A stretch of 64,000 nucleotides of DNA from Polaribacter sp. HaHaR_3_91 (lineage in GTDB: Bacteria; Bacteroidota; Bacteroidia; Flavobacteriales; Flavobacteriaceae): contig NZ_CP058986.1 of NCBI RefSeq assembly GCF_019278525.1, positions 2,080,001-2,144,000 on the forward strand, in the 5' to 3' direction. The translations under genes and the position numbers were made by a program. Below, piece by piece: positions 1 to 64,000 of this stretch (the first letter of the stretch is position 1; every line of letters begins with the position of its first letter). The notes beneath the pieces are model-generated. The model did not search any database. It was given only the letters and a program-made list of their open reading frames with translations, and had not been told where the DNA came from.

Positions 1-283
1 CATCACCATTTTTATAAGTGATTTTTGCAATATCTGAAGTTGTTGAAACAGTTACGTTTGCATTAAAAACCTCGTTTCCTCCAAATTCTATAAAAGCATC
101 AAATTGTATTGCTTCTTTTGCTAAAAAAGCATCTTTTTTATGAGCTACTTCTATTTTTTGAGCAAAAGTTTTTTCTACAACAGGTTCTGGTTTTTCTTCT
201 ATTTGTTTTGTTTTAGCTGGATCTTTTTTACAACTTACAACAAGTAGTAAACTAGCAAATAATGTAATAAATGTTTTTTTCAT
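1..283 (-). CDS. Putative lipoprotein, 3' part cut off by window edge
   Basis: The gene starts with ATG at 283 and runs off the left edge, so only the first 94 or so residues are visible. The N-terminus has two lysines after Met, a hydrophobic stretch and then VVSCKK, a plausible lipobox with the lipidated Cys at about residue 18. This predicts export and membrane anchoring. A Lys/Glu/Pro-rich linker follows, then a segment that may begin a beta-rich domain. I do not recognise the family, and no function can be assigned from this fragment. Confidence 0.7.
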   Translation of the reverse strand, partial: MKKTFITLFASLLLVVSCKKDPAKTKQIEEKPEPVVEKTFAQKIEVAHKKDAFLAKEAIQFDAFIEFGGNEVFNANVTVSTTSDIAKITYKNGD

Positions 284-415
284 GTGGTTTGTTTTAAATG
301 GATGTTAATTAGATGTAATCGGTTTAAAAATGTAAACCTTACATTTTATATTCAGAAATTTGATTCTTTTTTAAAATGTGAATTAAAACTAGGATAAAAC
401 AAGAAAGTAAAAGGA

Positions 416-1282
416 TTATTCTTTTGCTCCGTGACTTTTTGCTGTTTCTATCCAGAGTTCTGCAATTCCTTTTGTGTCTGCTCCCAAGCCTCTAGATAAA
501 TGCAATGCAACGCCCATAATTAACAAACAAACTTCATGCACTTGGTCTAGCGTTTGCAAACTATCAAATTGTTTTTGTGCTTTTAATAGTAATAACTCGT
601 TGTGTTTCTGTGCAAATTCTATCGAATTATCTCCAACTTCTTTTATTTCAGGAATCATTAAGGCGTCTATCCAATCTTTTCCAATTCGTTCTGCCAAGAT
701 CTCAGGAAGTTCATTACCCATTTCTCTCCATAAAGTCAATGTTTTTGTATCGCCAGAGGCGGATAAACCACTGTCTAATAACAATTCAAAAGCAATGTCA
801 GCAATATTTTGCATTACGTTTAAATAGGCGTCTTGTGCTTTTTCAAAAGGAGCTGCACCTTGTCCTTTTAGATAATCTCCAACACTTAATTTTGGTAAGT
901 TTAAAACTTCTGCACAATCTGTTAAACACGGAAATTGTGCTCCTTCAAAAATATAATCTGCTTTTTTAAATTGAATTTGACGACCTAGAGGATATAAGCG
1001 ACAGGCTAACGGACGACCTTGGTGCACGCTACAACCGTGATTTTCTATATACTGACTGCAAGCATTCTGTCCTTTTTTATCTTGTTTTCCGTTAAAAGTT
1101 AATCGAATACCTCCAAAATCGGTATACAAATCTCGAAAATCTCTCGGACTTACTTTTTTCTCTTTACTAAAACTGAATAATTCCCAAGGATTTAGCATAA
1201 CCGCTTTTCCGAAACAGCAAGTTCCAGCTCGCGAGCAGGTGAGTGGTAATATACTTTCGGTGCTCAGCTTAGTAGTTTGCAT
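416..1282 (-). CDS. YkgJ/UPF0153 family cysteine-cluster protein
   Basis: The 288-residue protein carries the cysteine pattern of the YkgJ family of putative zinc- or iron-chelating proteins. An N-terminal CSRAGTCCFGK motif at about residues 16-26 is followed by CSQYIENHGCSVHQGRPLAC and then RLYPLG at about 75-98. The family's cysteines are thought to bind a metal or an Fe-S cluster, but the reaction is not established. The C-terminal half beyond about residue 130 is helical and less conserved. It stands alone between a lipoprotein and an oxidoreductase gene. Plus-strand reading frames over the same DNA look like shadows. The family call is firm; the role is unknown. Confidence 0.85.
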   Translation of the reverse strand: MQTTKLSTESILPLTCSRAGTCCFGKAVMLNPWELFSFSKEKKVSPRDFRDLYTDFGGIRLTFNGKQDKKGQNACSQYIENHGCSVHQGRPLACRLYPLGRQIQFKKADYIFEGAQFPCLTDCAEVLNLPKLSVGDYLKGQGAAPFEKAQDAYLNVMQNIADIAFELLLDSGLSASGDTKTLTLWREMGNELPEILAERIGKDWIDALMIPEIKEVGDNSIEFAQKHNELLLLKAQKQFDSLQTLDQVHEVCLLIMGVALHLSRGLGADTKGIAELWIETAKSHGAKE

Positions 1283-1399
1283 TCGTTTTGGTCGTTTTAA
1301 TAATTAGTTTTCATACCGATTCAATAAACTAAAAAAGAATCATTGAATTGAGCTGTAAAGATATTATTTTTCAACTTTAAATTTAGAAGAAATTGTTAT

Positions 1400-2416
1400 T
1401 TAACTTTCTAAAATCTCTAGCTGTTGCATAATTTGAGCTTCTGTTACTGGATATGGTTTTCCTTCCCTAATCGTATTATAAACATCATCAAATACTTGCA
1501 TATAAGAAGATTTTTCAGAAACTATATTTTCTTGTTTCTTTATCCCTTCATCATTAATTGTGGTTAATACACCTTTATTATTAATATCTTCTAAACCAAA
1601 CAAAGAGTTAGAAGGTTTCATGCCTTTTTGTAATTGTTGTTCTTGTACATCAGCACGTTGTTTAATATAAGAACCTTTAGTTCCGTGTAAAATAAATGCA
1701 GGTTGTGGATCGGTAACCAATAAACTTGTAGTTATAAAAATTTGCAGTCCATTTGGATATATTAAATGAAAATGAGCATAATCATCTACTTGAGTATTCG
1801 GACGAAATTTACCTAATTGTTTTTTCCATTCTAGCGGAATTCCAAAAATAGAGATTACAGCATCTAACAAATGCGGACCTAAATCATATGCTAAGCCACT
1901 TCCAGGAACAGGTGTTTCTTTGGTTGCTTTTGGACCGATATCATATTTATAACGATCATAACGAAGGTGAAACTCTACCAATTGCCCTAGTTTACCTGAA
2001 TCTAACACACTTTTTGCGGATAAAAAATCACTATCATAACGCCTGTTTTGATATGCTAAAACAGCACGATTGTATTTTTTTGCCGCTGTAAATAATTTCT
2101 TTGCTTCGGATGATTTAACTGTAAAAGGTTTTTCTAGTAATACATGTTTGTTTGCTTGTAAAGCCTTTAAAGCAAACTCAAAATGAGTAGTATTTGGAGT
2201 ATTGATAATAACCAATTCTATTTCTGAATCTGCTAAAAGTTCATCAATATTATCATAACTTTTTATTGTAGGGTAGGTAAGATGTGCTTTTTTAGAAGAT
2301 CTTTCTACAACTGCACTTAATTCAAAATTAGGATGTTCATTAATAAATGGAGCATGAAATATTTGTCCTGACATTCCAAAAGAAAAAACACCTGTTTTTA
2401 ATACATTTTTATTCAT
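1400..2416 (-). CDS. Gfo/Idh/MocA family NAD(P)-dependent oxidoreductase
   Basis: The 338-residue protein has the N-terminal Rossmann segment GVFSFGMSGQIFHAPF (about residues 9-24), the LLEKPF motif near residue 94 whose Lys contacts cofactor and substrate, and a C-terminal YDLGPHLLD motif near residue 178 with the family's active-site His. Length fits the family. The GMSGxxFHAPF signature matches the YdgJ/YvaA-like branch, usually annotated as sugar or inositol dehydrogenases. No adjacent gene indicates the substrate, so the specificity is open. Confidence 0.9.
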   Translation of the reverse strand: MNKNVLKTGVFSFGMSGQIFHAPFINEHPNFELSAVVERSSKKAHLTYPTIKSYDNIDELLADSEIELVIINTPNTTHFEFALKALQANKHVLLEKPFTVKSSEAKKLFTAAKKYNRAVLAYQNRRYDSDFLSAKSVLDSGKLGQLVEFHLRYDRYKYDIGPKATKETPVPGSGLAYDLGPHLLDAVISIFGIPLEWKKQLGKFRPNTQVDDYAHFHLIYPNGLQIFITTSLLVTDPQPAFILHGTKGSYIKQRADVQEQQLQKGMKPSNSLFGLEDINNKGVLTTINDEGIKKQENIVSEKSSYMQVFDDVYNTIREGKPYPVTEAQIMQQLEILES

Positions 2417-2443
2417 AAACTGATTTTAAAACTTTAGATATTT

Positions 2444-3637
2444 TTAATATTCCATTAATGCATTAAACTTACTATTTAAGTTATAAATATTTAAATTATC
2501 ATCAAATGCAACCTGAACAGCCAAAAGTTTTATTTCTAATTCAGATATTTTATTGTCAATTTTATTTTTGTCACCAATAGCTTTACTTTTTTCTAAAACT
2601 TGTTTTAAAGCAGACTGATAAGTGCTAAAAATCGATATATATTCTTTACTTAAAGACTCTACTTCATCTCTTATAAACTTCGCCTGGTTTAACGCATACG
2701 TAGGATACATTAATTTTTTATTTGTTAAATGATTGTTGTAATCTAAGGGTTTAGCACTAATTATTTTATCTACACTTTGCTGTACAATACCTTTGGTATA
2801 GTGCTTATTTATAACGTTTGTTAAGGTTAATTTTTTATCCTGCTCAGAAATGGCATTTGGGTTTAAAGTATTAGAGCGTTCTGTAGTGTATTGTGTTAAA
2901 AGTAGCACCAAACCTTCTTTTCTAATATCTAAATTGCCAAGGTTTTGTTCAAATTCTGTTTGTGCTTTTGCCAATCCCTCATAATGCACCAAATACACAT
3001 TTAATGATTTTTTTAAATCTATAACATCATCTATGGAAACATCGTTTCCTTTTAGCGCATTGCCCATCACCAAATCTACAACAGACTTTATAGAACTCAC
3101 CACAGGTATTGCACTGGTTAATTCTTCTGTTAAAGGAGATTTTATAATGTTATCAATAAAAAGTAGAAATTTAGATTTTTTTACGCCATTAATTTTTCGA
3201 TTCCCTTTTATGATTTCATTCTCTAAAATTTCTGCAATTTCTTCGGATAAAGAAAAACCTAAATCTGAATTTTCAGGATTGTTTAAGCTAGAGATTTGAG
3301 TAAGATAATCACTAGTTGCATCTAGTTGTTTTATGGCGTTTAAACTTGCGTTTGAAGCAAAAACAAATTCTGTAGTATTAATAATTTTTTTTCTTCTTTG
3401 TTCTAATTGGTTCTTTAAACCAAAAAGCTCTGCATCAGAAAATTCTTTAATTATTTTGTTATTAGACTTCATTAATTCTTCAAAATTATTCACTTTTAAA
3501 ACAATCGTGTCTAATTTTTCTTTTGTTTTCAAAAGCTCAAAATAGTTTTTATAAATTACATTTAAAGAGTCTTTATTGTTTTGTGCGCTTACTATTGATG
3601 CTGAAATAATTGTAATAATTGTCAGTAATTTTTTCAT
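2444..3637 (-). CDS. Secreted, largely helical protein of unknown function
   Basis: The frame can be extended upstream to 3694, but the ATG at 3637 gives a clean signal peptide, MKKLLTIITIISASIVSAQ, with likely cleavage after the AQ-type site at residue 19; I chose it for that reason. The mature part of about 378 residues is rich in Lys, Glu, Leu and Asn, with long predicted helices and probable coiled coils near both ends. I see no catalytic motif, lipobox, T9SS C-terminal domain or membrane segment beyond the signal. It is probably periplasmic or secreted. Gene reality is well supported by length and the signal peptide; family is not recognised. Confidence 0.7.
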   Translation of the reverse strand: MKKLLTIITIISASIVSAQNNKDSLNVIYKNYFELLKTKEKLDTIVLKVNNFEELMKSNNKIIKEFSDAELFGLKNQLEQRRKKIINTTEFVFASNASLNAIKQLDATSDYLTQISSLNNPENSDLGFSLSEEIAEILENEIIKGNRKINGVKKSKFLLFIDNIIKSPLTEELTSAIPVVSSIKSVVDLVMGNALKGNDVSIDDVIDLKKSLNVYLVHYEGLAKAQTEFEQNLGNLDIRKEGLVLLLTQYTTERSNTLNPNAISEQDKKLTLTNVINKHYTKGIVQQSVDKIISAKPLDYNNHLTNKKLMYPTYALNQAKFIRDEVESLSKEYISIFSTYQSALKQVLEKSKAIGDKNKIDNKISELEIKLLAVQVAFDDNLNIYNLNSKFNALMEY

Positions 3638-3768
3638 AAGATACGTTGTTCTTGGTTTCATATTTCTTAAAATATTAATTCTGATACAAAGCAATATTCA
3701 TGCCTTTAATAACAAGCGAACGAAATTAACTTTTTTGGGTTTAAATATCAAATTGAAAAATGACTATT

Positions 3769-4536
3769 TTAATTGTTGTTTACAATTTTATCAAATCTAG
3801 AATCCATGCACACACTAATATCTGTGGTTATAAAATTTCCGTTAAAACAAGACTGAAAATGGTTGCAGGACTTGGTGCATTTTGAGCTTGTTTGTTGGTT
3901 TTTATTTTGATTATTTTTAGAGGTAGATTTCTCTTTTTCGCAGTTTCGGTAATTGAGTTTCTGGCATGGAATCCAGCAAAGGGACATCTATTAGAATAAT
4001 AAACCACAATTCCGTTTTTCTCTGAACAAGTTCCGGATTTTACAGAATCATTAAATTTTGGATTTTCTGCTTCTAAATATATTTTCTTTGCTAAAAGACA
4101 GAATCCGCTTCCTATTTTTTCTACTTCTTCAAAACCTTGTTTTAGAAACCATTTTGTATCACTCATAAAATGGAATTTCTTTGCACCAACAACGGTTACC
4201 AAACCACTTTTATGTTGTTTTTTAGCATCAGCAATAGCAGTCTGTAAAAAGCTTTTTAGCAAGACCTTGTTTTTTATATTTTCCGGAAACCCAAAAGCAA
4301 TTGATATTTAAATAATTTGGAGCCGTAATAGGAACCCAAGATTCTTCCGCATCAGCATATTCAATAAAAACTTTTGCTCTCTCATTTATTCTTCTAAAAA
4401 CATAGCCTTTTTCGAATTGATTTTTAAGCCAATCTTTTTTTGCATGATAACTTGATAAACATTTTTTATCAGAAATAGCACAACAAATATGCTCATTTTC
4501 TATGCTCTCTGAATCTAAAGTTATAAAATCACTCAT
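3769..4536 (-). pseudogene. YoaP-type GNAT acetyltransferase broken by two frameshifts
   Basis: Three overlapping minus-strand frames together spell one protein of about 255 residues. The first (4536 down to 4228) holds the GNAT-like N-terminus through KQGLAKKL. The second (to 3828) continues with LQTAIADAKKQHKSGL and CPFAGFHA up to SPATIFS. The third supplies the C-terminus FNGNFITTDISVCMDSRFDK, typical of the YoaP domain. The first break fits one extra base in the A5 run at 4246-4250 (plus strand), the second one missing base near 3849-3851. The outer pieces share a frame, so the two changes compensate. This is either a recently inactivated gene or a homopolymer sequencing error. The intact protein would be an N-acetyltransferase with a YoaP C-terminal domain. 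Confidence 0.8.
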
Positions 4537-4636
4537 TTTAAATAGGAATTAAAATGTGAGTAATTTATCAATAGAAAAGAAGAGAACCAATGATAATAAT
4601 AAAAAAAAAGTGGTCGTCTGAAAAGCTGAAATGACT

Positions 4637-4664
4637 GTCATTCTGAATTTATTTCAGAAGCTCA
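4637..4664. repeat. Short intergenic repeat with inverted arms
   Basis: This element in the 231-bp gap 4537-4767 begins GTCATTCTGAA and contains the 7-bp inverted arms TTCTGAA (4641-4647) and TTCAGAA (4653-4659). The same GTCATTCTGA start recurs at 10309. Similar short palindromic elements are common between flavobacterial genes. I see nothing else in this gap. Confidence 0.5.
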
Positions 4665-4767
4665 ATAAGTTGATAAGCTATAAGAATAAGAAACTGAAAC
4701 GAGTTCAGTTGAACAAAAATATCTAATTTTTAGGCAAACTCTTTAAGTAAAATTATAAGTTAAAAGG

Positions 4768-5766
4768 TTAATTCCCTTTAATTCTTTCCCATAATTCCGA
4801 TAATAGTTTTTTAGCATCTTTTTTATCTTTAGCTTCTTCAATAAAAGACGGAACTCCATTAGCATCGATTTCAATTTTATATTTAAAAACAAAATTTGTA
4901 GCATTTGGTTTCATGCTTAATGCCCCAAAACGTAAATCATTAAAATACAATACTCCATTTACTTTATTGACGGTGTACCAACCTTTAGAAATAGCAATCA
5001 TACGTTGCATTTTTGGTTGATTTACTAAATTGCCTAATAACTCATGATTTTTAGAATAACTAGAAAACTCAACAGGGTTTTTATCAAAAAAAGAAGAATG
5101 ACCAATTAAAAAAGCATTTTCTGTTTCTACATTAGCAGTCCATAAAAGGGTGTTTAGAGGTGTTGGTTTTGTTTGTATTTCTTTATACTGAATATCTTGT
5201 GCAACTAATTCTTTAGTAAACGTTTGATAAGAAACACCTTTTAGAACAAAGGTAAGTACTAAATAAGAACTACTAATAATAAGGGCTAAATTATTATAAA
5301 AACGTCTTTTTTTAGCTTCTTTTTTCTGACACATCGCCAAAATTAAAAGCACCAAAAAAGGTATTGTATATAACGGATCTATTACAAAAACATTTTTAAA
5401 AGCCAAACGAATGTCTAAAGGCCAAAAAAGTTGTGTTCCCCAAGTAGTTTGTGCATCTAAAATTGGATGCGTTATAAAAGCCCAAAAGAAAAGCCAAGAC
5501 CAATCTTTTACATTTTTATATTTTTCATATCGGGTGACAATAAAAGCTAAAATAGGAGCAAAGAGCACCGAGAAAAAGATAGAATGTGTAAAACCTCTAT
5601 GTATTTCTAAGGCAGTAACTTTATCTGCAAAAAAATTAGCGAAAATATCTAAATCCGGAATTGTACCTGCAATAGCACCATACAACATGGCATTATTACC
5701 AATTTTTCTACCAAGAACAGCTTCTCCAACTGCGGCACCTAAAACTATTTGTGTTAATGAATCCAT
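4768..5766 (-). CDS. YdjM/DUF457-like membrane-bound metal-dependent hydrolase
   Basis: The 332-residue protein starts MDSLTQIVLGAAVGEAVLG and shows the family's acidic and histidine motifs: PDLDIF near residue 37, HRGFTHS near 55 and HPILDAQTTWGT near 98. Four to five hydrophobic segments fill the first 180 residues, and the C-terminal 140 residues are soluble. The family is annotated as putative inner-membrane metal-dependent hydrolases, with YdjM of E. coli as a LexA-regulated example; the substrate is unknown. The stop of the upstream SDR gene lies 22 bp away, so the two probably share a transcript. Confidence 0.85.
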   Translation of the reverse strand: MDSLTQIVLGAAVGEAVLGRKIGNNAMLYGAIAGTIPDLDIFANFFADKVTALEIHRGFTHSIFFSVLFAPILAFIVTRYEKYKNVKDWSWLFFWAFITHPILDAQTTWGTQLFWPLDIRLAFKNVFVIDPLYTIPFLVLLILAMCQKKEAKKRRFYNNLALIISSSYLVLTFVLKGVSYQTFTKELVAQDIQYKEIQTKPTPLNTLLWTANVETENAFLIGHSSFFDKNPVEFSSYSKNHELLGNLVNQPKMQRMIAISKGWYTVNKVNGVLYFNDLRFGALSMKPNATNFVFKYKIEIDANGVPSFIEEAKDKKDAKKLLSELWERIKGN

Positions 5767-5788
5767 TAGATTATTTTTTTACTAATAA

Positions 5789-6925
5789 TTAATAACTCTT
5801 TCTAAATTTTTTTTCAACTGAATAATTAATCAAGTTCATAAAGTTTTCATGAACTCCTAAAGTATTTTCTAATTTTAACTGCTGAATAAGGTTTAAAATT
5901 TGTTCAGTATTAAACTGTAAATCTGGGATAGAAATATAATTTTGAAAAATATCGCCAATGGTTTTGTAATACAGCGTTTCAAAAGAATTTAAGTTCTTAG
6001 GTTTAGCTGTAACATATTCATAAGAATTTACATCAAAAGACTCTAAAACATCGCCTACATACTCTTTGTGTAAAATCTGTGTAGGGTTTACAATATTCAA
6101 TTCTTTTATTTGTGGATTTAAAAAAGCGTGTAAAATAGCTTTGGATACAAAATCTACAGGCACAATATTTAAACCACTTTTTTTGTCAATCCAAATTCTG
6201 AAAGCTTCTTTAGATTTGGTAGCATACTTTGCTAAAAAGATGGCCCAAGAATAGAAAACATCATATTTTGGAGTTTCGTAAAAAGGTTTATCAATTAAAC
6301 GACCGCAAATAATACTAGGTCTTAAAATTTGAGAAGTTATATTTTTAAGTTTGCACGTTTCTTTTACAAAACGTTCACTTTCATATTTAGATTGCTCATA
6401 GGGATTTCTAAAATTGGTAACGGTGTAGTTTTCAATAGCATCACATACTTTTTCATTTTGGATACCAAAAGAATACGCCGTACTAATGTATAAAAAACGT
6501 GTTACTCGCTCTGGTAATTGCTCCAAAAGCTGCTTGGTTACCAAATAGTTTTGTGAGTGTACGGTTTTCTTAGAATCACTTGTACTAGATAAATTAGTAG
6601 AACCAGCGCAATGAATTACGGTGTCAAAATTATAAGTTTCTAATACTTCTCTGCTAATTGTTGCTAAATCATTTGGAATTATTGTGATTTTTTCTAGACA
6701 ATTTTCAAGTGTAAAGTCATTTAAAAATTCAGGACGAGAAGCATCTTCTAAGACAGCTAGTAAGCGTTGTTCTGCTGTTTTATCATTAGCTCTAATCACT
6801 ACAAAAAGATGATTTACTGTTTTTTGAACAATGGCTTTGTGTAGCCATTCAAAAATAATATGAATTCCAACAATTCCCGTTCCTCCAGTTAATAAGCAAT
6901 TCATATTTTTTTGATGAAATTTCAA
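5789..6925 (-). CDS. Extended SDR, thioester-reductase-like NAD(P)-binding protein
   Basis: The 378-residue protein begins with a Rossmann motif, LLTGGTGIVG, right after MNC, and has the NAD-binding VIHCAGSTN near residue 108 and the catalytic YEQSK near residue 176. The pattern matches the NAD-binding-4 or male-sterility group, which includes thioester reductase domains and fatty acyl reductases. It stands alone without an adenylation or carrier domain. The annotated start is ATG 6925; an internal ATG at 6904 (MNCLLTGG) would place the Rossmann strand at the N-terminus as in most relatives and is equally plausible. The substrate is unknown. Confidence 0.8.
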   Translation of the reverse strand: MKFHQKNMNCLLTGGTGIVGIHIIFEWLHKAIVQKTVNHLFVVIRANDKTAEQRLLAVLEDASRPEFLNDFTLENCLEKITIIPNDLATISREVLETYNFDTVIHCAGSTNLSSTSDSKKTVHSQNYLVTKQLLEQLPERVTRFLYISTAYSFGIQNEKVCDAIENYTVTNFRNPYEQSKYESERFVKETCKLKNITSQILRPSIICGRLIDKPFYETPKYDVFYSWAIFLAKYATKSKEAFRIWIDKKSGLNIVPVDFVSKAILHAFLNPQIKELNIVNPTQILHKEYVGDVLESFDVNSYEYVTAKPKNLNSFETLYYKTIGDIFQNYISIPDLQFNTEQILNLIQQLKLENTLGVHENFMNLINYSVEKKFRKSY

Positions 6926-6934
6926 TAGATGATT

Positions 6935-6973
6935 TAATAAAAAAATAGTTGTCTTATTACAGACAACTATTTT
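6935..6973 (-). terminator. Rho-independent terminator of gcvT
   Basis: Perfect 13-bp inverted arms (6942-6954 and 6961-6973) flank a 6-nt loop. On the minus strand the hairpin is followed by a run of T residues. It lies about 70 bp beyond the gcvT stop and just upstream of the SDR gene, separating the two transcripts. Confidence 0.85.
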
Positions 6974-7041
6974 CTGCTTGAGTGCAGTCTAAATTTTATT
7001 GATTATAAAATTTTTGAATGAGCTCTAACGAACATATTATT

Positions 7042-8127
7042 TTATCCTTTGTAAAAAGGAAGTTTTACAATTGTTGCAGGAATTGCTTTTTTACGAACCT
7101 GAATATGTATTTGTGTACCTACTTTAGATAAAATTCTTGGTACATAACCCATTCCAATTCCTTTTTGTAAACTAGGGCTCATAGTACCAGAAGTAACTTC
7201 TCCAATAACGTTTCCGCTACCATCTACAATATCATAACCATGTCTTGGAATTCCTCTTTCATCAAGTTCAAAAGCAACCAATTTTCTTTCTGGTTTGTGT
7301 TCTTTTTCTTTTGCTAAAGCTTCTGCATTTACAAATTCTTTGGTAAATTTTGTAATCCAACCTAATCCTGCTTCAATAGGAGATGTTGTATCGTTAATAT
7401 CATTTCCGTACAAGCAATAGCCCATTTCTAAACGTAAAGTATCTCTTGCAGCTAAACCAATCGGCTTAATTCCAAAATCTGCTCCAGCTTCAAAAACTTT
7501 ATTCCAAATTTGTTCAGCTTCTTCATTTTTACAGTAAATTTCAAATCCGCCAGAACCAGTATAACCCGTTGCAGAAATTATTACATTCTCAATTCCGGCA
7601 AAATCACTAATTTTAAATTTATAAAAAGGAATGCTTGCTAAATCTACAGAAGTTAAAGATTGCATTGCTTCTATAGCTTTAGGACCTTGAATAGCTAATA
7701 ATGAATACCCCTCAGATAAGTCTCTTAAATCAGCATTAAACTCCTCATTGTATTTAGAAATCCAATTCCAGTCTTTTTCAATATTAGATGCATTTACAAC
7801 TAGTAAATACGTGTTTTTCTTAATTTTATAACAAATTAAATCATCTACTATCCCATTATCTTCATTAGGAAAACAGCTGTATTGTGCATCTCCAATCTCT
7901 AGTTTAGAAGCATCATTAGAAGTTACTTTTTGTATTAAAGCTAAGGCATTTTCACCTTCTACTAAAAATTCTCCCATATGGCTAACATCAAAAACACCAA
8001 CGGCATTTCTAACAGTTAAATGTTCTGCTGTAACTCCTTCGTATTGTACAGGCATGTTGTAACCAGCAAAAGGAACCATTTTAGCACCTAAAGCAACGTG
8101 AATATTATTTAATGCAATATTTTTCAT
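7042..8127 (-). CDS. gcvT: Aminomethyltransferase, glycine cleavage system T protein
   Basis: The 361-residue protein is a full-length GcvT. It transfers the methylene group from aminomethyl-lipoyl H protein to tetrahydrofolate and releases ammonia. Visible signatures are [13 protein letters not shown] near residue 17, [10 protein letters not shown] near 46, [11 protein letters not shown] near 192, and [18 protein letters not shown] near 227, all diagnostic of T protein rather than sarcosine oxidase or YgfZ. The C-terminal beta-barrel with [12 protein letters not shown] is intact. The other glycine cleavage genes are not nearby, as is usual in this phylum. It is transcribed alone and ends at the strong hairpin at 6942-6973. 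Confidence 0.97.
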
Positions 8128-8258
8128 GTATAGATTTCTTAAATTTCAGCTAAATTATTGAAAAAAATGGAATTATCTATCACGAATACTTTGTTAATAT
8201 TTTTACCTAGAAAATAATAAATGTTACTTTTGAAATTCTCAATTATAAAACCACCTTT

Positions 8259-9890
8259 ATGAAAGTTTTTAACTTTTTATTTGTCACTTTTTTGCTATTT
8301 ACCTTAAATAGTATTGCGCAAACTCCTACAGATTATTTACCAAAAGAATTTCATAAAGAAAGACGTGCAATTTTACGTTCTAAAATGCCAAACAACTCGG
8401 TGGCTGTTGTGTTTGCAAACCCTATAAGAAACAGAGCAAATGACGTAGATTATGTATTTCATCAAGATCCTAATTTTTATTATTTAACCGGTTACAGAGA
8501 ACCAAATGCAGTTTTAGTATTGTTTTCTGAGTTTCAAATAGATGAAAAAGGAAATTCTTATAACGAGGTTTTATATGTACAAAAAAAGGATGCAAGAGCA
8601 GAAATGTGGTATGGAAAACGCTTGGGGGCAGAAAAAGCAGCAGATGAGTTAGGTTTTAATACCACAATGAATGCAGAAGATTTTATAGCGTCACAAATTG
8701 ATTTTAAGAAATTTAATAAGGTTTTTATTACAGAGTTTAAGGATGATTATAGAAATTCATCTAGAAATAATGCTGAAATTTATGATTTAGTAGCAAGTTT
8801 TAAGGAAAAATCAGGTTTTAATGAAATTCAATTTTTATCTAAAAACATAGAGAAAGCATATAATCAGATTGCAAATGTTCCTGATAAAAATATGATTGAG
8901 CTTTCTAAAAAGATAAATGAAGATCTTACTCGTTTTCCAGAGTTACAAAACGACCAATTGATTACCAATTTTGCAAAAGCGAAAAGTGATAATGAATTAA
9001 AAGATTATCAGAAAAAAATCTTCATAAGATTAATCGCTAAAAAGAATAATAACTTCAATTTTTACTTTTTAACCAATACTTTAGCAACCATGAGGGAGGT
9101 TAAAACAGCAGAAGAAGTTAAGTTATTAACCAAAGCAGTGCGAATTTCTGCTGTTGGACAAATAGAGGTAATGAAGGCAATGAAACCACACATGTCGGAA
9201 ACAGAGTTACAAGGAATCCATGAATTTGTGTACAAAAAATATGGTGCAGAATACGAAGGATATCCGTCTATTGTAGGTGCCGGAAACAACGGTTGCATTT
9301 TGCATTATATCGAAAATAATAAAACAAAAGTTGGCAACGATTTAGTTTTAATGGATTTAGGAGCGGAATATAGAGGGTACACGGCAGATGTAACGCGCAC
9401 AATTCCTGCTAACGGAAAATTCACAAAAGCACAAGCAGAAATTTACAATATTGTCTATAAAGCACAAGAAGCAGGAATTGCCTTGTATAAAATAGGCGAA
9501 CCAATGAGTGCGCCAAACATGGCAGCGATAAAAGTGATTAATGAAGGCTTATTTCAACTCGGAATTATAAAATCTATTACGGAAAGACACAACTATTTAC
9601 CACACGGAGTTTTGCATCATATTGGTTTAGACGTGCACGATCCAGGAAATTATAATAACTTTGAAGAAAATATGGTGGTTACTATGGAGCCCGGAATTTA
9701 CATTCCTGAAGGTAGTGATTGTGATAAAAAATATTGGGGAATTGGTATTCGAATCGAAGACGATATTTTAGTGACTAAAAAAGGTCCTGTAAATCTTTCT
9801 GCAGAAGCACCTAGAACCCTAAAAGAAATAGAAAAAATGATGGCAAAAAAGTCTGTTTTAGACGATTTTGTATTGCCAAATTTAGATTAA
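8259..9890 (+). CDS. Exported Xaa-Pro aminopeptidase, peptidase family M24B
   Basis: The 543-residue protein has a signal peptide ([21 protein letters not shown]), an N-terminal aminopeptidase-P domain (about 25-260) and a C-terminal pita-bread metallopeptidase. The dinuclear metal site is visible: Asp in [17 protein letters not shown] (both aspartates), His in [15 protein letters not shown], Glu in VTMEPGIY and Glu in GIRIEDDIL. It should remove N-terminal residues preceding proline, here in the periplasm or outside the cell. A possible -7 element, TACTTTTG, lies at 8225-8232. The gene is followed after 5 bp by the VF530 gene, suggesting co-transcription. PepP is the nearest named relative, but the export signal sets it apart from the cytoplasmic enzyme. 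Confidence 0.93.
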
Positions 9891-9895
9891 TAATT

Positions 9896-10117
9896 ATGAG
9901 CACAGAACAACCAAATAATCCGTTACACGGTATAAAATTAGCCACCATGTTAGAAGAACTTTTCTTAGAATATGGTTGGGAAGAATTAGGATACAGTTTA
10001 AATATAAATGCCTTTAAAAACAATCCTACGTACAAATCTTCTTTAAAGTTTTTAAGAACAACACCTTGGGCAAGAGAAAAAGTAGAGCAGTTTTACTTAA
10101 AAAATATGATTGATTAA
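9896..10117 (+). CDS. VF530 family (DUF2132) small DNA-binding-like protein
   Basis: The 73-residue protein has the family's full pattern: [15 protein letters not shown] near residue 8, then [35 protein letters not shown] and an end shortly after. The solved family member VF530 of Aliivibrio fischeri is an alpha-helical protein structurally similar to DNA-binding folds; the biological role is not known. It follows the Xaa-Pro aminopeptidase gene by 5 bp and probably shares its transcript. The length is typical, so it is a real small gene despite its size. Confidence 0.88.
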
Positions 10118-10126
10118 TTTTTATTT

Positions 10127-10285
10127 GAAGCTATTTCCTGCTTTTCGTTATATCTTTTTATAGCTGTCATTGCGAATCGTACTTTTACTGTGTGAAACGG
10201 CAATCTTTTGTTAGAAATTTATTAGCTAATTTTAAGTGCTATAAAAAGGATACCACTTCAATCAGGGCTAGAGTTGTTTGCTGAC
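10127..10285 (+). repeat. Dispersed intergenic repeat, copy 1, with a nested second repeat
   Basis: The ends GAAGCTATTTCCTGCTTT (10127-10144) and CAATCAGGGCTA (10259-10270) followed by a TTGTTTGCT segment match, in reverse orientation, the ends of 18141-18240. Inside are near-perfect inverted arms TCTTTTTATAGC (10153-10164) and GCTATAAAAAGGA (10238-10250). A different element, GTCATTGCGA to CAATCT (10166-10206), sits inside the loop. This looks like a small palindromic, possibly transcribed, non-coding repeat family. Confidence 0.7.
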
Positions 10286-10308
10286 TATTTTTAATTAACA
10301 TGTTCTAT

Positions 10309-10390
10309 GTCATTCTGAATGAGGTATAAAGAGGAGTCTAGAAGCACTATGAGATCTCTCATTAGTTTATCTTGAGCGAAGTCGAAAGGC
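10309..10390. repeat. GTCATTCTGA-type intergenic repeat
   Basis: The element starts GTCATTCTGAATGAGG, contains the palindrome GAGATCTC (10351-10358) and ends with a TTGAGCGAAGTCGAAAGG segment. Such modules recur between flavobacterial genes, and related pieces occur at 4637 and 56015. Together with the repeat just upstream it fills most of the 339-bp gap 10118-10456. I see no gene in that gap. Confidence 0.55.
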
Positions 10391-10456
10391 CAAAAAGCTC
10401 ACTTCTAAATGAGATGTGATGAAAAAATTATAGATAAAACAGAATAAATGGGTAAT

Positions 10457-11140
10457 TTAACCTTTCAATAATTCCAACAATTTTTCCGTTCCAACACTTG
10501 CAACTTCCTCAATAATCATTAAATTATTAAAACGCCCCTTAGAAACGGCAGGTTTAGGATCTATAAAGTAAATATGTGTATTAGGTTTTATAAAATCTAC
10601 CAAACCAGCTGCAGGATATACTTGCATAGAGGTACCAATAATTACTAAAATATCTGCTTTTTTAGTAATTTCGATCGCTTTATTTAACATGGGTACCATT
10701 TCTCCGAACCAAACAATGTGAGGTCTTAATTGACTTTTATTAGGACATAAATCTCCTAAAACTAAGTCTTTTTTCCAGTCTATAACCATATTTTCATCAA
10801 CAGAACTTCTCACTTTTAAAAGTTCACCATGTAAATGCGTTACCTTTTTACTTCCTGCACGTTCGTGTAAATCATCTACATTTTGGGTAATGATTTCAAC
10901 ATTAAAACTCTGTTCTAAAGCCACTAAATTTTCGTGACCTTTATTTGGTGCAACTTCTAAAAGTTGCTTTCTGCGTTCGTTGTAAAAGTTTAAAACCAAT
11001 TCAGGATTGGCTGCATAACCCTCAGGCGAAGCAACTTCCATTACATTATGTCCTTCCCATAAACCATCTGCATCTCTAAATGTTTGTATACCGCTTTCGG
11101 CGGAAATTCCTGCTCCAGTTAAAACAACTAATCTTTTCAT
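10457..11140 (-). CDS. cobB: Sirtuin-type NAD-dependent protein deacylase
   Basis: The 227-residue protein has the sirtuin NAD site GAGISAESGIQTFRD (residues 9-23), ITQNVDDLHERAG (84-96) and the catalytic His104 in THLHGE. Tyr53 and Arg56 in FYNERR correspond to the pair that favours succinyl- or malonyl-lysine in class III sirtuins such as SIRT5 and CobB, so deacylation of acidic acyl groups is likely (inference). Only one cysteine (LGDLC) remains where CobB proteins usually have a zinc-binding cysteine set, so the zinc ribbon looks degenerate. It is a monocistronic gene divergent from trmH. Confidence 0.9.
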   Translation of the reverse strand: MKRLVVLTGAGISAESGIQTFRDADGLWEGHNVMEVASPEGYAANPELVLNFYNERRKQLLEVAPNKGHENLVALEQSFNVEIITQNVDDLHERAGSKKVTHLHGELLKVRSSVDENMVIDWKKDLVLGDLCPNKSQLRPHIVWFGEMVPMLNKAIEITKKADILVIIGTSMQVYPAAGLVDFIKPNTHIYFIDPKPAVSKGRFNNLMIIEEVASVGTEKLLELLKG

Positions 11141-11198
11141 TAGATAATCTGTTTTTGTATTTTTATAAATTCTTAATGTAAGGTAAAAATAATAAAAT

Positions 11199-11206
11199 TA
11201 AGTTTG
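11199..11206 (+). promoter_or_regulatory. Bacteroidota -7 promoter element for trmH
   Basis: TAAGTTTG matches the TAnnTTTG -7 consensus and lies just 5 bp before the trmH ATG, implying a very short leader. I see no good -33 TTTG at the usual 17-23 bp upstream, so support comes from the -7 box alone. Confidence 0.45.
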
Positions 11207-11211
11207 TATTT

Positions 11212-11889
11212 ATGATTGATGATAAACTATTAAATTACTTCGAAACTTATTTAACAGATAAGAGGAAAAATCTTTTTAAAAAGGTTTTAGAAGATAGAAC
11301 GCGTCATTTTGCGGTGGTTTTAGAAGATATTTTTCAACCTCATAATGCAAGTGCTGTGGTTAGAACCGCAGATATTTTTGGTGTGCAAGATGTACATGCC
11401 ATAGAAAATAAATACACTAATAGAGTGTCTAGACATGTGGCAAAAGGTTCACAAAAATGGATTACCTCTAAAAGATATAAAAAAGACGGTGATAATACCA
11501 AAGTTTGTTTAGAGAACCTGCGCGAACAAGGATATCAAATTATAGCAACAACGCCACATAATGATTCTTGTTTATTACAAGATTTTGATATTACTAAAAA
11601 ATCTGCATTTGTATTTGGAGTAGAAGCAGAGGGCGTTTCTGATTACGTAAAAGAGCAAGCAGATGGCTTTTTAAAAATACCAATGGTAGGTTTTACCGAG
11701 AGTTTAAATATTTCTGTCGCCGCAGCAATTATTTTACAAGATGTAACCACAAAATTGAGAAATTCTTCTGTTGATTGGAAATTATCTAAAGAAGAAAAAG
11801 ACGTTTTGTATTTTAATTGGGTTCGCAAAACGATTAAAAATGTAGATAAAATAGAAAAACATTATCATGAAAATTTAAAAGGAAAATAA
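11212..11889 (+). CDS. trmH: tRNA (guanosine-18-2'-O)-methyltransferase, TrmH/SpoU family
   Basis: The 225-residue SPOUT methyltransferase has the three family motifs: FQPHNASAVVRTADIFG near residue 41 (motif 1, with the catalytic Arg), FVFGVEAEGVSD near 129 (motif 2) and IPMVGFTESLNISVAAAI near 155 (motif 3), which form the SAM-binding trefoil knot. Length and the N-terminal extension fit TrmH, which methylates the ribose of G18 in tRNA, better than the rRNA enzyme RlmB. The C-terminal tail with FNWVRKTIK is also TrmH-like. It is monocistronic and ends at a strong hairpin. Confidence 0.9.
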   Translation: MIDDKLLNYFETYLTDKRKNLFKKVLEDRTRHFAVVLEDIFQPHNASAVVRTADIFGVQDVHAIENKYTNRVSRHVAKGSQKWITSKRYKKDGDNTKVCLENLREQGYQIIATTPHNDSCLLQDFDITKKSAFVFGVEAEGVSDYVKEQADGFLKIPMVGFTESLNISVAAAIILQDVTTKLRNSSVDWKLSKEEKDVLYFNWVRKTIKNVDKIEKHYHENLKGK

Positions 11890-11890
11890 A

Positions 11891-11928
11891 AAAAAGTCAT
11901 TCCTACTTTAACAGGAATGACTTTTTTT
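11891..11928. terminator. Bidirectional terminator downstream of trmH
   Basis: Perfect 14-bp arms (11891-11904 and 11913-11926) enclose an 8-nt loop, with A-rich flank on the left and a T7 run on the right. It begins immediately after the trmH stop and can also terminate leftward transcription from the DUF4258-like gene. Confidence 0.9.
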
Positions 11929-11976
11929 ATGAAGTATAGATTGTTTTATCAATTTATAGATAAAAACAAAATATTA

Positions 11977-12345
11977 TTACTTTACTATTATTTTCTCAAT
12001 TGTAGCGGTAGATTCGCAACGTTTCACTAATAAACTTACCTTTTCTAAGTCTTTAGTACCTGTAATATAATATTCAGGACAAGGTTCTTGTCTTGGTTTG
12101 CTTTTACCAAAATTGACATCACCTGTATATAAAATAGTATTTATTTTTAAGGAATCAATATCAAATTTATGCATCGCACTTCTAGCATCATCAGAAAATA
12201 AACGTTCTTTAATTCTGATTGATTTTAGTGTTCTAGCATCCATTCCATAATCAAAAGTAGCTTGTTTCTTTTGCCAGAAAAAATATACAGCAATAGAACC
12301 TAATGATAAACCTACTAAATAATAACCTATTCGTTTAATGAGCAT
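11977..12345 (-). CDS. Membrane-anchored small protein, DUF4258-like
   Basis: The 122-residue protein has one N-terminal membrane segment (about residues 6-24, YYLVGLSLGSIAVYFFW) and a soluble C-terminal domain facing the periplasm by charge rule. The domain resembles the DUF4258 proteins annotated in Flavobacteriaceae, with SIRIKERLFSDDA, the GDVNF turn and a paired-cysteine ending (CPEYYITG and KRCESTATIEKI). No function is known. It sits 55 bp upstream of the big surface protein gene start on its other side, in the same direction, but co-transcription is uncertain. The family call is from memory of pattern only. Confidence 0.7.
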   Translation of the reverse strand: MLIKRIGYYLVGLSLGSIAVYFFWQKKQATFDYGMDARTLKSIRIKERLFSDDARSAMHKFDIDSLKINTILYTGDVNFGKSKPRQEPCPEYYITGTKDLEKVSLLVKRCESTATIEKIIVK

Positions 12346-12400
12346 TGTAAAATTTTGAAGTGCAAATTTAAGTCTTTTATTCAGTTTTAAACAATATTAC

Positions 12401-15400
12401 TTATTTTCTTATTAAAGAAAAGTGAGATCTAAAAATTGCAGGGTCTCCATCTGTATTTGTGTATTTTAATACATACCAATAATCTGTACTTGGCATCCTA
12501 TTACCGTTACTACTTAAACCATTCCAACCAGGGCCACTCGGTTTTATAGTTTTTATGAGTATACCAAACCTGTCAAAAATATCTATTGTTGCTGTTGGGT
12601 CATCTTTTAAATCAGTAATATTCCAATAATCACCTTCATCTGGGTTAAAATAAACTGGATTATTTAAGGCAGTAAACTCAAGTTCTATATCATTACAAAT
12701 ATTGTCAAGGTCTCTAATTGTAACAATATAAGAGCCACGACTTATATTTCTAAATATATTGTTTGTAGAGAAATCTGTACCATTTAAAGAATATGTATAA
12801 TTACCTAAACCTTGTTCGATTGTGTTTATTTCTATTTCGTATGAACTAGAGAAATTTTCTGATAAGATATTTACTTCAAATTTAGGAGTAGAACTTTCTA
12901 TTACCACTTCTGTAGGGCGATAATTACAGTCAGTACTACTATTAGGGTTATTTATATCAATCTTTCGTGTAGCTTCTATTCGGTATGTACCAACTTTATC
13001 AGCTTCCCATTCAGCACTAGAGTTGTCAAATAAATCGCCATTTAAATACCATTTTATATCATAAGCACTTGAATCTATTCCTGTTTCTATTAAGAAAGGA
13101 TTATTTGTTTCGTTTGTGTCATAATCAACACAAATAGTTCCTCCTTTTGCCTCTATATTTAATAATGGATATAATGTAACTAAAAAGGTACCATCGGCAA
13201 AACATCCTGGGTAACCTATAGAGTATGCGCGTACATAAATAGTATTAGTAATAATTTCTGAACTATTATTTGTAATCGTATATTCTGAAGGGGGTATTAA
13301 AGTAGTTCTATTTAAATCGCTATAATATTCTACTATAATTTCAGGGGCGGTAATCGAAGGTAACGTAGCGAAACTGCATTGGTTTATATCATTTATGACT
13401 CCTAAATCTTCTAAATTTGGTTTGGCAAAGATGTTTACTTCAAAAGAACTAATACTCTGACAAGGTTCATATCTAATAGAATTTTCTCCAATAATATAAA
13501 TTGTTTGGTTTGAATTAATGATATCACCAGCAGTTAAAGGTTCTGTTTTATCAATATTTTTATAATAATTACCATTGGCTAAAACGGGGAGTTTAAAAAA
13601 GTCACAAGCTAATATTACATCATCTAATTCATCTACTACCTTGACTAAAATAGTTACTTCAAAACTTTTTTCATTAGTGCAAGTTTCTAAATCTGGGTGT
13701 TCGCTGTAGATAAAAATAGTTTGTGTACCCTCTTCAATAAAATCTCCAGGAAACATTTCTGTCCCAGTTCCGTTTGGTCCTCCAGATTCAGTAAAATATC
13801 TTCCACTAAAACTTAATATTGGTAACTCAAAAGGGTCACATTTTTTAACATCAGGAAAATCGGGTATTATTGGTTTTTTATTAATAATTACATTAAAATC
13901 TGTCTCTGAAGTACAAATTGTGTTAGTATTGTATATATAAATTTTTTGTGAGCTATTTATTTCATCACCTTCAGATAATAGAATTTGTCCTGGGGCATCA
14001 GGACCACCAGATTTTGTGTAATAACTTCCATTTTCTAATGAAGGTAATTTAGGTAAATCATCTTCACAACTTACAATGTCATCAATATCATCTACTTTTG
14101 GTAGTGGGTTAATGGTTACAGAGATCTCATAACCAGTACAATTTGGTGTAGTGGTTATTTCATTTGCATAATAGTAAATCTTTTGTGTTGAAGTAATTGG
14201 AGTTCCTGCTGGTATTATTGTTCCATAAGTATTGTCGGTATAATATTTCCCTATACTTGTAGTTGGTATGGTATAACTACCGCATTTTATGATATCTGGA
14301 AATTCACTACGTTTTATAATGGTAACATATAATCTATTAGATAATAACCCTCCAGAAGTACAGCCAGTAGCTTCATCTTTATTATATACAAATAAACGAA
14401 TTGTAGATTCTATTAGATCTCCTGGTAAGTATTTTGTACCTGTACCATTATATCCTGTATAATATGCACCACCACTAGGTAATGGGTCTAAAACATACGA
14501 TTCACAAGTAATAATGTCGTCAATATCATCTACAGGCGGAATTGTATTTAAAACTATCTCAAATTGTTTATTTACACATGCTTCCCCATTAAACTCAGAA
14601 TAAAAATAGATAGTTGTATCTTCTGTCAAAACTTCACCAGTTGCTAGTAATTCTCCTTTTCCATTTTCTTTTGTATAAAATTTACCTAATGGAGTCTCAG
14701 GTATTGTAAAAGATTCACAATGATCTGTAGCAATACTATAATTTTCAGCAAAGTATACTTTAAAACTTGTTTGACTGTAGCAACCTGTAGTCTCATTTTT
14801 ATTGTAAATATAAATTGTACTTTCTGTTGTGATTTTTTTACCTACAGCCAATTTATCACCATCACCACCAGGTTTTGTATAATATTCTCCATGTATTAGG
14901 TTTGGCAACGCATATTCGTTACAAGCATAAGCATCTGGTAATTGGTCTACTAAAGGAGGAGAAGTAATGCTTACATTAAAACTAACAATATCAAAACACT
15001 CTTTATCAGTAATAGATAATTTTGCCCAAAGCGTAAATGCATTTGTTGTTATTGGATAATTTGTAGGGTTTGTAATTGGATTTCTGCTATTGTTAGCATC
15101 ATCTATAGATTCAAAGTAATCAATAGTGTAGTTAGATAGTGGTGCTCCATTTAATATTTGACTTTGTACTTTATCTGGAATATTAAGTGTTGTATCTTCT
15201 GTACAAATATCAATATCGTCTGGAGTTGTTGCTTTTAAAGATGTAATTTCTATTTCATCGGTTAATTGACAACTTGGGGCTGTTAAAGATGTAATTGTTA
15301 ATGCATATGTACCTATAGTGTTAACCGTAATTTTAGTTCCATTATCAGTTAATGGAGTGCCGTTTTTTGTCCACTCAAACTTAAAACCATCAGTTTCATA

Positions 15401-16294
15401 AAAACCAGAATCTATTATAACATCATCCCCGTTACAAAGTTCTTTATCTGCTTCTAAATCTAAAGAATTATTAAAACTACCTGCTTCTATAAATACTGCA
15501 GAGTCAAAACCTGAATTATCATAATCTGCGATAACAAATTTTATTTTGTATTTATTATTTGGCACTACTGATGCTTCGGCTTTTAGTGTCTTTGTAAAAC
15601 CTCTCATATTTATGGTTGAGTTATTACTATTATCTACATAATAAGTACTAAATAATTCTGCATTCACAGAAGGGCAAAAACCGTTATTATTAATGTCTCT
15701 TATATTTTTAACAGAAACATTTTGTTTAATATCTGTAATAGTTGCTATGTTGTTACTTATTCCAGTTTCTAGGTTGGTTAGTATAATAGCGAATAAATCT
15801 CTACTATCACATTGAAAAACGCCATATTCATTAGAAGCAAATATGTAATTAAAACTAAAGTTTTTGCTAACAGGTGTGAAGTTAAATTCTAGAGAACCAA
15901 CATCGGTAATGTTTTTATTACCTCCATCATTATCACTAATGTCTTGTAAATCAGGATCTCCACTTAACGAAATTTCACTACTTAACTTTGTATCTGTAAA
16001 AGGTCCTTCTGTATCTTTAGCCTTACCTGTTCTTATAATAATACCTTTATTTATAGGGAAATCACCACCATTATTATTAAAAGTGGCAACAGATTTACTT
16101 GAAGAAATATCTACGTTAGAGAGATTGATACAAGAGTTATCTATAAGTTGATTAGCTAGTTGTTCTGTTGTTTTGGTATCATCTACCGTTACCGTTTGAG
16201 AAAAGGTAGAAAATGTAAGTAATAACGCAGCAACAAAAAATATAGATTTAAAAAATCTATTTAGGTTACTCGTTTTAAATTTTAAATGTTTCAT
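12401..16294 (-). CDS. Large T9SS-exported surface protein, choice-of-anchor L and type B sorting domain
   Basis: The 1297-residue protein has a signal peptide (residues 1-33, ending LLLTFSTFSQ). An N-terminal domain of about 40-275 matches the choice-of-anchor L family (NNNGGDFPINKGIIIRTG, FNYIFASNEYG). Next come an Ig-like or PKD-like segment and about seven diverged repeats of 75-90 residues spanning roughly 440-1000, each of the form C-x-x-[FY]-x-LP, G-x-YY, G-x-x-I and IYIY. The C-terminus with ATIDIFDRFGILIKTI, GWNG and DYWYVLKY is the gliding-motility or type B T9SS sorting domain. It should be exported across the outer membrane and may act in adhesion or gliding. It is transcribed alone. 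Confidence 0.92.
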   Translation of the reverse strand: MKHLKFKTSNLNRFFKSIFFVAALLLTFSTFSQTVTVDDTKTTEQLANQLIDNSCINLSNVDISSSKSVATFNNNGGDFPINKGIIIRTGKAKDTEGPFTDTKLSSEISLSGDPDLQDISDNDGGNKNITDVGSLEFNFTPVSKNFSFNYIFASNEYGVFQCDSRDLFAIILTNLETGISNNIATITDIKQNVSVKNIRDINNNGFCPSVNAELFSTYYVDNSNNSTINMRGFTKTLKAEASVVPNNKYKIKFVIADYDNSGFDSAVFIEAGSFNNSLDLEADKELCNGDDVIIDSGFYETDGFKFEWTKNGTPLTDNGTKITVNTIGTYALTITSLTAPSCQLTDEIEITSLKATTPDDIDICTEDTTLNIPDKVQSQILNGAPLSNYTIDYFESIDDANNSRNPITNPTNYPITTNAFTLWAKLSITDKECFDIVSFNVSITSPPLVDQLPDAYACNEYALPNLIHGEYYTKPGGDGDKLAVGKKITTESTIYIYNKNETTGCYSQTSFKVYFAENYSIATDHCESFTIPETPLGKFYTKENGKGELLATGEVLTEDTTIYFYSEFNGEACVNKQFEIVLNTIPPVDDIDDIITCESYVLDPLPSGGAYYTGYNGTGTKYLPGDLIESTIRLFVYNKDEATGCTSGGLLSNRLYVTIIKRSEFPDIIKCGSYTIPTTSIGKYYTDNTYGTIIPAGTPITSTQKIYYYANEITTTPNCTGYEISVTINPLPKVDDIDDIVSCEDDLPKLPSLENGSYYTKSGGPDAPGQILLSEGDEINSSQKIYIYNTNTICTSETDFNVIINKKPIIPDFPDVKKCDPFELPILSFSGRYFTESGGPNGTGTEMFPGDFIEEGTQTIFIYSEHPDLETCTNEKSFEVTILVKVVDELDDVILACDFFKLPVLANGNYYKNIDKTEPLTAGDIINSNQTIYIIGENSIRYEPCQSISSFEVNIFAKPNLEDLGVINDINQCSFATLPSITAPEIIVEYYSDLNRTTLIPPSEYTITNNSSEIITNTIYVRAYSIGYPGCFADGTFLVTLYPLLNIEAKGGTICVDYDTNETNNPFLIETGIDSSAYDIKWYLNGDLFDNSSAEWEADKVGTYRIEATRKIDINNPNSSTDCNYRPTEVVIESSTPKFEVNILSENFSSSYEIEINTIEQGLGNYTYSLNGTDFSTNNIFRNISRGSYIVTIRDLDNICNDIELEFTALNNPVYFNPDEGDYWNITDLKDDPTATIDIFDRFGILIKTIKPSGPGWNGLSSNGNRMPSTDYWYVLKYTNTDGDPAIFRSHFSLIRK

Positions 16295-16359
16295 ACTAAT
16301 AAATATTTATAATAGAAAAATATTGATGTTATGAGGGAAGGTTAATTTTAGGGGGAAGG

Positions 16360-17556
16360 TTAAATAATTAATAAATTAATATCTCTAAATGGTAAATCAA
16401 ACCAATCGGCAACTGTTTTATTGGTAAGAATTCCGTGATAGAAATACATTCCGTTTCGTAAACTTTTATCAAAACGAGCGGCATTTTCAAAACCGCCTTC
16501 TTCTGCAATATTTAATAAATATGGGGTAAAAATATTACTTATAGATAAAGAAGCTGTTCTTGCATAACGAGCAGGGATATTTGGTACGCAGTAATGTACA
16601 ACACCGTGTTTTATAAAAGTAGGTGTTTTGTGCGTAGTAACATTAGAGGTTTCAAAGCAACCACCTCTATCTATACTAACATCTATAATAACAGCTCCTT
16701 CTTTCATGGTTTCTACCATTTCTTCTGTAGCACAAATGGGCGATCTATTTTTACCTCTTATGGCTCCAATTGCTACATCTGCACGCATTAATGCTTTTGC
16801 AACCGATTTTGGCTGTAGTGTAGAAGTGTAAATAGGTGCGCTTAAAGAATCTTGTAGTTTGCGTAATTTGCTAATAGAATTGTCAAAAACTTTTACTCTT
16901 GCACCTAAACCGATAGCTGTTTTTGCAGCGTATTCACCAACCGTTCCGGCACCGAAAATAACAACGCTAGAAGGCGGAACACCACCAATATTACCTAATA
17001 ATAGACCGTTTCCTTTGTTAATTCCACTCATTAGTTCGGCAGCAATTAATACAGAGGCGGTACCAGCAATTTCACTTAAAGATTTTACAATTGGATAGGT
17101 ATTATGATCGTCTTTAATATAATCGAAAGCAACGGCAGTGATTCTTTTCTTAGACAAACACTCAAAGTATTTTTTATTTTGAGTTTTTAATTGTAGCGAA
17201 GAAATTAGAATTGTTTGCGGATTCATGTATTCGATTTCACTTTCAGTGGGCGGAGCAACCTTTAAAACAATATTACATTTAAAAGCCTCTTCTACATCAT
17301 AAGAAATTTTTGCACCTGCTTCAGAATATTCTCTATCTGCATAATTTGCGTTATCTCCAGCACCTGTTTCTAAGACAACTCTATGTCCGTGAGCACATAA
17401 TGCGGAAACGGCATCTGGTGTTAAGCAAACACGTTTTTCACCTAAATAGGTTTCTTTTGGCAAACCAATAAAAAGTTCTCCTTTTTGCCTTTTAATTTCC
17501 AACATTTCTTCTTGCGGAAGCAATTCTTCTTTACTGAAAGGAGAAAATGAACTCAT
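16360..17556 (-). CDS. ald: Alanine dehydrogenase
   Basis: The 398-residue protein belongs to the alanine dehydrogenase/transhydrogenase family: IGLPKETYLGEKRVCLTP near residue 30, an ETGAGDNANYADREY segment near 62, and the Rossmann motif VVIFGAGTVGEYAAK near 193. It interconverts L-alanine and pyruvate with NAD and ammonia. The length and N-terminal extension of about 25 residues are normal for the Bacteroidota form. The gene starts 7 bp after the tsaE stop, so the two form an operon, although the pairing has no obvious metabolic logic. Confidence 0.92.
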   Translation of the reverse strand: MSSFSPFSKEELLPQEEMLEIKRQKGELFIGLPKETYLGEKRVCLTPDAVSALCAHGHRVVLETGAGDNANYADREYSEAGAKISYDVEEAFKCNIVLKVAPPTESEIEYMNPQTILISSLQLKTQNKKYFECLSKKRITAVAFDYIKDDHNTYPIVKSLSEIAGTASVLIAAELMSGINKGNGLLLGNIGGVPPSSVVIFGAGTVGEYAAKTAIGLGARVKVFDNSISKLRKLQDSLSAPIYTSTLQPKSVAKALMRADVAIGAIRGKNRSPICATEEMVETMKEGAVIIDVSIDRGGCFETSNVTTHKTPTFIKHGVVHYCVPNIPARYARTASLSISNIFTPYLLNIAEEGGFENAARFDKSLRNGMYFYHGILTNKTVADWFDLPFRDINLLII

Positions 17557-17563
17557 AGTTAGG

Positions 17564-17971
17564 TTATTTTAGTTGAATGTTTCGTTGTTCGTTATTTAAA
17601 ATAGTCAAATAAATTTGAACAGCCTCTAAAGGTAGTAAATTTTCTATATTTTCTGGCCATTCTATTAAGCACCAATTATTATTATCTAAATATTCTTCAA
17701 TTCCCATGTCTAGGGCTTCTTCCTCGTCTGTAATTCTGTAAAAATCGAAATGAAAAACTTTTTCACTATTTGTAGTCTGATATTCATTAACTAATGAAAA
17801 AGTAGGAGAGGAGATGCTGTCTAAAACACCTAATTGTTTGCAGATCTCTTTTATAAGAGTTGTTTTACCAACGCCCATTTGTCCGTAAAATAATAACGTT
17901 CTATTTTCTGCGGATGTAATAATCTCAGCTGCAACTTCAGATAAATCTTCTAAAGAGTAATTTTTTTTCAT
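17564..17971 (-). CDS. tsaE: tRNA threonylcarbamoyladenosine biosynthesis ATPase TsaE
   Basis: TsaE is the P-loop ATPase that works with TsaB and TsaD to make the t6A modification at tRNA position 37. The Walker A motif is FYGQMGVGKTTLIK near residue 28, with the family motifs SPTFSLVNEY and HFDFYRI following and LIEWPEN near residue 104. The frame extends upstream to 18022, but ATG 17971 (MKKNYSLEDL) gives the normal length of 135 residues and a standard N-terminus, so I use it. The next gene, ald, follows after 7 bp. Confidence 0.93.
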   Translation of the reverse strand: MKKNYSLEDLSEVAAEIITSAENRTLLFYGQMGVGKTTLIKEICKQLGVLDSISSPTFSLVNEYQTTNSEKVFHFDFYRITDEEEALDMGIEEYLDNNNWCLIEWPENIENLLPLEAVQIYLTILNNEQRNIQLK

Positions 17972-18085
17972 AAAGACAAAAATATAAAAAGTATTCAGTA
18001 AACAGTAATTGTTTACAGTCAATAATCTTTAAACTTTATAAATGAAGGAGGAGAGGCTATGTTTTTAATGCTCAATTTGTTAAAT

Positions 18086-18122
18086 TAAAAAAGTCTAACA
18101 AGTAGTTTAAACCTGTCAGACT
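18086..18122 (-). terminator. Probable terminator downstream of porX
   Basis: Read on the minus strand, 12-nt arms (18111-18122 and 18092-18103) pair with two G-U wobbles around a 7-nt loop and are followed by a T6 run. It lies about 160 bp past the porX stop and upstream of tsaE, beyond the repeat at 18141-18240. Confidence 0.75.
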
Positions 18123-18140
18123 ATTTTTATAATTAATTGT

Positions 18141-18240
18141 GTTAGCAAACAAGTTTAGCCCTGATTGAAAGGTTTGTTTGAGCTCTTTATTGCTTTTTTT
18201 TTAGCAATAAAAGCGAGTAGTGAAAGCAGGAAATAGCTTC
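18141..18240 (-). repeat. Dispersed intergenic repeat, copy 2
   Basis: On the minus strand this copy starts GAAGCTATTTCCTGCTTT and ends CAATCAGGGCTA plus a TTGTTTGCTAAC tail, matching 10127-10285. The arms TTTATTGCT (18186-18194) and AGCAATAAA (18203-18211) form an internal hairpin of different sequence from copy 1. So the ends are conserved while the inner stem has changed but kept its pairing. It occupies much of the gap 18023-18279. Confidence 0.72.
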
Positions 18241-18279
18241 TAATAATTAAAACTATATAACTTTTACTGCTGTAGTAAA

Positions 18280-19833
18280 CTACTTTTGCTTCGGACTATA
18301 AACGGCACATGGAATAATAACTTCTTCTAAAGAAATACCTCCATGTTGATAGGTGTTTTTGTAGTATTTAACAAAGTGATTAAAGTTGTTTGGATACGCA
18401 AAAAACAGGTCTTCTTTGGCAAAAATAAACGGACTATTCATGGCTACAGTTGGTAAAAAAATGTCTTTTGGATTTCTGACAGCATAGACATCTTTATCTT
18501 CGTAAGAAAGACTTCTACCTGTTTTGTAGCGTAAATTGGCACTAATATTTTTATCACCAATTACCTTTGTTGGGTTTTTACAATTGATGGTTCCGTGGTC
18601 TGTGGTAATAATTAATTTCTGACCTAATTGTTGTGCTTTTTGTATGATTTCGAACAATGGTGAGTTTTTAAACCAGCTTAACGTAAGGCTTCTGTATGCT
18701 TTATCGTCTCCTGCCAACTCCTTAATTACTTCCATTTCTGTTTTAGAATGTGACAACATATCAACAAAATTATACACCACAGCGGTTAAATCGTTTTGTT
18801 TGGTTCCGTTATAGTTATCGGCTAATTCTTTTCCGTTTTTTAAGGTGGTGATTTTATAATATTCGTGTGTAATATTTAAACCTAAACGCTTTATTTGTGC
18901 CGTTAAGAAATCGTTTTCAAACAGATTCATTCCGCCTTCATCGGTGTCATTTTTCCAGAAATTTGGATGACGTTTTTCCATTTCAGAAGGCATTAATCCA
19001 GAAAATATTGCATTTCTAGCGTACTGCGTTGCTGTTGGTAGAATAGAAAAATAAGAATGTTCTTGATCCTTTTTGTAATGATTATTTATTAAAGGTTCTA
19101 AAATTCTATATTGATCGTAACGTAAATTATCTATAACTACCCATAAAACTCCTTGGTCTTTACTTAACTCTGGTACCACGTAGTTTTTAAAAAGTGTGTG
19201 AGAAAAGGTAGGTTTATCGTGTGCTGTTAGAAAATCTTCATAATTTTTTTTGATGAATTTAAAAAACTGACTATTGGCTTCTTGTTTTTGACTTTCTAAA
19301 ATACCTAACATTCCAGGGTCGCTAATGTTTTCTAGCTCTAATTCCCAATGCACCAATTTTTTGTATAGATCTATCCATTCTTCATAAGAATTTACCATGG
19401 CTAAATCCATAGAAATTTTTCTAAATTCTTGTTGGTAGTTAGAGGTAGTTTTTTCTGATATTAAACGAGAATGATCTAAGTTCTTTTTTAAACTTAATAA
19501 AATCTGACTTGGATTTACAGGTTTTATTAAATAATCTGCAATTTTAGAACCAATTGCTTCTTCCATTATATATTCCTCTTCACTTTTTGTAATCATAACA
19601 ACAGGCAAATTTGCATGTATTTGTTTAATTTCTGCAAGCGTATCTAGTCCTGTTAATCCAGGCATATTTTCATCTAAAAAAACGATATCAAAATTTTTTT
19701 CACCTACTAAATCAATAGCATCTGCACCATTGGTAGAAGTAGTTACTTTGTAATTTTTACGTTCCAAAAAAAGAATGTGCGGTTTTAATAACTCTATTTC
19801 ATCATCTACCCATAAAATTTGTATACTGCTCAT
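18280..19833 (-). CDS. porX: PorX, T9SS response regulator with PglZ domain
   Basis: PorX couples a CheY-like receiver to a PglZ-type phosphatase or phosphodiesterase domain and controls T9SS genes together with the kinase PorY and the sigma factor SigP. From ATG 19833 (MSSIQILWVDDE) the receiver spans about residues 1-120 with acidic pair D10-D11, phospho-acceptor D54 in FLDENMPG, and the LIKPVNP lysine. The C-terminal domain shows VVIDNLRYDQYRIL, ILPTATQYARNAIFSG and ITTDHGTI, the metal-binding motifs of the alkaline phosphatase fold. The upstream ATG at 19848 is less likely. It links to the T9SS cargo at 12.4 kb functionally, not by operon. Confidence 0.95.
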   Translation of the reverse strand: MSSIQILWVDDEIELLKPHILFLERKNYKVTTSTNGADAIDLVGEKNFDIVFLDENMPGLTGLDTLAEIKQIHANLPVVMITKSEEEYIMEEAIGSKIADYLIKPVNPSQILLSLKKNLDHSRLISEKTTSNYQQEFRKISMDLAMVNSYEEWIDLYKKLVHWELELENISDPGMLGILESQKQEANSQFFKFIKKNYEDFLTAHDKPTFSHTLFKNYVVPELSKDQGVLWVVIDNLRYDQYRILEPLINNHYKKDQEHSYFSILPTATQYARNAIFSGLMPSEMEKRHPNFWKNDTDEGGMNLFENDFLTAQIKRLGLNITHEYYKITTLKNGKELADNYNGTKQNDLTAVVYNFVDMLSHSKTEMEVIKELAGDDKAYRSLTLSWFKNSPLFEIIQKAQQLGQKLIITTDHGTINCKNPTKVIGDKNISANLRYKTGRSLSYEDKDVYAVRNPKDIFLPTVAMNSPFIFAKEDLFFAYPNNFNHFVKYYKNTYQHGGISLEEVIIPCAVYSPKQK

Positions 19834-20102
19834 ATTTTTGTTTATCATTTTAACAATTAAGTATAAAAGTAATTAAAAGTTATACTTTTTAGGTTTTAAA
19901 AATGATAAAATATTGCCAATTTTGAGGATACTACTTATAAATGAATTCGTTATTTTTAAAAAGAAATAAGGCTATTAATCATATTTTATTATCAAAGTTT
20001 CTTTTTTCTAAATATAATTGCTTTCAGAAAAAACTAAAACTTTAAATTTGCTAGTTCGTGGCATTAATTTGTAATTTGCCATAGATTGATAAAAAGACTC
20101 AT

Positions 20103-21326
20103 TTGAAGAATAAAAAACATAATAAATTAAAGATTTTGAACGACCCTATTTATGGGTTTATACAAATACCAAATACTTTAGTTTTTGATTTAATAGAACA
20201 TCGTTATTTTCAACGTTTAAGAAGGATTACCCAAATGGGTTTTTCTAATTTGGTATATCCAGGTGCAAATCATACGCGTTTTCATCATGCCATTGGTTGT
20301 ATGCATTTAATGCAAAAAGCAGTAAGAGTTTTACGTTTTAAGCAAGTAAAAATTTCTGAGGAAGAAGAAAATGGTTTGTATATAGCAATTTTATTGCACG
20401 ATATTGGTCATGGAGCTTTCTCGCATGCTTTAGAGCATAGTATTGTAAATGGCATTTCTCATGAAGAAATTTCATTAAAATTTATGAGAAAATTGAATGA
20501 TGAATTTAACGGAAGGTTAGATATAGCTATCGAAATATTTGAGGGAAAATATCCTAGAAAGTTTTTGTGCAAGCTTATATCGAGTCAATTAGATATAGAT
20601 AGATTAGATTATTTAAAGCGTGATAGTTTTTATACAGGTGTTACAGAAGGTAATATTTCTTCGGATCGGTTAATTGCTATGATGAATGTAAAGGATGATG
20701 AATTAGTTATTGAAGGGAAAGGAATTTACTCTGTAGAAAACTTTTTAATTGCTAGACGATTAATGTATTGGCAAGTATATTTACATAAAACGGGTTTAGT
20801 CGCAGAAAATATGCTGGTTAATGTTTTAAAAAGAGCAAAAGAATTGGCGGATGATGGAGTAGAATTGTTTGCAAGTACTTCTTTACGTTATTTTCTTTAT
20901 AAAAAAATATCGCAAGATAATTTTACAGATGAAACTTTAGAAATGTTTTCTAAATTGGATGATTATGATGTAATGTCTGCCATAAAAGAATGGGCAAATC
21001 ATAGTGATAAAATTTTATCTTTACTATCTATGATGATTGTTAATAGAAAATTGTTGCGTATAGAAATTCAGCAAAAAGAGTTTGAAACGTCAGAATTGAA
21101 TAAAAAAATAAATAAAGTTTCAAAAAAATTGACGCTTTCAGAAAATGAAGCAAAATATTTTGTTTTCACCAAAAAAATCGAAAATCAAGCATATCAGCAA
21201 GAAAAACCTATTTTTATTCTGAATAAAAAGGGAAAACTAAGAGATATTGCCAAAGCATCGGATCAATTAAATTTACAAGCGCTTACAAATCCGGTAATAA
21301 AATACTTTATTTGTTATCCAAAATAG
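20103..21326 (+). CDS. HD-domain phosphohydrolase, dGTPase-like
   Basis: The 407-residue protein has the HD metal site in order: FHHAIGCMHLM (His), LLHDIGHGAFSHALEH (His-Asp and following His) and DIDRLDYLKRDSF (Asp). This is the SAMHD1/dGTPase-like arrangement, so a nucleotide triphosphate phosphohydrolase is likely; the substrate is unproven. No ATG is available: an in-frame stop at 20082-20084 lies just upstream, and the conserved ILNDPIYGFI begins about 12 residues in, so translation must start at TTG 20103. The gene sits between porX and the lpx operon. Confidence 0.88.
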   Translation: MKNKKHNKLKILNDPIYGFIQIPNTLVFDLIEHRYFQRLRRITQMGFSNLVYPGANHTRFHHAIGCMHLMQKAVRVLRFKQVKISEEEENGLYIAILLHDIGHGAFSHALEHSIVNGISHEEISLKFMRKLNDEFNGRLDIAIEIFEGKYPRKFLCKLISSQLDIDRLDYLKRDSFYTGVTEGNISSDRLIAMMNVKDDELVIEGKGIYSVENFLIARRLMYWQVYLHKTGLVAENMLVNVLKRAKELADDGVELFASTSLRYFLYKKISQDNFTDETLEMFSKLDDYDVMSAIKEWANHSDKILSLLSMMIVNRKLLRIEIQQKEFETSELNKKINKVSKKLTLSENEAKYFVFTKKIENQAYQQEKPIFILNKKGKLRDIAKASDQLNLQALTNPVIKYFICYPK

Positions 21327-21357
21327 AATGAGATTAGCCAAATCACTATAAATTTTA

Positions 21358-21365
21358 TATTTTTG
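21358..21365 (+). promoter_or_regulatory. -7 promoter element for the lpx operon
   Basis: TATTTTTG fits TAnnTTTG and ends 6 bp before the lpxD ATG at 21372, implying a nearly leaderless transcript. No convincing -33 box is seen at the normal spacing. Confidence 0.4.
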
Positions 21366-21371
21366 CGCTTA

Positions 21372-22415
21372 ATGAAATTTACAGCACAACAAATAGCAGA
21401 TATTTTAGAAGGTGACATCGTAGGTAATTCTGATGTAGAAGTTTCTAAATTATCTAAAATAGAAGAAGGAGAAAAAGGTTCTTTAACCTTTCTCTCTAAC
21501 CTGAAATATAAATCTTTTTTATATACTACAAATGCATCTGTAGTTATTGTTAACAATACTTTTGTTCCGGAAAAAGAAGTGAATGTAACACTAATAAAAG
21601 TAGAAAGTGCTTATGAAGCTTTTTCTAAAATATTAGCATTTTACAATGAAGTTAAAAATAATAAAATGGGTAGAGAAAGCCCTCATTTTATTTCTGACTC
21701 GGCAAAAATTGGTGTTGATGAGTATATTGGTGCCTTCTCTTATATAGGAGAAAATGTGGTTTTAGGAGAAAATGTAAAGGTTTATCCAAATGCTTATATT
21801 GGTGATAATTCAATTATTGGTAATAATTGCGTCATTTTTTCTGGAGTAAAAATTTATTCTGAAACAATTATAGGTAATAATTGCAAAATTCATTCTGGAT
21901 CTATTATAGGTGGAGATGGATTTGGTTTTGCACCAGATAAAAACGGAGTATATACTGCCATACCTCAAATAGGTAATGTTATTATAAAGGACAATGTAGA
22001 TATTGGCTCTGCTTGTACAATTGATAGAGCCACTATGGGATCTACAATTATTCATGATGGTGTAAAGTTAGACAATCAAATACAAGTAGCCCATAATGTA
22101 GAGATTGGAAAAAATACCGTAATTGCAGCTCAAACAGGTATTGCAGGTTCCACCAAAATTGGTGAAAATTGTATGATTGGGGGGCAAGTAGGTTTTGCAG
22201 GTCATATAACAATTGGTAATAATGTAAAAATATTAGCCCAAGCAGGTATCTCTAAAAGTTTAAAAGATAATGAGATGGTAAATGGTTCACCTGCATTTAA
22301 AATACAAGATTTTAATAAAAGTTCGGTTTATTTTAGGAATCTACCTAAAATAGCATCGAAAATTAGCAATATAGAAAAAGAGTTGAAGTCTCAAAAACTG
22401 ATAATAAATGAGTAA
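21372..22415 (+). CDS. lpxD: UDP-3-O-(3-hydroxyacyl)glucosamine N-acyltransferase
   Basis: LpxD adds the second hydroxyacyl chain in lipid A synthesis. The 347-residue protein has the N-terminal uridine-binding domain (MKFTAQQIADILEGDIVG, GSLTFLSN) and a left-handed beta-helix of hexapeptide repeats from about residue 105 to 310, with the active-site segment VAHNVEIGKNTVIAAQTGIAG (catalytic His near 240). The ATG at 21372 is chosen over a TTG at 21363 because it matches the standard N-terminus. It overlaps lpxC/fabZ by 8 bp and is the first gene of the lipid A operon. Confidence 0.95.
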   Translation: MKFTAQQIADILEGDIVGNSDVEVSKLSKIEEGEKGSLTFLSNLKYKSFLYTTNASVVIVNNTFVPEKEVNVTLIKVESAYEAFSKILAFYNEVKNNKMGRESPHFISDSAKIGVDEYIGAFSYIGENVVLGENVKVYPNAYIGDNSIIGNNCVIFSGVKIYSETIIGNNCKIHSGSIIGGDGFGFAPDKNGVYTAIPQIGNVIIKDNVDIGSACTIDRATMGSTIIHDGVKLDNQIQVAHNVEIGKNTVIAAQTGIAGSTKIGENCMIGGQVGFAGHITIGNNVKILAQAGISKSLKDNEMVNGSPAFKIQDFNKSSVYFRNLPKIASKISNIEKELKSQKLIINE

Positions 22416-23799
22416 AAAGCAAAAGACAATTCAGAAAGAGGTAAGTTTATCTGGCGTAGGTATACACACTGGTAACACTGTAAATATGACCATAAAACCT
22501 GCACCTGTTAATCATGGTTTTGCTTTTAGCAGAATAGATTTAGAGGGAGCGCCAATTATTGCGGCAAAAGCAGAGTATGTTGTAAATACACAAAGAGGAA
22601 CTAACTTAGAACGCAATGGAGTTCAAATTCAGACTTCAGAGCATGTTTTGGCTGCTGCTGTAGGTTTAGATATAGACAACCTTTTAATAGAATTAGATTC
22701 TTCAGAACCACCAATTATGGATGGTTCTTCTAAATATTTTGTAGAAGCATTAGAAAGTGCGGGTATACAAGAGCAAGATGCAGATATAGAAGAATATGTA
22801 GTAAAAGAAATTATTTCTTTTAAAGATGAAGTTACAGGAAGCGAAATTATTTTAATGCCATCAGATGAATACCAAGTTACAACTATGGTAGATTTTGGAA
22901 CTAAAATATTAGGTACGCAAAACGCAAATCTAGAAAAGATTTCTGATTTTAAAACAGAAATTGCAGATGCTAGAACGTTTAGTTTTTTACATGAAATAGA
23001 AATGCTTTTAGAGCATGACCTTATTAAGGGTGGTGATTTAAACAATGCTATTGTATATGTAGACAAAGAATTGTCTGCAGCAACCATGGAAAAATTAAAA
23101 ACAGCATTTAAAAAAGATAATATAGCTGTTAAACCAAACGGTATTTTAGATAATCTTACTTTACATTGGGCTAATGAAGCTGCAAGACATAAGTTATTAG
23201 ACGTAATTGGAGATTTAGCTTTAGTGGGTATTAGAATTAGAGGTAAAGTTATTGCTAATAAACCAGGACACTTAATTAATACTTCATTTGCAAAGAAATT
23301 AGCAAAAATTATTAAGCAAGAAAAAAGAAATAACGTTCCTCAATACGATTTGAATTTACCTCCTTTAATGGATATTCATCAGATTATGGATGTGCTACCT
23401 CATAGACCTCCATTTTTATTGATTGACAGGATTCTAGAGCTTTCTGATACACACGTTGTTGGTATGAAAAATGTAACCATGAACGAGAACTTTTTCGTAG
23501 GACATTTTCCAGGGGCACCTGTAATGCCAGGAGTTTTACAAGTTGAGGCAATGGCACAATGTGGTGGTGTTTTAGTTTTACACACGGTACCAGATCCAGA
23601 AAATTATCTAACTTATTTTATGAAGATGGATAATGTAAAATTTAAACAAAAAGTTTTACCTGGAGATACTTTAACATTTAAATGTGAGTTAATTACCCCA
23701 ATAAGAAGAGGTATTTGCCACATGCAAGCGTATGCTTATGCAAACGGAAAAATAGTTGCAGAAGCAGAATTAATGGCTCAAATTGCTAGAAAAAAATAA
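22408..23799 (+). CDS. lpxC/fabZ: Bifunctional LpxC deacetylase / FabZ dehydratase
   Basis: The 463-residue fusion joins two enzymes. Residues 1 to about 310 are LpxC, the zinc deacetylase that commits UDP-acyl-GlcNAc to lipid A; TSEHVLAAAVGLDIDN and NEAARHKLLDVIGDLAL carry zinc and catalytic residues. Residues about 320-463 are FabZ, the 3-hydroxyacyl-ACP dehydratase, with LPHRPPFLLIDR, the catalytic HFPGAPVMPGVLQVEAMAQ and the typical hotdog end. The fusion is characteristic of Bacteroidota and joins the two routes that compete for hydroxyacyl-ACP. It lies between lpxD (8-bp overlap) and lpxA (3-bp gap). Confidence 0.97.
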   Translation: MSKKQKTIQKEVSLSGVGIHTGNTVNMTIKPAPVNHGFAFSRIDLEGAPIIAAKAEYVVNTQRGTNLERNGVQIQTSEHVLAAAVGLDIDNLLIELDSSEPPIMDGSSKYFVEALESAGIQEQDADIEEYVVKEIISFKDEVTGSEIILMPSDEYQVTTMVDFGTKILGTQNANLEKISDFKTEIADARTFSFLHEIEMLLEHDLIKGGDLNNAIVYVDKELSAATMEKLKTAFKKDNIAVKPNGILDNLTLHWANEAARHKLLDVIGDLALVGIRIRGKVIANKPGHLINTSFAKKLAKIIKQEKRNNVPQYDLNLPPLMDIHQIMDVLPHRPPFLLIDRILELSDTHVVGMKNVTMNENFFVGHFPGAPVMPGVLQVEAMAQCGGVLVLHTVPDPENYLTYFMKMDNVKFKQKVLPGDTLTFKCELITPIRRGICHMQAYAYANGKIVAEAELMAQIARKK

Positions 23800-23802
23800 A
23801 CT

Positions 23803-24588
23803 ATGAATCAACCTTTAGCGTATGTACATCCGCAAGCAAAAATAGCAAGAAACGTAGTAATAGAACCTTTTACTACCATTCATAATAATGTAACCATTGG
23901 TTCTGGAACTTGGATTGGATCTAACGTAACTATTATGGAAGGTGCTAAGATTGGTGAAAATTGTAGAATTTTTCCAGGAGCAGTAATTTCAGCAATTCCA
24001 CAAGATTTAAAATTTAATGATGAGGAAACTACTGTAGAAATAGGTAACAACGTAACTATTAGAGAATGTGTTACCATAAACAGAGGTACTTCAGATAGAA
24101 TGAAAACCAAAATTGGTGACAATTGTTTAATTATGGCGTATTGTCATATAGCACATGATACCTTTGTTGGTGATAATTGTATCTTTTCTAATAATACAAC
24201 CTTAGCAGGTCATGTTACTATTGGAGACAATGTTGTTTTAGCAGGTATGGTTGCAGTGCATCAATTTGCATCAATAGGAAACCACGCTTTTGTAACAGGT
24301 GGTTCTTTGGTAAGAAAAGATGTTCCTCCGTTTGTAAAAGCAGCAAGAGAACCTCTTGCTTATGTAGGTATTAATTCTGTAGGATTAAGAAGAAGAGGCT
24401 TTTCAACAGAAAAGATAAGAGAAATTCAGGATATTTATAGAATACTTTTTCAAAGAAATTATAACAATTCACAAGCAATTGATATTATAGAAGCAGAAAT
24501 GGAAGCAACTCCAGAACGCGATGAGATTATACAATTTATAAAAGAATCTCATAGAGGAATTATGAAAGGTTACTCTAAAGCGAACTAA
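23803..24588 (+). CDS. lpxA: UDP-N-acetylglucosamine acyltransferase
   Basis: LpxA catalyses the first step of lipid A synthesis, moving a 3-hydroxyacyl chain from ACP to UDP-GlcNAc. The 261-residue protein is a left-handed beta-helix with many hexapeptides; the active-site His is in YCHIAHDTFVGDNC near residue 115. QFASIGNHAFVTGGSLVRKDVPPF is the LpxA signature, and the helical C-terminus RRRGFSTEKIREIQDIYR is standard. The chain length and order lpxD-lpxC/fabZ-lpxA are the conserved arrangement of this phylum. Confidence 0.97.
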   Translation: MNQPLAYVHPQAKIARNVVIEPFTTIHNNVTIGSGTWIGSNVTIMEGAKIGENCRIFPGAVISAIPQDLKFNDEETTVEIGNNVTIRECVTINRGTSDRMKTKIGDNCLIMAYCHIAHDTFVGDNCIFSNNTTLAGHVTIGDNVVLAGMVAVHQFASIGNHAFVTGGSLVRKDVPPFVKAAREPLAYVGINSVGLRRRGFSTEKIREIQDIYRILFQRNYNNSQAIDIIEAEMEATPERDEIIQFIKESHRGIMKGYSKAN

Positions 24589-24680
24589 CTTTTTATAGTA
24601 AAGTATCGTTTATAAAGCTTAAAAATAAAATTAACAACTATTGCTTATAGTAAATAACTAAAGGCAAACATCAATAAAAT

Positions 24681-25247
24681 ATGGCAACAACATCAGATAT
24701 TAGAAACGGATTGTGTATTAGATACAACAACGATATATATAAAATTATAGAATTTTTACATGTTAAACCTGGTAAAGGGCCTGCATTTGTAAGAACAAAA
24801 TTAAAAAGTGTTAGTAACGGTAAAGTAGTAGATAATACTTTTCCTGCAGGAAGAAAAATTGACGATGTACGTGTAGAAACTCATAAATTTCAGTTTTTAT
24901 ATCACGATGGTGAATTTTATCACTTTATGAATGAAGCAGATTATACGCAAATTCGTTTGTTAGAAGCTGCTTTAGACAATCCTGGATTAATGAAAGAAGG
25001 AGAGATTGTTACAATTATCATCAATTCTGAAGATAATATGCCTCTTTCTGTTGAAATGCCTGCAAGTGTTATTTTAGAAGTTACCCATGCAGAACCTGGT
25101 GTTAAAGGAAACACAGCTACAAATGCAACAAAACCTGCTACAGTAGAAACAGGAGCATCTGTAAATGTACCCTTATTTATAAATGAAGGAGATAAAATTA
25201 AGGTAGAAACTACAAAAGGAACGTATCAAGAACGTATTAAAGAGTAA
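24681..25247 (+). CDS. efp: Translation elongation factor P
   Basis: EF-P relieves ribosome stalling at polyproline. The 188-residue protein has the KOW-like domain I with the exposed loop HVKPGKGPAFVR near residue 28, whose central Lys is the usual modification site; domains II and III follow, with the C-terminal SVNVPLFINEGDKIKVETTKGTY typical of the family. The N-terminus MATTSDIRNGLCIRYNND is standard. It follows lpxA by 92 bp and is probably part of the same transcript or a second one. Confidence 0.97.
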   Translation: MATTSDIRNGLCIRYNNDIYKIIEFLHVKPGKGPAFVRTKLKSVSNGKVVDNTFPAGRKIDDVRVETHKFQFLYHDGEFYHFMNEADYTQIRLLEAALDNPGLMKEGEIVTIIINSEDNMPLSVEMPASVILEVTHAEPGVKGNTATNATKPATVETGASVNVPLFINEGDKIKVETTKGTYQERIKE

Positions 25248-25256
25248 GAATTAGTG

Positions 25257-25332
25257 AGCAGTATTCAGTAGCAGTTTGCAGTGCTTACTCAATACTGAAA
25301 CTGTGACTGATTATTGCGACTGAAAACTGAAA
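25257..25332. repeat. CAGT-rich intergenic repeat with inverted arms
   Basis: The gap between efp and the second lpxD is filled by CAGT-rich, repetitive sequence, with CAGTATT (25259-25265) facing AATACTG (25291-25297). Sequence of this style recurs between flavobacterial genes. It may mark the end of the efp transcript. I see no gene or clear terminator T-run. Confidence 0.45.
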
Positions 25333-25333
25333 C

Positions 25334-26254
25334 ATGAAATTCCAAAAACCACAAACACTTCAGCAAATAGCAACACTAATAGATACTACATTTATTGGTG
25401 ATGAAAATTTCGAGATTTTAGGAATCAACGAAATTCATGTTGTAGAAAAAGGAGATATTGTTTTTGTAGATCATCCTAAGTACTACGACAAGGCATTAAA
25501 TTCTGCTGCAACCACAATATTAATCAACAAAAAAGTTGATTGCCCAGTTGGAAAGGCATTATTAATTTCCGAGGATCCTTTTCGTGATTTTAATAAAATC
25601 ACAAAATATTTTAATCCTTTTATAGCATCTAAAGTAAGTATTGCTGCAACCGCTATTATTGGAGAAGATACAGTAATACAGCCTAATGTTTTTATTGGAA
25701 ACAATGTTACAATTGGTAAAAACTGTGTAGTTCATCCAAACGTAACTATTTACGATAATACATTTATTGGTAATAATGTTACTATACATGCGAATACGGT
25801 TTTAGGAGCAGATGCATTTTATTATAAAAATAGACCAGAAGGATTTGATAAATTGATTTCTGGTGGTAGGGTAGTTTTAGAAGATAATGTAGATTTAGGT
25901 GCATCTTGTACTATAGATAAAGGTGTAACAGGAGATACGACTATTGGAAAAGGCACAAAAATTGACAATCAAGTTCATGTAGGTCATGATACGAAAATTG
26001 GAAAAAAATGTTTAATAGCATCACAAACAGGTATTGCTGGTTGTGTAATTATTGAAGATGAAGTAACAATTTGGGGACAAGTTGGCACAAATAGCGGAAT
26101 TACCATAGGTAAAGGTGCTATAATTCTTGGTCAAACAGGAGTTACAAAATCTGTTGCGGGAGGAAAAAGTTATTTCGGAACTCCAGTTTCAGAATCAAGA
26201 GAAAAATTAAAAGAAATGGCAGAAATAAAACGTTTTTTAAAAGATAGAAAGTAA
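25334..26254 (+). CDS. Second LpxD-like hexapeptide acyltransferase
   Basis: The 306-residue protein has an LpxD-like N-terminal domain (LQQIATLIDTTFIGDENFEILGI, KGDIVFVDHPKY) and a left-handed beta-helix of hexapeptide repeats from about residue 95. The HVGHDTKIGKKCLIASQTGIAG segment matches the LpxD active-site His region. It is shorter than the lpxD gene at 21372 and diverged from it. It is usually annotated as UDP-3-O-(3-hydroxymyristoyl)glucosamine N-acyltransferase in flavobacteria, yet the lipid A role is already filled, so the acceptor may differ. It lies between efp and sucD. Confidence 0.85.
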   Translation: MKFQKPQTLQQIATLIDTTFIGDENFEILGINEIHVVEKGDIVFVDHPKYYDKALNSAATTILINKKVDCPVGKALLISEDPFRDFNKITKYFNPFIASKVSIAATAIIGEDTVIQPNVFIGNNVTIGKNCVVHPNVTIYDNTFIGNNVTIHANTVLGADAFYYKNRPEGFDKLISGGRVVLEDNVDLGASCTIDKGVTGDTTIGKGTKIDNQVHVGHDTKIGKKCLIASQTGIAGCVIIEDEVTIWGQVGTNSGITIGKGAIILGQTGVTKSVAGGKSYFGTPVSESREKLKEMAEIKRFLKDRK

Positions 26255-26401
26255 TCTTGATTGTTTTTTTTTGAGAATTAAAACTCATAAAAACATTAAG
26301 ACTGTCTTGTTCTAAAAAATAAAGGAGCTTAAAACATATAATTATTACTTTTTTATTGATAATAATTTGTTTGAATCCTTTTTTAGAAACTATCAATAAA
26401 C

Positions 26402-26409
26402 TATTTTTG
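26402..26409 (+). promoter_or_regulatory. -7 promoter element for sucD
   Basis: TATTTTTG matches TAnnTTTG, 25 bp before the sucD ATG. A TTTG at 26370-26373 is 28 bp upstream, longer than usual for a -33 box, so the promoter is only partly supported. The 180-bp gap 26255-26434 holds nothing else clear. Confidence 0.4.
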
Positions 26410-26434
26410 TGTAACAAAATAAAATATCAAACCA

Positions 26435-27307
26435 ATGAGTGTTTTAGTAAATAAGAATTCAAAAATTATTGTTCAAGGTTTTACAGGTAGTGAAGGTACT
26501 TTTCATGCTGGTCAAATGATTGATTATGGAACGAATGTAGTTGGAGGGGTAACTCCAGGTAAAGGAGGTCAAGAGCATTTAGGAAAGCCTGTTTTTAATA
26601 CAGTAAAAGAATCTGTAGATGAAGTAGGAGCCGATACTTCAATTATTTTTGTACCACCAGCATTTGCTGCTGATGCAATTATGGAAGCTGCAGACGCAGG
26701 AATTAAAGTAATTATCTGTATTACAGAAGGGATTCCTACTGCAGATATGGTAAAAGTAAAAGCTTATATTGATGGTAGAGACTGTAGATTAGTAGGCCCA
26801 AACTGTCCAGGAGTAATTACGCCAGACGAAGCTAAAGTTGGTATTATGCCAGGTTTTATCTTTAAAAAAGGTAAAGTAGGTATTGTTTCTAAATCAGGAA
26901 CTTTAACGTATGAAGCAGCAGATCAGGTTGTAAAACAAGGATACGGAATTACAACTGCAATAGGTATTGGTGGAGATCCAATTATTGGAACTACAACAAA
27001 AGAAGCTGTTGAGTTATTAATGAATGACCCAGAAACAGAAGCAATTGTAATGATTGGTGAAATTGGTGGTAATTTAGAAGCAGAAGCTGCAAAATGGATT
27101 AAAGCTGATGGAAACAGAAAGCCAGTTGTTGGTTTTATAGCAGGTCAAACTGCACCAGCAGGAAGAACAATGGGGCACGCAGGTGCAATTGTTGGTGGAG
27201 CTGATGATACAGCACAAGCAAAAATGAAAATTTTAGCAGAAAACGGAATTCATGTAGTGAGTTCTCCAGCTAAGATTGGTGAAATGATTGCAAAAGTTTT
27301 AAAATAA
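26435..27307 (+). CDS. sucD: Succinate-CoA ligase subunit alpha
   Basis: SucD, with SucC, converts succinyl-CoA and ADP or GDP to succinate and nucleotide triphosphate in the TCA cycle. The 290-residue protein has the CoA-binding N-terminal domain ([22 protein letters not shown]), [10 protein letters not shown] near residue 126 and the phosphohistidine segment [11 protein letters not shown] near 248. The C-terminus [12 protein letters not shown] is normal. sucC is not in this window; separation of the subunit genes is usual in Bacteroidota. The succinyl-CoA node links it to the methylmalonyl-CoA genes at 46-58 kb. Confidence 0.97.
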
Positions 27308-27346
27308 AAACTAATTTTATCTGTAATACACAGGTATAATAATTAT

Positions 27347-27382
27347 AAACTCGTAAGACATTTTTGTTTTACGAGTTTTTTT
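27347..27382 (+). terminator. Terminator of sucD
   Basis: Ten-bp arms AAACTCGTAA (27347-27356) and TTACGAGTTT (27369-27378) are followed by a T-run to about 27383. It is 40 bp beyond the sucD stop. Confidence 0.88.
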
Positions 27383-27390
27383 ATTTTTAG

Positions 27391-27398
27391 TATCTTTG
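27391..27398 (+). promoter_or_regulatory. -7 promoter element for fabG
   Basis: TATCTTTG is a perfect TAnnTTTG match 24 bp before the fabG ATG at 27423. A TTTG at 27363-27366, inside the loop of the sucD terminator, is 24 bp upstream and could be the -33 box, which would interlock terminator and promoter. Confidence 0.6.
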
Positions 27399-27422
27399 CA
27401 ATCTTAAAAATAAAGACTTAAT

Positions 27423-28166
27423 ATGAAATTATTAGAAAATAAATCTGCTATCATTACTGGTGCAACAAGAGGTATTGGACGTGGAATTGCTATTGAATTT
27501 GCAAAGCAAGGAGCAAATGTGGCATTTACATATAGTTCTTCTGTAGACGCAGCGAATGCTTTAGAAGAAGAATTAAAAGCTTTTGGAGTTTCTGCAAAAG
27601 GATACCAATCTAATGCTGCAGATTTTGATGCTGCTCAAGAATTAGCTAAGGAGGTTTTAAAAGAATTTGGAGCTATAGATATTTTAGTAAATAACGCAGG
27701 TATTACAAAAGATAACTTGTTAATGCGTATTTCTGAAGACGATTTTGATAAAGTAATTGAAGTAAATTTAAAATCTGTTTTTAATTTAACCAAAGCTGTA
27801 ATTCGTCCGATGATGAAACAAAGAGCAGGTTCTATTATCAATATGAGTTCTGTAGTTGGTATTAAAGGAAATGCTGGTCAAACTAATTATGCTGCTTCAA
27901 AAGCTGGTATTGTTGGTTTTTCTAAATCGGTTGCTTTAGAGTTAGGGTCTAGAAATATTAGAAGTAACGTAGTTGCTCCTGGTTTTATAGAAACAGAAAT
28001 GACAGAAAAATTAGATGAAGCTACTGTGCAAAGTTGGAGAGATGGTATTCCTTTAAAAAGAGGAGGACAGCCAATAGACATTGCAAATGCATGTGTGTTT
28101 TTAGCTTCTGATATGAGTGCTTATATTACAGGGCAGACTTTATCTGTAGATGGAGGAATGAACTAA
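27423..28166 (+). CDS. fabG: 3-oxoacyl-ACP reductase
   Basis: FabG reduces 3-ketoacyl-ACP with NADPH in fatty acid elongation. The 247-residue classical SDR has the cofactor motif TGATRGIGRG near residue 13, NNAG near 88, catalytic Ser in NMSSVVG and the Tyr-Lys pair in NYAASKAG, and the FabG C-terminal YITGQTLSVDGGMN. It is a single-gene transcript bounded by hairpins. Its closeness to lpxC/fabZ fits an envelope lipid neighbourhood. Confidence 0.95.
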   Translation: MKLLENKSAIITGATRGIGRGIAIEFAKQGANVAFTYSSSVDAANALEEELKAFGVSAKGYQSNAADFDAAQELAKEVLKEFGAIDILVNNAGITKDNLLMRISEDDFDKVIEVNLKSVFNLTKAVIRPMMKQRAGSIINMSSVVGIKGNAGQTNYAASKAGIVGFSKSVALELGSRNIRSNVVAPGFIETEMTEKLDEATVQSWRDGIPLKRGGQPIDIANACVFLASDMSAYITGQTLSVDGGMN

Positions 28167-28188
28167 AGTTAAACACTTTATAAATTAT

Positions 28189-28222
28189 AAAAAAGCTTCA
28201 ATATTATCTTGAAGCTTTTTTT
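28189..28222. terminator. Bidirectional terminator between fabG and HAD gene
   Basis: Perfect 13-nt arms AAAAAAGCTTCAA (28189-28201) and TTGAAGCTTTTTT (28209-28221) with a 7-nt loop lie between two convergent genes. T-runs on both strands allow termination in both directions. Confidence 0.9.
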
Positions 28223-28265
28223 ATGTCATTAAATATGGATGTTTAGTTCTATTTTTATGATTAGA

Positions 28266-28916
28266 TTATTGCAATGTTTTTAAATAATTAACAACATCTA
28301 GCATTGAAGTATAAATGTTATTGGCTAATGTAAATCTCGGATCATTTTTGTCTTCAGGAATAACTAAGGTGTGCATACTAGCAGCTTTTGCGGCAATTAA
28401 CCCCGTAACACTATCTTCTAATACCAAGCAATTTCCAGTAGGTACTTTTAACAATTTTGCTGCTTTCAGATAAATAGCCGGATGTGGTTTTCCGTATGCT
28501 TCATCGTCTGCACTACAAACTACCTTAAAATAATGAGTAATATTCAGTTTGTTAAAAACCGCGTTAATGATAGGTTTGCTAGAAGAGGTAGCAAGGGCAA
28601 TATTAAAGTTGTTTTTAGTTAAAAAATCTAACAACTCGAATAAGCCTTTTTTTGCTTTTCCTTTTTCAGTAATTAATTGAACTACAGCTGTAATAATTTC
28701 TTTTTCTAAAATTTTAGGATTTATAGATAATTGATGTAATTGACACCAAGTGAGAGCAACATCATCTATCCTTTTACCCATGGTGTTTTTTATACAATCT
28801 TCTACAGTAACGGTTACATTGTAAGTCGATAAAATTTTTATTTGTGCTTGTCGCCAAAAAGGTTCGGAGTCTATGATAACTCCATCCATGTCAAAAATAA
28901 AAGTGTTTAATATCAT
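28266..28916 (-). CDS. hxpB: HAD phosphatase, hexitol/2-deoxyglucose-6-phosphatase-like
   Basis: The 216-residue HAD enzyme has the nucleophile motif IFDMDGVIIDSEPFW (Asp9, acid Asp11), the ATSSSKP loop, the KPHPAIY lysine and the LEDSVTGL acidic pair. DSEPFWRQAQ with the following GKRIDDV is characteristic of the YniC/HxpB branch, which removes phosphate from sorbitol-, mannitol- and 2-deoxyglucose-6-phosphates. The start codon overlaps the stop of the Nudix regulator by one base (TAATG), a translational coupling. Beside a mannitol locus it may relieve hexitol-phosphate stress, though beta-phosphoglucomutase-like activity cannot be excluded. Confidence 0.82.
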   Translation of the reverse strand: MILNTFIFDMDGVIIDSEPFWRQAQIKILSTYNVTVTVEDCIKNTMGKRIDDVALTWCQLHQLSINPKILEKEIITAVVQLITEKGKAKKGLFELLDFLTKNNFNIALATSSSKPIINAVFNKLNITHYFKVVCSADDEAYGKPHPAIYLKAAKLLKVPTGNCLVLEDSVTGLIAAKAASMHTLVIPEDKNDPRFTLANNIYTSMLDVVNYLKTLQ

Positions 28917-29653
28917 TAAATGTTGATTAAGTAATTTTTCTGAAACATTTTATTGTAAATATCTTTGCTAAACATATACAACTGTGCTGGTTTTTTAGAA
29001 ACTCCAACTTGTTTTTCGTCTAAAGGAACCAAGTATTTTTTATTGATTAATTTTCTTCTAAAATTCCGATTATCTATTTCTATTGCCAATATTGATTGAT
29101 ACAAGTCTTGTACATCATTTATGGTAAATTTATCTGGTAATAACTCAAATATAATTGGTTCTTGTAGGCATTTTGTTTTTAAATCTTCATAGGCTTCTAA
29201 AATGATTTGTTTGTGATCAAATCCTAATTCAGGTAAGTCATTTATTGAAAACCATTGTGCTTTATATTTGTTATTTTCGATAGCAACATCTTCTGTTTTT
29301 AATAAAAAATAATAAGCAATTGTAATAGTTCTTAAGTTGAATTCCTCATTTTGAATCCATAATAAGTCTTTTTCATTCGTCAACCTATTTGGATCACCAA
29401 AAGCTCTAAATTGTTTTTTATATAAATTGGTAAGTCCGGTTAATTCTTTTAATACTCTAGAAGCAGAGTCGTCTAAAGTTTCATCTTCATAGACATGATA
29501 TCCTGTTAATACATAATCATCAACAAGTACTTTATTTTCAGATTTTGATTCTAAATATCGTTTTATTAATAAAACATTTAAAGATTTGGTATCTGTATCA
29601 TATCCAAAAACGACACAATCTACCGATATATTTGATATTTTCTTGTTGCTCAT
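28916..29653 (-). CDS. Nudix-domain transcriptional regulator, NrtR/AraR-like
   Basis: The 245-residue protein has an N-terminal Nudix fold and a C-terminal winged-helix region (about 165-240, with IDNRNFRRKLINKKYLVP). The Nudix box is degenerate: in the segment from G at about residue 51 to TGL near 74, the RExxEE core reads RVLKEL, missing two catalytic glutamates. That is expected when the Nudix domain senses a metabolite rather than hydrolysing it, as in NrtR and the Bacteroides AraR regulator. Its position opposite the polyol operon and the palindromes between them point to local control. The effector is unknown. Confidence 0.85.
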   Translation of the reverse strand: MSNKKISNISVDCVVFGYDTDTKSLNVLLIKRYLESKSENKVLVDDYVLTGYHVYEDETLDDSASRVLKELTGLTNLYKKQFRAFGDPNRLTNEKDLLWIQNEEFNLRTITIAYYFLLKTEDVAIENNKYKAQWFSINDLPELGFDHKQIILEAYEDLKTKCLQEPIIFELLPDKFTINDVQDLYQSILAIEIDNRNFRRKLINKKYLVPLDEKQVGVSKKPAQLYMFSKDIYNKMFQKNYLINI

Positions 29654-29704
29654 ATTCTTAATTATAACGTAAAGTTACTCTTTTTTTTTAATTACTTTAA
29701 ATAA

Positions 29705-29719
29705 ACGTATTTATTACGT
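29705..29719. promoter_or_regulatory. Candidate operator upstream of the Nudix regulator
   Basis: ACGTA (29705-29709) and TACGT (29715-29719) form a perfect inverted repeat with a 5-bp spacer, 52 bp upstream of the regulator start. The ACGT core is shared with the stronger palindrome at 29889-29907. It may mediate autoregulation, and on the minus strand it overlaps a weak -7-like TACGTTTA. Confidence 0.5.
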
Positions 29720-29850
29720 ATAATATTTTTTAAAATTTTGAAAACGATTCAGAACTTCCTAGTATAGCGGTTTTACTGATTAAATGACTATTTAGGTTGT
29801 CAATTTAACATATATTAAAGCTAATATAGAATATTTATTTTTCTTTTTTA

Positions 29851-29882
29851 TTGTTTTTGTAAAAGTTTTTTATTTACATTTG
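29851..29882 (+). promoter_or_regulatory. Promoter of the polyol operon
   Basis: TTG (29851-29853) and TACATTTG (29875-29882) are spaced 21 bp apart, matching the Bacteroidota -33/-7 promoter TTTG-N17-23-TAnnTTTG. The palindrome at 29889-29907 begins 6 bp after the -7 box, over the expected transcription start. Confidence 0.7.
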
Positions 29883-29888
29883 CTTATC

Positions 29889-29907
29889 AAACGTCATTAT
29901 GACGTTT
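29889..29907. promoter_or_regulatory. Perfect 19-bp palindrome, candidate repressor operator
   Basis: AAACGTCAT, one central T, and ATGACGTTT form a perfect 9-bp inverted repeat. It sits between the -7 box and the start codon of the outer-membrane gene, where a bound repressor would block transcription. The divergent Nudix regulator is the obvious candidate to bind it. It has no T-run and so is not a terminator. Confidence 0.7.
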
Positions 29908-29956
29908 TATTTTAAAGATATCATATTAAGATTTATAACTATTTAAAAGATAAGTA

Positions 29957-30817
29957 ATGAGACAATTATCAAAAGAAATGAAACCACTAAGTTATTATAT
30001 TAAAAAGGGAAGTGTTTCTATCGTACTTTTAAATATATTTTTATTGATATCTGTACAGCATACAATCGCTCAAATCGATTTAGTTAATGATGAATATCAG
30101 GCTTTTAGTGTTGGAGCACATGTTAAAAATATGCATTTATGGCACGGGAGTGTTGTACATCCCGGAGCAATGATTGCTACTAGTTTAGAATACAATTCAA
30201 AAAATGAGAAATTTACTTTTGGTCTTTGGGGAGGCGCAAGTTTTTCTACGATAGATGTAAATAATATTACAACAGGAAAAACTGAAAGTGCTTTTTATAA
30301 AGAAGTTTCTATTTATACCAAATATCGTTTTTCTGATCGTTTTTTTATTGAGGCAGTGTCACATAACAATTACACAGGAGTAGAAGAAAGAGGTGATAAA
30401 CTACAATTTTGGAGTTATGATAAAACGCAAGGGTATAACTTTGTAGATGTTAATTTTGGATACAATATATCTCCAAATACTTTATTATATTTAGCAACTA
30501 TAATTAATGGAGGTTCAGGAGATTATGAAGTTCAAATGGACGGTTCTCTAAAGAATTCATGGACGCATTATTTTGAAGTAAATAGTAAAGTTTGGGAAAA
30601 AGGAGATGCTAGCTTATCTTTATTTGCAGGTGGTGCTTGGTCTTTTACTACCGATAAAACTTTTTATACAGAAAGTGCTGCTAATATTATAAATGTAGGA
30701 GCAACATTTAGTAAAGATGTTAAAATAGGCAACTATAATTTACCAATTGGAATTACTGCAATGTGGAATCCAGAACAAGAAAAAACGGTACTTCAATTAG
30801 ATCTAACTTTATTTTAA
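29957..30817 (+). CDS. Outer-membrane beta-barrel-like protein of the polyol locus
   Basis: The 286-residue protein has a long signal peptide (membrane segment about 18-38, ending HTIAQ) and a body of alternating amphipathic strands with aromatic girdles, ending in QLDLTLF, the C-terminal Phe typical of barrels recognised by BAM. HLWHGSVVHPGAMIATSLEY and LWGGASFST are features of flavobacterial barrels annotated as hypothetical. It leads the operon ahead of the permease, so it could be a pore for the polyol (inference). No TonB box is seen, so it is not a SusC-type receptor. Confidence 0.7.
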   Translation: MRQLSKEMKPLSYYIKKGSVSIVLLNIFLLISVQHTIAQIDLVNDEYQAFSVGAHVKNMHLWHGSVVHPGAMIATSLEYNSKNEKFTFGLWGGASFSTIDVNNITTGKTESAFYKEVSIYTKYRFSDRFFIEAVSHNNYTGVEERGDKLQFWSYDKTQGYNFVDVNFGYNISPNTLLYLATIINGGSGDYEVQMDGSLKNSWTHYFEVNSKVWEKGDASLSLFAGGAWSFTTDKTFYTESAANIINVGATFSKDVKIGNYNLPIGITAMWNPEQEKTVLQLDLTLF

Positions 30818-30902
30818 GACACATATAATTACTAAATATTTACTACAGCATGTATAACAATATCACTAAAATTAAAAAGAACTAACTTTAAATAAACATC
30901 AT

Positions 30903-32618
30903 ATGGAAACTCCCAATCAATATCAGCAGTTCGAAGACTTAGAAATAGAGCAATTACCAATTGCTAAAAATAAACTACATAATTGGACGCATTTTGCAGG
31001 TTTGTACGCTGCAGAACATGTTGCCGCCACAGAATTTGTAATTGGAGCAACGTTTGTTGCCTTAGGTGCAACTACAAAAGATATTATTTTAGGATTATTG
31101 ATTGGTAATATATTAGCTGTTTTAAGTTGGACGTTAATTACATCTCCAATTGCTGTAGATACTAGATTGAGTTTGTACACGTATCTTAATAAAATAGCTG
31201 GAGATTCTATGACAAAACTCTATAATTGGGCAAATGTTGTTATTTTTACAGTCATTTCTGCGGCAATGATAACCGTATCTTCTACAGCAGTTCGGTTTGC
31301 TTTTGATATTCCGGCACAACTAGATTGGTACCCAACAAATCTTTGGTTTGTTTTAATCGTTTTACTCGTTGGTATTGTTGTGGTTGCAATTGCTATATAT
31401 GGTTTTACAGCGGTTTCTAAATTCTCTGCAATTTGTGCGCCTTGGTTATTTGTGATGTTTATTAGTGGTGCATTTATACTTTTACCAGCACTTTCTTTAG
31501 ATGTTTTAGGTGAAACATTGCCAAGTGGATGGACAGAACTTATAAATTTAGGAGATCAATCCATTTGGACAGGTCTTAACAGTGATGGAGAACCAGGAAT
31601 TGGATTACTTGAAGTTATTGGTTTTGCTTGGGCAGCGAATTCAATTACCCACTTTGGTCTTATTGATATGGCTTTATTTCGTTTTGCTAAAAAGAAATCT
31701 TACGGATTAACAACAAGTACAGGAATGATGTTCGGACATTTTGTTGCTTGGATCTCGGCAGGAATAATGGGTGCTGGTGCAGCTGTTATTATTGGTAAAT
31801 CTATCGTAGAATTAGATCCAGGAGATGTAGCTTATTACGCTTTAGGTTGGTCTGGTTTTGTAATTGTTATTGTTGCTGGTTGGACAACCGCTGTAGCAAA
31901 TCTTTATAGAGCAGGTTTAGCTGCACAAGCTATTTTTACTAAAAATTCAAGAAAAAAGACAACTATAATTGTTGGTTTAGTTACTATGGTAGTCGCTTGT
32001 TTTCCGTTTGTGTTTTCACAAATGCTTCCGTTACTAACGTATGCAGGTTTATTAGTTGTACCAGTTGGTAGTATTGTTTTTGCAGAGCATCAAATTTTCC
32101 CTAAAATTGGGTATACACGTTATTGGTCTCATTATCGTAATTTAACTTTTAGTACTCCTGCTATTGCTTCTTGGGCATTAGGATTGTTATTTGGTTTTGG
32201 TTTAAACATTTTAAATGTAATGTCTTTTTACTATTTATTTATACCAACATGGATTTTTACAATACTTATTTATACTTTTTTAGCAAGACGTTATGGAGCA
32301 AAAGATAAATATCCAGAAGAAGAAGAAAAAGAGAGAGTAAGAAATACGCACATAGATGAATTTCAAGAAATAAAGGCACAAAAAGAAGTTGTACTTATAA
32401 TAGATACATCATTATTTACAAAGGTATTAAAAGGGATTTCATTACTAGCATTGGCAATAACAGTTGTGTTGGCTTGTATTGTGTTATTTGGTAGTGAAAC
32501 AGAAAAAGTATATATAGAAAATAGAGAACTATTTTATACGTACGCATTTGTATGTACTGTAGTATATTTTGTAACATCAATTTGGGCACTTAAAAGAGGT
32601 AATTCTTTAAATAAATAA
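30903..32618 (+). CDS. Purine-cytosine-permease-like (NCS1) transporter of the polyol locus
   Basis: The 571-residue integral membrane protein has about 12 hydrophobic segments, an N-terminal soluble tail of about 35 residues and a soluble loop of about 50 residues before a last pair of helices. Segments such as NWTHFAGLYAAEHVAATEFVIGA near residue 28 and YGFTAVSKFSAICAPWLFVMF near 160 resemble NCS1 nucleobase and hydantoin symporters. Position between an outer-membrane barrel and mannitol dehydrogenase, 8 bp from the latter, suggests uptake of a polyol or sugar rather than a nucleobase. Family assignment rests on pattern only. Confidence 0.72.
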   Translation: METPNQYQQFEDLEIEQLPIAKNKLHNWTHFAGLYAAEHVAATEFVIGATFVALGATTKDIILGLLIGNILAVLSWTLITSPIAVDTRLSLYTYLNKIAGDSMTKLYNWANVVIFTVISAAMITVSSTAVRFAFDIPAQLDWYPTNLWFVLIVLLVGIVVVAIAIYGFTAVSKFSAICAPWLFVMFISGAFILLPALSLDVLGETLPSGWTELINLGDQSIWTGLNSDGEPGIGLLEVIGFAWAANSITHFGLIDMALFRFAKKKSYGLTTSTGMMFGHFVAWISAGIMGAGAAVIIGKSIVELDPGDVAYYALGWSGFVIVIVAGWTTAVANLYRAGLAAQAIFTKNSRKKTTIIVGLVTMVVACFPFVFSQMLPLLTYAGLLVVPVGSIVFAEHQIFPKIGYTRYWSHYRNLTFSTPAIASWALGLLFGFGLNILNVMSFYYLFIPTWIFTILIYTFLARRYGAKDKYPEEEEKERVRNTHIDEFQEIKAQKEVVLIIDTSLFTKVLKGISLLALAITVVLACIVLFGSETEKVYIENRELFYTYAFVCTVVYFVTSIWALKRGNSLNK

Positions 32619-32625
32619 TAAAATC

Positions 32626-34125
32626 ATGGAAAATATAATTAAATTAAATCAAAAGAATTTAGCAGAAATTAGTACTAAAATAACTTCTCCTACTTATAAT
32701 AGAAGCGAAATTAAAACAGGTATTGTACATGTTGGTATTGGTGGGTTTCATAGATCACATGAAGCGTTTTATACGGACTTATTATTAAACGATGATTCTC
32801 AGAAAGATTGGGGTATCTGTGGTGTTGCATTGTTAGATTTTGATACTAAAATTTATAATATACTAAAAGAGCAAGACGGTTTATATACGTTAATTATAAA
32901 AGAATTAGACGGTTCGTTAACAAAACAAATTATCGGTTCTATGGTAGAAGTTTTATATGCGCCAGAGAGTCCAATAAAAGTCATTGAAAAAATGGCGAGT
33001 TCAGATGTAAAAATCATCAGTTTAACCATTACAGAAGGAGGTTATAACTATAATGAAGCAACAGGAGAATTCAATTTTGAGAATCCTTTAATTCAGCACG
33101 ATTTAGAAACGCCAAGTGCACCTAAAACTATTTTTGGATATTTAACACAAGCGTTAAAACTGCGTAAAGAAAATGGTTTAAAAGGTGTTACTATTCAGTC
33201 TTGTGATAATATACAAGGAAACGGACATATGACAGAAAAAATGTTGTTAAGCTATGTAAAAGTAGCAGAACCAACCTTAGTTTCTTGGATTGATGAAAAC
33301 GTATCGTTTCCGAATGCAATGGTAGATAGAATTACACCAGCAACATCTGCATTAGATATCGAAAAATTAAAAGAAACTTCTGGTATTGATGATGGTTGGC
33401 CAGTAGTTTGTGAACCTTTTAAACAATGGGTAATTGAAGATAATTTTGCAGCAGGAAGACCTGCTTGGGAAACTGTTGGTGCTCAGTTTGTAAAAGATGT
33501 GGTGCCGTATGAAAAAATGAAGTTAAGTTTACTAAATGCAGGTCATTCTGTATTAGGAATTTTAGGTGCATTATATGGTTATTCTACTATTGATGAAGCT
33601 GCAAATGATGCTGATATCAGTTCTTTCTTAAGAATTTATATGGGGAATGAAGTTACACCAACTTTAGGAGACTTAGAAGGAGTGAATTTAAAAAATTATA
33701 AATTTTCATTAATCCAAAGATTTGGAAATACTTATATAAAAGATCAAATTGAAAGAATCTGTTCTGAGAGTTCTGCTAAAATTCCAATTTTTATTTTACC
33801 TACAGTTTATAATCAGTTAGAAAATAATAGAATTATAAATCATGCTGCTTTTATCATTGCTGCTTTTGCAATTTATAGTGTTGGCGTAAATGAAAATGGG
33901 TCTCAACTAATGATTAAAGATGCTATGGAAGCAGTTTTAACTGAGAAAGCAATTTTATCAAGAAATAATCCAGCAGCCTTTTTAGAAATAGAATCTATTT
34001 TTGGTCAACTTAAAAACTCTAAAACCTTTTTAGATGCTTATACAGATGCTTATCAGAATATTGTTAAAAACGGAATAGAGAAGTCTGTGAAAGATATTAA
34101 TAGTACTATTTTAAATGAAATTTAG
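32626..34125 (+). CDS. Mannitol 2-dehydrogenase, long-chain polyol dehydrogenase
   Basis: The enzyme oxidises a polyol, most likely mannitol to fructose with NAD. The 499-residue protein has the N-terminal Rossmann segment VHVGIGGFHRSHEAFY (35-49), CDNIQGNG (193-200) and the catalytic set Lys299-x4-Asn304-xx-His307 in KLSLLNAGH, equivalent to K295/N300/H303 of the Pseudomonas fluorescens enzyme. Arabitol or other polyols are possible substrates. The fructokinase starts directly after its stop codon (TAGATG), which fits a mannitol-fructose-fructose-6-phosphate route like the one described in Zobellia galactanivorans. Confidence 0.93.
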   Translation: MENIIKLNQKNLAEISTKITSPTYNRSEIKTGIVHVGIGGFHRSHEAFYTDLLLNDDSQKDWGICGVALLDFDTKIYNILKEQDGLYTLIIKELDGSLTKQIIGSMVEVLYAPESPIKVIEKMASSDVKIISLTITEGGYNYNEATGEFNFENPLIQHDLETPSAPKTIFGYLTQALKLRKENGLKGVTIQSCDNIQGNGHMTEKMLLSYVKVAEPTLVSWIDENVSFPNAMVDRITPATSALDIEKLKETSGIDDGWPVVCEPFKQWVIEDNFAAGRPAWETVGAQFVKDVVPYEKMKLSLLNAGHSVLGILGALYGYSTIDEAANDADISSFLRIYMGNEVTPTLGDLEGVNLKNYKFSLIQRFGNTYIKDQIERICSESSAKIPIFILPTVYNQLENNRIINHAAFIIAAFAIYSVGVNENGSQLMIKDAMEAVLTEKAILSRNNPAAFLEIESIFGQLKNSKTFLDAYTDAYQNIVKNGIEKSVKDINSTILNEI

Positions 34126-35016
34126 ATGGCAAATATTACATGTTTTGGCGAAGTGCTTTGGGATGTGTTTCCAACGCATAAAAAAATAGGAGGAGCTCCT
34201 TTAAACGTTGCAGTAAGATTACAATCTTTAGAAAATAATGTATATATAATAACTAAGGTTGGTGAAGATGATAATGGTCAAAAAATTAAGGACTTTATTA
34301 AGGAGAATAACGTTAATAAAGCAGCGTTACAAATAGATGAAGAACTAAAAACAGGAAAAGTAAAAGTTTTATTAGATGACAAAGGTTGTGCTTCGTATGA
34401 TATTATGTTTCCAAGAGCTTGGGATCAAATAGAATTAACAGAAAGTGCAAAGAAAATAGTAAAAGTTTCAGATGCTTTTGTGTATGGTAGTTTGGTAGCT
34501 AGAGATGAAGTGTCAAGAAATACATTATATGAACTTTTAAAAATAGCAAAATATAAAATTTTTGATGTAAACCTTAGAGCACCTTATTATAACATCGCGC
34601 GTTTGAGTTATTTAATGAATGAGGCTAGTTTTATTAAATTTAATGATGATGAAATTATTGAAATTTCAAAGGGATTAAATTTTAATTCAACTTCTTTAGA
34701 AGAGAACATTCAATTTATTGCAAAAACTACAAATACAAAATCTATTTGTGTTACAAAAGGAGGTTCAGGAGCAATACTTTATTATAATGATGTATTCTAT
34801 TATAATGAAGGTTATAAAGTAAAAGTTGTAGACACTGTTGGAGCAGGAGATTCTTTTTTAGCTTCTTTAATTAATAAACTATTAAAAGATGTTGCGCCAC
34901 AAGAAGCATTAGATTTTGCTTGTGCTGTAGGTGCAATAGTGGCAAGTAGTGAAGGTGCAAATCCAGAAATTAAAGAAAGTGAGATTCTAGGTTTTATGGA
35001 ACAAAAAACTGTGTAA
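34126..35016 (+). CDS. Fructokinase, PfkB family carbohydrate kinase
   Basis: The 296-residue ribokinase-fold enzyme shows CFGEVLWDVFP near the start, GGAPLNVAVRL near residue 22, and the ATP-site DTVGAGDSFLASL near residue 235 with the catalytic Asp. The N-terminus and GGAPLNVA are the fructokinase subgroup pattern. It would phosphorylate fructose made by the preceding dehydrogenase. It is the last gene of the operon, beginning one base after the dehydrogenase stop, and is followed by a strong terminator. Confidence 0.92.
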   Translation: MANITCFGEVLWDVFPTHKKIGGAPLNVAVRLQSLENNVYIITKVGEDDNGQKIKDFIKENNVNKAALQIDEELKTGKVKVLLDDKGCASYDIMFPRAWDQIELTESAKKIVKVSDAFVYGSLVARDEVSRNTLYELLKIAKYKIFDVNLRAPYYNIARLSYLMNEASFIKFNDDEIIEISKGLNFNSTSLEENIQFIAKTTNTKSICVTKGGSGAILYYNDVFYYNEGYKVKVVDTVGAGDSFLASLINKLLKDVAPQEALDFACAVGAIVASSEGANPEIKESEILGFMEQKTV

Positions 35017-35043
35017 AATATAATTACACATTAATATATATTG

Positions 35044-35075
35044 AAAAGTTTCGTAATTTATTACGAAACTTTTTT
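35044..35075. terminator. Terminator of the polyol operon
   Basis: Perfect 13-bp arms AAAAGTTTCGTAA (35044-35056) and TTACGAAACTTTT (35061-35073) enclose a 4-nt loop, followed by T residues to 35075. The convergent EamA gene ends at 35078, so the hairpin serves both genes. Confidence 0.9.
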
Positions 35076-35077
35076 GT

Positions 35078-35977
35078 TTAAGAATACAAGATTAAAAATA
35101 CCCCAAGTAAAATTCCGAATAAAGGAACCAATTTTTTACGCTTATTTTTTTCCTTAAATAACAATCCACCAACTACAACGGCAATTATAATCTGACTTCT
35201 TTTTATAGCCGATAATAACATAATTAAAGCATCAGGGTCTTGTAGTGCTTTAAAATAAAAGTAATCTGCTGTTTGTAATAAAACTCCAACAGCTGGTATA
35301 GACCATCTAAACTTAAAAGCTTTTCTTTTATCAGCATAAGGAAACCATGTAATTGATAAAATAATTAACAATATTAGAATGGTATAAAAGCAAAACCAAA
35401 ATTGTAATGTTTGAGGGTTTAAAGTTAAAGTCTGAATTAAAAATTTATCATACAAGCCACTAGAAGCACCTAAAAAGGTAGCTGCGATAATGGCAAAAAT
35501 CCATTTATTTCTTTTAAAATTGATACCCTCCTTTTTACCAATTTTAGAATATAATAGAACTGAAAGAATAATCAGAAAAAAACCAACCCATTGTAATGAA
35601 TTTGGTTTTTCATTATAAATAAAGATAGCACCTATAAATGTAAAAAAGGGACCTGCAGAGCGAATTGGAGTTACTATGGTAATTGGTAAATGCTTTAATG
35701 CTTGATATGCCAAAACCCAGGAAGCTGCCATTATCATCGATTTTATAAAAATAAATCCGTGCGTACTCCAAGGAATGCTTGTAATGTAGAAACCTATTTT
35801 TTGCATATAATCGGGATTCCAAATAGATCCTAAATAGAAGGGTAGTATCAATAGAAAACCAGCAGAAATTGTTCCAAACAAAACAGGAAATACTTCATTG
35901 CCTTGTACAGCATGTTTTTTACATAAATTATGTAATCCTAAAAATAAAGCCGCTAAAAGTCCTAAATACATCCACAT
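35078..35977 (-). CDS. EamA/DMT family transporter
   Basis: The 299-residue protein has about ten hydrophobic segments in two homologous halves, the drug/metabolite transporter layout, with the EamA motif TPIRSAGPFFTFIGAIFIYNEKP near residue 102 ending the first half and FKEKNKRKKLVPLFGILLGV ending the second. Transport substrate is unknown; members export amino acids, metabolites or drugs. It ends 61 bp from the polyol operon but points the other way, so a link to polyol use is only positional. Confidence 0.85.
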   Translation of the reverse strand: MWMYLGLLAALFLGLHNLCKKHAVQGNEVFPVLFGTISAGFLLILPFYLGSIWNPDYMQKIGFYITSIPWSTHGFIFIKSMIMAASWVLAYQALKHLPITIVTPIRSAGPFFTFIGAIFIYNEKPNSLQWVGFFLIILSVLLYSKIGKKEGINFKRNKWIFAIIAATFLGASSGLYDKFLIQTLTLNPQTLQFWFCFYTILILLIILSITWFPYADKRKAFKFRWSIPAVGVLLQTADYFYFKALQDPDALIMLLSAIKRSQIIIAVVVGGLLFKEKNKRKKLVPLFGILLGVFLILYS

Positions 35978-36438
35978 AATGCGCGCGAAGATAATAGAAT
36001 GAAAAAAATAGAAGAGTTTTAATAGTTACTATTTTTTTTAAAAGTCAGGTTTTTAGTTTATTTTATTGATAGGTAGTGTTTTAGGTGTTTTTAAAATAAG
36101 AGTGTTTTAAGTTTATTCTCTTAATTACCTCTTTTATCATCATTTTAAGAAAAATATAACTATCTTTTGTAAGTATTTCAACGATGCTTTTAATAAAAGT
36201 AAATGCCCTTTTTACTATTGCCTGTACTTGTTATTTATCAATGATTATAAGATTTTAGTAGAAATTGGATAGAAAACTTATTTTTGAAATTATTTATTTA
36301 AAAATATGATAATGAATTTTTACGATTTATGTAATAAATCAAATAAAATAAAATTATTGTTACAATAATCACAGTATAATTTAAAAATGCTTACTTTTTT
36401 CACAAAAGTAATTTATATTTACTAAAAAATTATAAGAT
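35978..36438. other. 461-bp AT-rich intergenic region
   Basis: This gap separates the EamA gene from the divergent ATP-grasp operon and must carry both promoters. It is nearly all A+T with short direct repeats such as GTGTTTTA. I see no gene, RNA, strong palindrome or clear TAnnTTTG box. Confidence 0.5.
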
Positions 36439-37905
36439 TTGAAAGAAACTAAAACACTACCGCTATTTTCAACTTACGAACTAGATTCTAGATTTTATGA
36501 TGAACTACTTAAGGATAATAATGAAGTTAGGGAGGTGTATAAAACCTTATATAATTTATTTGGTTCTTACTCAGTATCAGAATTTGATCGTTTAAATAAA
36601 CAAGCAAAAGATTCTTTTTTTAATCTAGGAATTACGTTTCAAGTTTATGGAGATAAGGAGGTAAAAGAAAAAATTTTCCCTTTTGATTTATTTCCAAGAA
36701 TTATTAATAATAAAGAATGGACTACAATAGAGAAAGGTGTTTTACAAAGAAGTAAAGCTTTAAACCTTTTTCTTTGGGATGTGTATCATGATCAAAAAAT
36801 TATAAAACAAGGTATTGTACCTGAAGATTTAATTAAGTCTTCTGTTAATTTTTTACCAGAAATGATAGGATTAGATCCTCCTGGAGGCATTTATAACCAT
36901 ATTTCGGGTACAGATTTAATAAAACATGCTGATGGCAAGTATTATGTTCTAGAAGATAATATTAGATGTCCTTCTGGTGTTAGTTATGTTATTGGCAACA
37001 GAAATGCTGTAAAGCATGCATTGTTTGGTGTTTTTAATCAATATAATGCACACACGGTTGTAGATTATGGTTCTAAGTTATTAGATACTATGGAATCTGT
37101 AAAACCAAATGGGGTAGATGCTCCTGTTTGTGTTATAATTACACCTGGGGTTTATAATTCTGCTTATTACGAACATTCATTTCTTGCAAAACAAATGGGA
37201 GTTGTTTTAGTGGAAGGAAGAGATTTATTTGTAGAAAATGGTTTTGTGTATATGAGAACCATTTATGGACCAGAAAAAGTAGATGTTATATACAGAAGAG
37301 TAGATGATTTATTTATAGATCCTTTAGTCTTTAAAAAAGATTCTATGTTAGGGGTTCCTGGTTTATTTTCTGTGTATCAAAAAGGAAATGTTACTTTGGT
37401 AAATGCTCCTGGTACAGGTGTGGCAGATGACAAAGCTGTGTATACTTATATGCCAGAAATTATTAAATATTATTTAGATGAAGAACCGATTCTAAATAAC
37501 GTACATACCTATCATTGTAGTAGAAAAGATGAGTTAAAATATGTTATAGAAAACATAGATAAATTGGTTGTAAAGCCAGTGGATGAATCTGGAGGATATG
37601 GTATTTCTATTGGAAGTAAACTAACAAAAGAAGAAATAGAAACTGTTAAGAAAACAATTTTGGCAGCACCTAGAAAATATATTGCTCAACCTATAATGTC
37701 ATTATCTACTCACCCAACGTATATAGATGAAAATGAGTCTTTCGAATCTAGACATGTAGATTTAAGAACGTTTACTCTATTAGGTAAAGATACCGATTTT
37801 GTATTAAAAGGAGGTTTGTCTAGAGTTGCACTTAAAAAAGGAAATTTAATAGTAAATTCATCTCAAGGTGGAGGGTCAAAAGACACTTGGGTTTTAAAAA
37901 AATAA
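36439..37905 (+). CDS. Circularly permuted type 2 ATP-grasp protein
   Basis: The 488-residue protein belongs to the DUF404/DUF407 circularly permuted ATP-grasp group. GLDPPGGIYNHISGTDLI (144-161), VLEDNIRCPSGVSYV (170-184), the VVKPVDESGGYGI nucleotide loop near residue 380 and FESRHVDLRTF with GGSKDTW near the end are intact. ATP-grasp enzymes form amide bonds through acyl-phosphates; comparative genomics has predicted peptide synthesis or modification for this group. Translation starts at TTG 36439, since a stop (36433-36435) is just upstream and no nearby ATG exists. It is followed after 6 bp by an alpha-E gene. Confidence 0.88.
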   Translation: MKETKTLPLFSTYELDSRFYDELLKDNNEVREVYKTLYNLFGSYSVSEFDRLNKQAKDSFFNLGITFQVYGDKEVKEKIFPFDLFPRIINNKEWTTIEKGVLQRSKALNLFLWDVYHDQKIIKQGIVPEDLIKSSVNFLPEMIGLDPPGGIYNHISGTDLIKHADGKYYVLEDNIRCPSGVSYVIGNRNAVKHALFGVFNQYNAHTVVDYGSKLLDTMESVKPNGVDAPVCVIITPGVYNSAYYEHSFLAKQMGVVLVEGRDLFVENGFVYMRTIYGPEKVDVIYRRVDDLFIDPLVFKKDSMLGVPGLFSVYQKGNVTLVNAPGTGVADDKAVYTYMPEIIKYYLDEEPILNNVHTYHCSRKDELKYVIENIDKLVVKPVDESGGYGISIGSKLTKEEIETVKKTILAAPRKYIAQPIMSLSTHPTYIDENESFESRHVDLRTFTLLGKDTDFVLKGGLSRVALKKGNLIVNSSQGGGSKDTWVLKK

Positions 37906-37911
37906 AAAAAT

Positions 37912-38925
37912 ATGTTAGCAAGAGTAGCCAATAACCTTTTTTGGATGGGAAGATATATTGAACGTTCAGAGCACTTAGCAAGGTTTTTAAACGTAAATTA
38001 TTTTTCATCTTTAGACGCACCAGATGAATTATCACAATCTAGACAATTTGTATTAAGATCTGTAATGTACATGTCTGCTAATGAAATTATAGACGCAGAT
38101 ATTACATTAGAAGAAGAAGCTGTTTTATTTAATGTTGGTCTAAATTTAGAGCAACCCTATTCAATTGTAAATACTTTTATTAATGCGCATGAAAATGCAA
38201 GAAGCTCTAGAGATTTAATTTCAACAGAATTATTTGAATGTATCAATAGAATTAACCATAGTTATAAAGGATATCCGATAGATAAATTTGTAAAAAGTGG
38301 CTTATACGAATTTACTTCAATGGTAACCCAATCTGCTTCTGAGGTAAGAAGTAAAATTAAAAGTACGCTTTTGCATGATGAAGTGTATGCTATAATTATG
38401 TTAGGTGTATATTTAGAAAGAGCAATACAAGTATCAAGAATTATTAATTCTAAATTAAGTGATGTTGCGGCAGCTAAAGAAATTTATGGAGATGTTATTG
38501 ATGGTAGTTACCAGTGGTCTACGCTTTTAAAATGTGTATCTACACATGATATGATGCGTAGTTTTTATAAAAAAACGCCTTCTAGAAAAACTACATTAGA
38601 GTTTATTATTTTAAACGGAAAATGTCCAAGATCTATTAAAAATTGTTTGTATCAAATATACAAATACATCTGTATTATTTCTAAAAACAGACAAATCACA
38701 GATGATTCGGCAGCTTTTTTGATAGGTAAAATGAAAGCTGATTTTGAGTATAAACTGATAACAGATATTGAAGATAATATAGAAGAGTTTATTGCCGATT
38801 TAATTGAGCATTTAGTTTTAATTGCTGATAAGTTGGAAGATAATTATTTCAATATTTCTGATTGTACAATAAAACCAGATGTTAAAGTTACTACTGAAGT
38901 TAAAAAGCAAACTCAAAAGCAATAA
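37912..38925 (+). CDS. Alpha-E domain protein (DUF403)
   Basis: The 337-residue all-helical protein begins MLARVANNLFWMGRYIERSEHLAR, the hallmark of alpha-E domains; YLERAIQVSRII near residue 165 repeats the pattern and PRSIKNCLYQI follows. Alpha-E proteins almost always accompany circularly permuted ATP-grasp genes, as here with a 6-bp gap. They have no known activity and may be a scaffold or partner of the ligase. The poorly conserved tail after about residue 325 is rich in Lys and Thr. It forms a two-gene operon with the ATP-grasp gene. Confidence 0.88.
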   Translation: MLARVANNLFWMGRYIERSEHLARFLNVNYFSSLDAPDELSQSRQFVLRSVMYMSANEIIDADITLEEEAVLFNVGLNLEQPYSIVNTFINAHENARSSRDLISTELFECINRINHSYKGYPIDKFVKSGLYEFTSMVTQSASEVRSKIKSTLLHDEVYAIIMLGVYLERAIQVSRIINSKLSDVAAAKEIYGDVIDGSYQWSTLLKCVSTHDMMRSFYKKTPSRKTTLEFIILNGKCPRSIKNCLYQIYKYICIISKNRQITDDSAAFLIGKMKADFEYKLITDIEDNIEEFIADLIEHLVLIADKLEDNYFNISDCTIKPDVKVTTEVKKQTQKQ

Positions 38926-38973
38926 AATTTAACGTAAAAATAATTGTCTTATTAAACGATTATTTTAAAAAAT

Positions 38974-39010
38974 AATAAACCTCAAAGTTTTTAAAACTTT
39001 GAGGTTTATT
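38974..39010. terminator. Bidirectional terminator between the two ATP-grasp operons
   Basis: Arms at 38974-38991 and 38993-39010 are perfect 18-nt complements that form a long hairpin with a tight loop of Ts and As. A and T runs at the stem ends suit termination on both strands. It lies between convergent operons. Confidence 0.88.
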
Positions 39011-39035
39011 GTTTCACCTTATTTTCTTTAAAAGT

Positions 39036-39950
39036 TTAAGACTGACTTTGGCTTTGATAATTTTTGGCAGGTCTTAAATCTACGGCCACATCCATTTTAC
39101 TTTTACCTGTACTGTAAATAACTCCTTTTAATGGTGGTACATCATAATAATCTCTACCATGAGCAACAACAATATGTTGATTTTTTGGGATTTGGTTGTT
39201 GGTTGGGTCAAAATCTATCCAACCTAGGGTTGGGATAAATACAGAAAACCATGCATGAGAAGCATCTGTACCAATCAGCTTTTCTTTTCCTTCTGGTGGT
39301 AGTGTTTCTATATAGCCGCTTACATATCTTGCAGGCAATCCCATAGACCTTACACAAGCAATGGCTATTTGAGCAAAATCTTGACAAACACCTTTTTTCT
39401 CTTTCATTACTACTTTTAATGGTGTTGCAATGTTTGTAAATCCAGAAACGAAGTCGAAATCTGTAAAAATACGTTGCATTAATTCGTAAGAAGCTTCATA
39501 TAAAGATCTTTCTGGTTTAAAGGAAACCAATGCGTATTCTTTAATAACAGTACTCATATCAGAAATTAAAGGAGAACCTAAAACAAATTGTCTAGCTTCA
39601 ATAATGTCTGGCTGGGTTTCTTTTAATAATTTAATTGCTTCTTCTATGGTAACTTTTTTTCCTTCAGTTAAATTTTGTCCTTCTATTTGTAAATCATAAT
39701 CTCTAGAAACTTTACTACGTGCTATAACAACCAGTTCTTCGTGACTTTGTTGAATTGAAAAACGAGTAACTGTATTGCCAAAAAAATCGAGTCTTTCTGA
39801 AATATCAGTAGGTTCTGGGCTAATTTCTAAAGCGTATTCTAATACATTCTGCCCTTTAAAACTTTTAGGTTTTAAGGTGGTTATATTATGACAAAAGGAA
39901 GCACCGTTTTCATAACTATATTTTGTTTTGTGCCAAAGGTCAAAAATCAT
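39036..39950 (-). CDS. Transglutaminase-like cysteine protease-fold protein
   Basis: The 304-residue protein has the bacterial transglutaminase N-terminal domain (residues 1-90, KPKSFKGQNVLEYAL) and the transglutaminase core. The catalytic triad is visible: Cys189 in KKGVCQDFA, His232 in DASHAW and Asp248 in IDFDPTNN. Proteins of this family act as peptidases or amide transferases. It is the last gene of the minus-strand operon, separated by 1 bp from the fused ATP-grasp/alpha-E gene, so they are clearly co-expressed. Confidence 0.92.
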   Translation of the reverse strand: MIFDLWHKTKYSYENGASFCHNITTLKPKSFKGQNVLEYALEISPEPTDISERLDFFGNTVTRFSIQQSHEELVVIARSKVSRDYDLQIEGQNLTEGKKVTIEEAIKLLKETQPDIIEARQFVLGSPLISDMSTVIKEYALVSFKPERSLYEASYELMQRIFTDFDFVSGFTNIATPLKVVMKEKKGVCQDFAQIAIACVRSMGLPARYVSGYIETLPPEGKEKLIGTDASHAWFSVFIPTLGWIDFDPTNNQIPKNQHIVVAHGRDYYDVPPLKGVIYSTGKSKMDVAVDLRPAKNYQSQSQS

Positions 39951-39951
39951 A

Positions 39952-42522
39952 TTAATTAGAAATTTTTCTATCTACCAACTGTTTTTGTTGCTGAGAGTGG
40001 TTAAAGTAAGTATCTGAAACAGATAAAGATGTTAAGTGTAATAAATCACTCAAATCAGACAGTAAATTGTCTAACTTTTTACGCATATTAGATGTTTCAT
40101 CAATTTCTAGAATTTCTTCTAGTGATAAACTTTCAATTTTATGAATTACCGTATTGATGTTTTTTTGACAAATAGTCATTTCTACAGATGTATTTGTATT
40201 CGGTAACTTATCAATATCTTTCTTAATCCTTTTTACTTGGTACATTAAAGATCTAGAGTATTCTTTATCTAAAACTAATAACTTTAAGACGTTTTCTATA
40301 CTTAGATAAGACTTGTAACTGTATCTATAGATGTTTAAACTTTCGTGACTATTTAAAAGTGATTCTAAAACTTCATACTCTAATTCCTCATTATAATTTA
40401 CAATAATTAAAGACCTAAATTTCTCTATAGTCATAGATGCTTGTTCTATTTGCAAACCAATAAAGTAGAGTAGAAGTCCTTGTCTTACTAATATACTTTC
40501 TTCTGACAAAGCCATAAAAGCAATCAATCTTGTAATTATTTTATCAAAGAACTTAGATAAAGTAGAAATAGTGTAAACCTTTTCTTCTTTAAGTTTTGTA
40601 AGTTGTTTCTGAATTCCATCAAAAACACGCCACATATCTTTAGACCATAGATTTCTGAGAGAATAATAAGAATTGTTAAAACTCTGCATAGATTGAGCAA
40701 AACCTCCAATTCTTTGATTATCTAGAGTAAGCGACTTTAATTCTTTAAGAGGATTCTTTAATGCTTCTTCTTCATTTTCTCCTGTAAAACCAGGAAACGT
40801 AGAAGTAATGTTTGTAATAGACTGAAATAATATTTTTAAACTTTCAGATTCAGATTTTCTTTCATCATTATATTGTACATGGGTCATTTGGTTTAAAACC
40901 ATGCGTAAATACCTTGCTGTAAATAAAGTTCTCCCCAAGTATCTACCAGACCAATATAGGTTTTCGGCGGTATTACTTGGTACGTCATTAATACTTTCTG
41001 CCTGATTAGAAACGCTCTTATTCCAAGAATAGTTTTGTAAGTAATTTTGTTTTTTATCACTAACAATCCAAAAATCTTTACTAGTTCCTCCTCGCTGATT
41101 AGACACAAAAAGTTCTTCACGTTCTGTGGCAACTCTGACTAAGCCACCAGGCATAACGCTATAACTATCTTGTTTTGCAATAGAAAAAGTTCTGCACACA
41201 ATTTTACGAGGTTCTAATTTATCATCAATAAAATTAGGAGCTGTAGAAAAAGATATTTTTTCTTGTGCTACAAATCTATTTGGGTTTTCTAAAATTTCAG
41301 CTTTTAGTTCCTTTAATTCTTCTTTACTTAAAAACTCACAGAAATAGATATGTTCTCTATGCGATCTGTCTATTCTTTTTACTACATAAGATGGTAAGTC
41401 TTCTAGAACATGTTTTCTCTCTTTTTCTTGTCCGCACCACCAAGAAGCAATTTGAGGTAGAATTAACTTTTCTTTTAAGAAAAATTTGCAAATATTCTCC
41501 ATAAACGGAATTAAAGCAGGGTTTTCTAAAACACCACTTCCAATAGGGTTTACGATGGCAACATTTTGTAAGCGAACAACTTCTAATAAACCTGCAACTC
41601 CTAAATAAGAATCTTCTCTTAATTCTAAAGGATCCATAAAGCTGTCATCTACACGTCGTAAAATAACATCTACTTGTTTTAAACCTTTTAAAGATTTTAG
41701 CCAAACTTTGCCATGTCTTACTACTAAATCATTTCCTTTTACCAAAGGATGACCTAAAAATGAAGACAAATAAGAATGTTCGAAATATGTTTCATTATGT
41801 GGACCAGGTGTTAAAATAACCACCATTGGGTTCTCTTTATTAGCCGGAGCTACACTTAATAACAATTTATTAAAATCATTAAAAAAGGTAGATGGCTGCC
41901 TAACGTTTATATGCTTATATATTTCAGGAATAATTTTAGTTGTAGAAAATCTATTTTCTAAAGCATATCCCATACCAGAAGGTGCTTGTGTTCTGTCATT
42001 TACAACCCACATACGTCCGTCCGGACCTCTAGCTAAATCTACTGCATGTACCAGTAATTGTTTTGCTGTTTTATATTCAATTTGATCACAAGAACGTAAA
42101 AAACCACGATGTGCGTAAATTACTTCTGGCGGAATAATTCCGTTTTTAAGCAATTCACGTTTTCCGTATAAATCTTTTAAAATAAGGTTTAATACTTCAG
42201 ATCTTTGTTGAATTCCCTTTTCAATTTCGCTCCATTCTTTTTGATGAATTATAAACGGAACTACGTTTAAATTCCAAGGTCTATTTAATCCTTTAGGATC
42301 GTTATATACATTATAGGTAACACCATTTTCTGCCAATAACCAATCTATATCAACTTGTTTAGAAGCTAATTTTTTAGGTCCAATTTTTTGTAAATTGTCT
42401 AATAAAACTTTCCAATCTGATGTGTCTTCCATTTTAGAGATTAATAGTTCATCATATTTACTTTTATTTAAAAAATAATCGTGTAAGATTGTTTTTTCAA
42501 TTTGATTTTCTTCTATCGTCAT
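39952..42522 (-). CDS. Fused circularly permuted ATP-grasp and alpha-E protein
   Basis: In this 856-residue fusion, residues 1 to about 500 form the ATP-grasp part and about 513-850 the alpha-E part, which starts VPSNTAENLYWSGRYLGRTL. It parallels the separate plus-strand pair. In the ATP-grasp part, VVNDRTQAPSGMGYALENR (173-191) replaces VLEDNIRCPSG of the other paralogue. The nucleotide-loop segment YVVKRIDRSHREHIYF (379-394) keeps Val-Lys but lacks the GGYG loop, so this may be a distinct subfamily or a non-canonical site. SNQRGGTSKDFW (474-485) is retained. Neighbours are transglutaminase genes at 1 bp and 27 bp. Confidence 0.9.
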   Translation of the reverse strand: MTIEENQIEKTILHDYFLNKSKYDELLISKMEDTSDWKVLLDNLQKIGPKKLASKQVDIDWLLAENGVTYNVYNDPKGLNRPWNLNVVPFIIHQKEWSEIEKGIQQRSEVLNLILKDLYGKRELLKNGIIPPEVIYAHRGFLRSCDQIEYKTAKQLLVHAVDLARGPDGRMWVVNDRTQAPSGMGYALENRFSTTKIIPEIYKHINVRQPSTFFNDFNKLLLSVAPANKENPMVVILTPGPHNETYFEHSYLSSFLGHPLVKGNDLVVRHGKVWLKSLKGLKQVDVILRRVDDSFMDPLELREDSYLGVAGLLEVVRLQNVAIVNPIGSGVLENPALIPFMENICKFFLKEKLILPQIASWWCGQEKERKHVLEDLPSYVVKRIDRSHREHIYFCEFLSKEELKELKAEILENPNRFVAQEKISFSTAPNFIDDKLEPRKIVCRTFSIAKQDSYSVMPGGLVRVATEREELFVSNQRGGTSKDFWIVSDKKQNYLQNYSWNKSVSNQAESINDVPSNTAENLYWSGRYLGRTLFTARYLRMVLNQMTHVQYNDERKSESESLKILFQSITNITSTFPGFTGENEEEALKNPLKELKSLTLDNQRIGGFAQSMQSFNNSYYSLRNLWSKDMWRVFDGIQKQLTKLKEEKVYTISTLSKFFDKIITRLIAFMALSEESILVRQGLLLYFIGLQIEQASMTIEKFRSLIIVNYNEELEYEVLESLLNSHESLNIYRYSYKSYLSIENVLKLLVLDKEYSRSLMYQVKRIKKDIDKLPNTNTSVEMTICQKNINTVIHKIESLSLEEILEIDETSNMRKKLDNLLSDLSDLLHLTSLSVSDTYFNHSQQQKQLVDRKISN

Positions 42523-42549
42523 ATTTCATGCTACCTATAATAAATTTCC

Positions 42550-45500
42550 CTACTTTTTTCTTAAATCTAAGGTATAAGGAAATTCAAAATTAACAGGTAA
42601 TTCTTTAAACTTAAATCGCTTAGAACTACTGTTGGTTTCTACACTTCTACTAGTGCTTTCTGTATTTGGGTTGATACTTTCCACAGGGTCAATTTCACCT
42701 TGTGTATGTCCAAATTCCCAGAAACGATTAATTCGTCTCGATTCTGCTTCATAGCTATTTACTGGATATTCATCATAAGATCTTCCTCCTGGATGTGCAA
42801 CAAAATAAGTACAACCTCCAATAGAACGTTTGTTCCAAGTATCTACAATATCAAAAACAAGTGGAGTATCTACTGGAATTGTTGGGTGTAAAGCAGAAAA
42901 CGGATCCCATGCTTTATAACGAACACCAGCTACATATTCTCCATGAACACTTGTCTTGTTTAATTGTACTTTAACGCCGTTACAACTTAATACAAAACGG
43001 TCTTCATTAAAATTAGAAACTTTTACTTGTAATCTTTCTAATGAAGAATCTACATATCTTGCAGTTCCGCCACCAGTCATTTCTTCTCCTAAAACATTCC
43101 AAGGTTCAATACCTGCTCTTAATTCTAAATGAATATTATTAATGTCTACCATCCCATGTAATGGGAATCTAAATTCGAAAAATGGATCGAACCAATCTTC
43201 TTTAAATTCGTAACCTGCTTTATTTAATTGGTCTACAATATCTTTAATATCTTCTCTTACGTAATGTTCTATTAAGAATTTATCGTGTAATTCTGTTCCC
43301 CAACGCACTAAATTATGTTCGTAAGGTTTTTTCCAGAACCAAGCAACTAAAGTTCTAACAAGTAACATTTGTACTAAACTCATTTTAGGGTGTGGAGGCA
43401 TATCAAATCCACGTAATTCTAAAATACCTAATCTTCCTGTAGAAGAATCTGGAGAGTATAATTTATCGATACAAAATTCTGCTCTGTGTGTATTTCCCGT
43501 TAAATCGGTTAATAAATGTCTAAACAATCTATCTGTTAACCAAAAAGGCACTTCGCCATCTTTTGGAATTTGATTAAAGGCAATTTCTAACTCGTATAAG
43601 TTGTCTAAACGAGCTTCATCTACTCTTGGAGCCTGACTCGTTGGACCAACAAATGAGCCAGAAAATAAATACGTTAAACCTGGGTGATGTTGCCAGAAAG
43701 TTAATAAACTTCTTAGTAAGCTTGGTTTACGTAATAAAGGACTATCTGCAGGAGTTGTACCACCTAAAGTTACATGATTTCCACCACCAGTTCCGGTATG
43801 TTTACCATCTAACATAAACTTCTCTGTACCTAATCTTGCTTTTTTAGCTTCATCATAGAAAGTAAATGTGTTTTTACACAAGTCTTTCCAATTAGTAACA
43901 GGATGTACATTTACTTCAATAACCGCAGGATCTGGTGTTATTTTTAGAGATTCTAATCTGTTATCATGTGGTGGTTCATAACCTTCCATTATAACAGGTA
44001 CGTTTAACTCTCTTGCCGTAAGTTCTATAGAAGCTATTAAATCTAAAAACATTTCTGCCGTTTCTAAAGGTGGTAGAAATAAATATAATTTTTGGTCTCT
44101 AATTTCGGCACAAAGTGCGGTACGTACAAAATAGTTAGGTTGGTTTAATTCTAATCCGAAGTCTAAAAATTCTTGATGTCTTTTTTTAACAATATTTTTA
44201 AAACTTGGTAAACGTTTCTTTTTAGAAAATAAGTCTGGTTCATGAATTGGGAAAATCTCGTGTTCTGGTTTTTCCATTAATGAATCTAAAGGTAGTCTTA
44301 ATCCCATAGGAGAGTTTCCTGGAGTTAAAAAGATGTGTTGTCTTCTAAAAGTCCAAGCACTACTAAACCATTTGTCTTCCGTTTTATTTAAAGGAAGTAA
44401 ATAGCCAACAGGTGTAGATGCGCCTTTTTCATAAATTTCATGTAATTTTTTACGTGCTAAAGAGCCGTCTTTGTCTTTTGCAGGATCTATGTCTATCGGT
44501 AAATTACCTTGTTCCCATAAATGATAAAAAGGATCTTCGAAACTTGGTAAAATATGTTCTGCAGAAACACGTAAATATTTAGTAAGCGTTTCTAAAAATA
44601 ATTTATCAGAATTTTCTGGAACAATAGGATTATCAGCATAGCTGGATAAATATTTTTTGTTGAACCAAATCGGTCTACCATCTTTACGCCAACAAATTTC
44701 TATTTGCCATCTTGGTAAAGGTTCTCCAGGATACCATTTTCCTTGTGCATGATGCAAAACAGCTCCATTACCAAATTTATCATACAAACCTTTGGTTAAA
44801 TCTCCTGCTAATTTTCTTTTATTAGGACCATCTGCAGTTGTATTCCATTCTGGAGACTCTAAATCATCAATAGATATAAAGGTTGGTTCGCCTCCCATTG
44901 TTAAACGAACATCGCCTTTTTCTAATTGCTTTTCTACTTTATTCCCAAGCTTGTATACTTCTTTCCATTGTTCTTCTGTATACGGTTTTGTAACTCTTGG
45001 AGATTCTAAAATTCTTGTTACTTTGTTTTCAAAAAAGAATTCTGTTTCACATTTATCAGACATTCCAGAAACAGGGGCAGCACTTTCAAAAGAAGGAGTA
45101 CACGCTAACGGAATATGACCTTCACTTGCTAGAAGACCAGAAGTGGCATCAAAACCAATCCAACCAGCACCCGGTAAATATACTTCTGCCCAAGCATGTA
45201 AATCTGTAAAATCTTCTTCAGGACCAGAAGGACCGTCTAATGATTTTTCGTCTGATTTTAATTGTACTAAATACCCAGAAACAAAACGTGCTCCAAAACC
45301 TAAGTGACGTAAAGTTTGTACAAATAACCATGCATAATCTCTACAAGAACCATTTTTTTGATTCAAAGTTTCTTCACAAGTTTGAACACCTGGGTCCATT
45401 CTTATGTTATAATTTAAAAACTCATAAATTTTTTGATTGATATCAATTAAAAAATAAATAGTTTTTCTTGGCGTATAATCTATCGTTTTTATAAACTCTT

Positions 45501-45882
45501 CTAATAACTTTCCTTTATCAGTAATTTCTAAATAAGGTTGTAATTCTTTCTTTACAGTTTCTGTATACACAAAAGGATATTCTTCTGCATACTCTTCAAT
45601 AAAGAAATCAAAAGGGTTTATAGTTTTTAAATCGGCAATAATTTCAACATCAATAGACATTTCATCTGTTTTCTCAGGAAAAACCAAACGAGCCACATAA
45701 TTTCCAAAAGGATCTTGTTGCCAATTAAAGAATTGTTCTTCTGGCGTAATTTTAATAGAATAAGATTCTATAGGTGTTCTCGAGTGTGGTGCTGGTCTTA
45801 GCCTAAAAATATGAGGAGATAAAGATACTTTTCTATCATATTTATAAGTTGTCTTGTGAGATATTACGATTTTTAATGCCAT
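42550..45882 (-). CDS. Transglutaminase-DUF2126 putative amidoligase fusion
   Basis: The 1110-residue protein is the first gene of the minus-strand operon. Residues 1-280 form a transglutaminase-like unit with Cys180 in KNGSCRDYAW, His229 in FTDLHAW and Asp245 in GFDATSG. From about residue 300 to the end is DUF2126, described in Pfam as a putative amidoligase of the glutamine-synthetase-like group; VRLTMGGEPTFISIDD, LDGKHTGTGGGNHVTLGG and LELRGFDMPPHPKMSLVQ are characteristic. ATP-dependent amide formation plus a transglutaminase activity in one chain suggests peptide making or capping. Substrate is unknown. A 27-bp gap precedes the next gene. Confidence 0.92.
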   Translation of the reverse strand: MALKIVISHKTTYKYDRKVSLSPHIFRLRPAPHSRTPIESYSIKITPEEQFFNWQQDPFGNYVARLVFPEKTDEMSIDVEIIADLKTINPFDFFIEEYAEEYPFVYTETVKKELQPYLEITDKGKLLEEFIKTIDYTPRKTIYFLIDINQKIYEFLNYNIRMDPGVQTCEETLNQKNGSCRDYAWLFVQTLRHLGFGARFVSGYLVQLKSDEKSLDGPSGPEEDFTDLHAWAEVYLPGAGWIGFDATSGLLASEGHIPLACTPSFESAAPVSGMSDKCETEFFFENKVTRILESPRVTKPYTEEQWKEVYKLGNKVEKQLEKGDVRLTMGGEPTFISIDDLESPEWNTTADGPNKRKLAGDLTKGLYDKFGNGAVLHHAQGKWYPGEPLPRWQIEICWRKDGRPIWFNKKYLSSYADNPIVPENSDKLFLETLTKYLRVSAEHILPSFEDPFYHLWEQGNLPIDIDPAKDKDGSLARKKLHEIYEKGASTPVGYLLPLNKTEDKWFSSAWTFRRQHIFLTPGNSPMGLRLPLDSLMEKPEHEIFPIHEPDLFSKKKRLPSFKNIVKKRHQEFLDFGLELNQPNYFVRTALCAEIRDQKLYLFLPPLETAEMFLDLIASIELTARELNVPVIMEGYEPPHDNRLESLKITPDPAVIEVNVHPVTNWKDLCKNTFTFYDEAKKARLGTEKFMLDGKHTGTGGGNHVTLGGTTPADSPLLRKPSLLRSLLTFWQHHPGLTYLFSGSFVGPTSQAPRVDEARLDNLYELEIAFNQIPKDGEVPFWLTDRLFRHLLTDLTGNTHRAEFCIDKLYSPDSSTGRLGILELRGFDMPPHPKMSLVQMLLVRTLVAWFWKKPYEHNLVRWGTELHDKFLIEHYVREDIKDIVDQLNKAGYEFKEDWFDPFFEFRFPLHGMVDINNIHLELRAGIEPWNVLGEEMTGGGTARYVDSSLERLQVKVSNFNEDRFVLSCNGVKVQLNKTSVHGEYVAGVRYKAWDPFSALHPTIPVDTPLVFDIVDTWNKRSIGGCTYFVAHPGGRSYDEYPVNSYEAESRRINRFWEFGHTQGEIDPVESINPNTESTSRSVETNSSSKRFKFKELPVNFEFPYTLDLRKK

Positions 45883-46393
45883 GTATACATATATGTTTTG
45901 AGTGCAAATTACTTAGTTAATTTTACTTAACCTTTCAAAATAAAGCGAAAAAAAACGCCGGCAAATTTAAGTATTTATTATTCTAAATAACTTAAAATCC
46001 ATAATAAAAAAGAGATTCAAAAAGCATTACAGCTTCATAATAAATCTATTTTTAATATCGTTTTAGAATACTTTTATTTTTTATAAATTTAGTAATAAAA
46101 GTACAGAATATCTTCATTAATACATATATATTAATACTATTTATTGGTGTTGTAATAATTTTTCTATGATAAAAGTGTTAAAATGATAATTAGTCGATTT
46201 AAAAGTAATATCTACAGACTGCTTTAAAATTTGTAAACTTTATAATTTTTAAATAAAGAAATGAATTAAAAGATTCTTTTTTTGATTCCTCAAAATAATT
46301 TAATATAAGTTGTAATAATCTGTGAATATGATAACTATCATATAATAAAAACAAGATGTATGCTAAATTTGATGAAATTTAAACATAAAAATT
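45883..46393. other. 511-bp AT-rich divergent intergenic region
   Basis: This gap carries promoters for the DUF2126 operon (left) and the methylmalonyl-CoA operon (right). A TAAATTTG at 46364-46371 matches the -7 consensus 22 bp before the epimerase ATG, with no good -33 box. The palindrome TGTATACA lies just upstream of the DUF2126 gene start. I see no gene, RNA or long repeat. Confidence 0.5.
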
Positions 46394-46798
46394 ATGAATA
46401 TTTCACATATAGAGCATTTAGGTATTGCCGTTGAAAATTTAGAAGTTTCAATAAAATATTACGAAGAAGTTTTAGGTTTAAAATGTTATTCTATAGAAGA
46501 GGTTGTCGATCAGAAAGTGAAGACAGCCTTTTTTTTGGTGGGTAACACAAAAATAGAATTATTAGAGAGTACTTCTCCGGATGGTCCAATAGGTAAATTT
46601 ATAGAGAAAAAGGGACAAGGTATTCATCATATTGCCTTTGCTGTCCCCAATGCAACAGAAGCTTTAAAAACTGCTGAAGAACGAGGGGTTAGACTTGTAG
46701 ATAAGGTTTCTAGAAAAGGTGCTGAAGGGTTAAATATTGGCTTCTTACATCCAAAATCAACATTAGGAGTGCTTACAGAACTTTGTTCTAAAGAATAA
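46394..46798 (+). CDS. mce: Methylmalonyl-CoA epimerase
   Basis: The enzyme interconverts (R)- and (S)-methylmalonyl-CoA, linking the mutase to the decarboxylase. The 134-residue vicinal-oxygen-chelate protein has the metal ligands His in [13 protein letters not shown] near the start, His in [12 protein letters not shown] near residue 75 and Glu near the end in [19 protein letters not shown] is typical, as is the length. It is the first gene of the methylmalonyl-CoA operon and precedes the carboxyltransferase subunit by 26 bp. Confidence 0.95.
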
Positions 46799-46824
46799 TT
46801 TTAAAAGAAAATACTTATATAAAA

Positions 46825-48384
46825 ATGGCAAATCAAGATAAAATTAACGAACTCATTGAAAAGAGAGCGGAAGCGAAAATGGGTGGTGGAGAAAAACGTA
46901 TCGATTCTCAGCATGCTAAAGGTAAATTAACTGCACGCGAGCGTATAGATATTCTTTTAGACGATGATAGTTTTGAAGAGTTTGATATGTTTGTAACACA
47001 CAGAACAAAATCTTTTGGATTGGATAAACAAATTTATCTTTCTGATGGTGTTGTTACAGGTCATGGTACTATAGACGGAAGAATTGTGTATGTGTTTGCA
47101 CAAGATTTTACCGTTTTCGGAGGTTCTTTATCTGAAACTTATGCATTAAAAATATGTAAAGTGATGGATATGGCAATGAAAATTGGAGTTCCCGTAATTG
47201 GATTAAATGATTCTGGTGGAGCACGTATTCAAGAAGGGGTAAGGTCTTTAGCTGGATATGCAGAAATTTTTCAAAGAAATATTATGGCTTCTGGTGTAAT
47301 TCCTCAAATTTCCTCAATTTTAGGTCCTTGTGCTGGTGGTGCTGTGTATTCTCCGGCATTAACAGATTTTACAATTATGACGGATCAAACAAGTTATATG
47401 TTTGTTACAGGTCCTAAAGTGGTAAAAACCGTAACAGGTGAAGTTGTAACTGCAGAAGAATTAGGTGGCGCTAAAATTCACTCTACTAGATCTGGCGTTT
47501 CTCATTTCTTAGCAGAAAATGATGAAGAAAACTTATTATTAGTTCGTAAATTATTAAGTTACTTGCCATCAAATAATTTAGAAGAAGCACCAATACTTCC
47601 TTGTAATGACCCAATTGACAGGTTAGAAGATGCTTTAAATGATATTATTCCAGAAAATCCAAATCAACCTTATGACATTGTAGATGTAATATCAATACTT
47701 GCAGATAATGGCGAGTTTACGGAAGTTCATAGAAATTATGCAAGAAATATTTGTGTTGGTTTTGCTAGATTTAATGGACGTCCAGTTGGTATTGTTGCCA
47801 ATCAACCAAAATATTATGCAGGTGTTTTAGATATTGATGCTTCTAGAAAAGCTGCTCGATTTGTTCGTTTTTGTGATGCTTTTAATATAGCTATTGTAAC
47901 CTTAGTTGATGTACCAGGTTTCTTGCCAGGAACAGGTCAAGAATATGGCGGAATTATTTTACATGGAGCAAAATTACTATTTGCCTATGGTGAAGCAACT
48001 GTGCCAAAAGTAACGATTACTTTACGTAAATCTTATGGAGGTGCACATGATGTTATGAGTTGTAAGCAACTACGTGGAGATGTAAATTATGCATGGCCAA
48101 CGGCAGAAATTGCAGTAATGGGAGCAAAAGGAGCTGTTGAAGTTTTAGAAGGATCTAATATTAGAAAAATAGAAGATGCAGATGAAAAGCAAGAGTACAT
48201 TCAGAAAAAAGAGGATGAGTACACTGCAAGGTTCGCAAATCCATACATGGCAGCAAAATACGGTTTTATAGACGATGTAATTGAGCCAAGAAATACTCGT
48301 TTTAGAATTATTAGAGCTTTAGAATTACTTCAGAATAAAAAAGATGTAAATCCCCCAAAGAAACACTCAAACATTCCATTATAA
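46825..48384 (+). CDS. mmdA: Methylmalonyl-CoA decarboxylase alpha subunit, carboxyltransferase
   Basis: The 519-residue protein is an acyl-CoA carboxyltransferase. It has [10 protein letters not shown], the acyl-CoA oxyanion segment [17 protein letters not shown] near residue 127, [14 protein letters not shown] near 172, and [25 protein letters not shown] near 366. Alone this could be propionyl-CoA carboxylase, but the next three genes encode the delta, biotin and beta subunits of a Na+-pumping decarboxylase and no biotin carboxylase is present. It would move CO2 from methylmalonyl-CoA to biotin. Its stop overlaps the next gene's ATG. Confidence 0.94.
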
Positions 48385-48743
48385 TGACAAATATACTATT
48401 ATACACAGATCCAATAAGCGAAGGTTATGTTATTCTAATTACCGGGTTATTCATTGTTTTTAGCGCATTAGTTATACTCGCACTTTTCTTTAATTACGGA
48501 TTACCAGTATTGCTTTATACCTATAAAATAATTACAAAAGGGAAGGATAAGAAAATTAGTGAAATTAAAGTAAAAGGAGATAGCAATTTTACTGGTGAAA
48601 TTTCTGCGGTTATTGGAGCTGCCGTACACATGTACAAAAATGAACAACATGATCATGAAAGTGCAATTTTAACAATTAAACAAGTTAAAAAAACATATTC
48701 ACCTTGGAGTTCTAAAATTTACGGAATTCAAAATAGATTATAA
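48384..48743 (+). CDS. Decarboxylase delta/OadG-like membrane subunit
   Basis: The 119-residue protein has one membrane segment (about 13-38, VILITGLFIVFSALVILALFF) and a soluble tail, the plan of OadG and MmdD, which assemble and stabilise Na+-translocating decarboxylases. Beyond the topology, the tail is little conserved, so family assignment comes mostly from gene order: ATG overlaps the mmdA stop and the biotin protein begins 3 bp after it. Confidence 0.82.
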   Translation: MTNILLYTDPISEGYVILITGLFIVFSALVILALFFNYGLPVLLYTYKIITKGKDKKISEIKVKGDSNFTGEISAVIGAAVHMYKNEQHDHESAILTIKQVKKTYSPWSSKIYGIQNRL

Positions 48744-48746
48744 CAA

Positions 48747-49166
48747 ATGAAAAGCTATAAATTTAAAGTAAACGAAAACGGCTACACCGTTAATATAAAA
48801 TCTCATGAAGATAATATTATTCAATTAGAAGTTAATGGTACATCCTATGAGGTAAAAATGCAAGAGGAGGTTAAAAAAACAAAGACTCCTACATTAATTA
48901 GATCTGCGTCTAAACAACCAGCTGCACCTTTACAAGTAAATCCAAAATCTGCAAAAACAAGAATTGTTGCTCCTATTCCTGGAGTCGTTTTGTCTATTGA
49001 TGTAAAAGTTGGAGATACACTAAAGGTAGGGGATAGAATGCTTGTTTTAGAAGCAATGAAAATGGAAAATAGTATTGTCTGTGAAAAAGCAGGTGTTATT
49101 TCCGATATAAAAATAAGTGTAGGACAACAAGTTTTGCATGATGAATTAATGATAGAACTAGAATAA
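48747..49166 (+). CDS. Biotin carrier subunit of the decarboxylase
   Basis: The 139-residue protein ends in a biotinyl domain (about 72-139) with the biotin motif LEAMKMENS, in which Lys105 carries biotin. A Pro- and Ala-containing linker of about 40-70 residues separates it from an N-terminal strand region. It shuttles carboxyl groups from the alpha subunit to the membrane beta subunit. Spacing of 3 bp and 10 bp to its neighbours places it in the operon. Confidence 0.94.
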   Translation: MKSYKFKVNENGYTVNIKSHEDNIIQLEVNGTSYEVKMQEEVKKTKTPTLIRSASKQPAAPLQVNPKSAKTRIVAPIPGVVLSIDVKVGDTLKVGDRMLVLEAMKMENSIVCEKAGVISDIKISVGQQVLHDELMIELE

Positions 49167-49176
49167 AACACTAAAT

Positions 49177-50511
49177 ATGAAAAAAGTAATTTTAATATTC
49201 TGTGTTTTATCTTTATTGATCTTTATAAGACCAGTTTTAGGATTAAGCGCAGATGCTAGCCCAGATTCCATAACCGATACTACGGTTGTTACAACACAAG
49301 TAGATAAAGCTCCTCAAAAAGATGTGGGTGTTTTTGAAGGAGGTTTTGAAGGAATTAAAAAGTTTTACAGTTATACCGGTTTTGCAAATACAACTTCTGG
49401 AAACTTAATAATGATTATCATCGGAATTGGATTCATTTACCTAGGTATTAAGTTTGATTACGAACCCTTACTATTGATACCAATTGGTACCGGTGTTATA
49501 TTAGGAAATATACCTTTTGTAGCCGGAAATCAAACAGGTATTTATGAGACAGGATCTGTATTAAACTATCTCTATTTTGGAGTGGTAAAAGGTATTTATC
49601 CGCCGCTAATTTTTTTAGGAATTGGAGCAATGACAGATTTTTCATCTTTAATTGCAAATCCCAAATTAATGCTTTTAGGAGCAGCAGCTCAAATTGGTGT
49701 GTTTGCAACTTTTATGGGAGCGCTTTATCTAGGATTCAGCCTTCCAGAAGCAGGTGCAATCGGTATTATTGGTGGAGCCGATGGACCAACTGCAATTTTC
49801 TTATCATCAAAATTAGCAAACGGAGTTAATATTTTGGCAGATGGTACAACGGTTAAAAACTTAATTGGACCTATTGCTATTGCTGCTTATTCTTACATGG
49901 CATTGGTTCCTGTAATTCAGCCTCCATTAATGAGATTGTTAATCTCTAAAGAGGATAGAAAAATAAAAATGAAACCACCAAGAGCCGTTACTCAAAAGGA
50001 AAAAATGATTTTCCCTGTAGTTGCTTTATTATTAACTCTTTTTATCTCTCCTAGTGCATTACCATTATTAGGGATGTTATTCTTCGGAAATTTATTAAAA
50101 GAGTCAGGAAGAACAGAAAGATTAGCAGATACGGCAAGAACCAAATTAATTGATATTGTAACTATTTTATTAGGTGTTACAGTAGGAGCTTCTACGCAAG
50201 CAGATATTTTTATCACTAAAGATTCATTATTGATATTTGGTTTAGGAGCAATCTCATTTGTGATTGCAACTTGTGGAGGTTTATTATTCGCTAGATTTAT
50301 GAATAGATTCTTAAAAGGAGATAATAAAATTAATCCGCTTATTGGTGCTGCAGGAGTTTCTGCTGTTCCAGATAGTGCACGTGTTGTGCATCACGAAGGT
50401 TTAAAATCAGATCCAAGTAACTATTTATTAATGCATGCAATGGCGCCAAATGTTGCAGGTGTAATAGGTTCTGCAATTGCTGCAGGTATTATTTTAAGTT
50501 TCTTAGGATAA
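49177..50511 (+). CDS. Na+-translocating decarboxylase beta subunit, OadB/MmdB family
   Basis: The 444-residue integral membrane protein decarboxylates carboxybiotin and pumps Na+ out. The OadB-family signatures are IGIIGGADGPTAIFLSSKLA near residue 192, whose Asp is essential for Na+ transport, and LIGAAGVSAVPDSARVVHHEG near residue 388. An N-terminal extension of about 60 residues precedes the conserved part; its first 22 residues are hydrophobic and may form a signal peptide. About nine further membrane segments follow. It completes the four-subunit pump. Confidence 0.95.
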   Translation: MKKVILIFCVLSLLIFIRPVLGLSADASPDSITDTTVVTTQVDKAPQKDVGVFEGGFEGIKKFYSYTGFANTTSGNLIMIIIGIGFIYLGIKFDYEPLLLIPIGTGVILGNIPFVAGNQTGIYETGSVLNYLYFGVVKGIYPPLIFLGIGAMTDFSSLIANPKLMLLGAAAQIGVFATFMGALYLGFSLPEAGAIGIIGGADGPTAIFLSSKLANGVNILADGTTVKNLIGPIAIAAYSYMALVPVIQPPLMRLLISKEDRKIKMKPPRAVTQKEKMIFPVVALLLTLFISPSALPLLGMLFFGNLLKESGRTERLADTARTKLIDIVTILLGVTVGASTQADIFITKDSLLIFGLGAISFVIATCGGLLFARFMNRFLKGDNKINPLIGAAGVSAVPDSARVVHHEGLKSDPSNYLLMHAMAPNVAGVIGSAIAAGIILSFLG

Positions 50512-50577
50512 AGGATAATTATAAGTTCATTTTAGTGTGTGAATGAACAAAAACAACAATTTTTAAAATTTGATAAT

Positions 50578-51864
50578 ATGAAAATACCAAATAAAATGAC
50601 AGCCGATGAAGCTGTTAAATTAATCAAATCTAACGATAGAGTTTTAATCCAAGGAGGTTCTGCAACACCACAAGCTTTAATAAAAGCGATGGTTGCAAGA
50701 GCGTCAGAATTAAGAAATGTTGAACTTGTTCATTTACATACCGAGGGAGCTTGTGGATATACTGCACCAGAATTAAGAGAAAGTTTTCATACCAATGCTT
50801 TTTTTATTGGTGGAAACGTTCGTAAAATGGTAGGAAACACGGTAGATTATATTCCTGTTTTTTTAAGTGAAATACCAAGTTTATTTCGTGAAGGATATAT
50901 GAAGTTGGACGTGGTTCTGGTAAATGTATCGCCACCGGATAAACATGGTTTTTGTTCTTTAGGTGTTTCTGTTGATATTGTTATTTCTGGTATAGAACAA
51001 GGTAAAATAATTATTGCTCAAATTAACCCGCGCATGCCTCGTACATTTGGAGATGCTCAAATTCATTTAAAACATTTTGATGCCTGTGTTGAAGTAGAAG
51101 AAGAAATCTACGAAATGAATTTTGTAGAACCATCTGAAATAGAGAAATCTATAGGTAAAAATATTGCAGAAATTATTGATGATGGTGCAACGCTTCAAAT
51201 GGGGATTGGTGGTATTCCAAATGCCGTTTTAACATTTTTAAACAACCATAAAAATTTAGGGATACATACAGAGATGTTTTCTGAAGGTGTCATAGATTTA
51301 GTGAGAAACGGAGTTGTAAACGGTTCTAAAAAGAAAACAAACCCTTATAAAATTGTTTCTGGTTTTGCTATGGGAACAAGACGTTTATATGACTTTATAG
51401 ATGATAATCCAGAAATTGAAATGAATGACATTGCATACGTAAATGATACTTCTATCATTCGTAAAAACCCAAAAGTAACAGCAATAAATTCTGCTATTGA
51501 AGTAGATTTAACAGGTCAAATTTGTGCAGATTCTATTGGTCAGAGAATGTTTTCTGGAGTTGGTGGTCAAATGGACTTTATGCGTGGAGCTGCTTTATCA
51601 AAAGGTGGGAAACCAATATGTGCAATTACATCAACAACCTCTAAAGGTGTTTCTAAGATTACTCCAGCGTTAAAAGTAGGAGCAGGAGTTGTTACCACCC
51701 GTGCGCATGCTAGGTTTATAGCTACAGAATATGGGATAGCAGAACTATTTGGTAAAAATTTAAAACAACGAGCTCAAGCATTAAGAGATATTGCGCACCC
51801 AAATCATAGAGAGGAATTGGACAAAGCTATATTTGAAAGATTTGGAAGTAGTTTAATGATATAA
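50578..51864 (+). CDS. Acetyl-CoA hydrolase/transferase family CoA-transferase
   Basis: The protein transfers CoA between short acyl groups, for example propionyl-CoA plus succinate, but also possibly acetate or 4-hydroxybutyrate. It has IQGGSATPQALIKAMVARA near the start, FSLGVSVD-like SPPDKHGFCSLGVSVD, MGIGGIPNAVLTFL, LGIHTEMFSEGVIDL (Glu in the active-site region) and GVVTTRAHARFIATEYG. At about 428 residues it resembles 4-hydroxybutyrate/butyrate CoA-transferases in size more than the 500-residue ScpC. ATG 50578 is preferred to GTG 50539, which adds 13 poorly conserved residues. Context suggests the propionyl/succinyl exchange. Confidence 0.88.
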   Translation: MKIPNKMTADEAVKLIKSNDRVLIQGGSATPQALIKAMVARASELRNVELVHLHTEGACGYTAPELRESFHTNAFFIGGNVRKMVGNTVDYIPVFLSEIPSLFREGYMKLDVVLVNVSPPDKHGFCSLGVSVDIVISGIEQGKIIIAQINPRMPRTFGDAQIHLKHFDACVEVEEEIYEMNFVEPSEIEKSIGKNIAEIIDDGATLQMGIGGIPNAVLTFLNNHKNLGIHTEMFSEGVIDLVRNGVVNGSKKKTNPYKIVSGFAMGTRRLYDFIDDNPEIEMNDIAYVNDTSIIRKNPKVTAINSAIEVDLTGQICADSIGQRMFSGVGGQMDFMRGAALSKGGKPICAITSTTSKGVSKITPALKVGAGVVTTRAHARFIATEYGIAELFGKNLKQRAQALRDIAHPNHREELDKAIFERFGSSLMI

Positions 51865-51941
51865 TAAACTTACGGAAGGTAGGGTTTAAATTTTGTAACT
51901 TTAAGAACTGTAACCTTTTGTATTAAATAAATTCACATATA

Positions 51942-53741
51942 ATGAGCGATAAAAATAAAATACTTTTTTCAGATTTCTCTTCAGTTTCTACTGAACAGTG
52001 GATGGAAAGAGTGACCGCAGATTTAAAAGGTGCTGATTTTGATAGAAAACTAGTGTGGAAAAACCTAACTGGTATCAATTTTCAGCCTTGTTATAATATA
52101 GAAAATTCAATTACACAGCTAAAAAATAAAGGAGAAAACTCACAATCATTAGTAAACTATAGAAGTGTTGCTGCTTGTTGTGGTAAATCTGGAAATGATT
52201 TGGCCTTAAAAGCAATTGAAGAAGGAATAAATGGTATTATTTTTCAAATGATAACCAATGTATCTGTAGAAGAACTTTTAAATGGAATAGACTTAAATAC
52301 TATCTCGGTTTCGTTTAAATTATTTAATAATTCTATTCCTTTTACCAAAGATTTAGTTGCTTTTGCAAAAGGCAAAAATTTAAAGGGATATATTGATGCA
52401 AATTTAATTTCTGGCTATGTAACAACAGGTAGTTTTAATGAAAACCTTGTAGATGTAACAGCAGAACTGATAAAGTTAACAAAAGATTTTCCTAACTTTA
52501 AAGCAATCACTATTTCTGGAACGGAGTATTTAGATAATGGAGCAAACCAAGTGCAAGAAATAGCATATACTTTAAGTTCTCTCGTTTTTTTAACGGAAAA
52601 ATTGAAAGAAAAAGAGATTGCAGTGCAACAAATTTTCGACAACCTAAATTTTAATTTAGCAATTGGATTAGAGTATTTTGTTGAAATTGGAAAATTTAGA
52701 GCATTCAATAATTTATTAGCTGAGGTAGCTGCCAAATATCAACTTGCTGATTTCTCGAATACGATAACGGCTAAAACTTCTATTTGGAGTAAGTCAATTA
52801 CAGATGCAGAAACCAACTTATTACGTTGTACTACAGAAGCTATGGCTGCTATTTTAGGAAATGTAGACGGAGTTTTAATTGATCCTTATGACAAAGAATT
52901 TAAAAGTTCTTCTGATTTTTCAAGCAGAATAGCAGGTAATATTACCACTATTTTAAAAGAAGAATCTTATTTTGGTAAAGTATCAAACCCTGTTGATGGA
53001 TCTTATTATATTGAAGAGGTTAGTTCTAAAATAGCAGAAAAAGCATTAGAGTTGTTTAAAGCAATTGAAGCTGATGGTGGTTTTTATATCAATTTTGAAA
53101 AAGAAATAATTCAACAACAAATTGCTGAAATTCGTCTTCAAAAATTAAAATTAATTAGCCAACGTAGAACTCCAATGGTTGGAATTAACAAGTATCCTAA
53201 CTTAATGGAGAAAATATCTGCTAATCTACTTTCTAAAGGAATTAGTGAGAATCCGAAGGTATTAACTCCAAGAAGAGCTTCTTTAGAAATTGAGGCAATG
53301 CGTAGGGTTACAGAAGAATTAGTGGATGAAACAAATGTGCGCCCAATTGTACAATTAGCGAGTTATGGAAATTTAACAATGCGTAAAGCGAGAGCTGCTT
53401 TTGCTTATGATTTTATAGGTGTAAGTGGTTTTGATGTGCATCAAGAAGAAAGTTTTGCAAACGCTTTGGTTGCAGCTACTGAAAGTGCTAAATCAACTTC
53501 AAATGTAGTTGTTATTTGTAGTTCTGATGAAGATTATGATGAAACTGCTGTAGAATTTGTAAAAGCATTTAGAGCCATAGATACAGATAAAGTATTGTTA
53601 CTAGCAGGTGCACCAAAAAACATTGATGAATTAACGGCTGTTGGTTTAGATGGTGTTGTAAATATGAGAACTGATGTTCTTGTCTCACTTTCTAGTATTC
53701 AGAAAAAAGTTCAAAAAACCTTTAAATCTTTAGAAGTATGA
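51942..53741 (+). CDS. mutA: Methylmalonyl-CoA mutase small subunit
   Basis: The 599-residue protein is the smaller, non-catalytic subunit of the heterodimeric mutase. Relationship to the large subunit is clear ([32 protein letters not shown] and GVNKYPN), but the cobalamin-binding DxHxxG motif is missing in its C-terminal domain. The reading frame ends with 4 bp of overlap (ATGA) with mutB, giving translational coupling. It is the classic MutA/MutB arrangement. Confidence 0.93.
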
Positions 53742-55870
53742 AACCAGATTTTTCAGATATAAAAATAAACTCAGCAGTCAAACAAACTGTTGCAACTTCA
53801 GAGAATCAAGATGTTTGGAATACTCCTGAAGGAATCCCTGTAAAAAAACAATTTACAAAAGAAGATATTGCAGAAGCAGAACATTTAGGTTTTGCAGCTG
53901 GTGTACCACCTTTTTTAAGAGGTCCTTATAGTGCCATGTATGCCATGCGTCCTTGGACGATTCGTCAATACGCAGGTTTTTCTACCGCAGAAGAATCAAA
54001 TGCTTTTTACAGAAGAAATTTAGCGGCAGGTCAAAAAGGACTTTCAGTTGCTTTTGATTTAGCTACGCACCGTGGTTACGATTCAGATCATCCACGTGTA
54101 ACGGGTGATGTTGGTAAAGCAGGTGTTGCCATAGATTCAATTTTAGATATGGAAATTTTGTTTGATCAAATTCCGTTAGATAAAATGTCAGTTTCTATGA
54201 CAATGAATGGTGCTGTGTTACCTATTATGGCTTTTTATATAGCTGCTGCAAAAAAACAAGGCGTTGCTTTAGATAAACTTTCGGGAACGATTCAGAATGA
54301 TATTTTAAAGGAGTTTATGGTGCGTAATACATACATTTATCCACCATTACCTTCCATGAAAATTATTGGTGATATTTTTGATTACACCACTAAAAATATG
54401 CCTAAGTTTAACTCAATTTCAATTTCTGGTTATCACATGCAAGAAGCGGGTGCAACCGCCGATATTGAATTAGCGTATACTTTAGCAGATGGAATGGAAT
54501 ACATTAGAACTGGATTAAAATCTGGTTTAAAAATTGATGAATTCGCGCCTCGTTTATCTTTCTTCTGGGCAGTAGGAATGAATCATTTTATGGAAATTGC
54601 AAAAATGCGTGCTGCACGTATGCTTTGGGCAAAAATTATAAAATCATTCAATCCAACAAACCCAAAATCGATGGCATTGCGTACGCATAGTCAAACTTCT
54701 GGTTGGAGTTTAAGTGAGCAAGATCCTTTTAATAATGTAGCTCGTACTTGTGTAGAAGCAATGGCAGCTACTTTGGGAGGAACGCAATCTTTACACACCA
54801 ATGCATTGGATGAAGCAATTGCTTTACCAACAGATTTTTCTGCAAGAATAGCACGTAATACTCAGATTTTTATTCAAGATGAAACTCAAATGACAAAATC
54901 TGTAGATCCTTGGGCAGGTTCATATTATGTAGAATATTTAACGCAAGAAATTGCGAAGAAAGCGTGGAAATTAATTGAAGAAGTTGAAGAATTAGGAGGA
55001 ATGGCAAAAGCTATTGAAACTGGAGTTCCTAAATTACGTATAGAAGAAGCTTCTGCTCGTAAGCAAGCACGTTTAGATTCTGGTCAAGATATTTTAGTAG
55101 GAGTAAATAAATTTAAAACGACAGAAAAATCAAATATTGAAATTTTAGAAGTTGATAATACGGTTGTAAGAGATTCTCAAATTGCTCGTTTAAATAAAAT
55201 GAAAACTGAACGTAATTCTGAAGTGGTTGCAGTCAATTTAAAAGCATTAGAGGATTGTGCAGGAACAGGAAAAGGTAATTTATTAGCCTTGGCTGTAGAA
55301 GCTGCAGAAAATTTTGCTACATTAGGTGAAATATCCGATGCTTTAGAGGTTCATTTTGGAAGACATAAAGCGGATACTAAATTGATAAGTGGTGTGTACG
55401 GAAAAGAAGTAAAAAGTGATGATACATTTGCAAGAGCGCAAAAGTTAACGGATAAGTTTGCAGAAATAGAAGGTCGTAGACCAAGGGTTATGATTGCTAA
55501 AATGGGGCAAGACGGACACGATAGAGGAGCAAAAGTAGTTGCTTCTAGTTTTGCCGATTTAGGTTTTGACGTAGATATGGGGTCTTTATTTCAAACTCCA
55601 GAAGAAGTAGCAAAACAAGCTATTGAAAACGATGTGCATTTTGTAGGTGCATCTAGTTTGGCGGCTGGACATAAAACGTTAATTCCTCAATTAATAGAAG
55701 AATTAGAAAAATTAGGTAGACCAGATATTATGGTTTTTGCAGGTGGGGTAATACCTGCACAAGACTATGATTATTTATTGGAAAGAAAAGTGGTTGCTAT
55801 TTTTGGTCCTGGAACTGTAATTTCTGAATCTGCAATTACGATAATGGAAAAATACTTAGAGCAAGAATAA
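53738..55870 (+). CDS. mutB: Methylmalonyl-CoA mutase large subunit
   Basis: The 710-residue adenosylcobalamin enzyme interconverts (R)-methylmalonyl-CoA and succinyl-CoA. The TIM-barrel part includes [18 protein letters not shown] near residue 71, [19 protein letters not shown] near 102 and [16 protein letters not shown] near 319. The C-terminal B12 domain has [12 protein letters not shown] near residue 590 with the cobalt-binding His in DxHxxG. Full length. It ends the operon before a strong hairpin; MeaB, its GTPase chaperone, is encoded 1 kb further on the other strand. Confidence 0.97.
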
Positions 55871-55889
55871 ACTCTATATTAATTTATTT

Positions 55890-55926
55890 AAAAAAGCCCG
55901 AATATATACTTGTTTGGGCTTTTTTT
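55890..55926 (+). terminator. Terminator of the methylmalonyl-CoA operon
   Basis: Arms AAAAAAGCCC (55890-55899) and GGGCTTTTTT (55916-55925) are perfect 10-bp complements with a 16-nt loop and a T-run, 20 bp past the mutB stop. Confidence 0.9.
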
Positions 55927-56014
55927 GTTGTTATCATCCACATAAATACGATTTTAGATTGTTATGTGTTTGCAATTATCAGTATTATAAGGGTAAAAAA
56001 AAACATAAGAACTT

Positions 56015-56101
56015 GTCACTTCGACTTGAAGAGAAGTCTCATAATACTGATAACACAAAAATGAGCACCTTTATGTGATTTCTCCCTTTGGTCGAAAAGA
56101 C
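56015..56101. repeat. Palindromic intergenic repeat GTCAYTTCGAC family
   Basis: The element opens GTCACTTCGACTTGAAGAGA and closes with TTTCTCCCTTTGGTCGAAAAGAC. The two ends are imperfect inverted repeats with central ATAA/TTATG-type pairing. The same kind of module recurs between flavobacterial genes, and partial relatives lie at 4637 and 10309. The 307-bp gap 55871-56177 otherwise holds only the mutB terminator. Confidence 0.6.
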
Positions 56102-56177
56102 AAAACTGTATGGAAAGTTGAATGTTAGATAAAATATTTACATAAAAAACAATAAAACAAACAGTGTGCGGTAAATG

Positions 56178-56939
56178 TCAATAAGCTTTCCAAATAGTTT
56201 TAGCTGTGGCGCAAACTTTATTATTTCCTTTAATTTTGATAGTATGCGCAAAAGTATTTTTTATTTTAAGTTCTTTGGTTAAAGATAAGACGGTATCTCC
56301 ATATTGAGCTTCCGCTATAAAATGACCTTCAATTTCATGCAAAAAATAATTATCAACAATATCTTCTGGAATCGATTCAATTAACCATTGTAAGTATCTA
56401 ATATTATTCACGTGTTTATTAGAATCAATATCGTATCGGTTTACTCTAAATTGTTTTGTATGTTGAGGTGAGTCTATAGCAATTATTTTTTTCTTGATAT
56501 TTCTATTGATAGAGTGTTCGTTAAAGTACGACCATTTTTCTTTAATTTCATTAAAAATAGGAATCGGCTTTCTTTTATTTATGTCAAAGAAAACCCATAA
56601 ACCTTTTGCACTACCTATAATGTTATTCTTTTCATCGTAAATAATATTTTCTCTATATCCTTTGATAAAAGAGTAGTGGGATAGCCAAGTTCTAATGGTT
56701 ATTTTTTCTTTATAATTGGGATAACGATTCATTTGTAAAACACCAGAAACTAATACCCAACCTACATTTTTTTGTAATAGATCAAATATACTGTGTCCTA
56801 TAGAGTGAGCATGATCTGCAGCTGTTTCTTCTAACAAAGCCAATATTATTGTAGGTGTTGCAAGTCCAAACTTATTCATTTCAAAATACCTTAATTCAAA
56901 TAGTTTATCAAAATAATTATTAAATATCATTTCATACAA
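56178..56939 (-). CDS. Acyl-ACP thioesterase
   Basis: The 253-residue protein is a tandem hotdog-fold enzyme that releases fatty acids from ACP. The first domain carries ALLEETAADHAHSIG and the second the conserved RVNRYDIDSNKHVNNIRYLQW (about 152-172), in which Asp, Asn and His occupy the plant FatA/FatB active-site positions. Length fits the bacterial branch. It ends 20 bp from meaB in the same direction and may share its transcript. Confidence 0.9.
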   Translation of the reverse strand: MYEMIFNNYFDKLFELRYFEMNKFGLATPTIILALLEETAADHAHSIGHSIFDLLQKNVGWVLVSGVLQMNRYPNYKEKITIRTWLSHYSFIKGYRENIIYDEKNNIIGSAKGLWVFFDINKRKPIPIFNEIKEKWSYFNEHSINRNIKKKIIAIDSPQHTKQFRVNRYDIDSNKHVNNIRYLQWLIESIPEDIVDNYFLHEIEGHFIAEAQYGDTVLSLTKELKIKNTFAHTIKIKGNNKVCATAKTIWKAY

Positions 56940-56959
56940 TTTTTAAGGTTCATGAATTA

Positions 56960-57973
56960 TTAACTCAATTGAAAGGAATTTTTAAATTCTTCTATAATTT
57001 GTTGTGCTGCTTTTACAGGTGAAATTTTAGATGTAACAATATCATTTTCTAATGATGAAAGCTCTCTTTTTATGTTTTTTGAACCATAAAACAAGTGTTT
57101 CAATTCTTCATTGATATTATTATACATCCATTTTATTTGTTGATGGTTTCTGTTTTTTAGGAAATAACCATTCTCATCAACTAATTTTTTAAATTTTAAA
57201 ACTTCATTCCAAACATTATCTATACCAATATTTTTTATGGCTGAAGCGGTACTAGCCACAGGAGTCCAACCAGACTCAGAAGCTGGAAAAATATGAAGGG
57301 CATTTTGGTATTGTCTTTTAGCTAATTTACTCATGGTGATATTATCGCCATCGGCTTTATTAATAACCACCATATCGGCCATTTCCATAATCCCTTTTTT
57401 AATTCCCTGCAACTCATCTCCAGCACCAGCAAGCATTAAAAGTAAAAAGAAATCTGTCATGCCGTGTACAGCTGTTTCAGACTGACCAACACCAACGGTT
57501 TCAATTAGAATAACATCGTAACCTGCGGCTTCACAAAGCAGCATGGTTTCTCCTGTTTTGTTAGAAACACCTCCTAAAGTATCGCCAGAGGCGGAAGGTC
57601 TAATATACGCTTCTTGTAAAACAGACAATTCATCCATTCTAGTTTTATCACCTAAAATACTTCCACGAGAACGTTGACTACTTGGGTCTATTGATAATAT
57701 AGCTACTTTATGCCCCAGTTTTACCAAATGCAACCCGAAGACTTCAATAAAAGTACTTTTACCAACACCAGGCACACCTGTAATACCAATACGTATAGAT
57801 TTACCTGAATTTGGTAATATTTCTTGAACGATTTCTTTAGCTAAACTTTTATCGCTTTCTAAATTACTTTCTATAATAGTGATTGCTCTAGAAAGAATTA
57901 CTCTATCACCTTTTAAAACACCATCTATATAAGCTTGTGCAGGTAATCTTTTTTTTGGTTTGTAGTTTTTCAT
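56960..57973 (-). CDS. meaB: Methylmalonyl-CoA mutase-associated GTPase MeaB
   Basis: MeaB is the G-protein chaperone that loads and protects the adenosylcobalamin cofactor of methylmalonyl-CoA mutase. The 337-residue protein has Walker A GVPGVGKS at 66-73, the family motif VAILSIDPSSQRSRGSILGDKTRM, LIETVGVGQSE and the NKAD specificity motif in VVINKADGDN. Size and motifs exclude the related ArgK-like names. It sits about 1.1 kb from the mutB end, on the opposite strand. Confidence 0.95.
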   Translation of the reverse strand: MKNYKPKKRLPAQAYIDGVLKGDRVILSRAITIIESNLESDKSLAKEIVQEILPNSGKSIRIGITGVPGVGKSTFIEVFGLHLVKLGHKVAILSIDPSSQRSRGSILGDKTRMDELSVLQEAYIRPSASGDTLGGVSNKTGETMLLCEAAGYDVILIETVGVGQSETAVHGMTDFFLLLMLAGAGDELQGIKKGIMEMADMVVINKADGDNITMSKLAKRQYQNALHIFPASESGWTPVASTASAIKNIGIDNVWNEVLKFKKLVDENGYFLKNRNHQQIKWMYNNINEELKHLFYGSKNIKRELSSLENDIVTSKISPVKAAQQIIEEFKNSFQLS

Positions 57974-58037
57974 TTTAGAGTTAGAAAGCTAGGTTTATGG
58001 TGAGATTTCTGTGTCTAACAAAGATACTAAAAATGAA

Positions 58038-58066
58038 AAAAACACCACTTATTAAAGGGTGTTTTT
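58038..58066 (-). terminator. Terminator downstream of the desaturase gene
   Basis: Arms AAAAACACC (58038-58046) and GGTGTTTTT (58058-58066) pair over 9 bp. On the minus strand the hairpin is followed by further Ts. It lies about 90 bp past the desaturase stop. Confidence 0.7.
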
Positions 58067-58153
58067 AAATGATATTTCTAGTTATAATTTTTAATTACAA
58101 AAAGATAATTATTAAATATGTTTAACAGATTTCTATATCTTTTTTACACAGTA

Positions 58154-58912
58154 TTATTCTTTTACTTTAATAGCTTTCAGCTTAATCAAACCGAAAAAGT
58201 CTAAAACTTTAATAATTACATAAGTCATATCTATTTCATGCCATTTAACTCCAAAATTAGGGCTACTAGCATGTTTGTGGTGATTGTTGTGGTAACCTTC
58301 TCCCATCATTAAAAAATCGAAATGAAAAAGATTCTTGCTGGTGTTCTTCATTTTGAAGTTTACATATCCATAAATATGACCAAACCAGTTGATAATAACT
58401 CCATGAATAGGCGCCATTAAAAAAGCGATTGGTAATAATAACCATTGCCACCAAGCGGTTACGAAAAAGACAAAGAATAAAATGTAAAAGGTAATCCAAA
58501 GTAAACGAGAAAAACGAGAGCCAGCAAAAGAATCAAACGATTTCCATTGCGGTACATTTTTAGTAAAACGGTCATCAATAGCAATGCGTTGCTCGTTAAT
58601 ATCTTGATAAATAGTTTTCGTTTTCCACATCATTGCAAACATATTTGCATCGTAAGAAGGAGAGTGTGGATCTTTTTCTGTGTCTGTATATGCATGATGC
58701 ATTCTGTGCATAATTCCGTATCCGTAAGCACTTAAATAACTAGACCCTTGAAAAACCCAAGTTAAAATAAAGGTAATTTTCTCCATGGTTTTAGACATGG
58801 TAAATACTTGATGTGCTGCATAACGATGTAAAAAGAAAGATTGAAAAAACAAACCTCCATACCAAAGCACTATAATAAAAATAACTACTGCCATATTTAA
58901 AAATTTTGACAA
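58154..58912 (-). CDS. Acyl-CoA/lipid desaturase, membrane di-iron type
   Basis: The 252-residue membrane protein has the three histidine boxes of fatty acid desaturases: HRYAAH (residues 29-34), HRMHHAYTD (69-77, HxxHH) and HNNHH near residue 210. Four hydrophobic segments flank them. It places a double bond in acyl chains, usually delta-9, using O2, which adjusts membrane fluidity in the cold. Short length relative to animal enzymes is normal for this bacterial group. The regiochemistry is not evident from sequence. Confidence 0.92.
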   Translation of the reverse strand: MSKFLNMAVVIFIIVLWYGGLFFQSFFLHRYAAHQVFTMSKTMEKITFILTWVFQGSSYLSAYGYGIMHRMHHAYTDTEKDPHSPSYDANMFAMMWKTKTIYQDINEQRIAIDDRFTKNVPQWKSFDSFAGSRFSRLLWITFYILFFVFFVTAWWQWLLLPIAFLMAPIHGVIINWFGHIYGYVNFKMKNTSKNLFHFDFLMMGEGYHNNHHKHASSPNFGVKWHEIDMTYVIIKVLDFFGLIKLKAIKVKE

Positions 58913-59049
58913 AGATAGTTTGCTGTTTTAGGTGAAACAATGAACCTAAATCAATAAAAAATATCGCTGAGTTTAAAGAACCAAGAAACAAGACTAATCT
59001 TTTTGATAAAAAGGAAACCTTAAAACTGTTATAAAATGTATTAATATTA

Positions 59050-59649
59050 TTAAATACGTTTTCTAATTCGGCTTAAAGCTTGTGCAGTAACACCAATATA
59101 AGAACTGACATATTTTAAAGGAATTTCTTTTAAAATTTCTGGACGATCTTTAAATAACTTAAGATAACGCTCTTCTGCAGTAAGGTTTAGAAGGTTTTGT
59201 TCTCTACTAGATTTGATTAAAAATAAACGTTCTGCGGTTAATCGACCAATTAAATTACCAATTTGAGTTTTCTTATAAATTTCTTGTAAATCGGTGTACG
59301 AAACACTTAAAATGGTAGTTTCTGTAAGTGCTTGCAATTCGTATGCAGAAGGTTTTCTAGTTAAAAAAGAATCGTACGCACTAATAAACTGATCTTTAAA
59401 ACTAAAACCAAAGGTGATTTCTTTTTCAGGATTTTCTTTAGGAATATACAAACGTACCACGCCAGATTCTATAAAAGATATGTAGTTTTCAATTTCGTTT
59501 AATTTTAAGAAAACGGCTTTCTTTTTAATAACACGAGGTTGCAATTTAGACGTAAAAAAGTCCCAATCTTCTTGAGATATGTTGGCTATTTGCTGTAAGT
59601 ATGCTTTTATCTGTTTCAAATGTATAATTAAACTAAAATAGAGTTGCAA
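59050..59649 (-). CDS. Crp/Fnr family transcriptional regulator
   Basis: The 199-residue protein has a cyclic-nucleotide-binding-type beta-roll (about 35-125, FLKLNEIENYISFIESGVVRLY) and a C-terminal helix-turn-helix (IPLKYVSSYIGVTAQALSRIRKRI) that reaches the very end. No Fnr-type cysteine cluster is visible. The annotated start is ATG 59649; a TTG at 59619 would give LKQIKAYLQQIANIS, which looks like the usual N-terminus, and is a possible alternative. The ligand and targets are unknown; the adjacent desaturase gene is on the same strand. Confidence 0.9.
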   Translation of the reverse strand: MQLYFSLIIHLKQIKAYLQQIANISQEDWDFFTSKLQPRVIKKKAVFLKLNEIENYISFIESGVVRLYIPKENPEKEITFGFSFKDQFISAYDSFLTRKPSAYELQALTETTILSVSYTDLQEIYKKTQIGNLIGRLTAERLFLIKSSREQNLLNLTAEERYLKLFKDRPEILKEIPLKYVSSYIGVTAQALSRIRKRI

Positions 59650-59770
59650 ATATACGGATTCTGAAAGCCTATTTTAGGCTTATTTTTTAGTATCCTAATC
59701 ATTTTATTTTCAATTAAAATATTTTAAATTCACGAACCATAATTTATTTAATTAACAAGAACGATATTGC

Positions 59771-59778
59771 TACCTTTG
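59771..59778 (+). promoter_or_regulatory. -7 promoter element for the helicase operon
   Basis: TACCTTTG matches TAnnTTTG and ends 15 bp before ATG 59794. No -33 TTTG with regular spacing is evident. Confidence 0.55.
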
Positions 59779-59793
59779 CAAAAAATATATTTA

Positions 59794-61134
59794 ATGTCAA
59801 AAACCTTTTCATCTTTAGGAATTCATAAAGAACTAGAAGCACGTTTAGCAAAATTAGAAATTACAGTTCCTACTGCAGTTCAAGAAAAAACCATTCCGTT
59901 TATCTTACATAAAAAGAAAGATATGGTGGTTTTGGCAAAAACAGGAACAGGAAAAACAGCTGCTTTTGGTTTGCCTTTATTACAAAAAATTAAAGCTGAT
60001 GAAACACATATTCAAGTTTTAATTTTAGCACCTACAAGAGAATTAGGTCATCAGATATATGACAATTTACTTTCTTTTTCTTCCGATGAACAAAAGGAAA
60101 AAATAGTCTCTATTTGCGGAGGAATCCCAATAAAACCACAAATTGAAGCCATTAAAAAGAACCCAAGTATTGTAATTGCAACTCCGGGTAGATTGGTAGA
60201 TTTAATGAAACGTGAAGCAATCAACATTAAAAAAATCAACTATTTTGTTTTAGATGAAGCTGATGAAATGGTAAGCGCTTTAAAGGAAGAAGTAGATGCT
60301 ATTATAAAAGAAATTCCGAATGTTAGAAGAACGTTGTTGTTTACAGCAACGATGCCTGGAACTATCAAGCAATTGATACAAAACTATATGTCTAAACACG
60401 TAGAACATATAGAAACTGATATGGATTCTGTTGGGCATAAAGGAATCGATCATCAATATGTGGTGGTAGAACCAATTGAAAAATTGAATGTTTTAATGCA
60501 TTTTTTATCGACTAAAGAAGGAGAACGCGGAATTATTTTCTGTAAAACAAAAGCAGCCGTTAATAAATTAGCTAAAAACTTAGCCATAAATAAATTTTCA
60601 TCTGGTGCTTTACACGGTAGTTTAACCCAAGGGATTCGTGATCGTGTAATGGGACAATTTAGAGAAGGAACTATCGATATTTTAGTAGCTACAGATTTAG
60701 CAGCTCGTGGTATTGACGTTAAAGAAATATCTTACGTAGTAAATTACCATTTACCAGACAGGTATGATACGTATGTACACAGAAGTGGACGTACAGCTAG
60801 GGCAGGAGCAACCGGACTTTCTTTAAGTGTGATACAACCAGAAGAATTAGAAGAAATTCCTGAATTTGAAGAAGATTTAGGTTTGACTTTTAAAGAATAT
60901 ATAAAAGCAGATGCACAAAGTATAGAAGACAATAATACAATTCTGTGGGCTAAAAAAGTGTTTAAAACAAAACCAAATCGTGCTATTTCAGAAGATTTAA
61001 AAGCAGAGATTAAAACAATTTTTCATCATTTAACCAAAGAAGAATTGGTAGATAAAGTTTTGGCTAATTATTTAGCACAAACAGCAAGTGCAAAAACAAA
61101 AACAGCAGTAATTAAAAAGAAGAAAAAGAAATAA
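59794..61134 (+). CDS. DEAD-box RNA helicase, first of a pair
   Basis: The 446-residue helicase begins MSKTFSSLGIHKEL at ATG 59794; a TTG at 59767 lies upstream of the promoter-like box and is rejected. Motifs are in order: Q motif VPTAVQEKTIPFIL, motif I AKTGTGKTAAFG, PTRELGHQ (Ia), TPGRL (Ib), VLDEADEM (II), TATMP (III), and [12 protein letters not shown] with HRSGRTARAG (V and VI). It unwinds short RNA duplexes, most likely for ribosome assembly or mRNA decay in the cold. The tail after about residue 370 is basic. It is 2 bp from the second helicase gene. Confidence 0.93.
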   Translation: MSKTFSSLGIHKELEARLAKLEITVPTAVQEKTIPFILHKKKDMVVLAKTGTGKTAAFGLPLLQKIKADETHIQVLILAPTRELGHQIYDNLLSFSSDEQKEKIVSICGGIPIKPQIEAIKKNPSIVIATPGRLVDLMKREAINIKKINYFVLDEADEMVSALKEEVDAIIKEIPNVRRTLLFTATMPGTIKQLIQNYMSKHVEHIETDMDSVGHKGIDHQYVVVEPIEKLNVLMHFLSTKEGERGIIFCKTKAAVNKLAKNLAINKFSSGALHGSLTQGIRDRVMGQFREGTIDILVATDLAARGIDVKEISYVVNYHLPDRYDTYVHRSGRTARAGATGLSLSVIQPEELEEIPEFEEDLGLTFKEYIKADAQSIEDNNTILWAKKVFKTKPNRAISEDLKAEIKTIFHHLTKEELVDKVLANYLAQTASAKTKTAVIKKKKKK

Positions 61135-61136
61135 GC

Positions 61137-62444
61137 ATGGCAAATATTATAAAAACTCAACAAGATATATTATCAAAATTGCAGATTGAAGAGTTAAATC
61201 AAATGCAAAAAGAAGCTATTGCTACCATTCATAAAAATGATAATGTAATTTTACTTTCGCCAACAGGAACAGGAAAAACATTGGCTTTTTCTCTACCTTT
61301 ATTAGAATTTTTAGATCCAAATTTAGAAGAAGTACAAGCATTAATTTTAGTGCCTTCTAGAGAATTGGCAATTCAAATAGAACAAGTAATTCGTTCTATG
61401 GGGTCTGGTTTTAAGGTAAATGCGGTGTATGGTGGTAGACCGATGTCTAAAGATAAGATAGAATTAAAGCATATTCCTGCAATTTTAATAGGAACACCAG
61501 GTCGAATTTCAGACCACTTTGCAAACGATCGTTTTTCTAAAGAGCATATAAAAACTTTAATTTTAGATGAATTTGACAAATCTTTAGAGGTTGGTTTTGA
61601 GTATGAGATGCGTAATATTATCAATCAACTATCTTTAAATAAACGCATATTAACTTCTGCAACGCAAGGAGTTGAAATTCCTGATTTTGTAGGTTTAAGT
61701 AAACCAAACACAGTTAATTACTTAAAAGCAGTAACTTCTAAATTAGAAATAAGAACAGTAGTTTCTCCTGCTAAAAACAAACTGAATACCTTATTACATT
61801 TACTAAATCATTTAGGAAATAAGCAAGGTATCGTTTTTTGTAATTTAAAAGATTCTATAAATAATGTAAGTACATTTTTAGAAAGCAAGAACATAAAACA
61901 TGGTTGCTTTAGTGGTGGAATGGAGCAGAAAGATAGAGAACGTTCTTTAATTAAATTTAGAAATGGGACCAATCAATTATTAATTGCTACAGATTTAGCA
62001 GCAAGAGGTATCGATGTACCAGAAATGAGTTTCATCATTCATTATGAATTGCCACAAGCAGTAGAAGAATTTACACATAGAAATGGACGTACAGCAAGAG
62101 TTTCTGCAGAAGGAACAGCCTTTGTTTTAAAATGGAAAGACGAACGTTTACCAGATTTTATTAAGCATGCTGATTTACAAGACATTTCTAAACAAGCAGT
62201 AAGAAGTCCTGTTTTTTGGGAAACCTTATTTATTTCTGGAGGTAGAAAAGACAAGATTTCGAAAGGAGATATTGCTGGTTTGTTTATAAAACAAGGAAAA
62301 TTAAGCAAAGAACAGCTAGGGGCCATTGAGTTAAAACAAGATTGTGCTTTTGTAGCAGTACCATCAACATTAACTGCAGAATTAATTGAGAAATTAAACA
62401 ATTCTCGTTTAAAAAAGAAAAAAGTACGTATTTACGAAGTGTAA
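61137..62444 (+). CDS. DEAD-box RNA helicase, second of the pair
   Basis: The 435-residue helicase has [17 protein letters not shown] (motif I), [16 protein letters not shown], a motif II reading LDEFDKS (DEFD instead of DEAD), TSATQ (III), and [15 protein letters not shown] with HRNGRTARV (V and VI). Its sequence is clearly different from the helicase it follows by 2 bp. The changed motif II is a conservative variant and should still bind Mg-ATP. It is the middle gene of a three-gene operon. Confidence 0.92.
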
Positions 62445-62448
62445 AAAT

Positions 62449-63984
62449 ATGAGTAATAAAGAATTAAATACAGAAGTAAATTCGTGCATCAATACCCTTC
62501 AAAAATTATTGGAGGATACGAATCAACTTTTTGAATTGCCTGAGGAGCAAAGAGTCGCGCTTTTTAAAGTTGCTGGCGAATTATCTCGTCCAAACAGAGA
62601 TGAATTTCAGCGTAGACGTAAAGACGCTAAAAAAGCGGCAAAACGTAAAATGATTGAAAGCGATAAACACGCTAGAAAATCTACCGGAATACGTTCTGCA
62701 AGAGAAGCTGCATTATTTGTTGCACCAAAATTATTAGGAGCAGCAGAATTAAATGAAGATACACCAGAATTAGAATCGCCAAGAAATTGTTATGTCTGTA
62801 AAACGGTTTTTACCAAATTGCATCATTTTTATGACACAATGTGTACCGAATGTGGAGATTTAAATTATGCAAAACGGTTTCAAACGACAGATTTAAAAGG
62901 TCAAGTAGCAGTAATTACAGGTTCTCGTTTAAAAATCGGATATCATATTACCTTAATGTGTTTGCGTTCTGGAGCAACAGTTGTGGCAACAACACGTTTT
63001 CCTGCAGATTCTGCAATTCGTTTTTCTAAAGAAGAAGATTATAAAGATTGGAGTCATCGTTTACACATTCATGGCTTAGATTTAAGACACATACCAAGTG
63101 TAGAAATTTTCTGTAATTATATAGAACAAAAATACGATCGATTAGATATTTTAATCAACAATGCTGCACAAACGGTAAGACGTCCGTCTGGTTTTTATTT
63201 CCATTTAATGGAAAATGAAAAGAAACCAATTGACCAATTACCAAAATTGGCACAGACTTTATTACAAGATCACGAAAGTTGTTTAGAAGAATTGGCGGAT
63301 TTAAGTGTCTCTACTGCTAAAACGGATAAAAATAATGTTTTGCCAGTTACTTGGCACGGACCAGAACCAGGAATTGGTTTAAGAAATTCAGCAGAATTAT
63401 CTCAAATTCCGTATAGTTTTGACAATTCATTACAAACTGCAGAAGTTTTTCCGGAAGGCGAATTAGATGCAGATTTACAACAAGTAGATTTAAGAAAAAC
63501 CAATAGTTGGCGTTTAAAATTAGGCGAAATAGAAACTACAGAAATGGTAGAAGTACAGTTGGTAAATGCTGTTGCACCGTTTGTGTTATGTAATCGTTTG
63601 TCTAATTTAATGATGAAAGAAAATACGGGTAAAAAGCATATTATCAATGTAACTGCGATGGAAGGGAAGTTCCATCGATTTAAAAAGGTAGACAGACATC
63701 CACATACAAATATGGCCAAAGCAGCCTTAAATATGTTAACACATACGTCTGCTTCAACATTTGCAAAGAAAGGTATTTATATGAATGCAGTTGATACTGG
63801 TTGGGTTACAGATGAAGATCCTGCAGAATTGTCTAAGCATAAAGTAGAAACGCACGATTTTCAGCCACCATTAGATATTGTAGATGGTGCCGCAAGAGTG
63901 ATGGACCCATTAATTGATGGAATTAATACTGGTAAACATTGGTCTGGTAAATTCTTAAAAGATTATTTTCCGATAGATTGGTAG
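62449..63984 (+). CDS. SDR-fold protein with zinc-ribbon-like insert
   Basis: The 511-residue protein has an N-terminal helical, basic region (1-110), a CYVCK and CTECG pair (Cys 114, 117, 132, 135) that looks like a zinc ribbon, and an SDR domain from about residue 150. The cofactor motif is [14 protein letters not shown] (the second glycine of the usual TGxxxGxG is Lys), LINNAAQT is present, but where YxxxK is expected it reads TNMAK, so the catalytic Tyr is absent. Redox activity is doubtful, and RNA or ribosome binding is a possibility from its place 4 bp after two helicases. Family is recognised only as an SDR. Confidence 0.85.
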
Positions 63985-64000
63985 TTTTTATATTATAAAA

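Follow-up and report, generated by a model that had tools for sequence, protein, structure and literature searches.

A Polaribacter gene cluster that pairs a predicted amide ligase with a conserved pseudo-ATP-grasp candidate

We propose that a five-gene cluster of Polaribacter sp. HaHaR_3_91 encodes a nitrogen-stress system for amide conjugation or recycling, a reading to which we give a probability of roughly 55%. The system would combine a working ATP-grasp ligase (ATP-grasp A), a glutamine-synthetase-like ligase, two cysteine amidases or transferases and a catalytically dead ATP-grasp partner (ATP-grasp B). The gene content of the locus, the residue losses in B, the pairing of A with B, the nesting of the parts across genomes and purifying selection are observed directly; the reaction, the substrate class, the partner role of B and the nitrogen role in this organism are inferred. 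A bolder version, for which we would offer somewhat less than even odds, is that the active A and the dead, alpha-E-fused B form an obligate pair in a widespread two-ligase system. B, an old branch present in several phyla, would then be one subunit of a nitrogen-stress DUF2126 amidoligase machine, serving to hold the substrate or to activate. If true, this would be the ATP-grasp analogue of pseudokinase-kinase pairs.

The window, by which we mean the whole stretch of 64,000 nucleotides that was analysed, contains five intact open reading frames between positions 36439 and 45882, arranged as two convergent groups that share a hairpin, terminator-like on either strand, as their common end (Table 1). 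ATP-grasp A is followed after 6 bases by alpha-E A, and the opposite group is transcribed in the order TG-DUF2126, ATP-grasp B-alpha-E B and the free transglutaminase-like TG-s. Domains were assigned by Pfam, and every domain of the five proteins lies above the curated cut-off; the labels are CP_ATPgrasp_2/_1 for A, Alpha-E, Bact_transglu_N plus Transglut_core for TG-s, CP_ATPgrasp plus Alpha-E for B, and transglutaminase plus DUF2126 for the largest protein. None of the five has an NCBIfam match at E 0.01. Purifying selection acts on each of the five genes, with dN/dS of 0.015-0.146 over 19 comparisons with four near relatives.

Table 1. Positions in the window of the five genes and the hairpin between them.
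Feature	Position	Strand	Domains or evidence
ATP-grasp A, free circularly permuted ATP-grasp, 488 aa, TTG start	36439..37905	+	PF14403
Alpha-E A, free alpha-helical protein, 337 aa	37912..38925	+	PF04168
Shared bidirectional terminator-like hairpin	38970..39014	.	22-nt arms, 95% complementary
TG-s, stand-alone transglutaminase-like cysteine enzyme, 304 aa	39036..39950	-	PF08379 + PF01841
ATP-grasp B + alpha-E B fusion, 856 aa, predicted pseudo-ATP-grasp	39952..42522	-	PF14403 + PF04168
TG-DUF2126, transglutaminase-like domain + glutamine-synthetase-like putative amidoligase, 1110 aa	42550..45882	-	PF08379, PF01841, PF09899

The original prediction, that these genes form one linked system, is borne out within the genus. 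Among 15 genus loci (window included), all five genes are adjacent in 14, of which 13 are complete and one meets a contig end inside DUF2126; in the fifteenth, the contig ends after three genes (TG-DUF2126, B and the TG). This adjacency argues that the grouping is not due to chance. The predicted convergent layout is true of the window and of 8 loci in total; 6 of the 14 have divergent groups, so that it does not describe the system as a whole.

ATP-grasp A is predicted to be a working amide ligase. It passes the cut-offs of both CP_ATPgrasp profiles (526 bits for PF14403 and 465 bits for PF04174), and structure 3n6x is a relative (E 3.3e-158). Residues D159, E172, N174, K379, GGYG 385-388, D441 and N473 are kept in 56/56 A relatives; the Glu-x-Asn pair and the glycine-rich loop, which together served as our test of an active ligase, are therefore present in every one of them. 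In fold, the ATP-grasp part resembles the ligase domain of glutathionylspermidine synthetase, and amide ligases are among its fold relatives. When the A or the B family was compared by hhalign with one E. coli GspS sequence, no match was found, so the equivalence of the D..E.N motif leans on spacing, the fold match and the residue roles of GspS and of Cp1B, those of Cp1B from PMC12568646 (here and below, papers are cited from excerpts). A is like GspS and the YgiC/YjfC peptidylpolyamine synthetases in its ATP-grasp fold and D..E.N motif, and unlike GspS in the missing hhalign match, in the missing Arg of the Arg-x-Asp motif (Gly157 in 56/56 relatives) and in that the cysteine enzyme here is transglutaminase-like. 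A Yersinia relative of A frees phosphate from ATP; neither glutamate nor glutamine stimulates the release, which may be simple hydrolysis of ATP, as the authors could not distinguish this from ligation (PMC6376114).

ATP-grasp B looks like a conserved pseudo-ATP-grasp. It passes the cut-offs of the same two profiles (495 and 346 bits), but it has neither the Glu-x-Asn pair nor the glycine-rich loop. Among B relatives with letters at these positions, the presumed Mg-binding Glu and Asn are each found in 0/96, the Asn being replaced by Arg in 95/96; the GG-x-G loop is found in 0/98, and the counterparts of D441 and N473 are gone as well. In the B of the window, the presumed Mg site reads N175 and R177, HREH (388-391) stands where the glycine loop is expected, and V442 and S474 take the last two positions. 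Other residues common to A are retained: Lys at the K379 position in 93/98 (Arg in the other 5), Q417, R443, R462, K481 and D482 in 98/98, and Asp at the D159 position in 76/96. B thus keeps the fold without the presumed Mg and nucleotide-phosphate residues, and both strong conservation and purifying selection are seen for it; its structure model is weak (pLDDT 67.7). Losing the equivalent residues abolishes or attenuates activity in Cp1B (PMC12568646). Because the residues are lost despite the retained fold, B most likely is a non-catalytic partner, which would hold the substrate or keep A or DUF2126 in place. The locus does encode two ATP-grasp proteins, as first proposed, of which probably only A is a ligase.

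The remaining proteins appear intact. Alpha-E A scores 214 bits with PF04168, whose cut-off both alpha-E proteins pass, and has a helical AlphaFold model (pLDDT 88.6); its nearest named relative, from Polaribacter sp. R2A056_3_33, is 99% identical. The ER motif of alpha-E A (E17/R18) is kept in 62/62 relatives. In alpha-E B, the Arg is present in 95/95 and the Glu in 50/95, with Gly in the window protein. Both transglutaminase-like proteins have the Cys-His-Asp triad originally reported: C189/H232/D248 in TG-s, kept in 137/137 aligned free TGs of 230-400 aa, and C180/H229/D245 in TG-DUF2126, kept in at least 98.5% of 82 relatives. In the same 82, many acidic residues and N702-H703 of TG-DUF2126 are conserved at 98.5% or above. 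PF09899 matches over its full length with 1261 bits, above the cut-off, and DUF2126-type proteins have been grouped with carboxylate-amine ligases and assigned to the superfamily that includes the Pup ligase PafA (PMC2588565). By this analogy, the DUF2126 part is a putative amidoligase.

We tallied alpha-E, DUF2126, Anbu and the fused B in a sample of 395 Bacteroidota genomes, and the parts proved to be nested. Alpha-E is found in 143 genomes, DUF2126 in 12 and Anbu in 25; alpha-E is present in 12/12 DUF2126 genomes (4.3 expected) and in 25/25 Anbu genomes (9.1 expected). Among the matches listed, a fused B frame of 857-905 aa is found in 9 of the 395 genomes, and all 9 carry DUF2126. The hypergeometric values for this nesting take no account of phylogeny, and shared descent can produce the same pattern. 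Three of the 12 DUF2126 genomes, all of one family, have no B and have A, alpha-E and Anbu adjoining TG-DUF2126; B is therefore not essential to DUF2126. An 844-aa alpha-E frame in a further genome (G204) was considered as an active ATP-grasp-alpha-E fusion and rejected: no ATP-grasp is encoded in its first half, which overlaps a 497-codon frame. We took it as a wrong-frame extension and left it out of the B count.

When genome contigs were scanned with the B alignment, at least 80 loci matched, of which the best 80 were taken. They come from Bacteroidota, Methylococcales, Sulfuricurvum/Sulfurimonas, Poribacteria, Verrucomicrobia, Anaerolineae and others, and in 79 of them a free transglutaminase lies directly beside B. 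Within the locus DNA, several stretches of which end at contig ends, DUF2126 is found in 66, A in 21 and Anbu in 16. From the 59 loci with no A nearby, 32 genomes chosen for spread were searched whole, and 32/32 gave two matches and no more: an A-like frame of 438-512 aa lying apart from B, and a single B of 829-899 aa (in one genome broken at 662). In the genomes examined, A and B are thus paired at the level of the genome, be they neighbours or apart. The comparison of gene neighbourhoods suggested with the original prediction accordingly upholds co-occurrence, both in the nesting and in the pairing of A with B. In Methylobacter-type loci, a citrate synthase gene stands between TG-DUF2126 and B (tested with Pfam in L092 and L109); L102 has an enolase-superfamily gene.

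Anbu is an optional part of the system. It was originally noted as absent from the window, and a search for the proteasome fold (PF00227) in the organism's own 4.2-Mb genome was indeed empty, while 10/14 control genomes were positive in the same search; a search with an Anbu protein also gave no match in this genome. The absence is nothing special, since Anbu is found in only 25 of the 143 alpha-E genomes. It is found in 6 of the 12 DUF2126 genomes, and Anbu-like matches were obtained in 8 of the 32 genomes searched whole. One of these 32 (G610) is apparently the same genome as one of the 395 (G267), with identical Anbu coordinates.

Operons related to the cluster respond to nitrogen. Under nitrogen limitation, PP_2686, PP_2687 and PP_2688 of wild-type P. 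putida are up 12.6-, 11.0- and 14.7-fold (values read by column order of Table 1 in PMC7801951), a response assigned to NtrB/NtrC, and PP_2685 (Anbu) only 1.12-fold; PP_2686-PP_2688 are still induced in an rpoN mutant (PMC7801951). The PP_2685 value and the mutant result argue against a simple sigma-54 story. With nitrate versus ammonium, PP_2685 and PP_2688 change by 4.44 and 3.99 log2 units (PMC8050072). In Burkholderia cenocepacia, I35_5080-5083 change by -6.0 to -9.4 log2 units in an ntrC mutant (PMC5491218), and an association of these domains with those of urea metabolism is reported for marine metagenomes (PMC3597751). Given these responses, a role in nitrogen shortage is likely for the cluster too, although the data come from Proteobacteria and no sigma-54-like site stands out in the window: a pattern scan gave 24 sites (chance mean 25.8), none upstream of either operon. 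The genome does encode sigma-54.

The likeness to these operons is partial. PP_2685-PP_2688 comprise Anbu-like, transglutaminase, hypothetical and circularly permuted ATP-grasp genes (PMC7801951, PMC8050072), that is, a core with Anbu; the excerpts mention no DUF2126 or fused ATP-grasp-alpha-E there. The NtrC/sigma-54-dependent B. cenocepacia cluster has a DUF404/407 ATP-grasp, a DUF403 (alpha-E) protein and both a transglutaminase-like and a large transglutaminase-like protein (PMC5491218), and differs in that no fused ATP-grasp-alpha-E is named in the excerpts. Rv2566 of Mycobacterium tuberculosis, from another phylum, likewise joins a transglutaminase-like domain and a carboxylate-amine/ammonia ligase domain in one protein (PMC2588565).

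In the mechanism that we favour, ATP-grasp A and alpha-E A would form the core, a working ATP-dependent ligase. Judging by fold, A would convert a carboxylate to an acyl phosphate, which would then be joined to an amine. To this core would be added TG-DUF2126, the ATP-grasp B-alpha-E B fusion and the free transglutaminase-like enzyme. DUF2126 may supply a second ligase of the glutamine-synthetase type, and the two cysteine enzymes may cleave or transfer the amide. B would be a catalytically dead partner that holds substrate or positions A or DUF2126. The whole would produce or recycle amide-linked nitrogen compounds, such as peptide-amine conjugates, when nitrogen is short. Several observations count against this mechanism, among them the unstimulated phosphate release by the Yersinia relative, the Gly157 of A, the weak model of B, the DUF2126 genomes that have no B, and pull-downs in which Yersinia Anbu, used as bait, bound none of the other operon proteins specifically (PMC6376114).

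Other readings of the cluster fit parts of these data. Protein tagging, in which the ligases attach a tag and a peptidase strips it or degrades the target, has been proposed for Anbu operons and would agree with the Anbu genes near B in 16 of the best 80 loci (PF00227 on three examples, one just below the cut-off), with the confinement of Anbu to alpha-E genomes (25/25 among the 395) and with the place of DUF2126 in the PafA superfamily (PMC2588565). We consider it unlikely, as no proteasome-fold gene was found in the organism's own genome and 118 of the 143 alpha-E genomes have no Anbu match; Anbu had no peptidase or amidase activity (excerpts of PMC6376114), and the excerpts of PMC2588565 report no small Pup-like ORF beside the family. 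Two active ligases forming successive amide bonds, with the metal or nucleotide site of B re-wired, would account for the strong conservation of B under purifying selection and for the residues it retains, from the K379-position Lys to the D159-position Asp. The loss of Glu-x-Asn from every B with letters there, together with GG-x-G, D441 and N473, and the effect of the equivalent losses in Cp1B (PMC12568646) make this reading unlikely too.

That this is a biosynthetic cluster making a peptide or pseudopeptide natural product for export is unlikely as well. Cp1B, a structural relative, makes pseudodipeptides (PMC12568646), the cluster is patchy in the genus (DUF2126 in 22/146 sampled genomes) and lost in a sister genome, and an EamA-family transporter gene lies no more than two genes from the cluster in 7/10 genus loci, in two subgroups and at varied positions. 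However, three genomes that lack the cluster at this site still have the EamA gene in place, and only 4 of the best 80 B loci have one in the locus DNA. Among neighbour families seen in at least three loci (ORFs of at least 70 aa), only Anbu adjoins system genes in several families; the other identified recurring neighbours are a TonB-type outer-membrane protein, a short-chain dehydrogenase, a flavin oxidoreductase, a response regulator and similar. Patchy presence and the likely exchange between genera would also suit an anti-phage or conflict system, which we regard as highly improbable: the sole PADLOC match (E 0.0098) falls in the helical part of B and no PADLOC model was matched, relatives are regulated by nitrogen, and a scan of 20 other window proteins gave no clear mobile or defence gene, one of them having a PglZ domain with a response-regulator receiver.

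The amide-conjugation reading places the cluster in a type of system that is already known as a prediction. Iyer et al. 2009 reportedly predicted ATP-grasp/alpha-E/transglutaminase (Anbu) amidoligase systems. Later papers cite the 2009 prediction of this domain set as a peptide synthesis or modification system (PMC3597751, PMC5666114), and one ATP-grasp member has been assayed (PMC6376114), so that the cluster is not the undescribed system it was first taken for. It resembles the predicted systems in its circularly permuted ATP-grasp, alpha-E and transglutaminase-like neighbours and in DUF2126 as predicted amidoligase (PMC3597751, PMC5666114, PMC6376114), and differs from them in having no Anbu, in a core beside a DUF2126 add-on and in a fused ATP-grasp without catalytic residues. 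In line with the original prediction, no product for such systems was found in the excerpted literature searched. The same search gave no phrase for an inactive, degenerate or pseudo ATP-grasp; Iyer et al. 2009 lay outside its scope and may hold such a statement. Within that scope, the distinction of an active from a dead ATP-grasp and their genome-wide pairing are new. If confirmed, the pseudo-ATP-grasp would be a conserved, cross-phylum inactive partner within the ATP-grasp family. As ATP-grasp/alpha-E/transglutaminase systems occur in several phyla, this distinction and the optional Anbu can guide experimenters to the proteins to co-express, the residues to change and nitrogen limitation as the condition.

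Finally, the cluster has probably moved between genera and has been lost in a sister genome. All five window proteins are closer to those of Lacinutrix and Tamlana than to those of divergent-type genomes of the same genus (for B, 73-78% versus 61-64% identity), suggesting that the block has passed from one genus to another. In Winogradskyella and G338 the add-on is close (B 76-77%) and the core is a different one (A only 54%), indicating that the two gene groups are exchangeable separately. In three genomes, the EamA and methylmalonyl-CoA epimerase genes that flank the cluster's site in the window have no cluster between them. One of them (G576) carries a divergent-type cluster elsewhere in its genome. 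Another (G037) has an 89-codon stub of A left at the site, with 90% identity, and there the cluster was lost by deletion.

ATP-grasp A, the free and predicted active ligase of the cluster, starts with a TTG codon at window position 36439. For most relatives within the genus, tblastn alignments with this protein begin at residue 1. The start codon and the bases immediately upstream are also conserved in the sister genome G037, where an 89-codon stub of the gene remains at the window's site and the rest of the cluster is gone (locus L146). In Maribacter litopenaei (L085), the DUF2126 gene and the ATP-grasp B gene are each split into two frames, the result of either sequencing error or decay.

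The window has further features outside the cluster (see table). An EamA-family transporter gene lies no more than two genes from the cluster in 7 of the 10 genus loci (the window, L013, L014, L017, L018, L020 and L021). The loci concerned fall into two subgroups, and the transporter gene varies in its position among them; genomes lacking the cluster at the window's site still keep the EamA gene there. The proximity may reflect either chance or a linked exporter. On the other side, the propionyl-/methylmalonyl-CoA set comprises genes for an epimerase, a carboxyl transferase, a biotin protein, an OAD-beta-like decarboxylase, a CoA transferase, two mutase subunits and MeaB. Its epimerase is found at 90% identity or more in 11 of the 146 genus genomes; the window's own genome carries a second copy elsewhere, 52% identical to the one beside the cluster.

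Window features outside the cluster
Feature	Window coordinates	Position
1297-aa protein with CHU_C type IX secretion signal	12401-16294	away from cluster
Response regulator-PglZ protein (PorX-like)	18280-19848	away from cluster
EamA-family transporter	35078-35977	near cluster
Propionyl-/methylmalonyl-CoA gene set	46394-55870 and 56960-57973	adjoins cluster

In 12 of the listed loci, all of Methylobacter type (L091, L092, L100, L101, L104, L107-L111, L113 and L116), TG-DUF2126 and ATP-grasp B are separated by an extra gene encoding 433-455 aa, identified as citrate synthase in both loci tested (L092 and L109). At L102, the same interval holds an enolase-superfamily gene. A zinc-ribbon metallopeptidase (PF10005 and PF15887, assigned by Pfam in all but L066) adjoins the cluster in six of the listed loci (L022, L065, L066, L123, L133 and L137) and could be an additional accessory peptidase.

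Finally, many small genomes of the Bacteroidota family f32 (genera g86 and g91) show a strong alpha-E match without DUF2126. The single f32 locus read, L044, contains ATP-grasp A, alpha-E and a transglutaminase.
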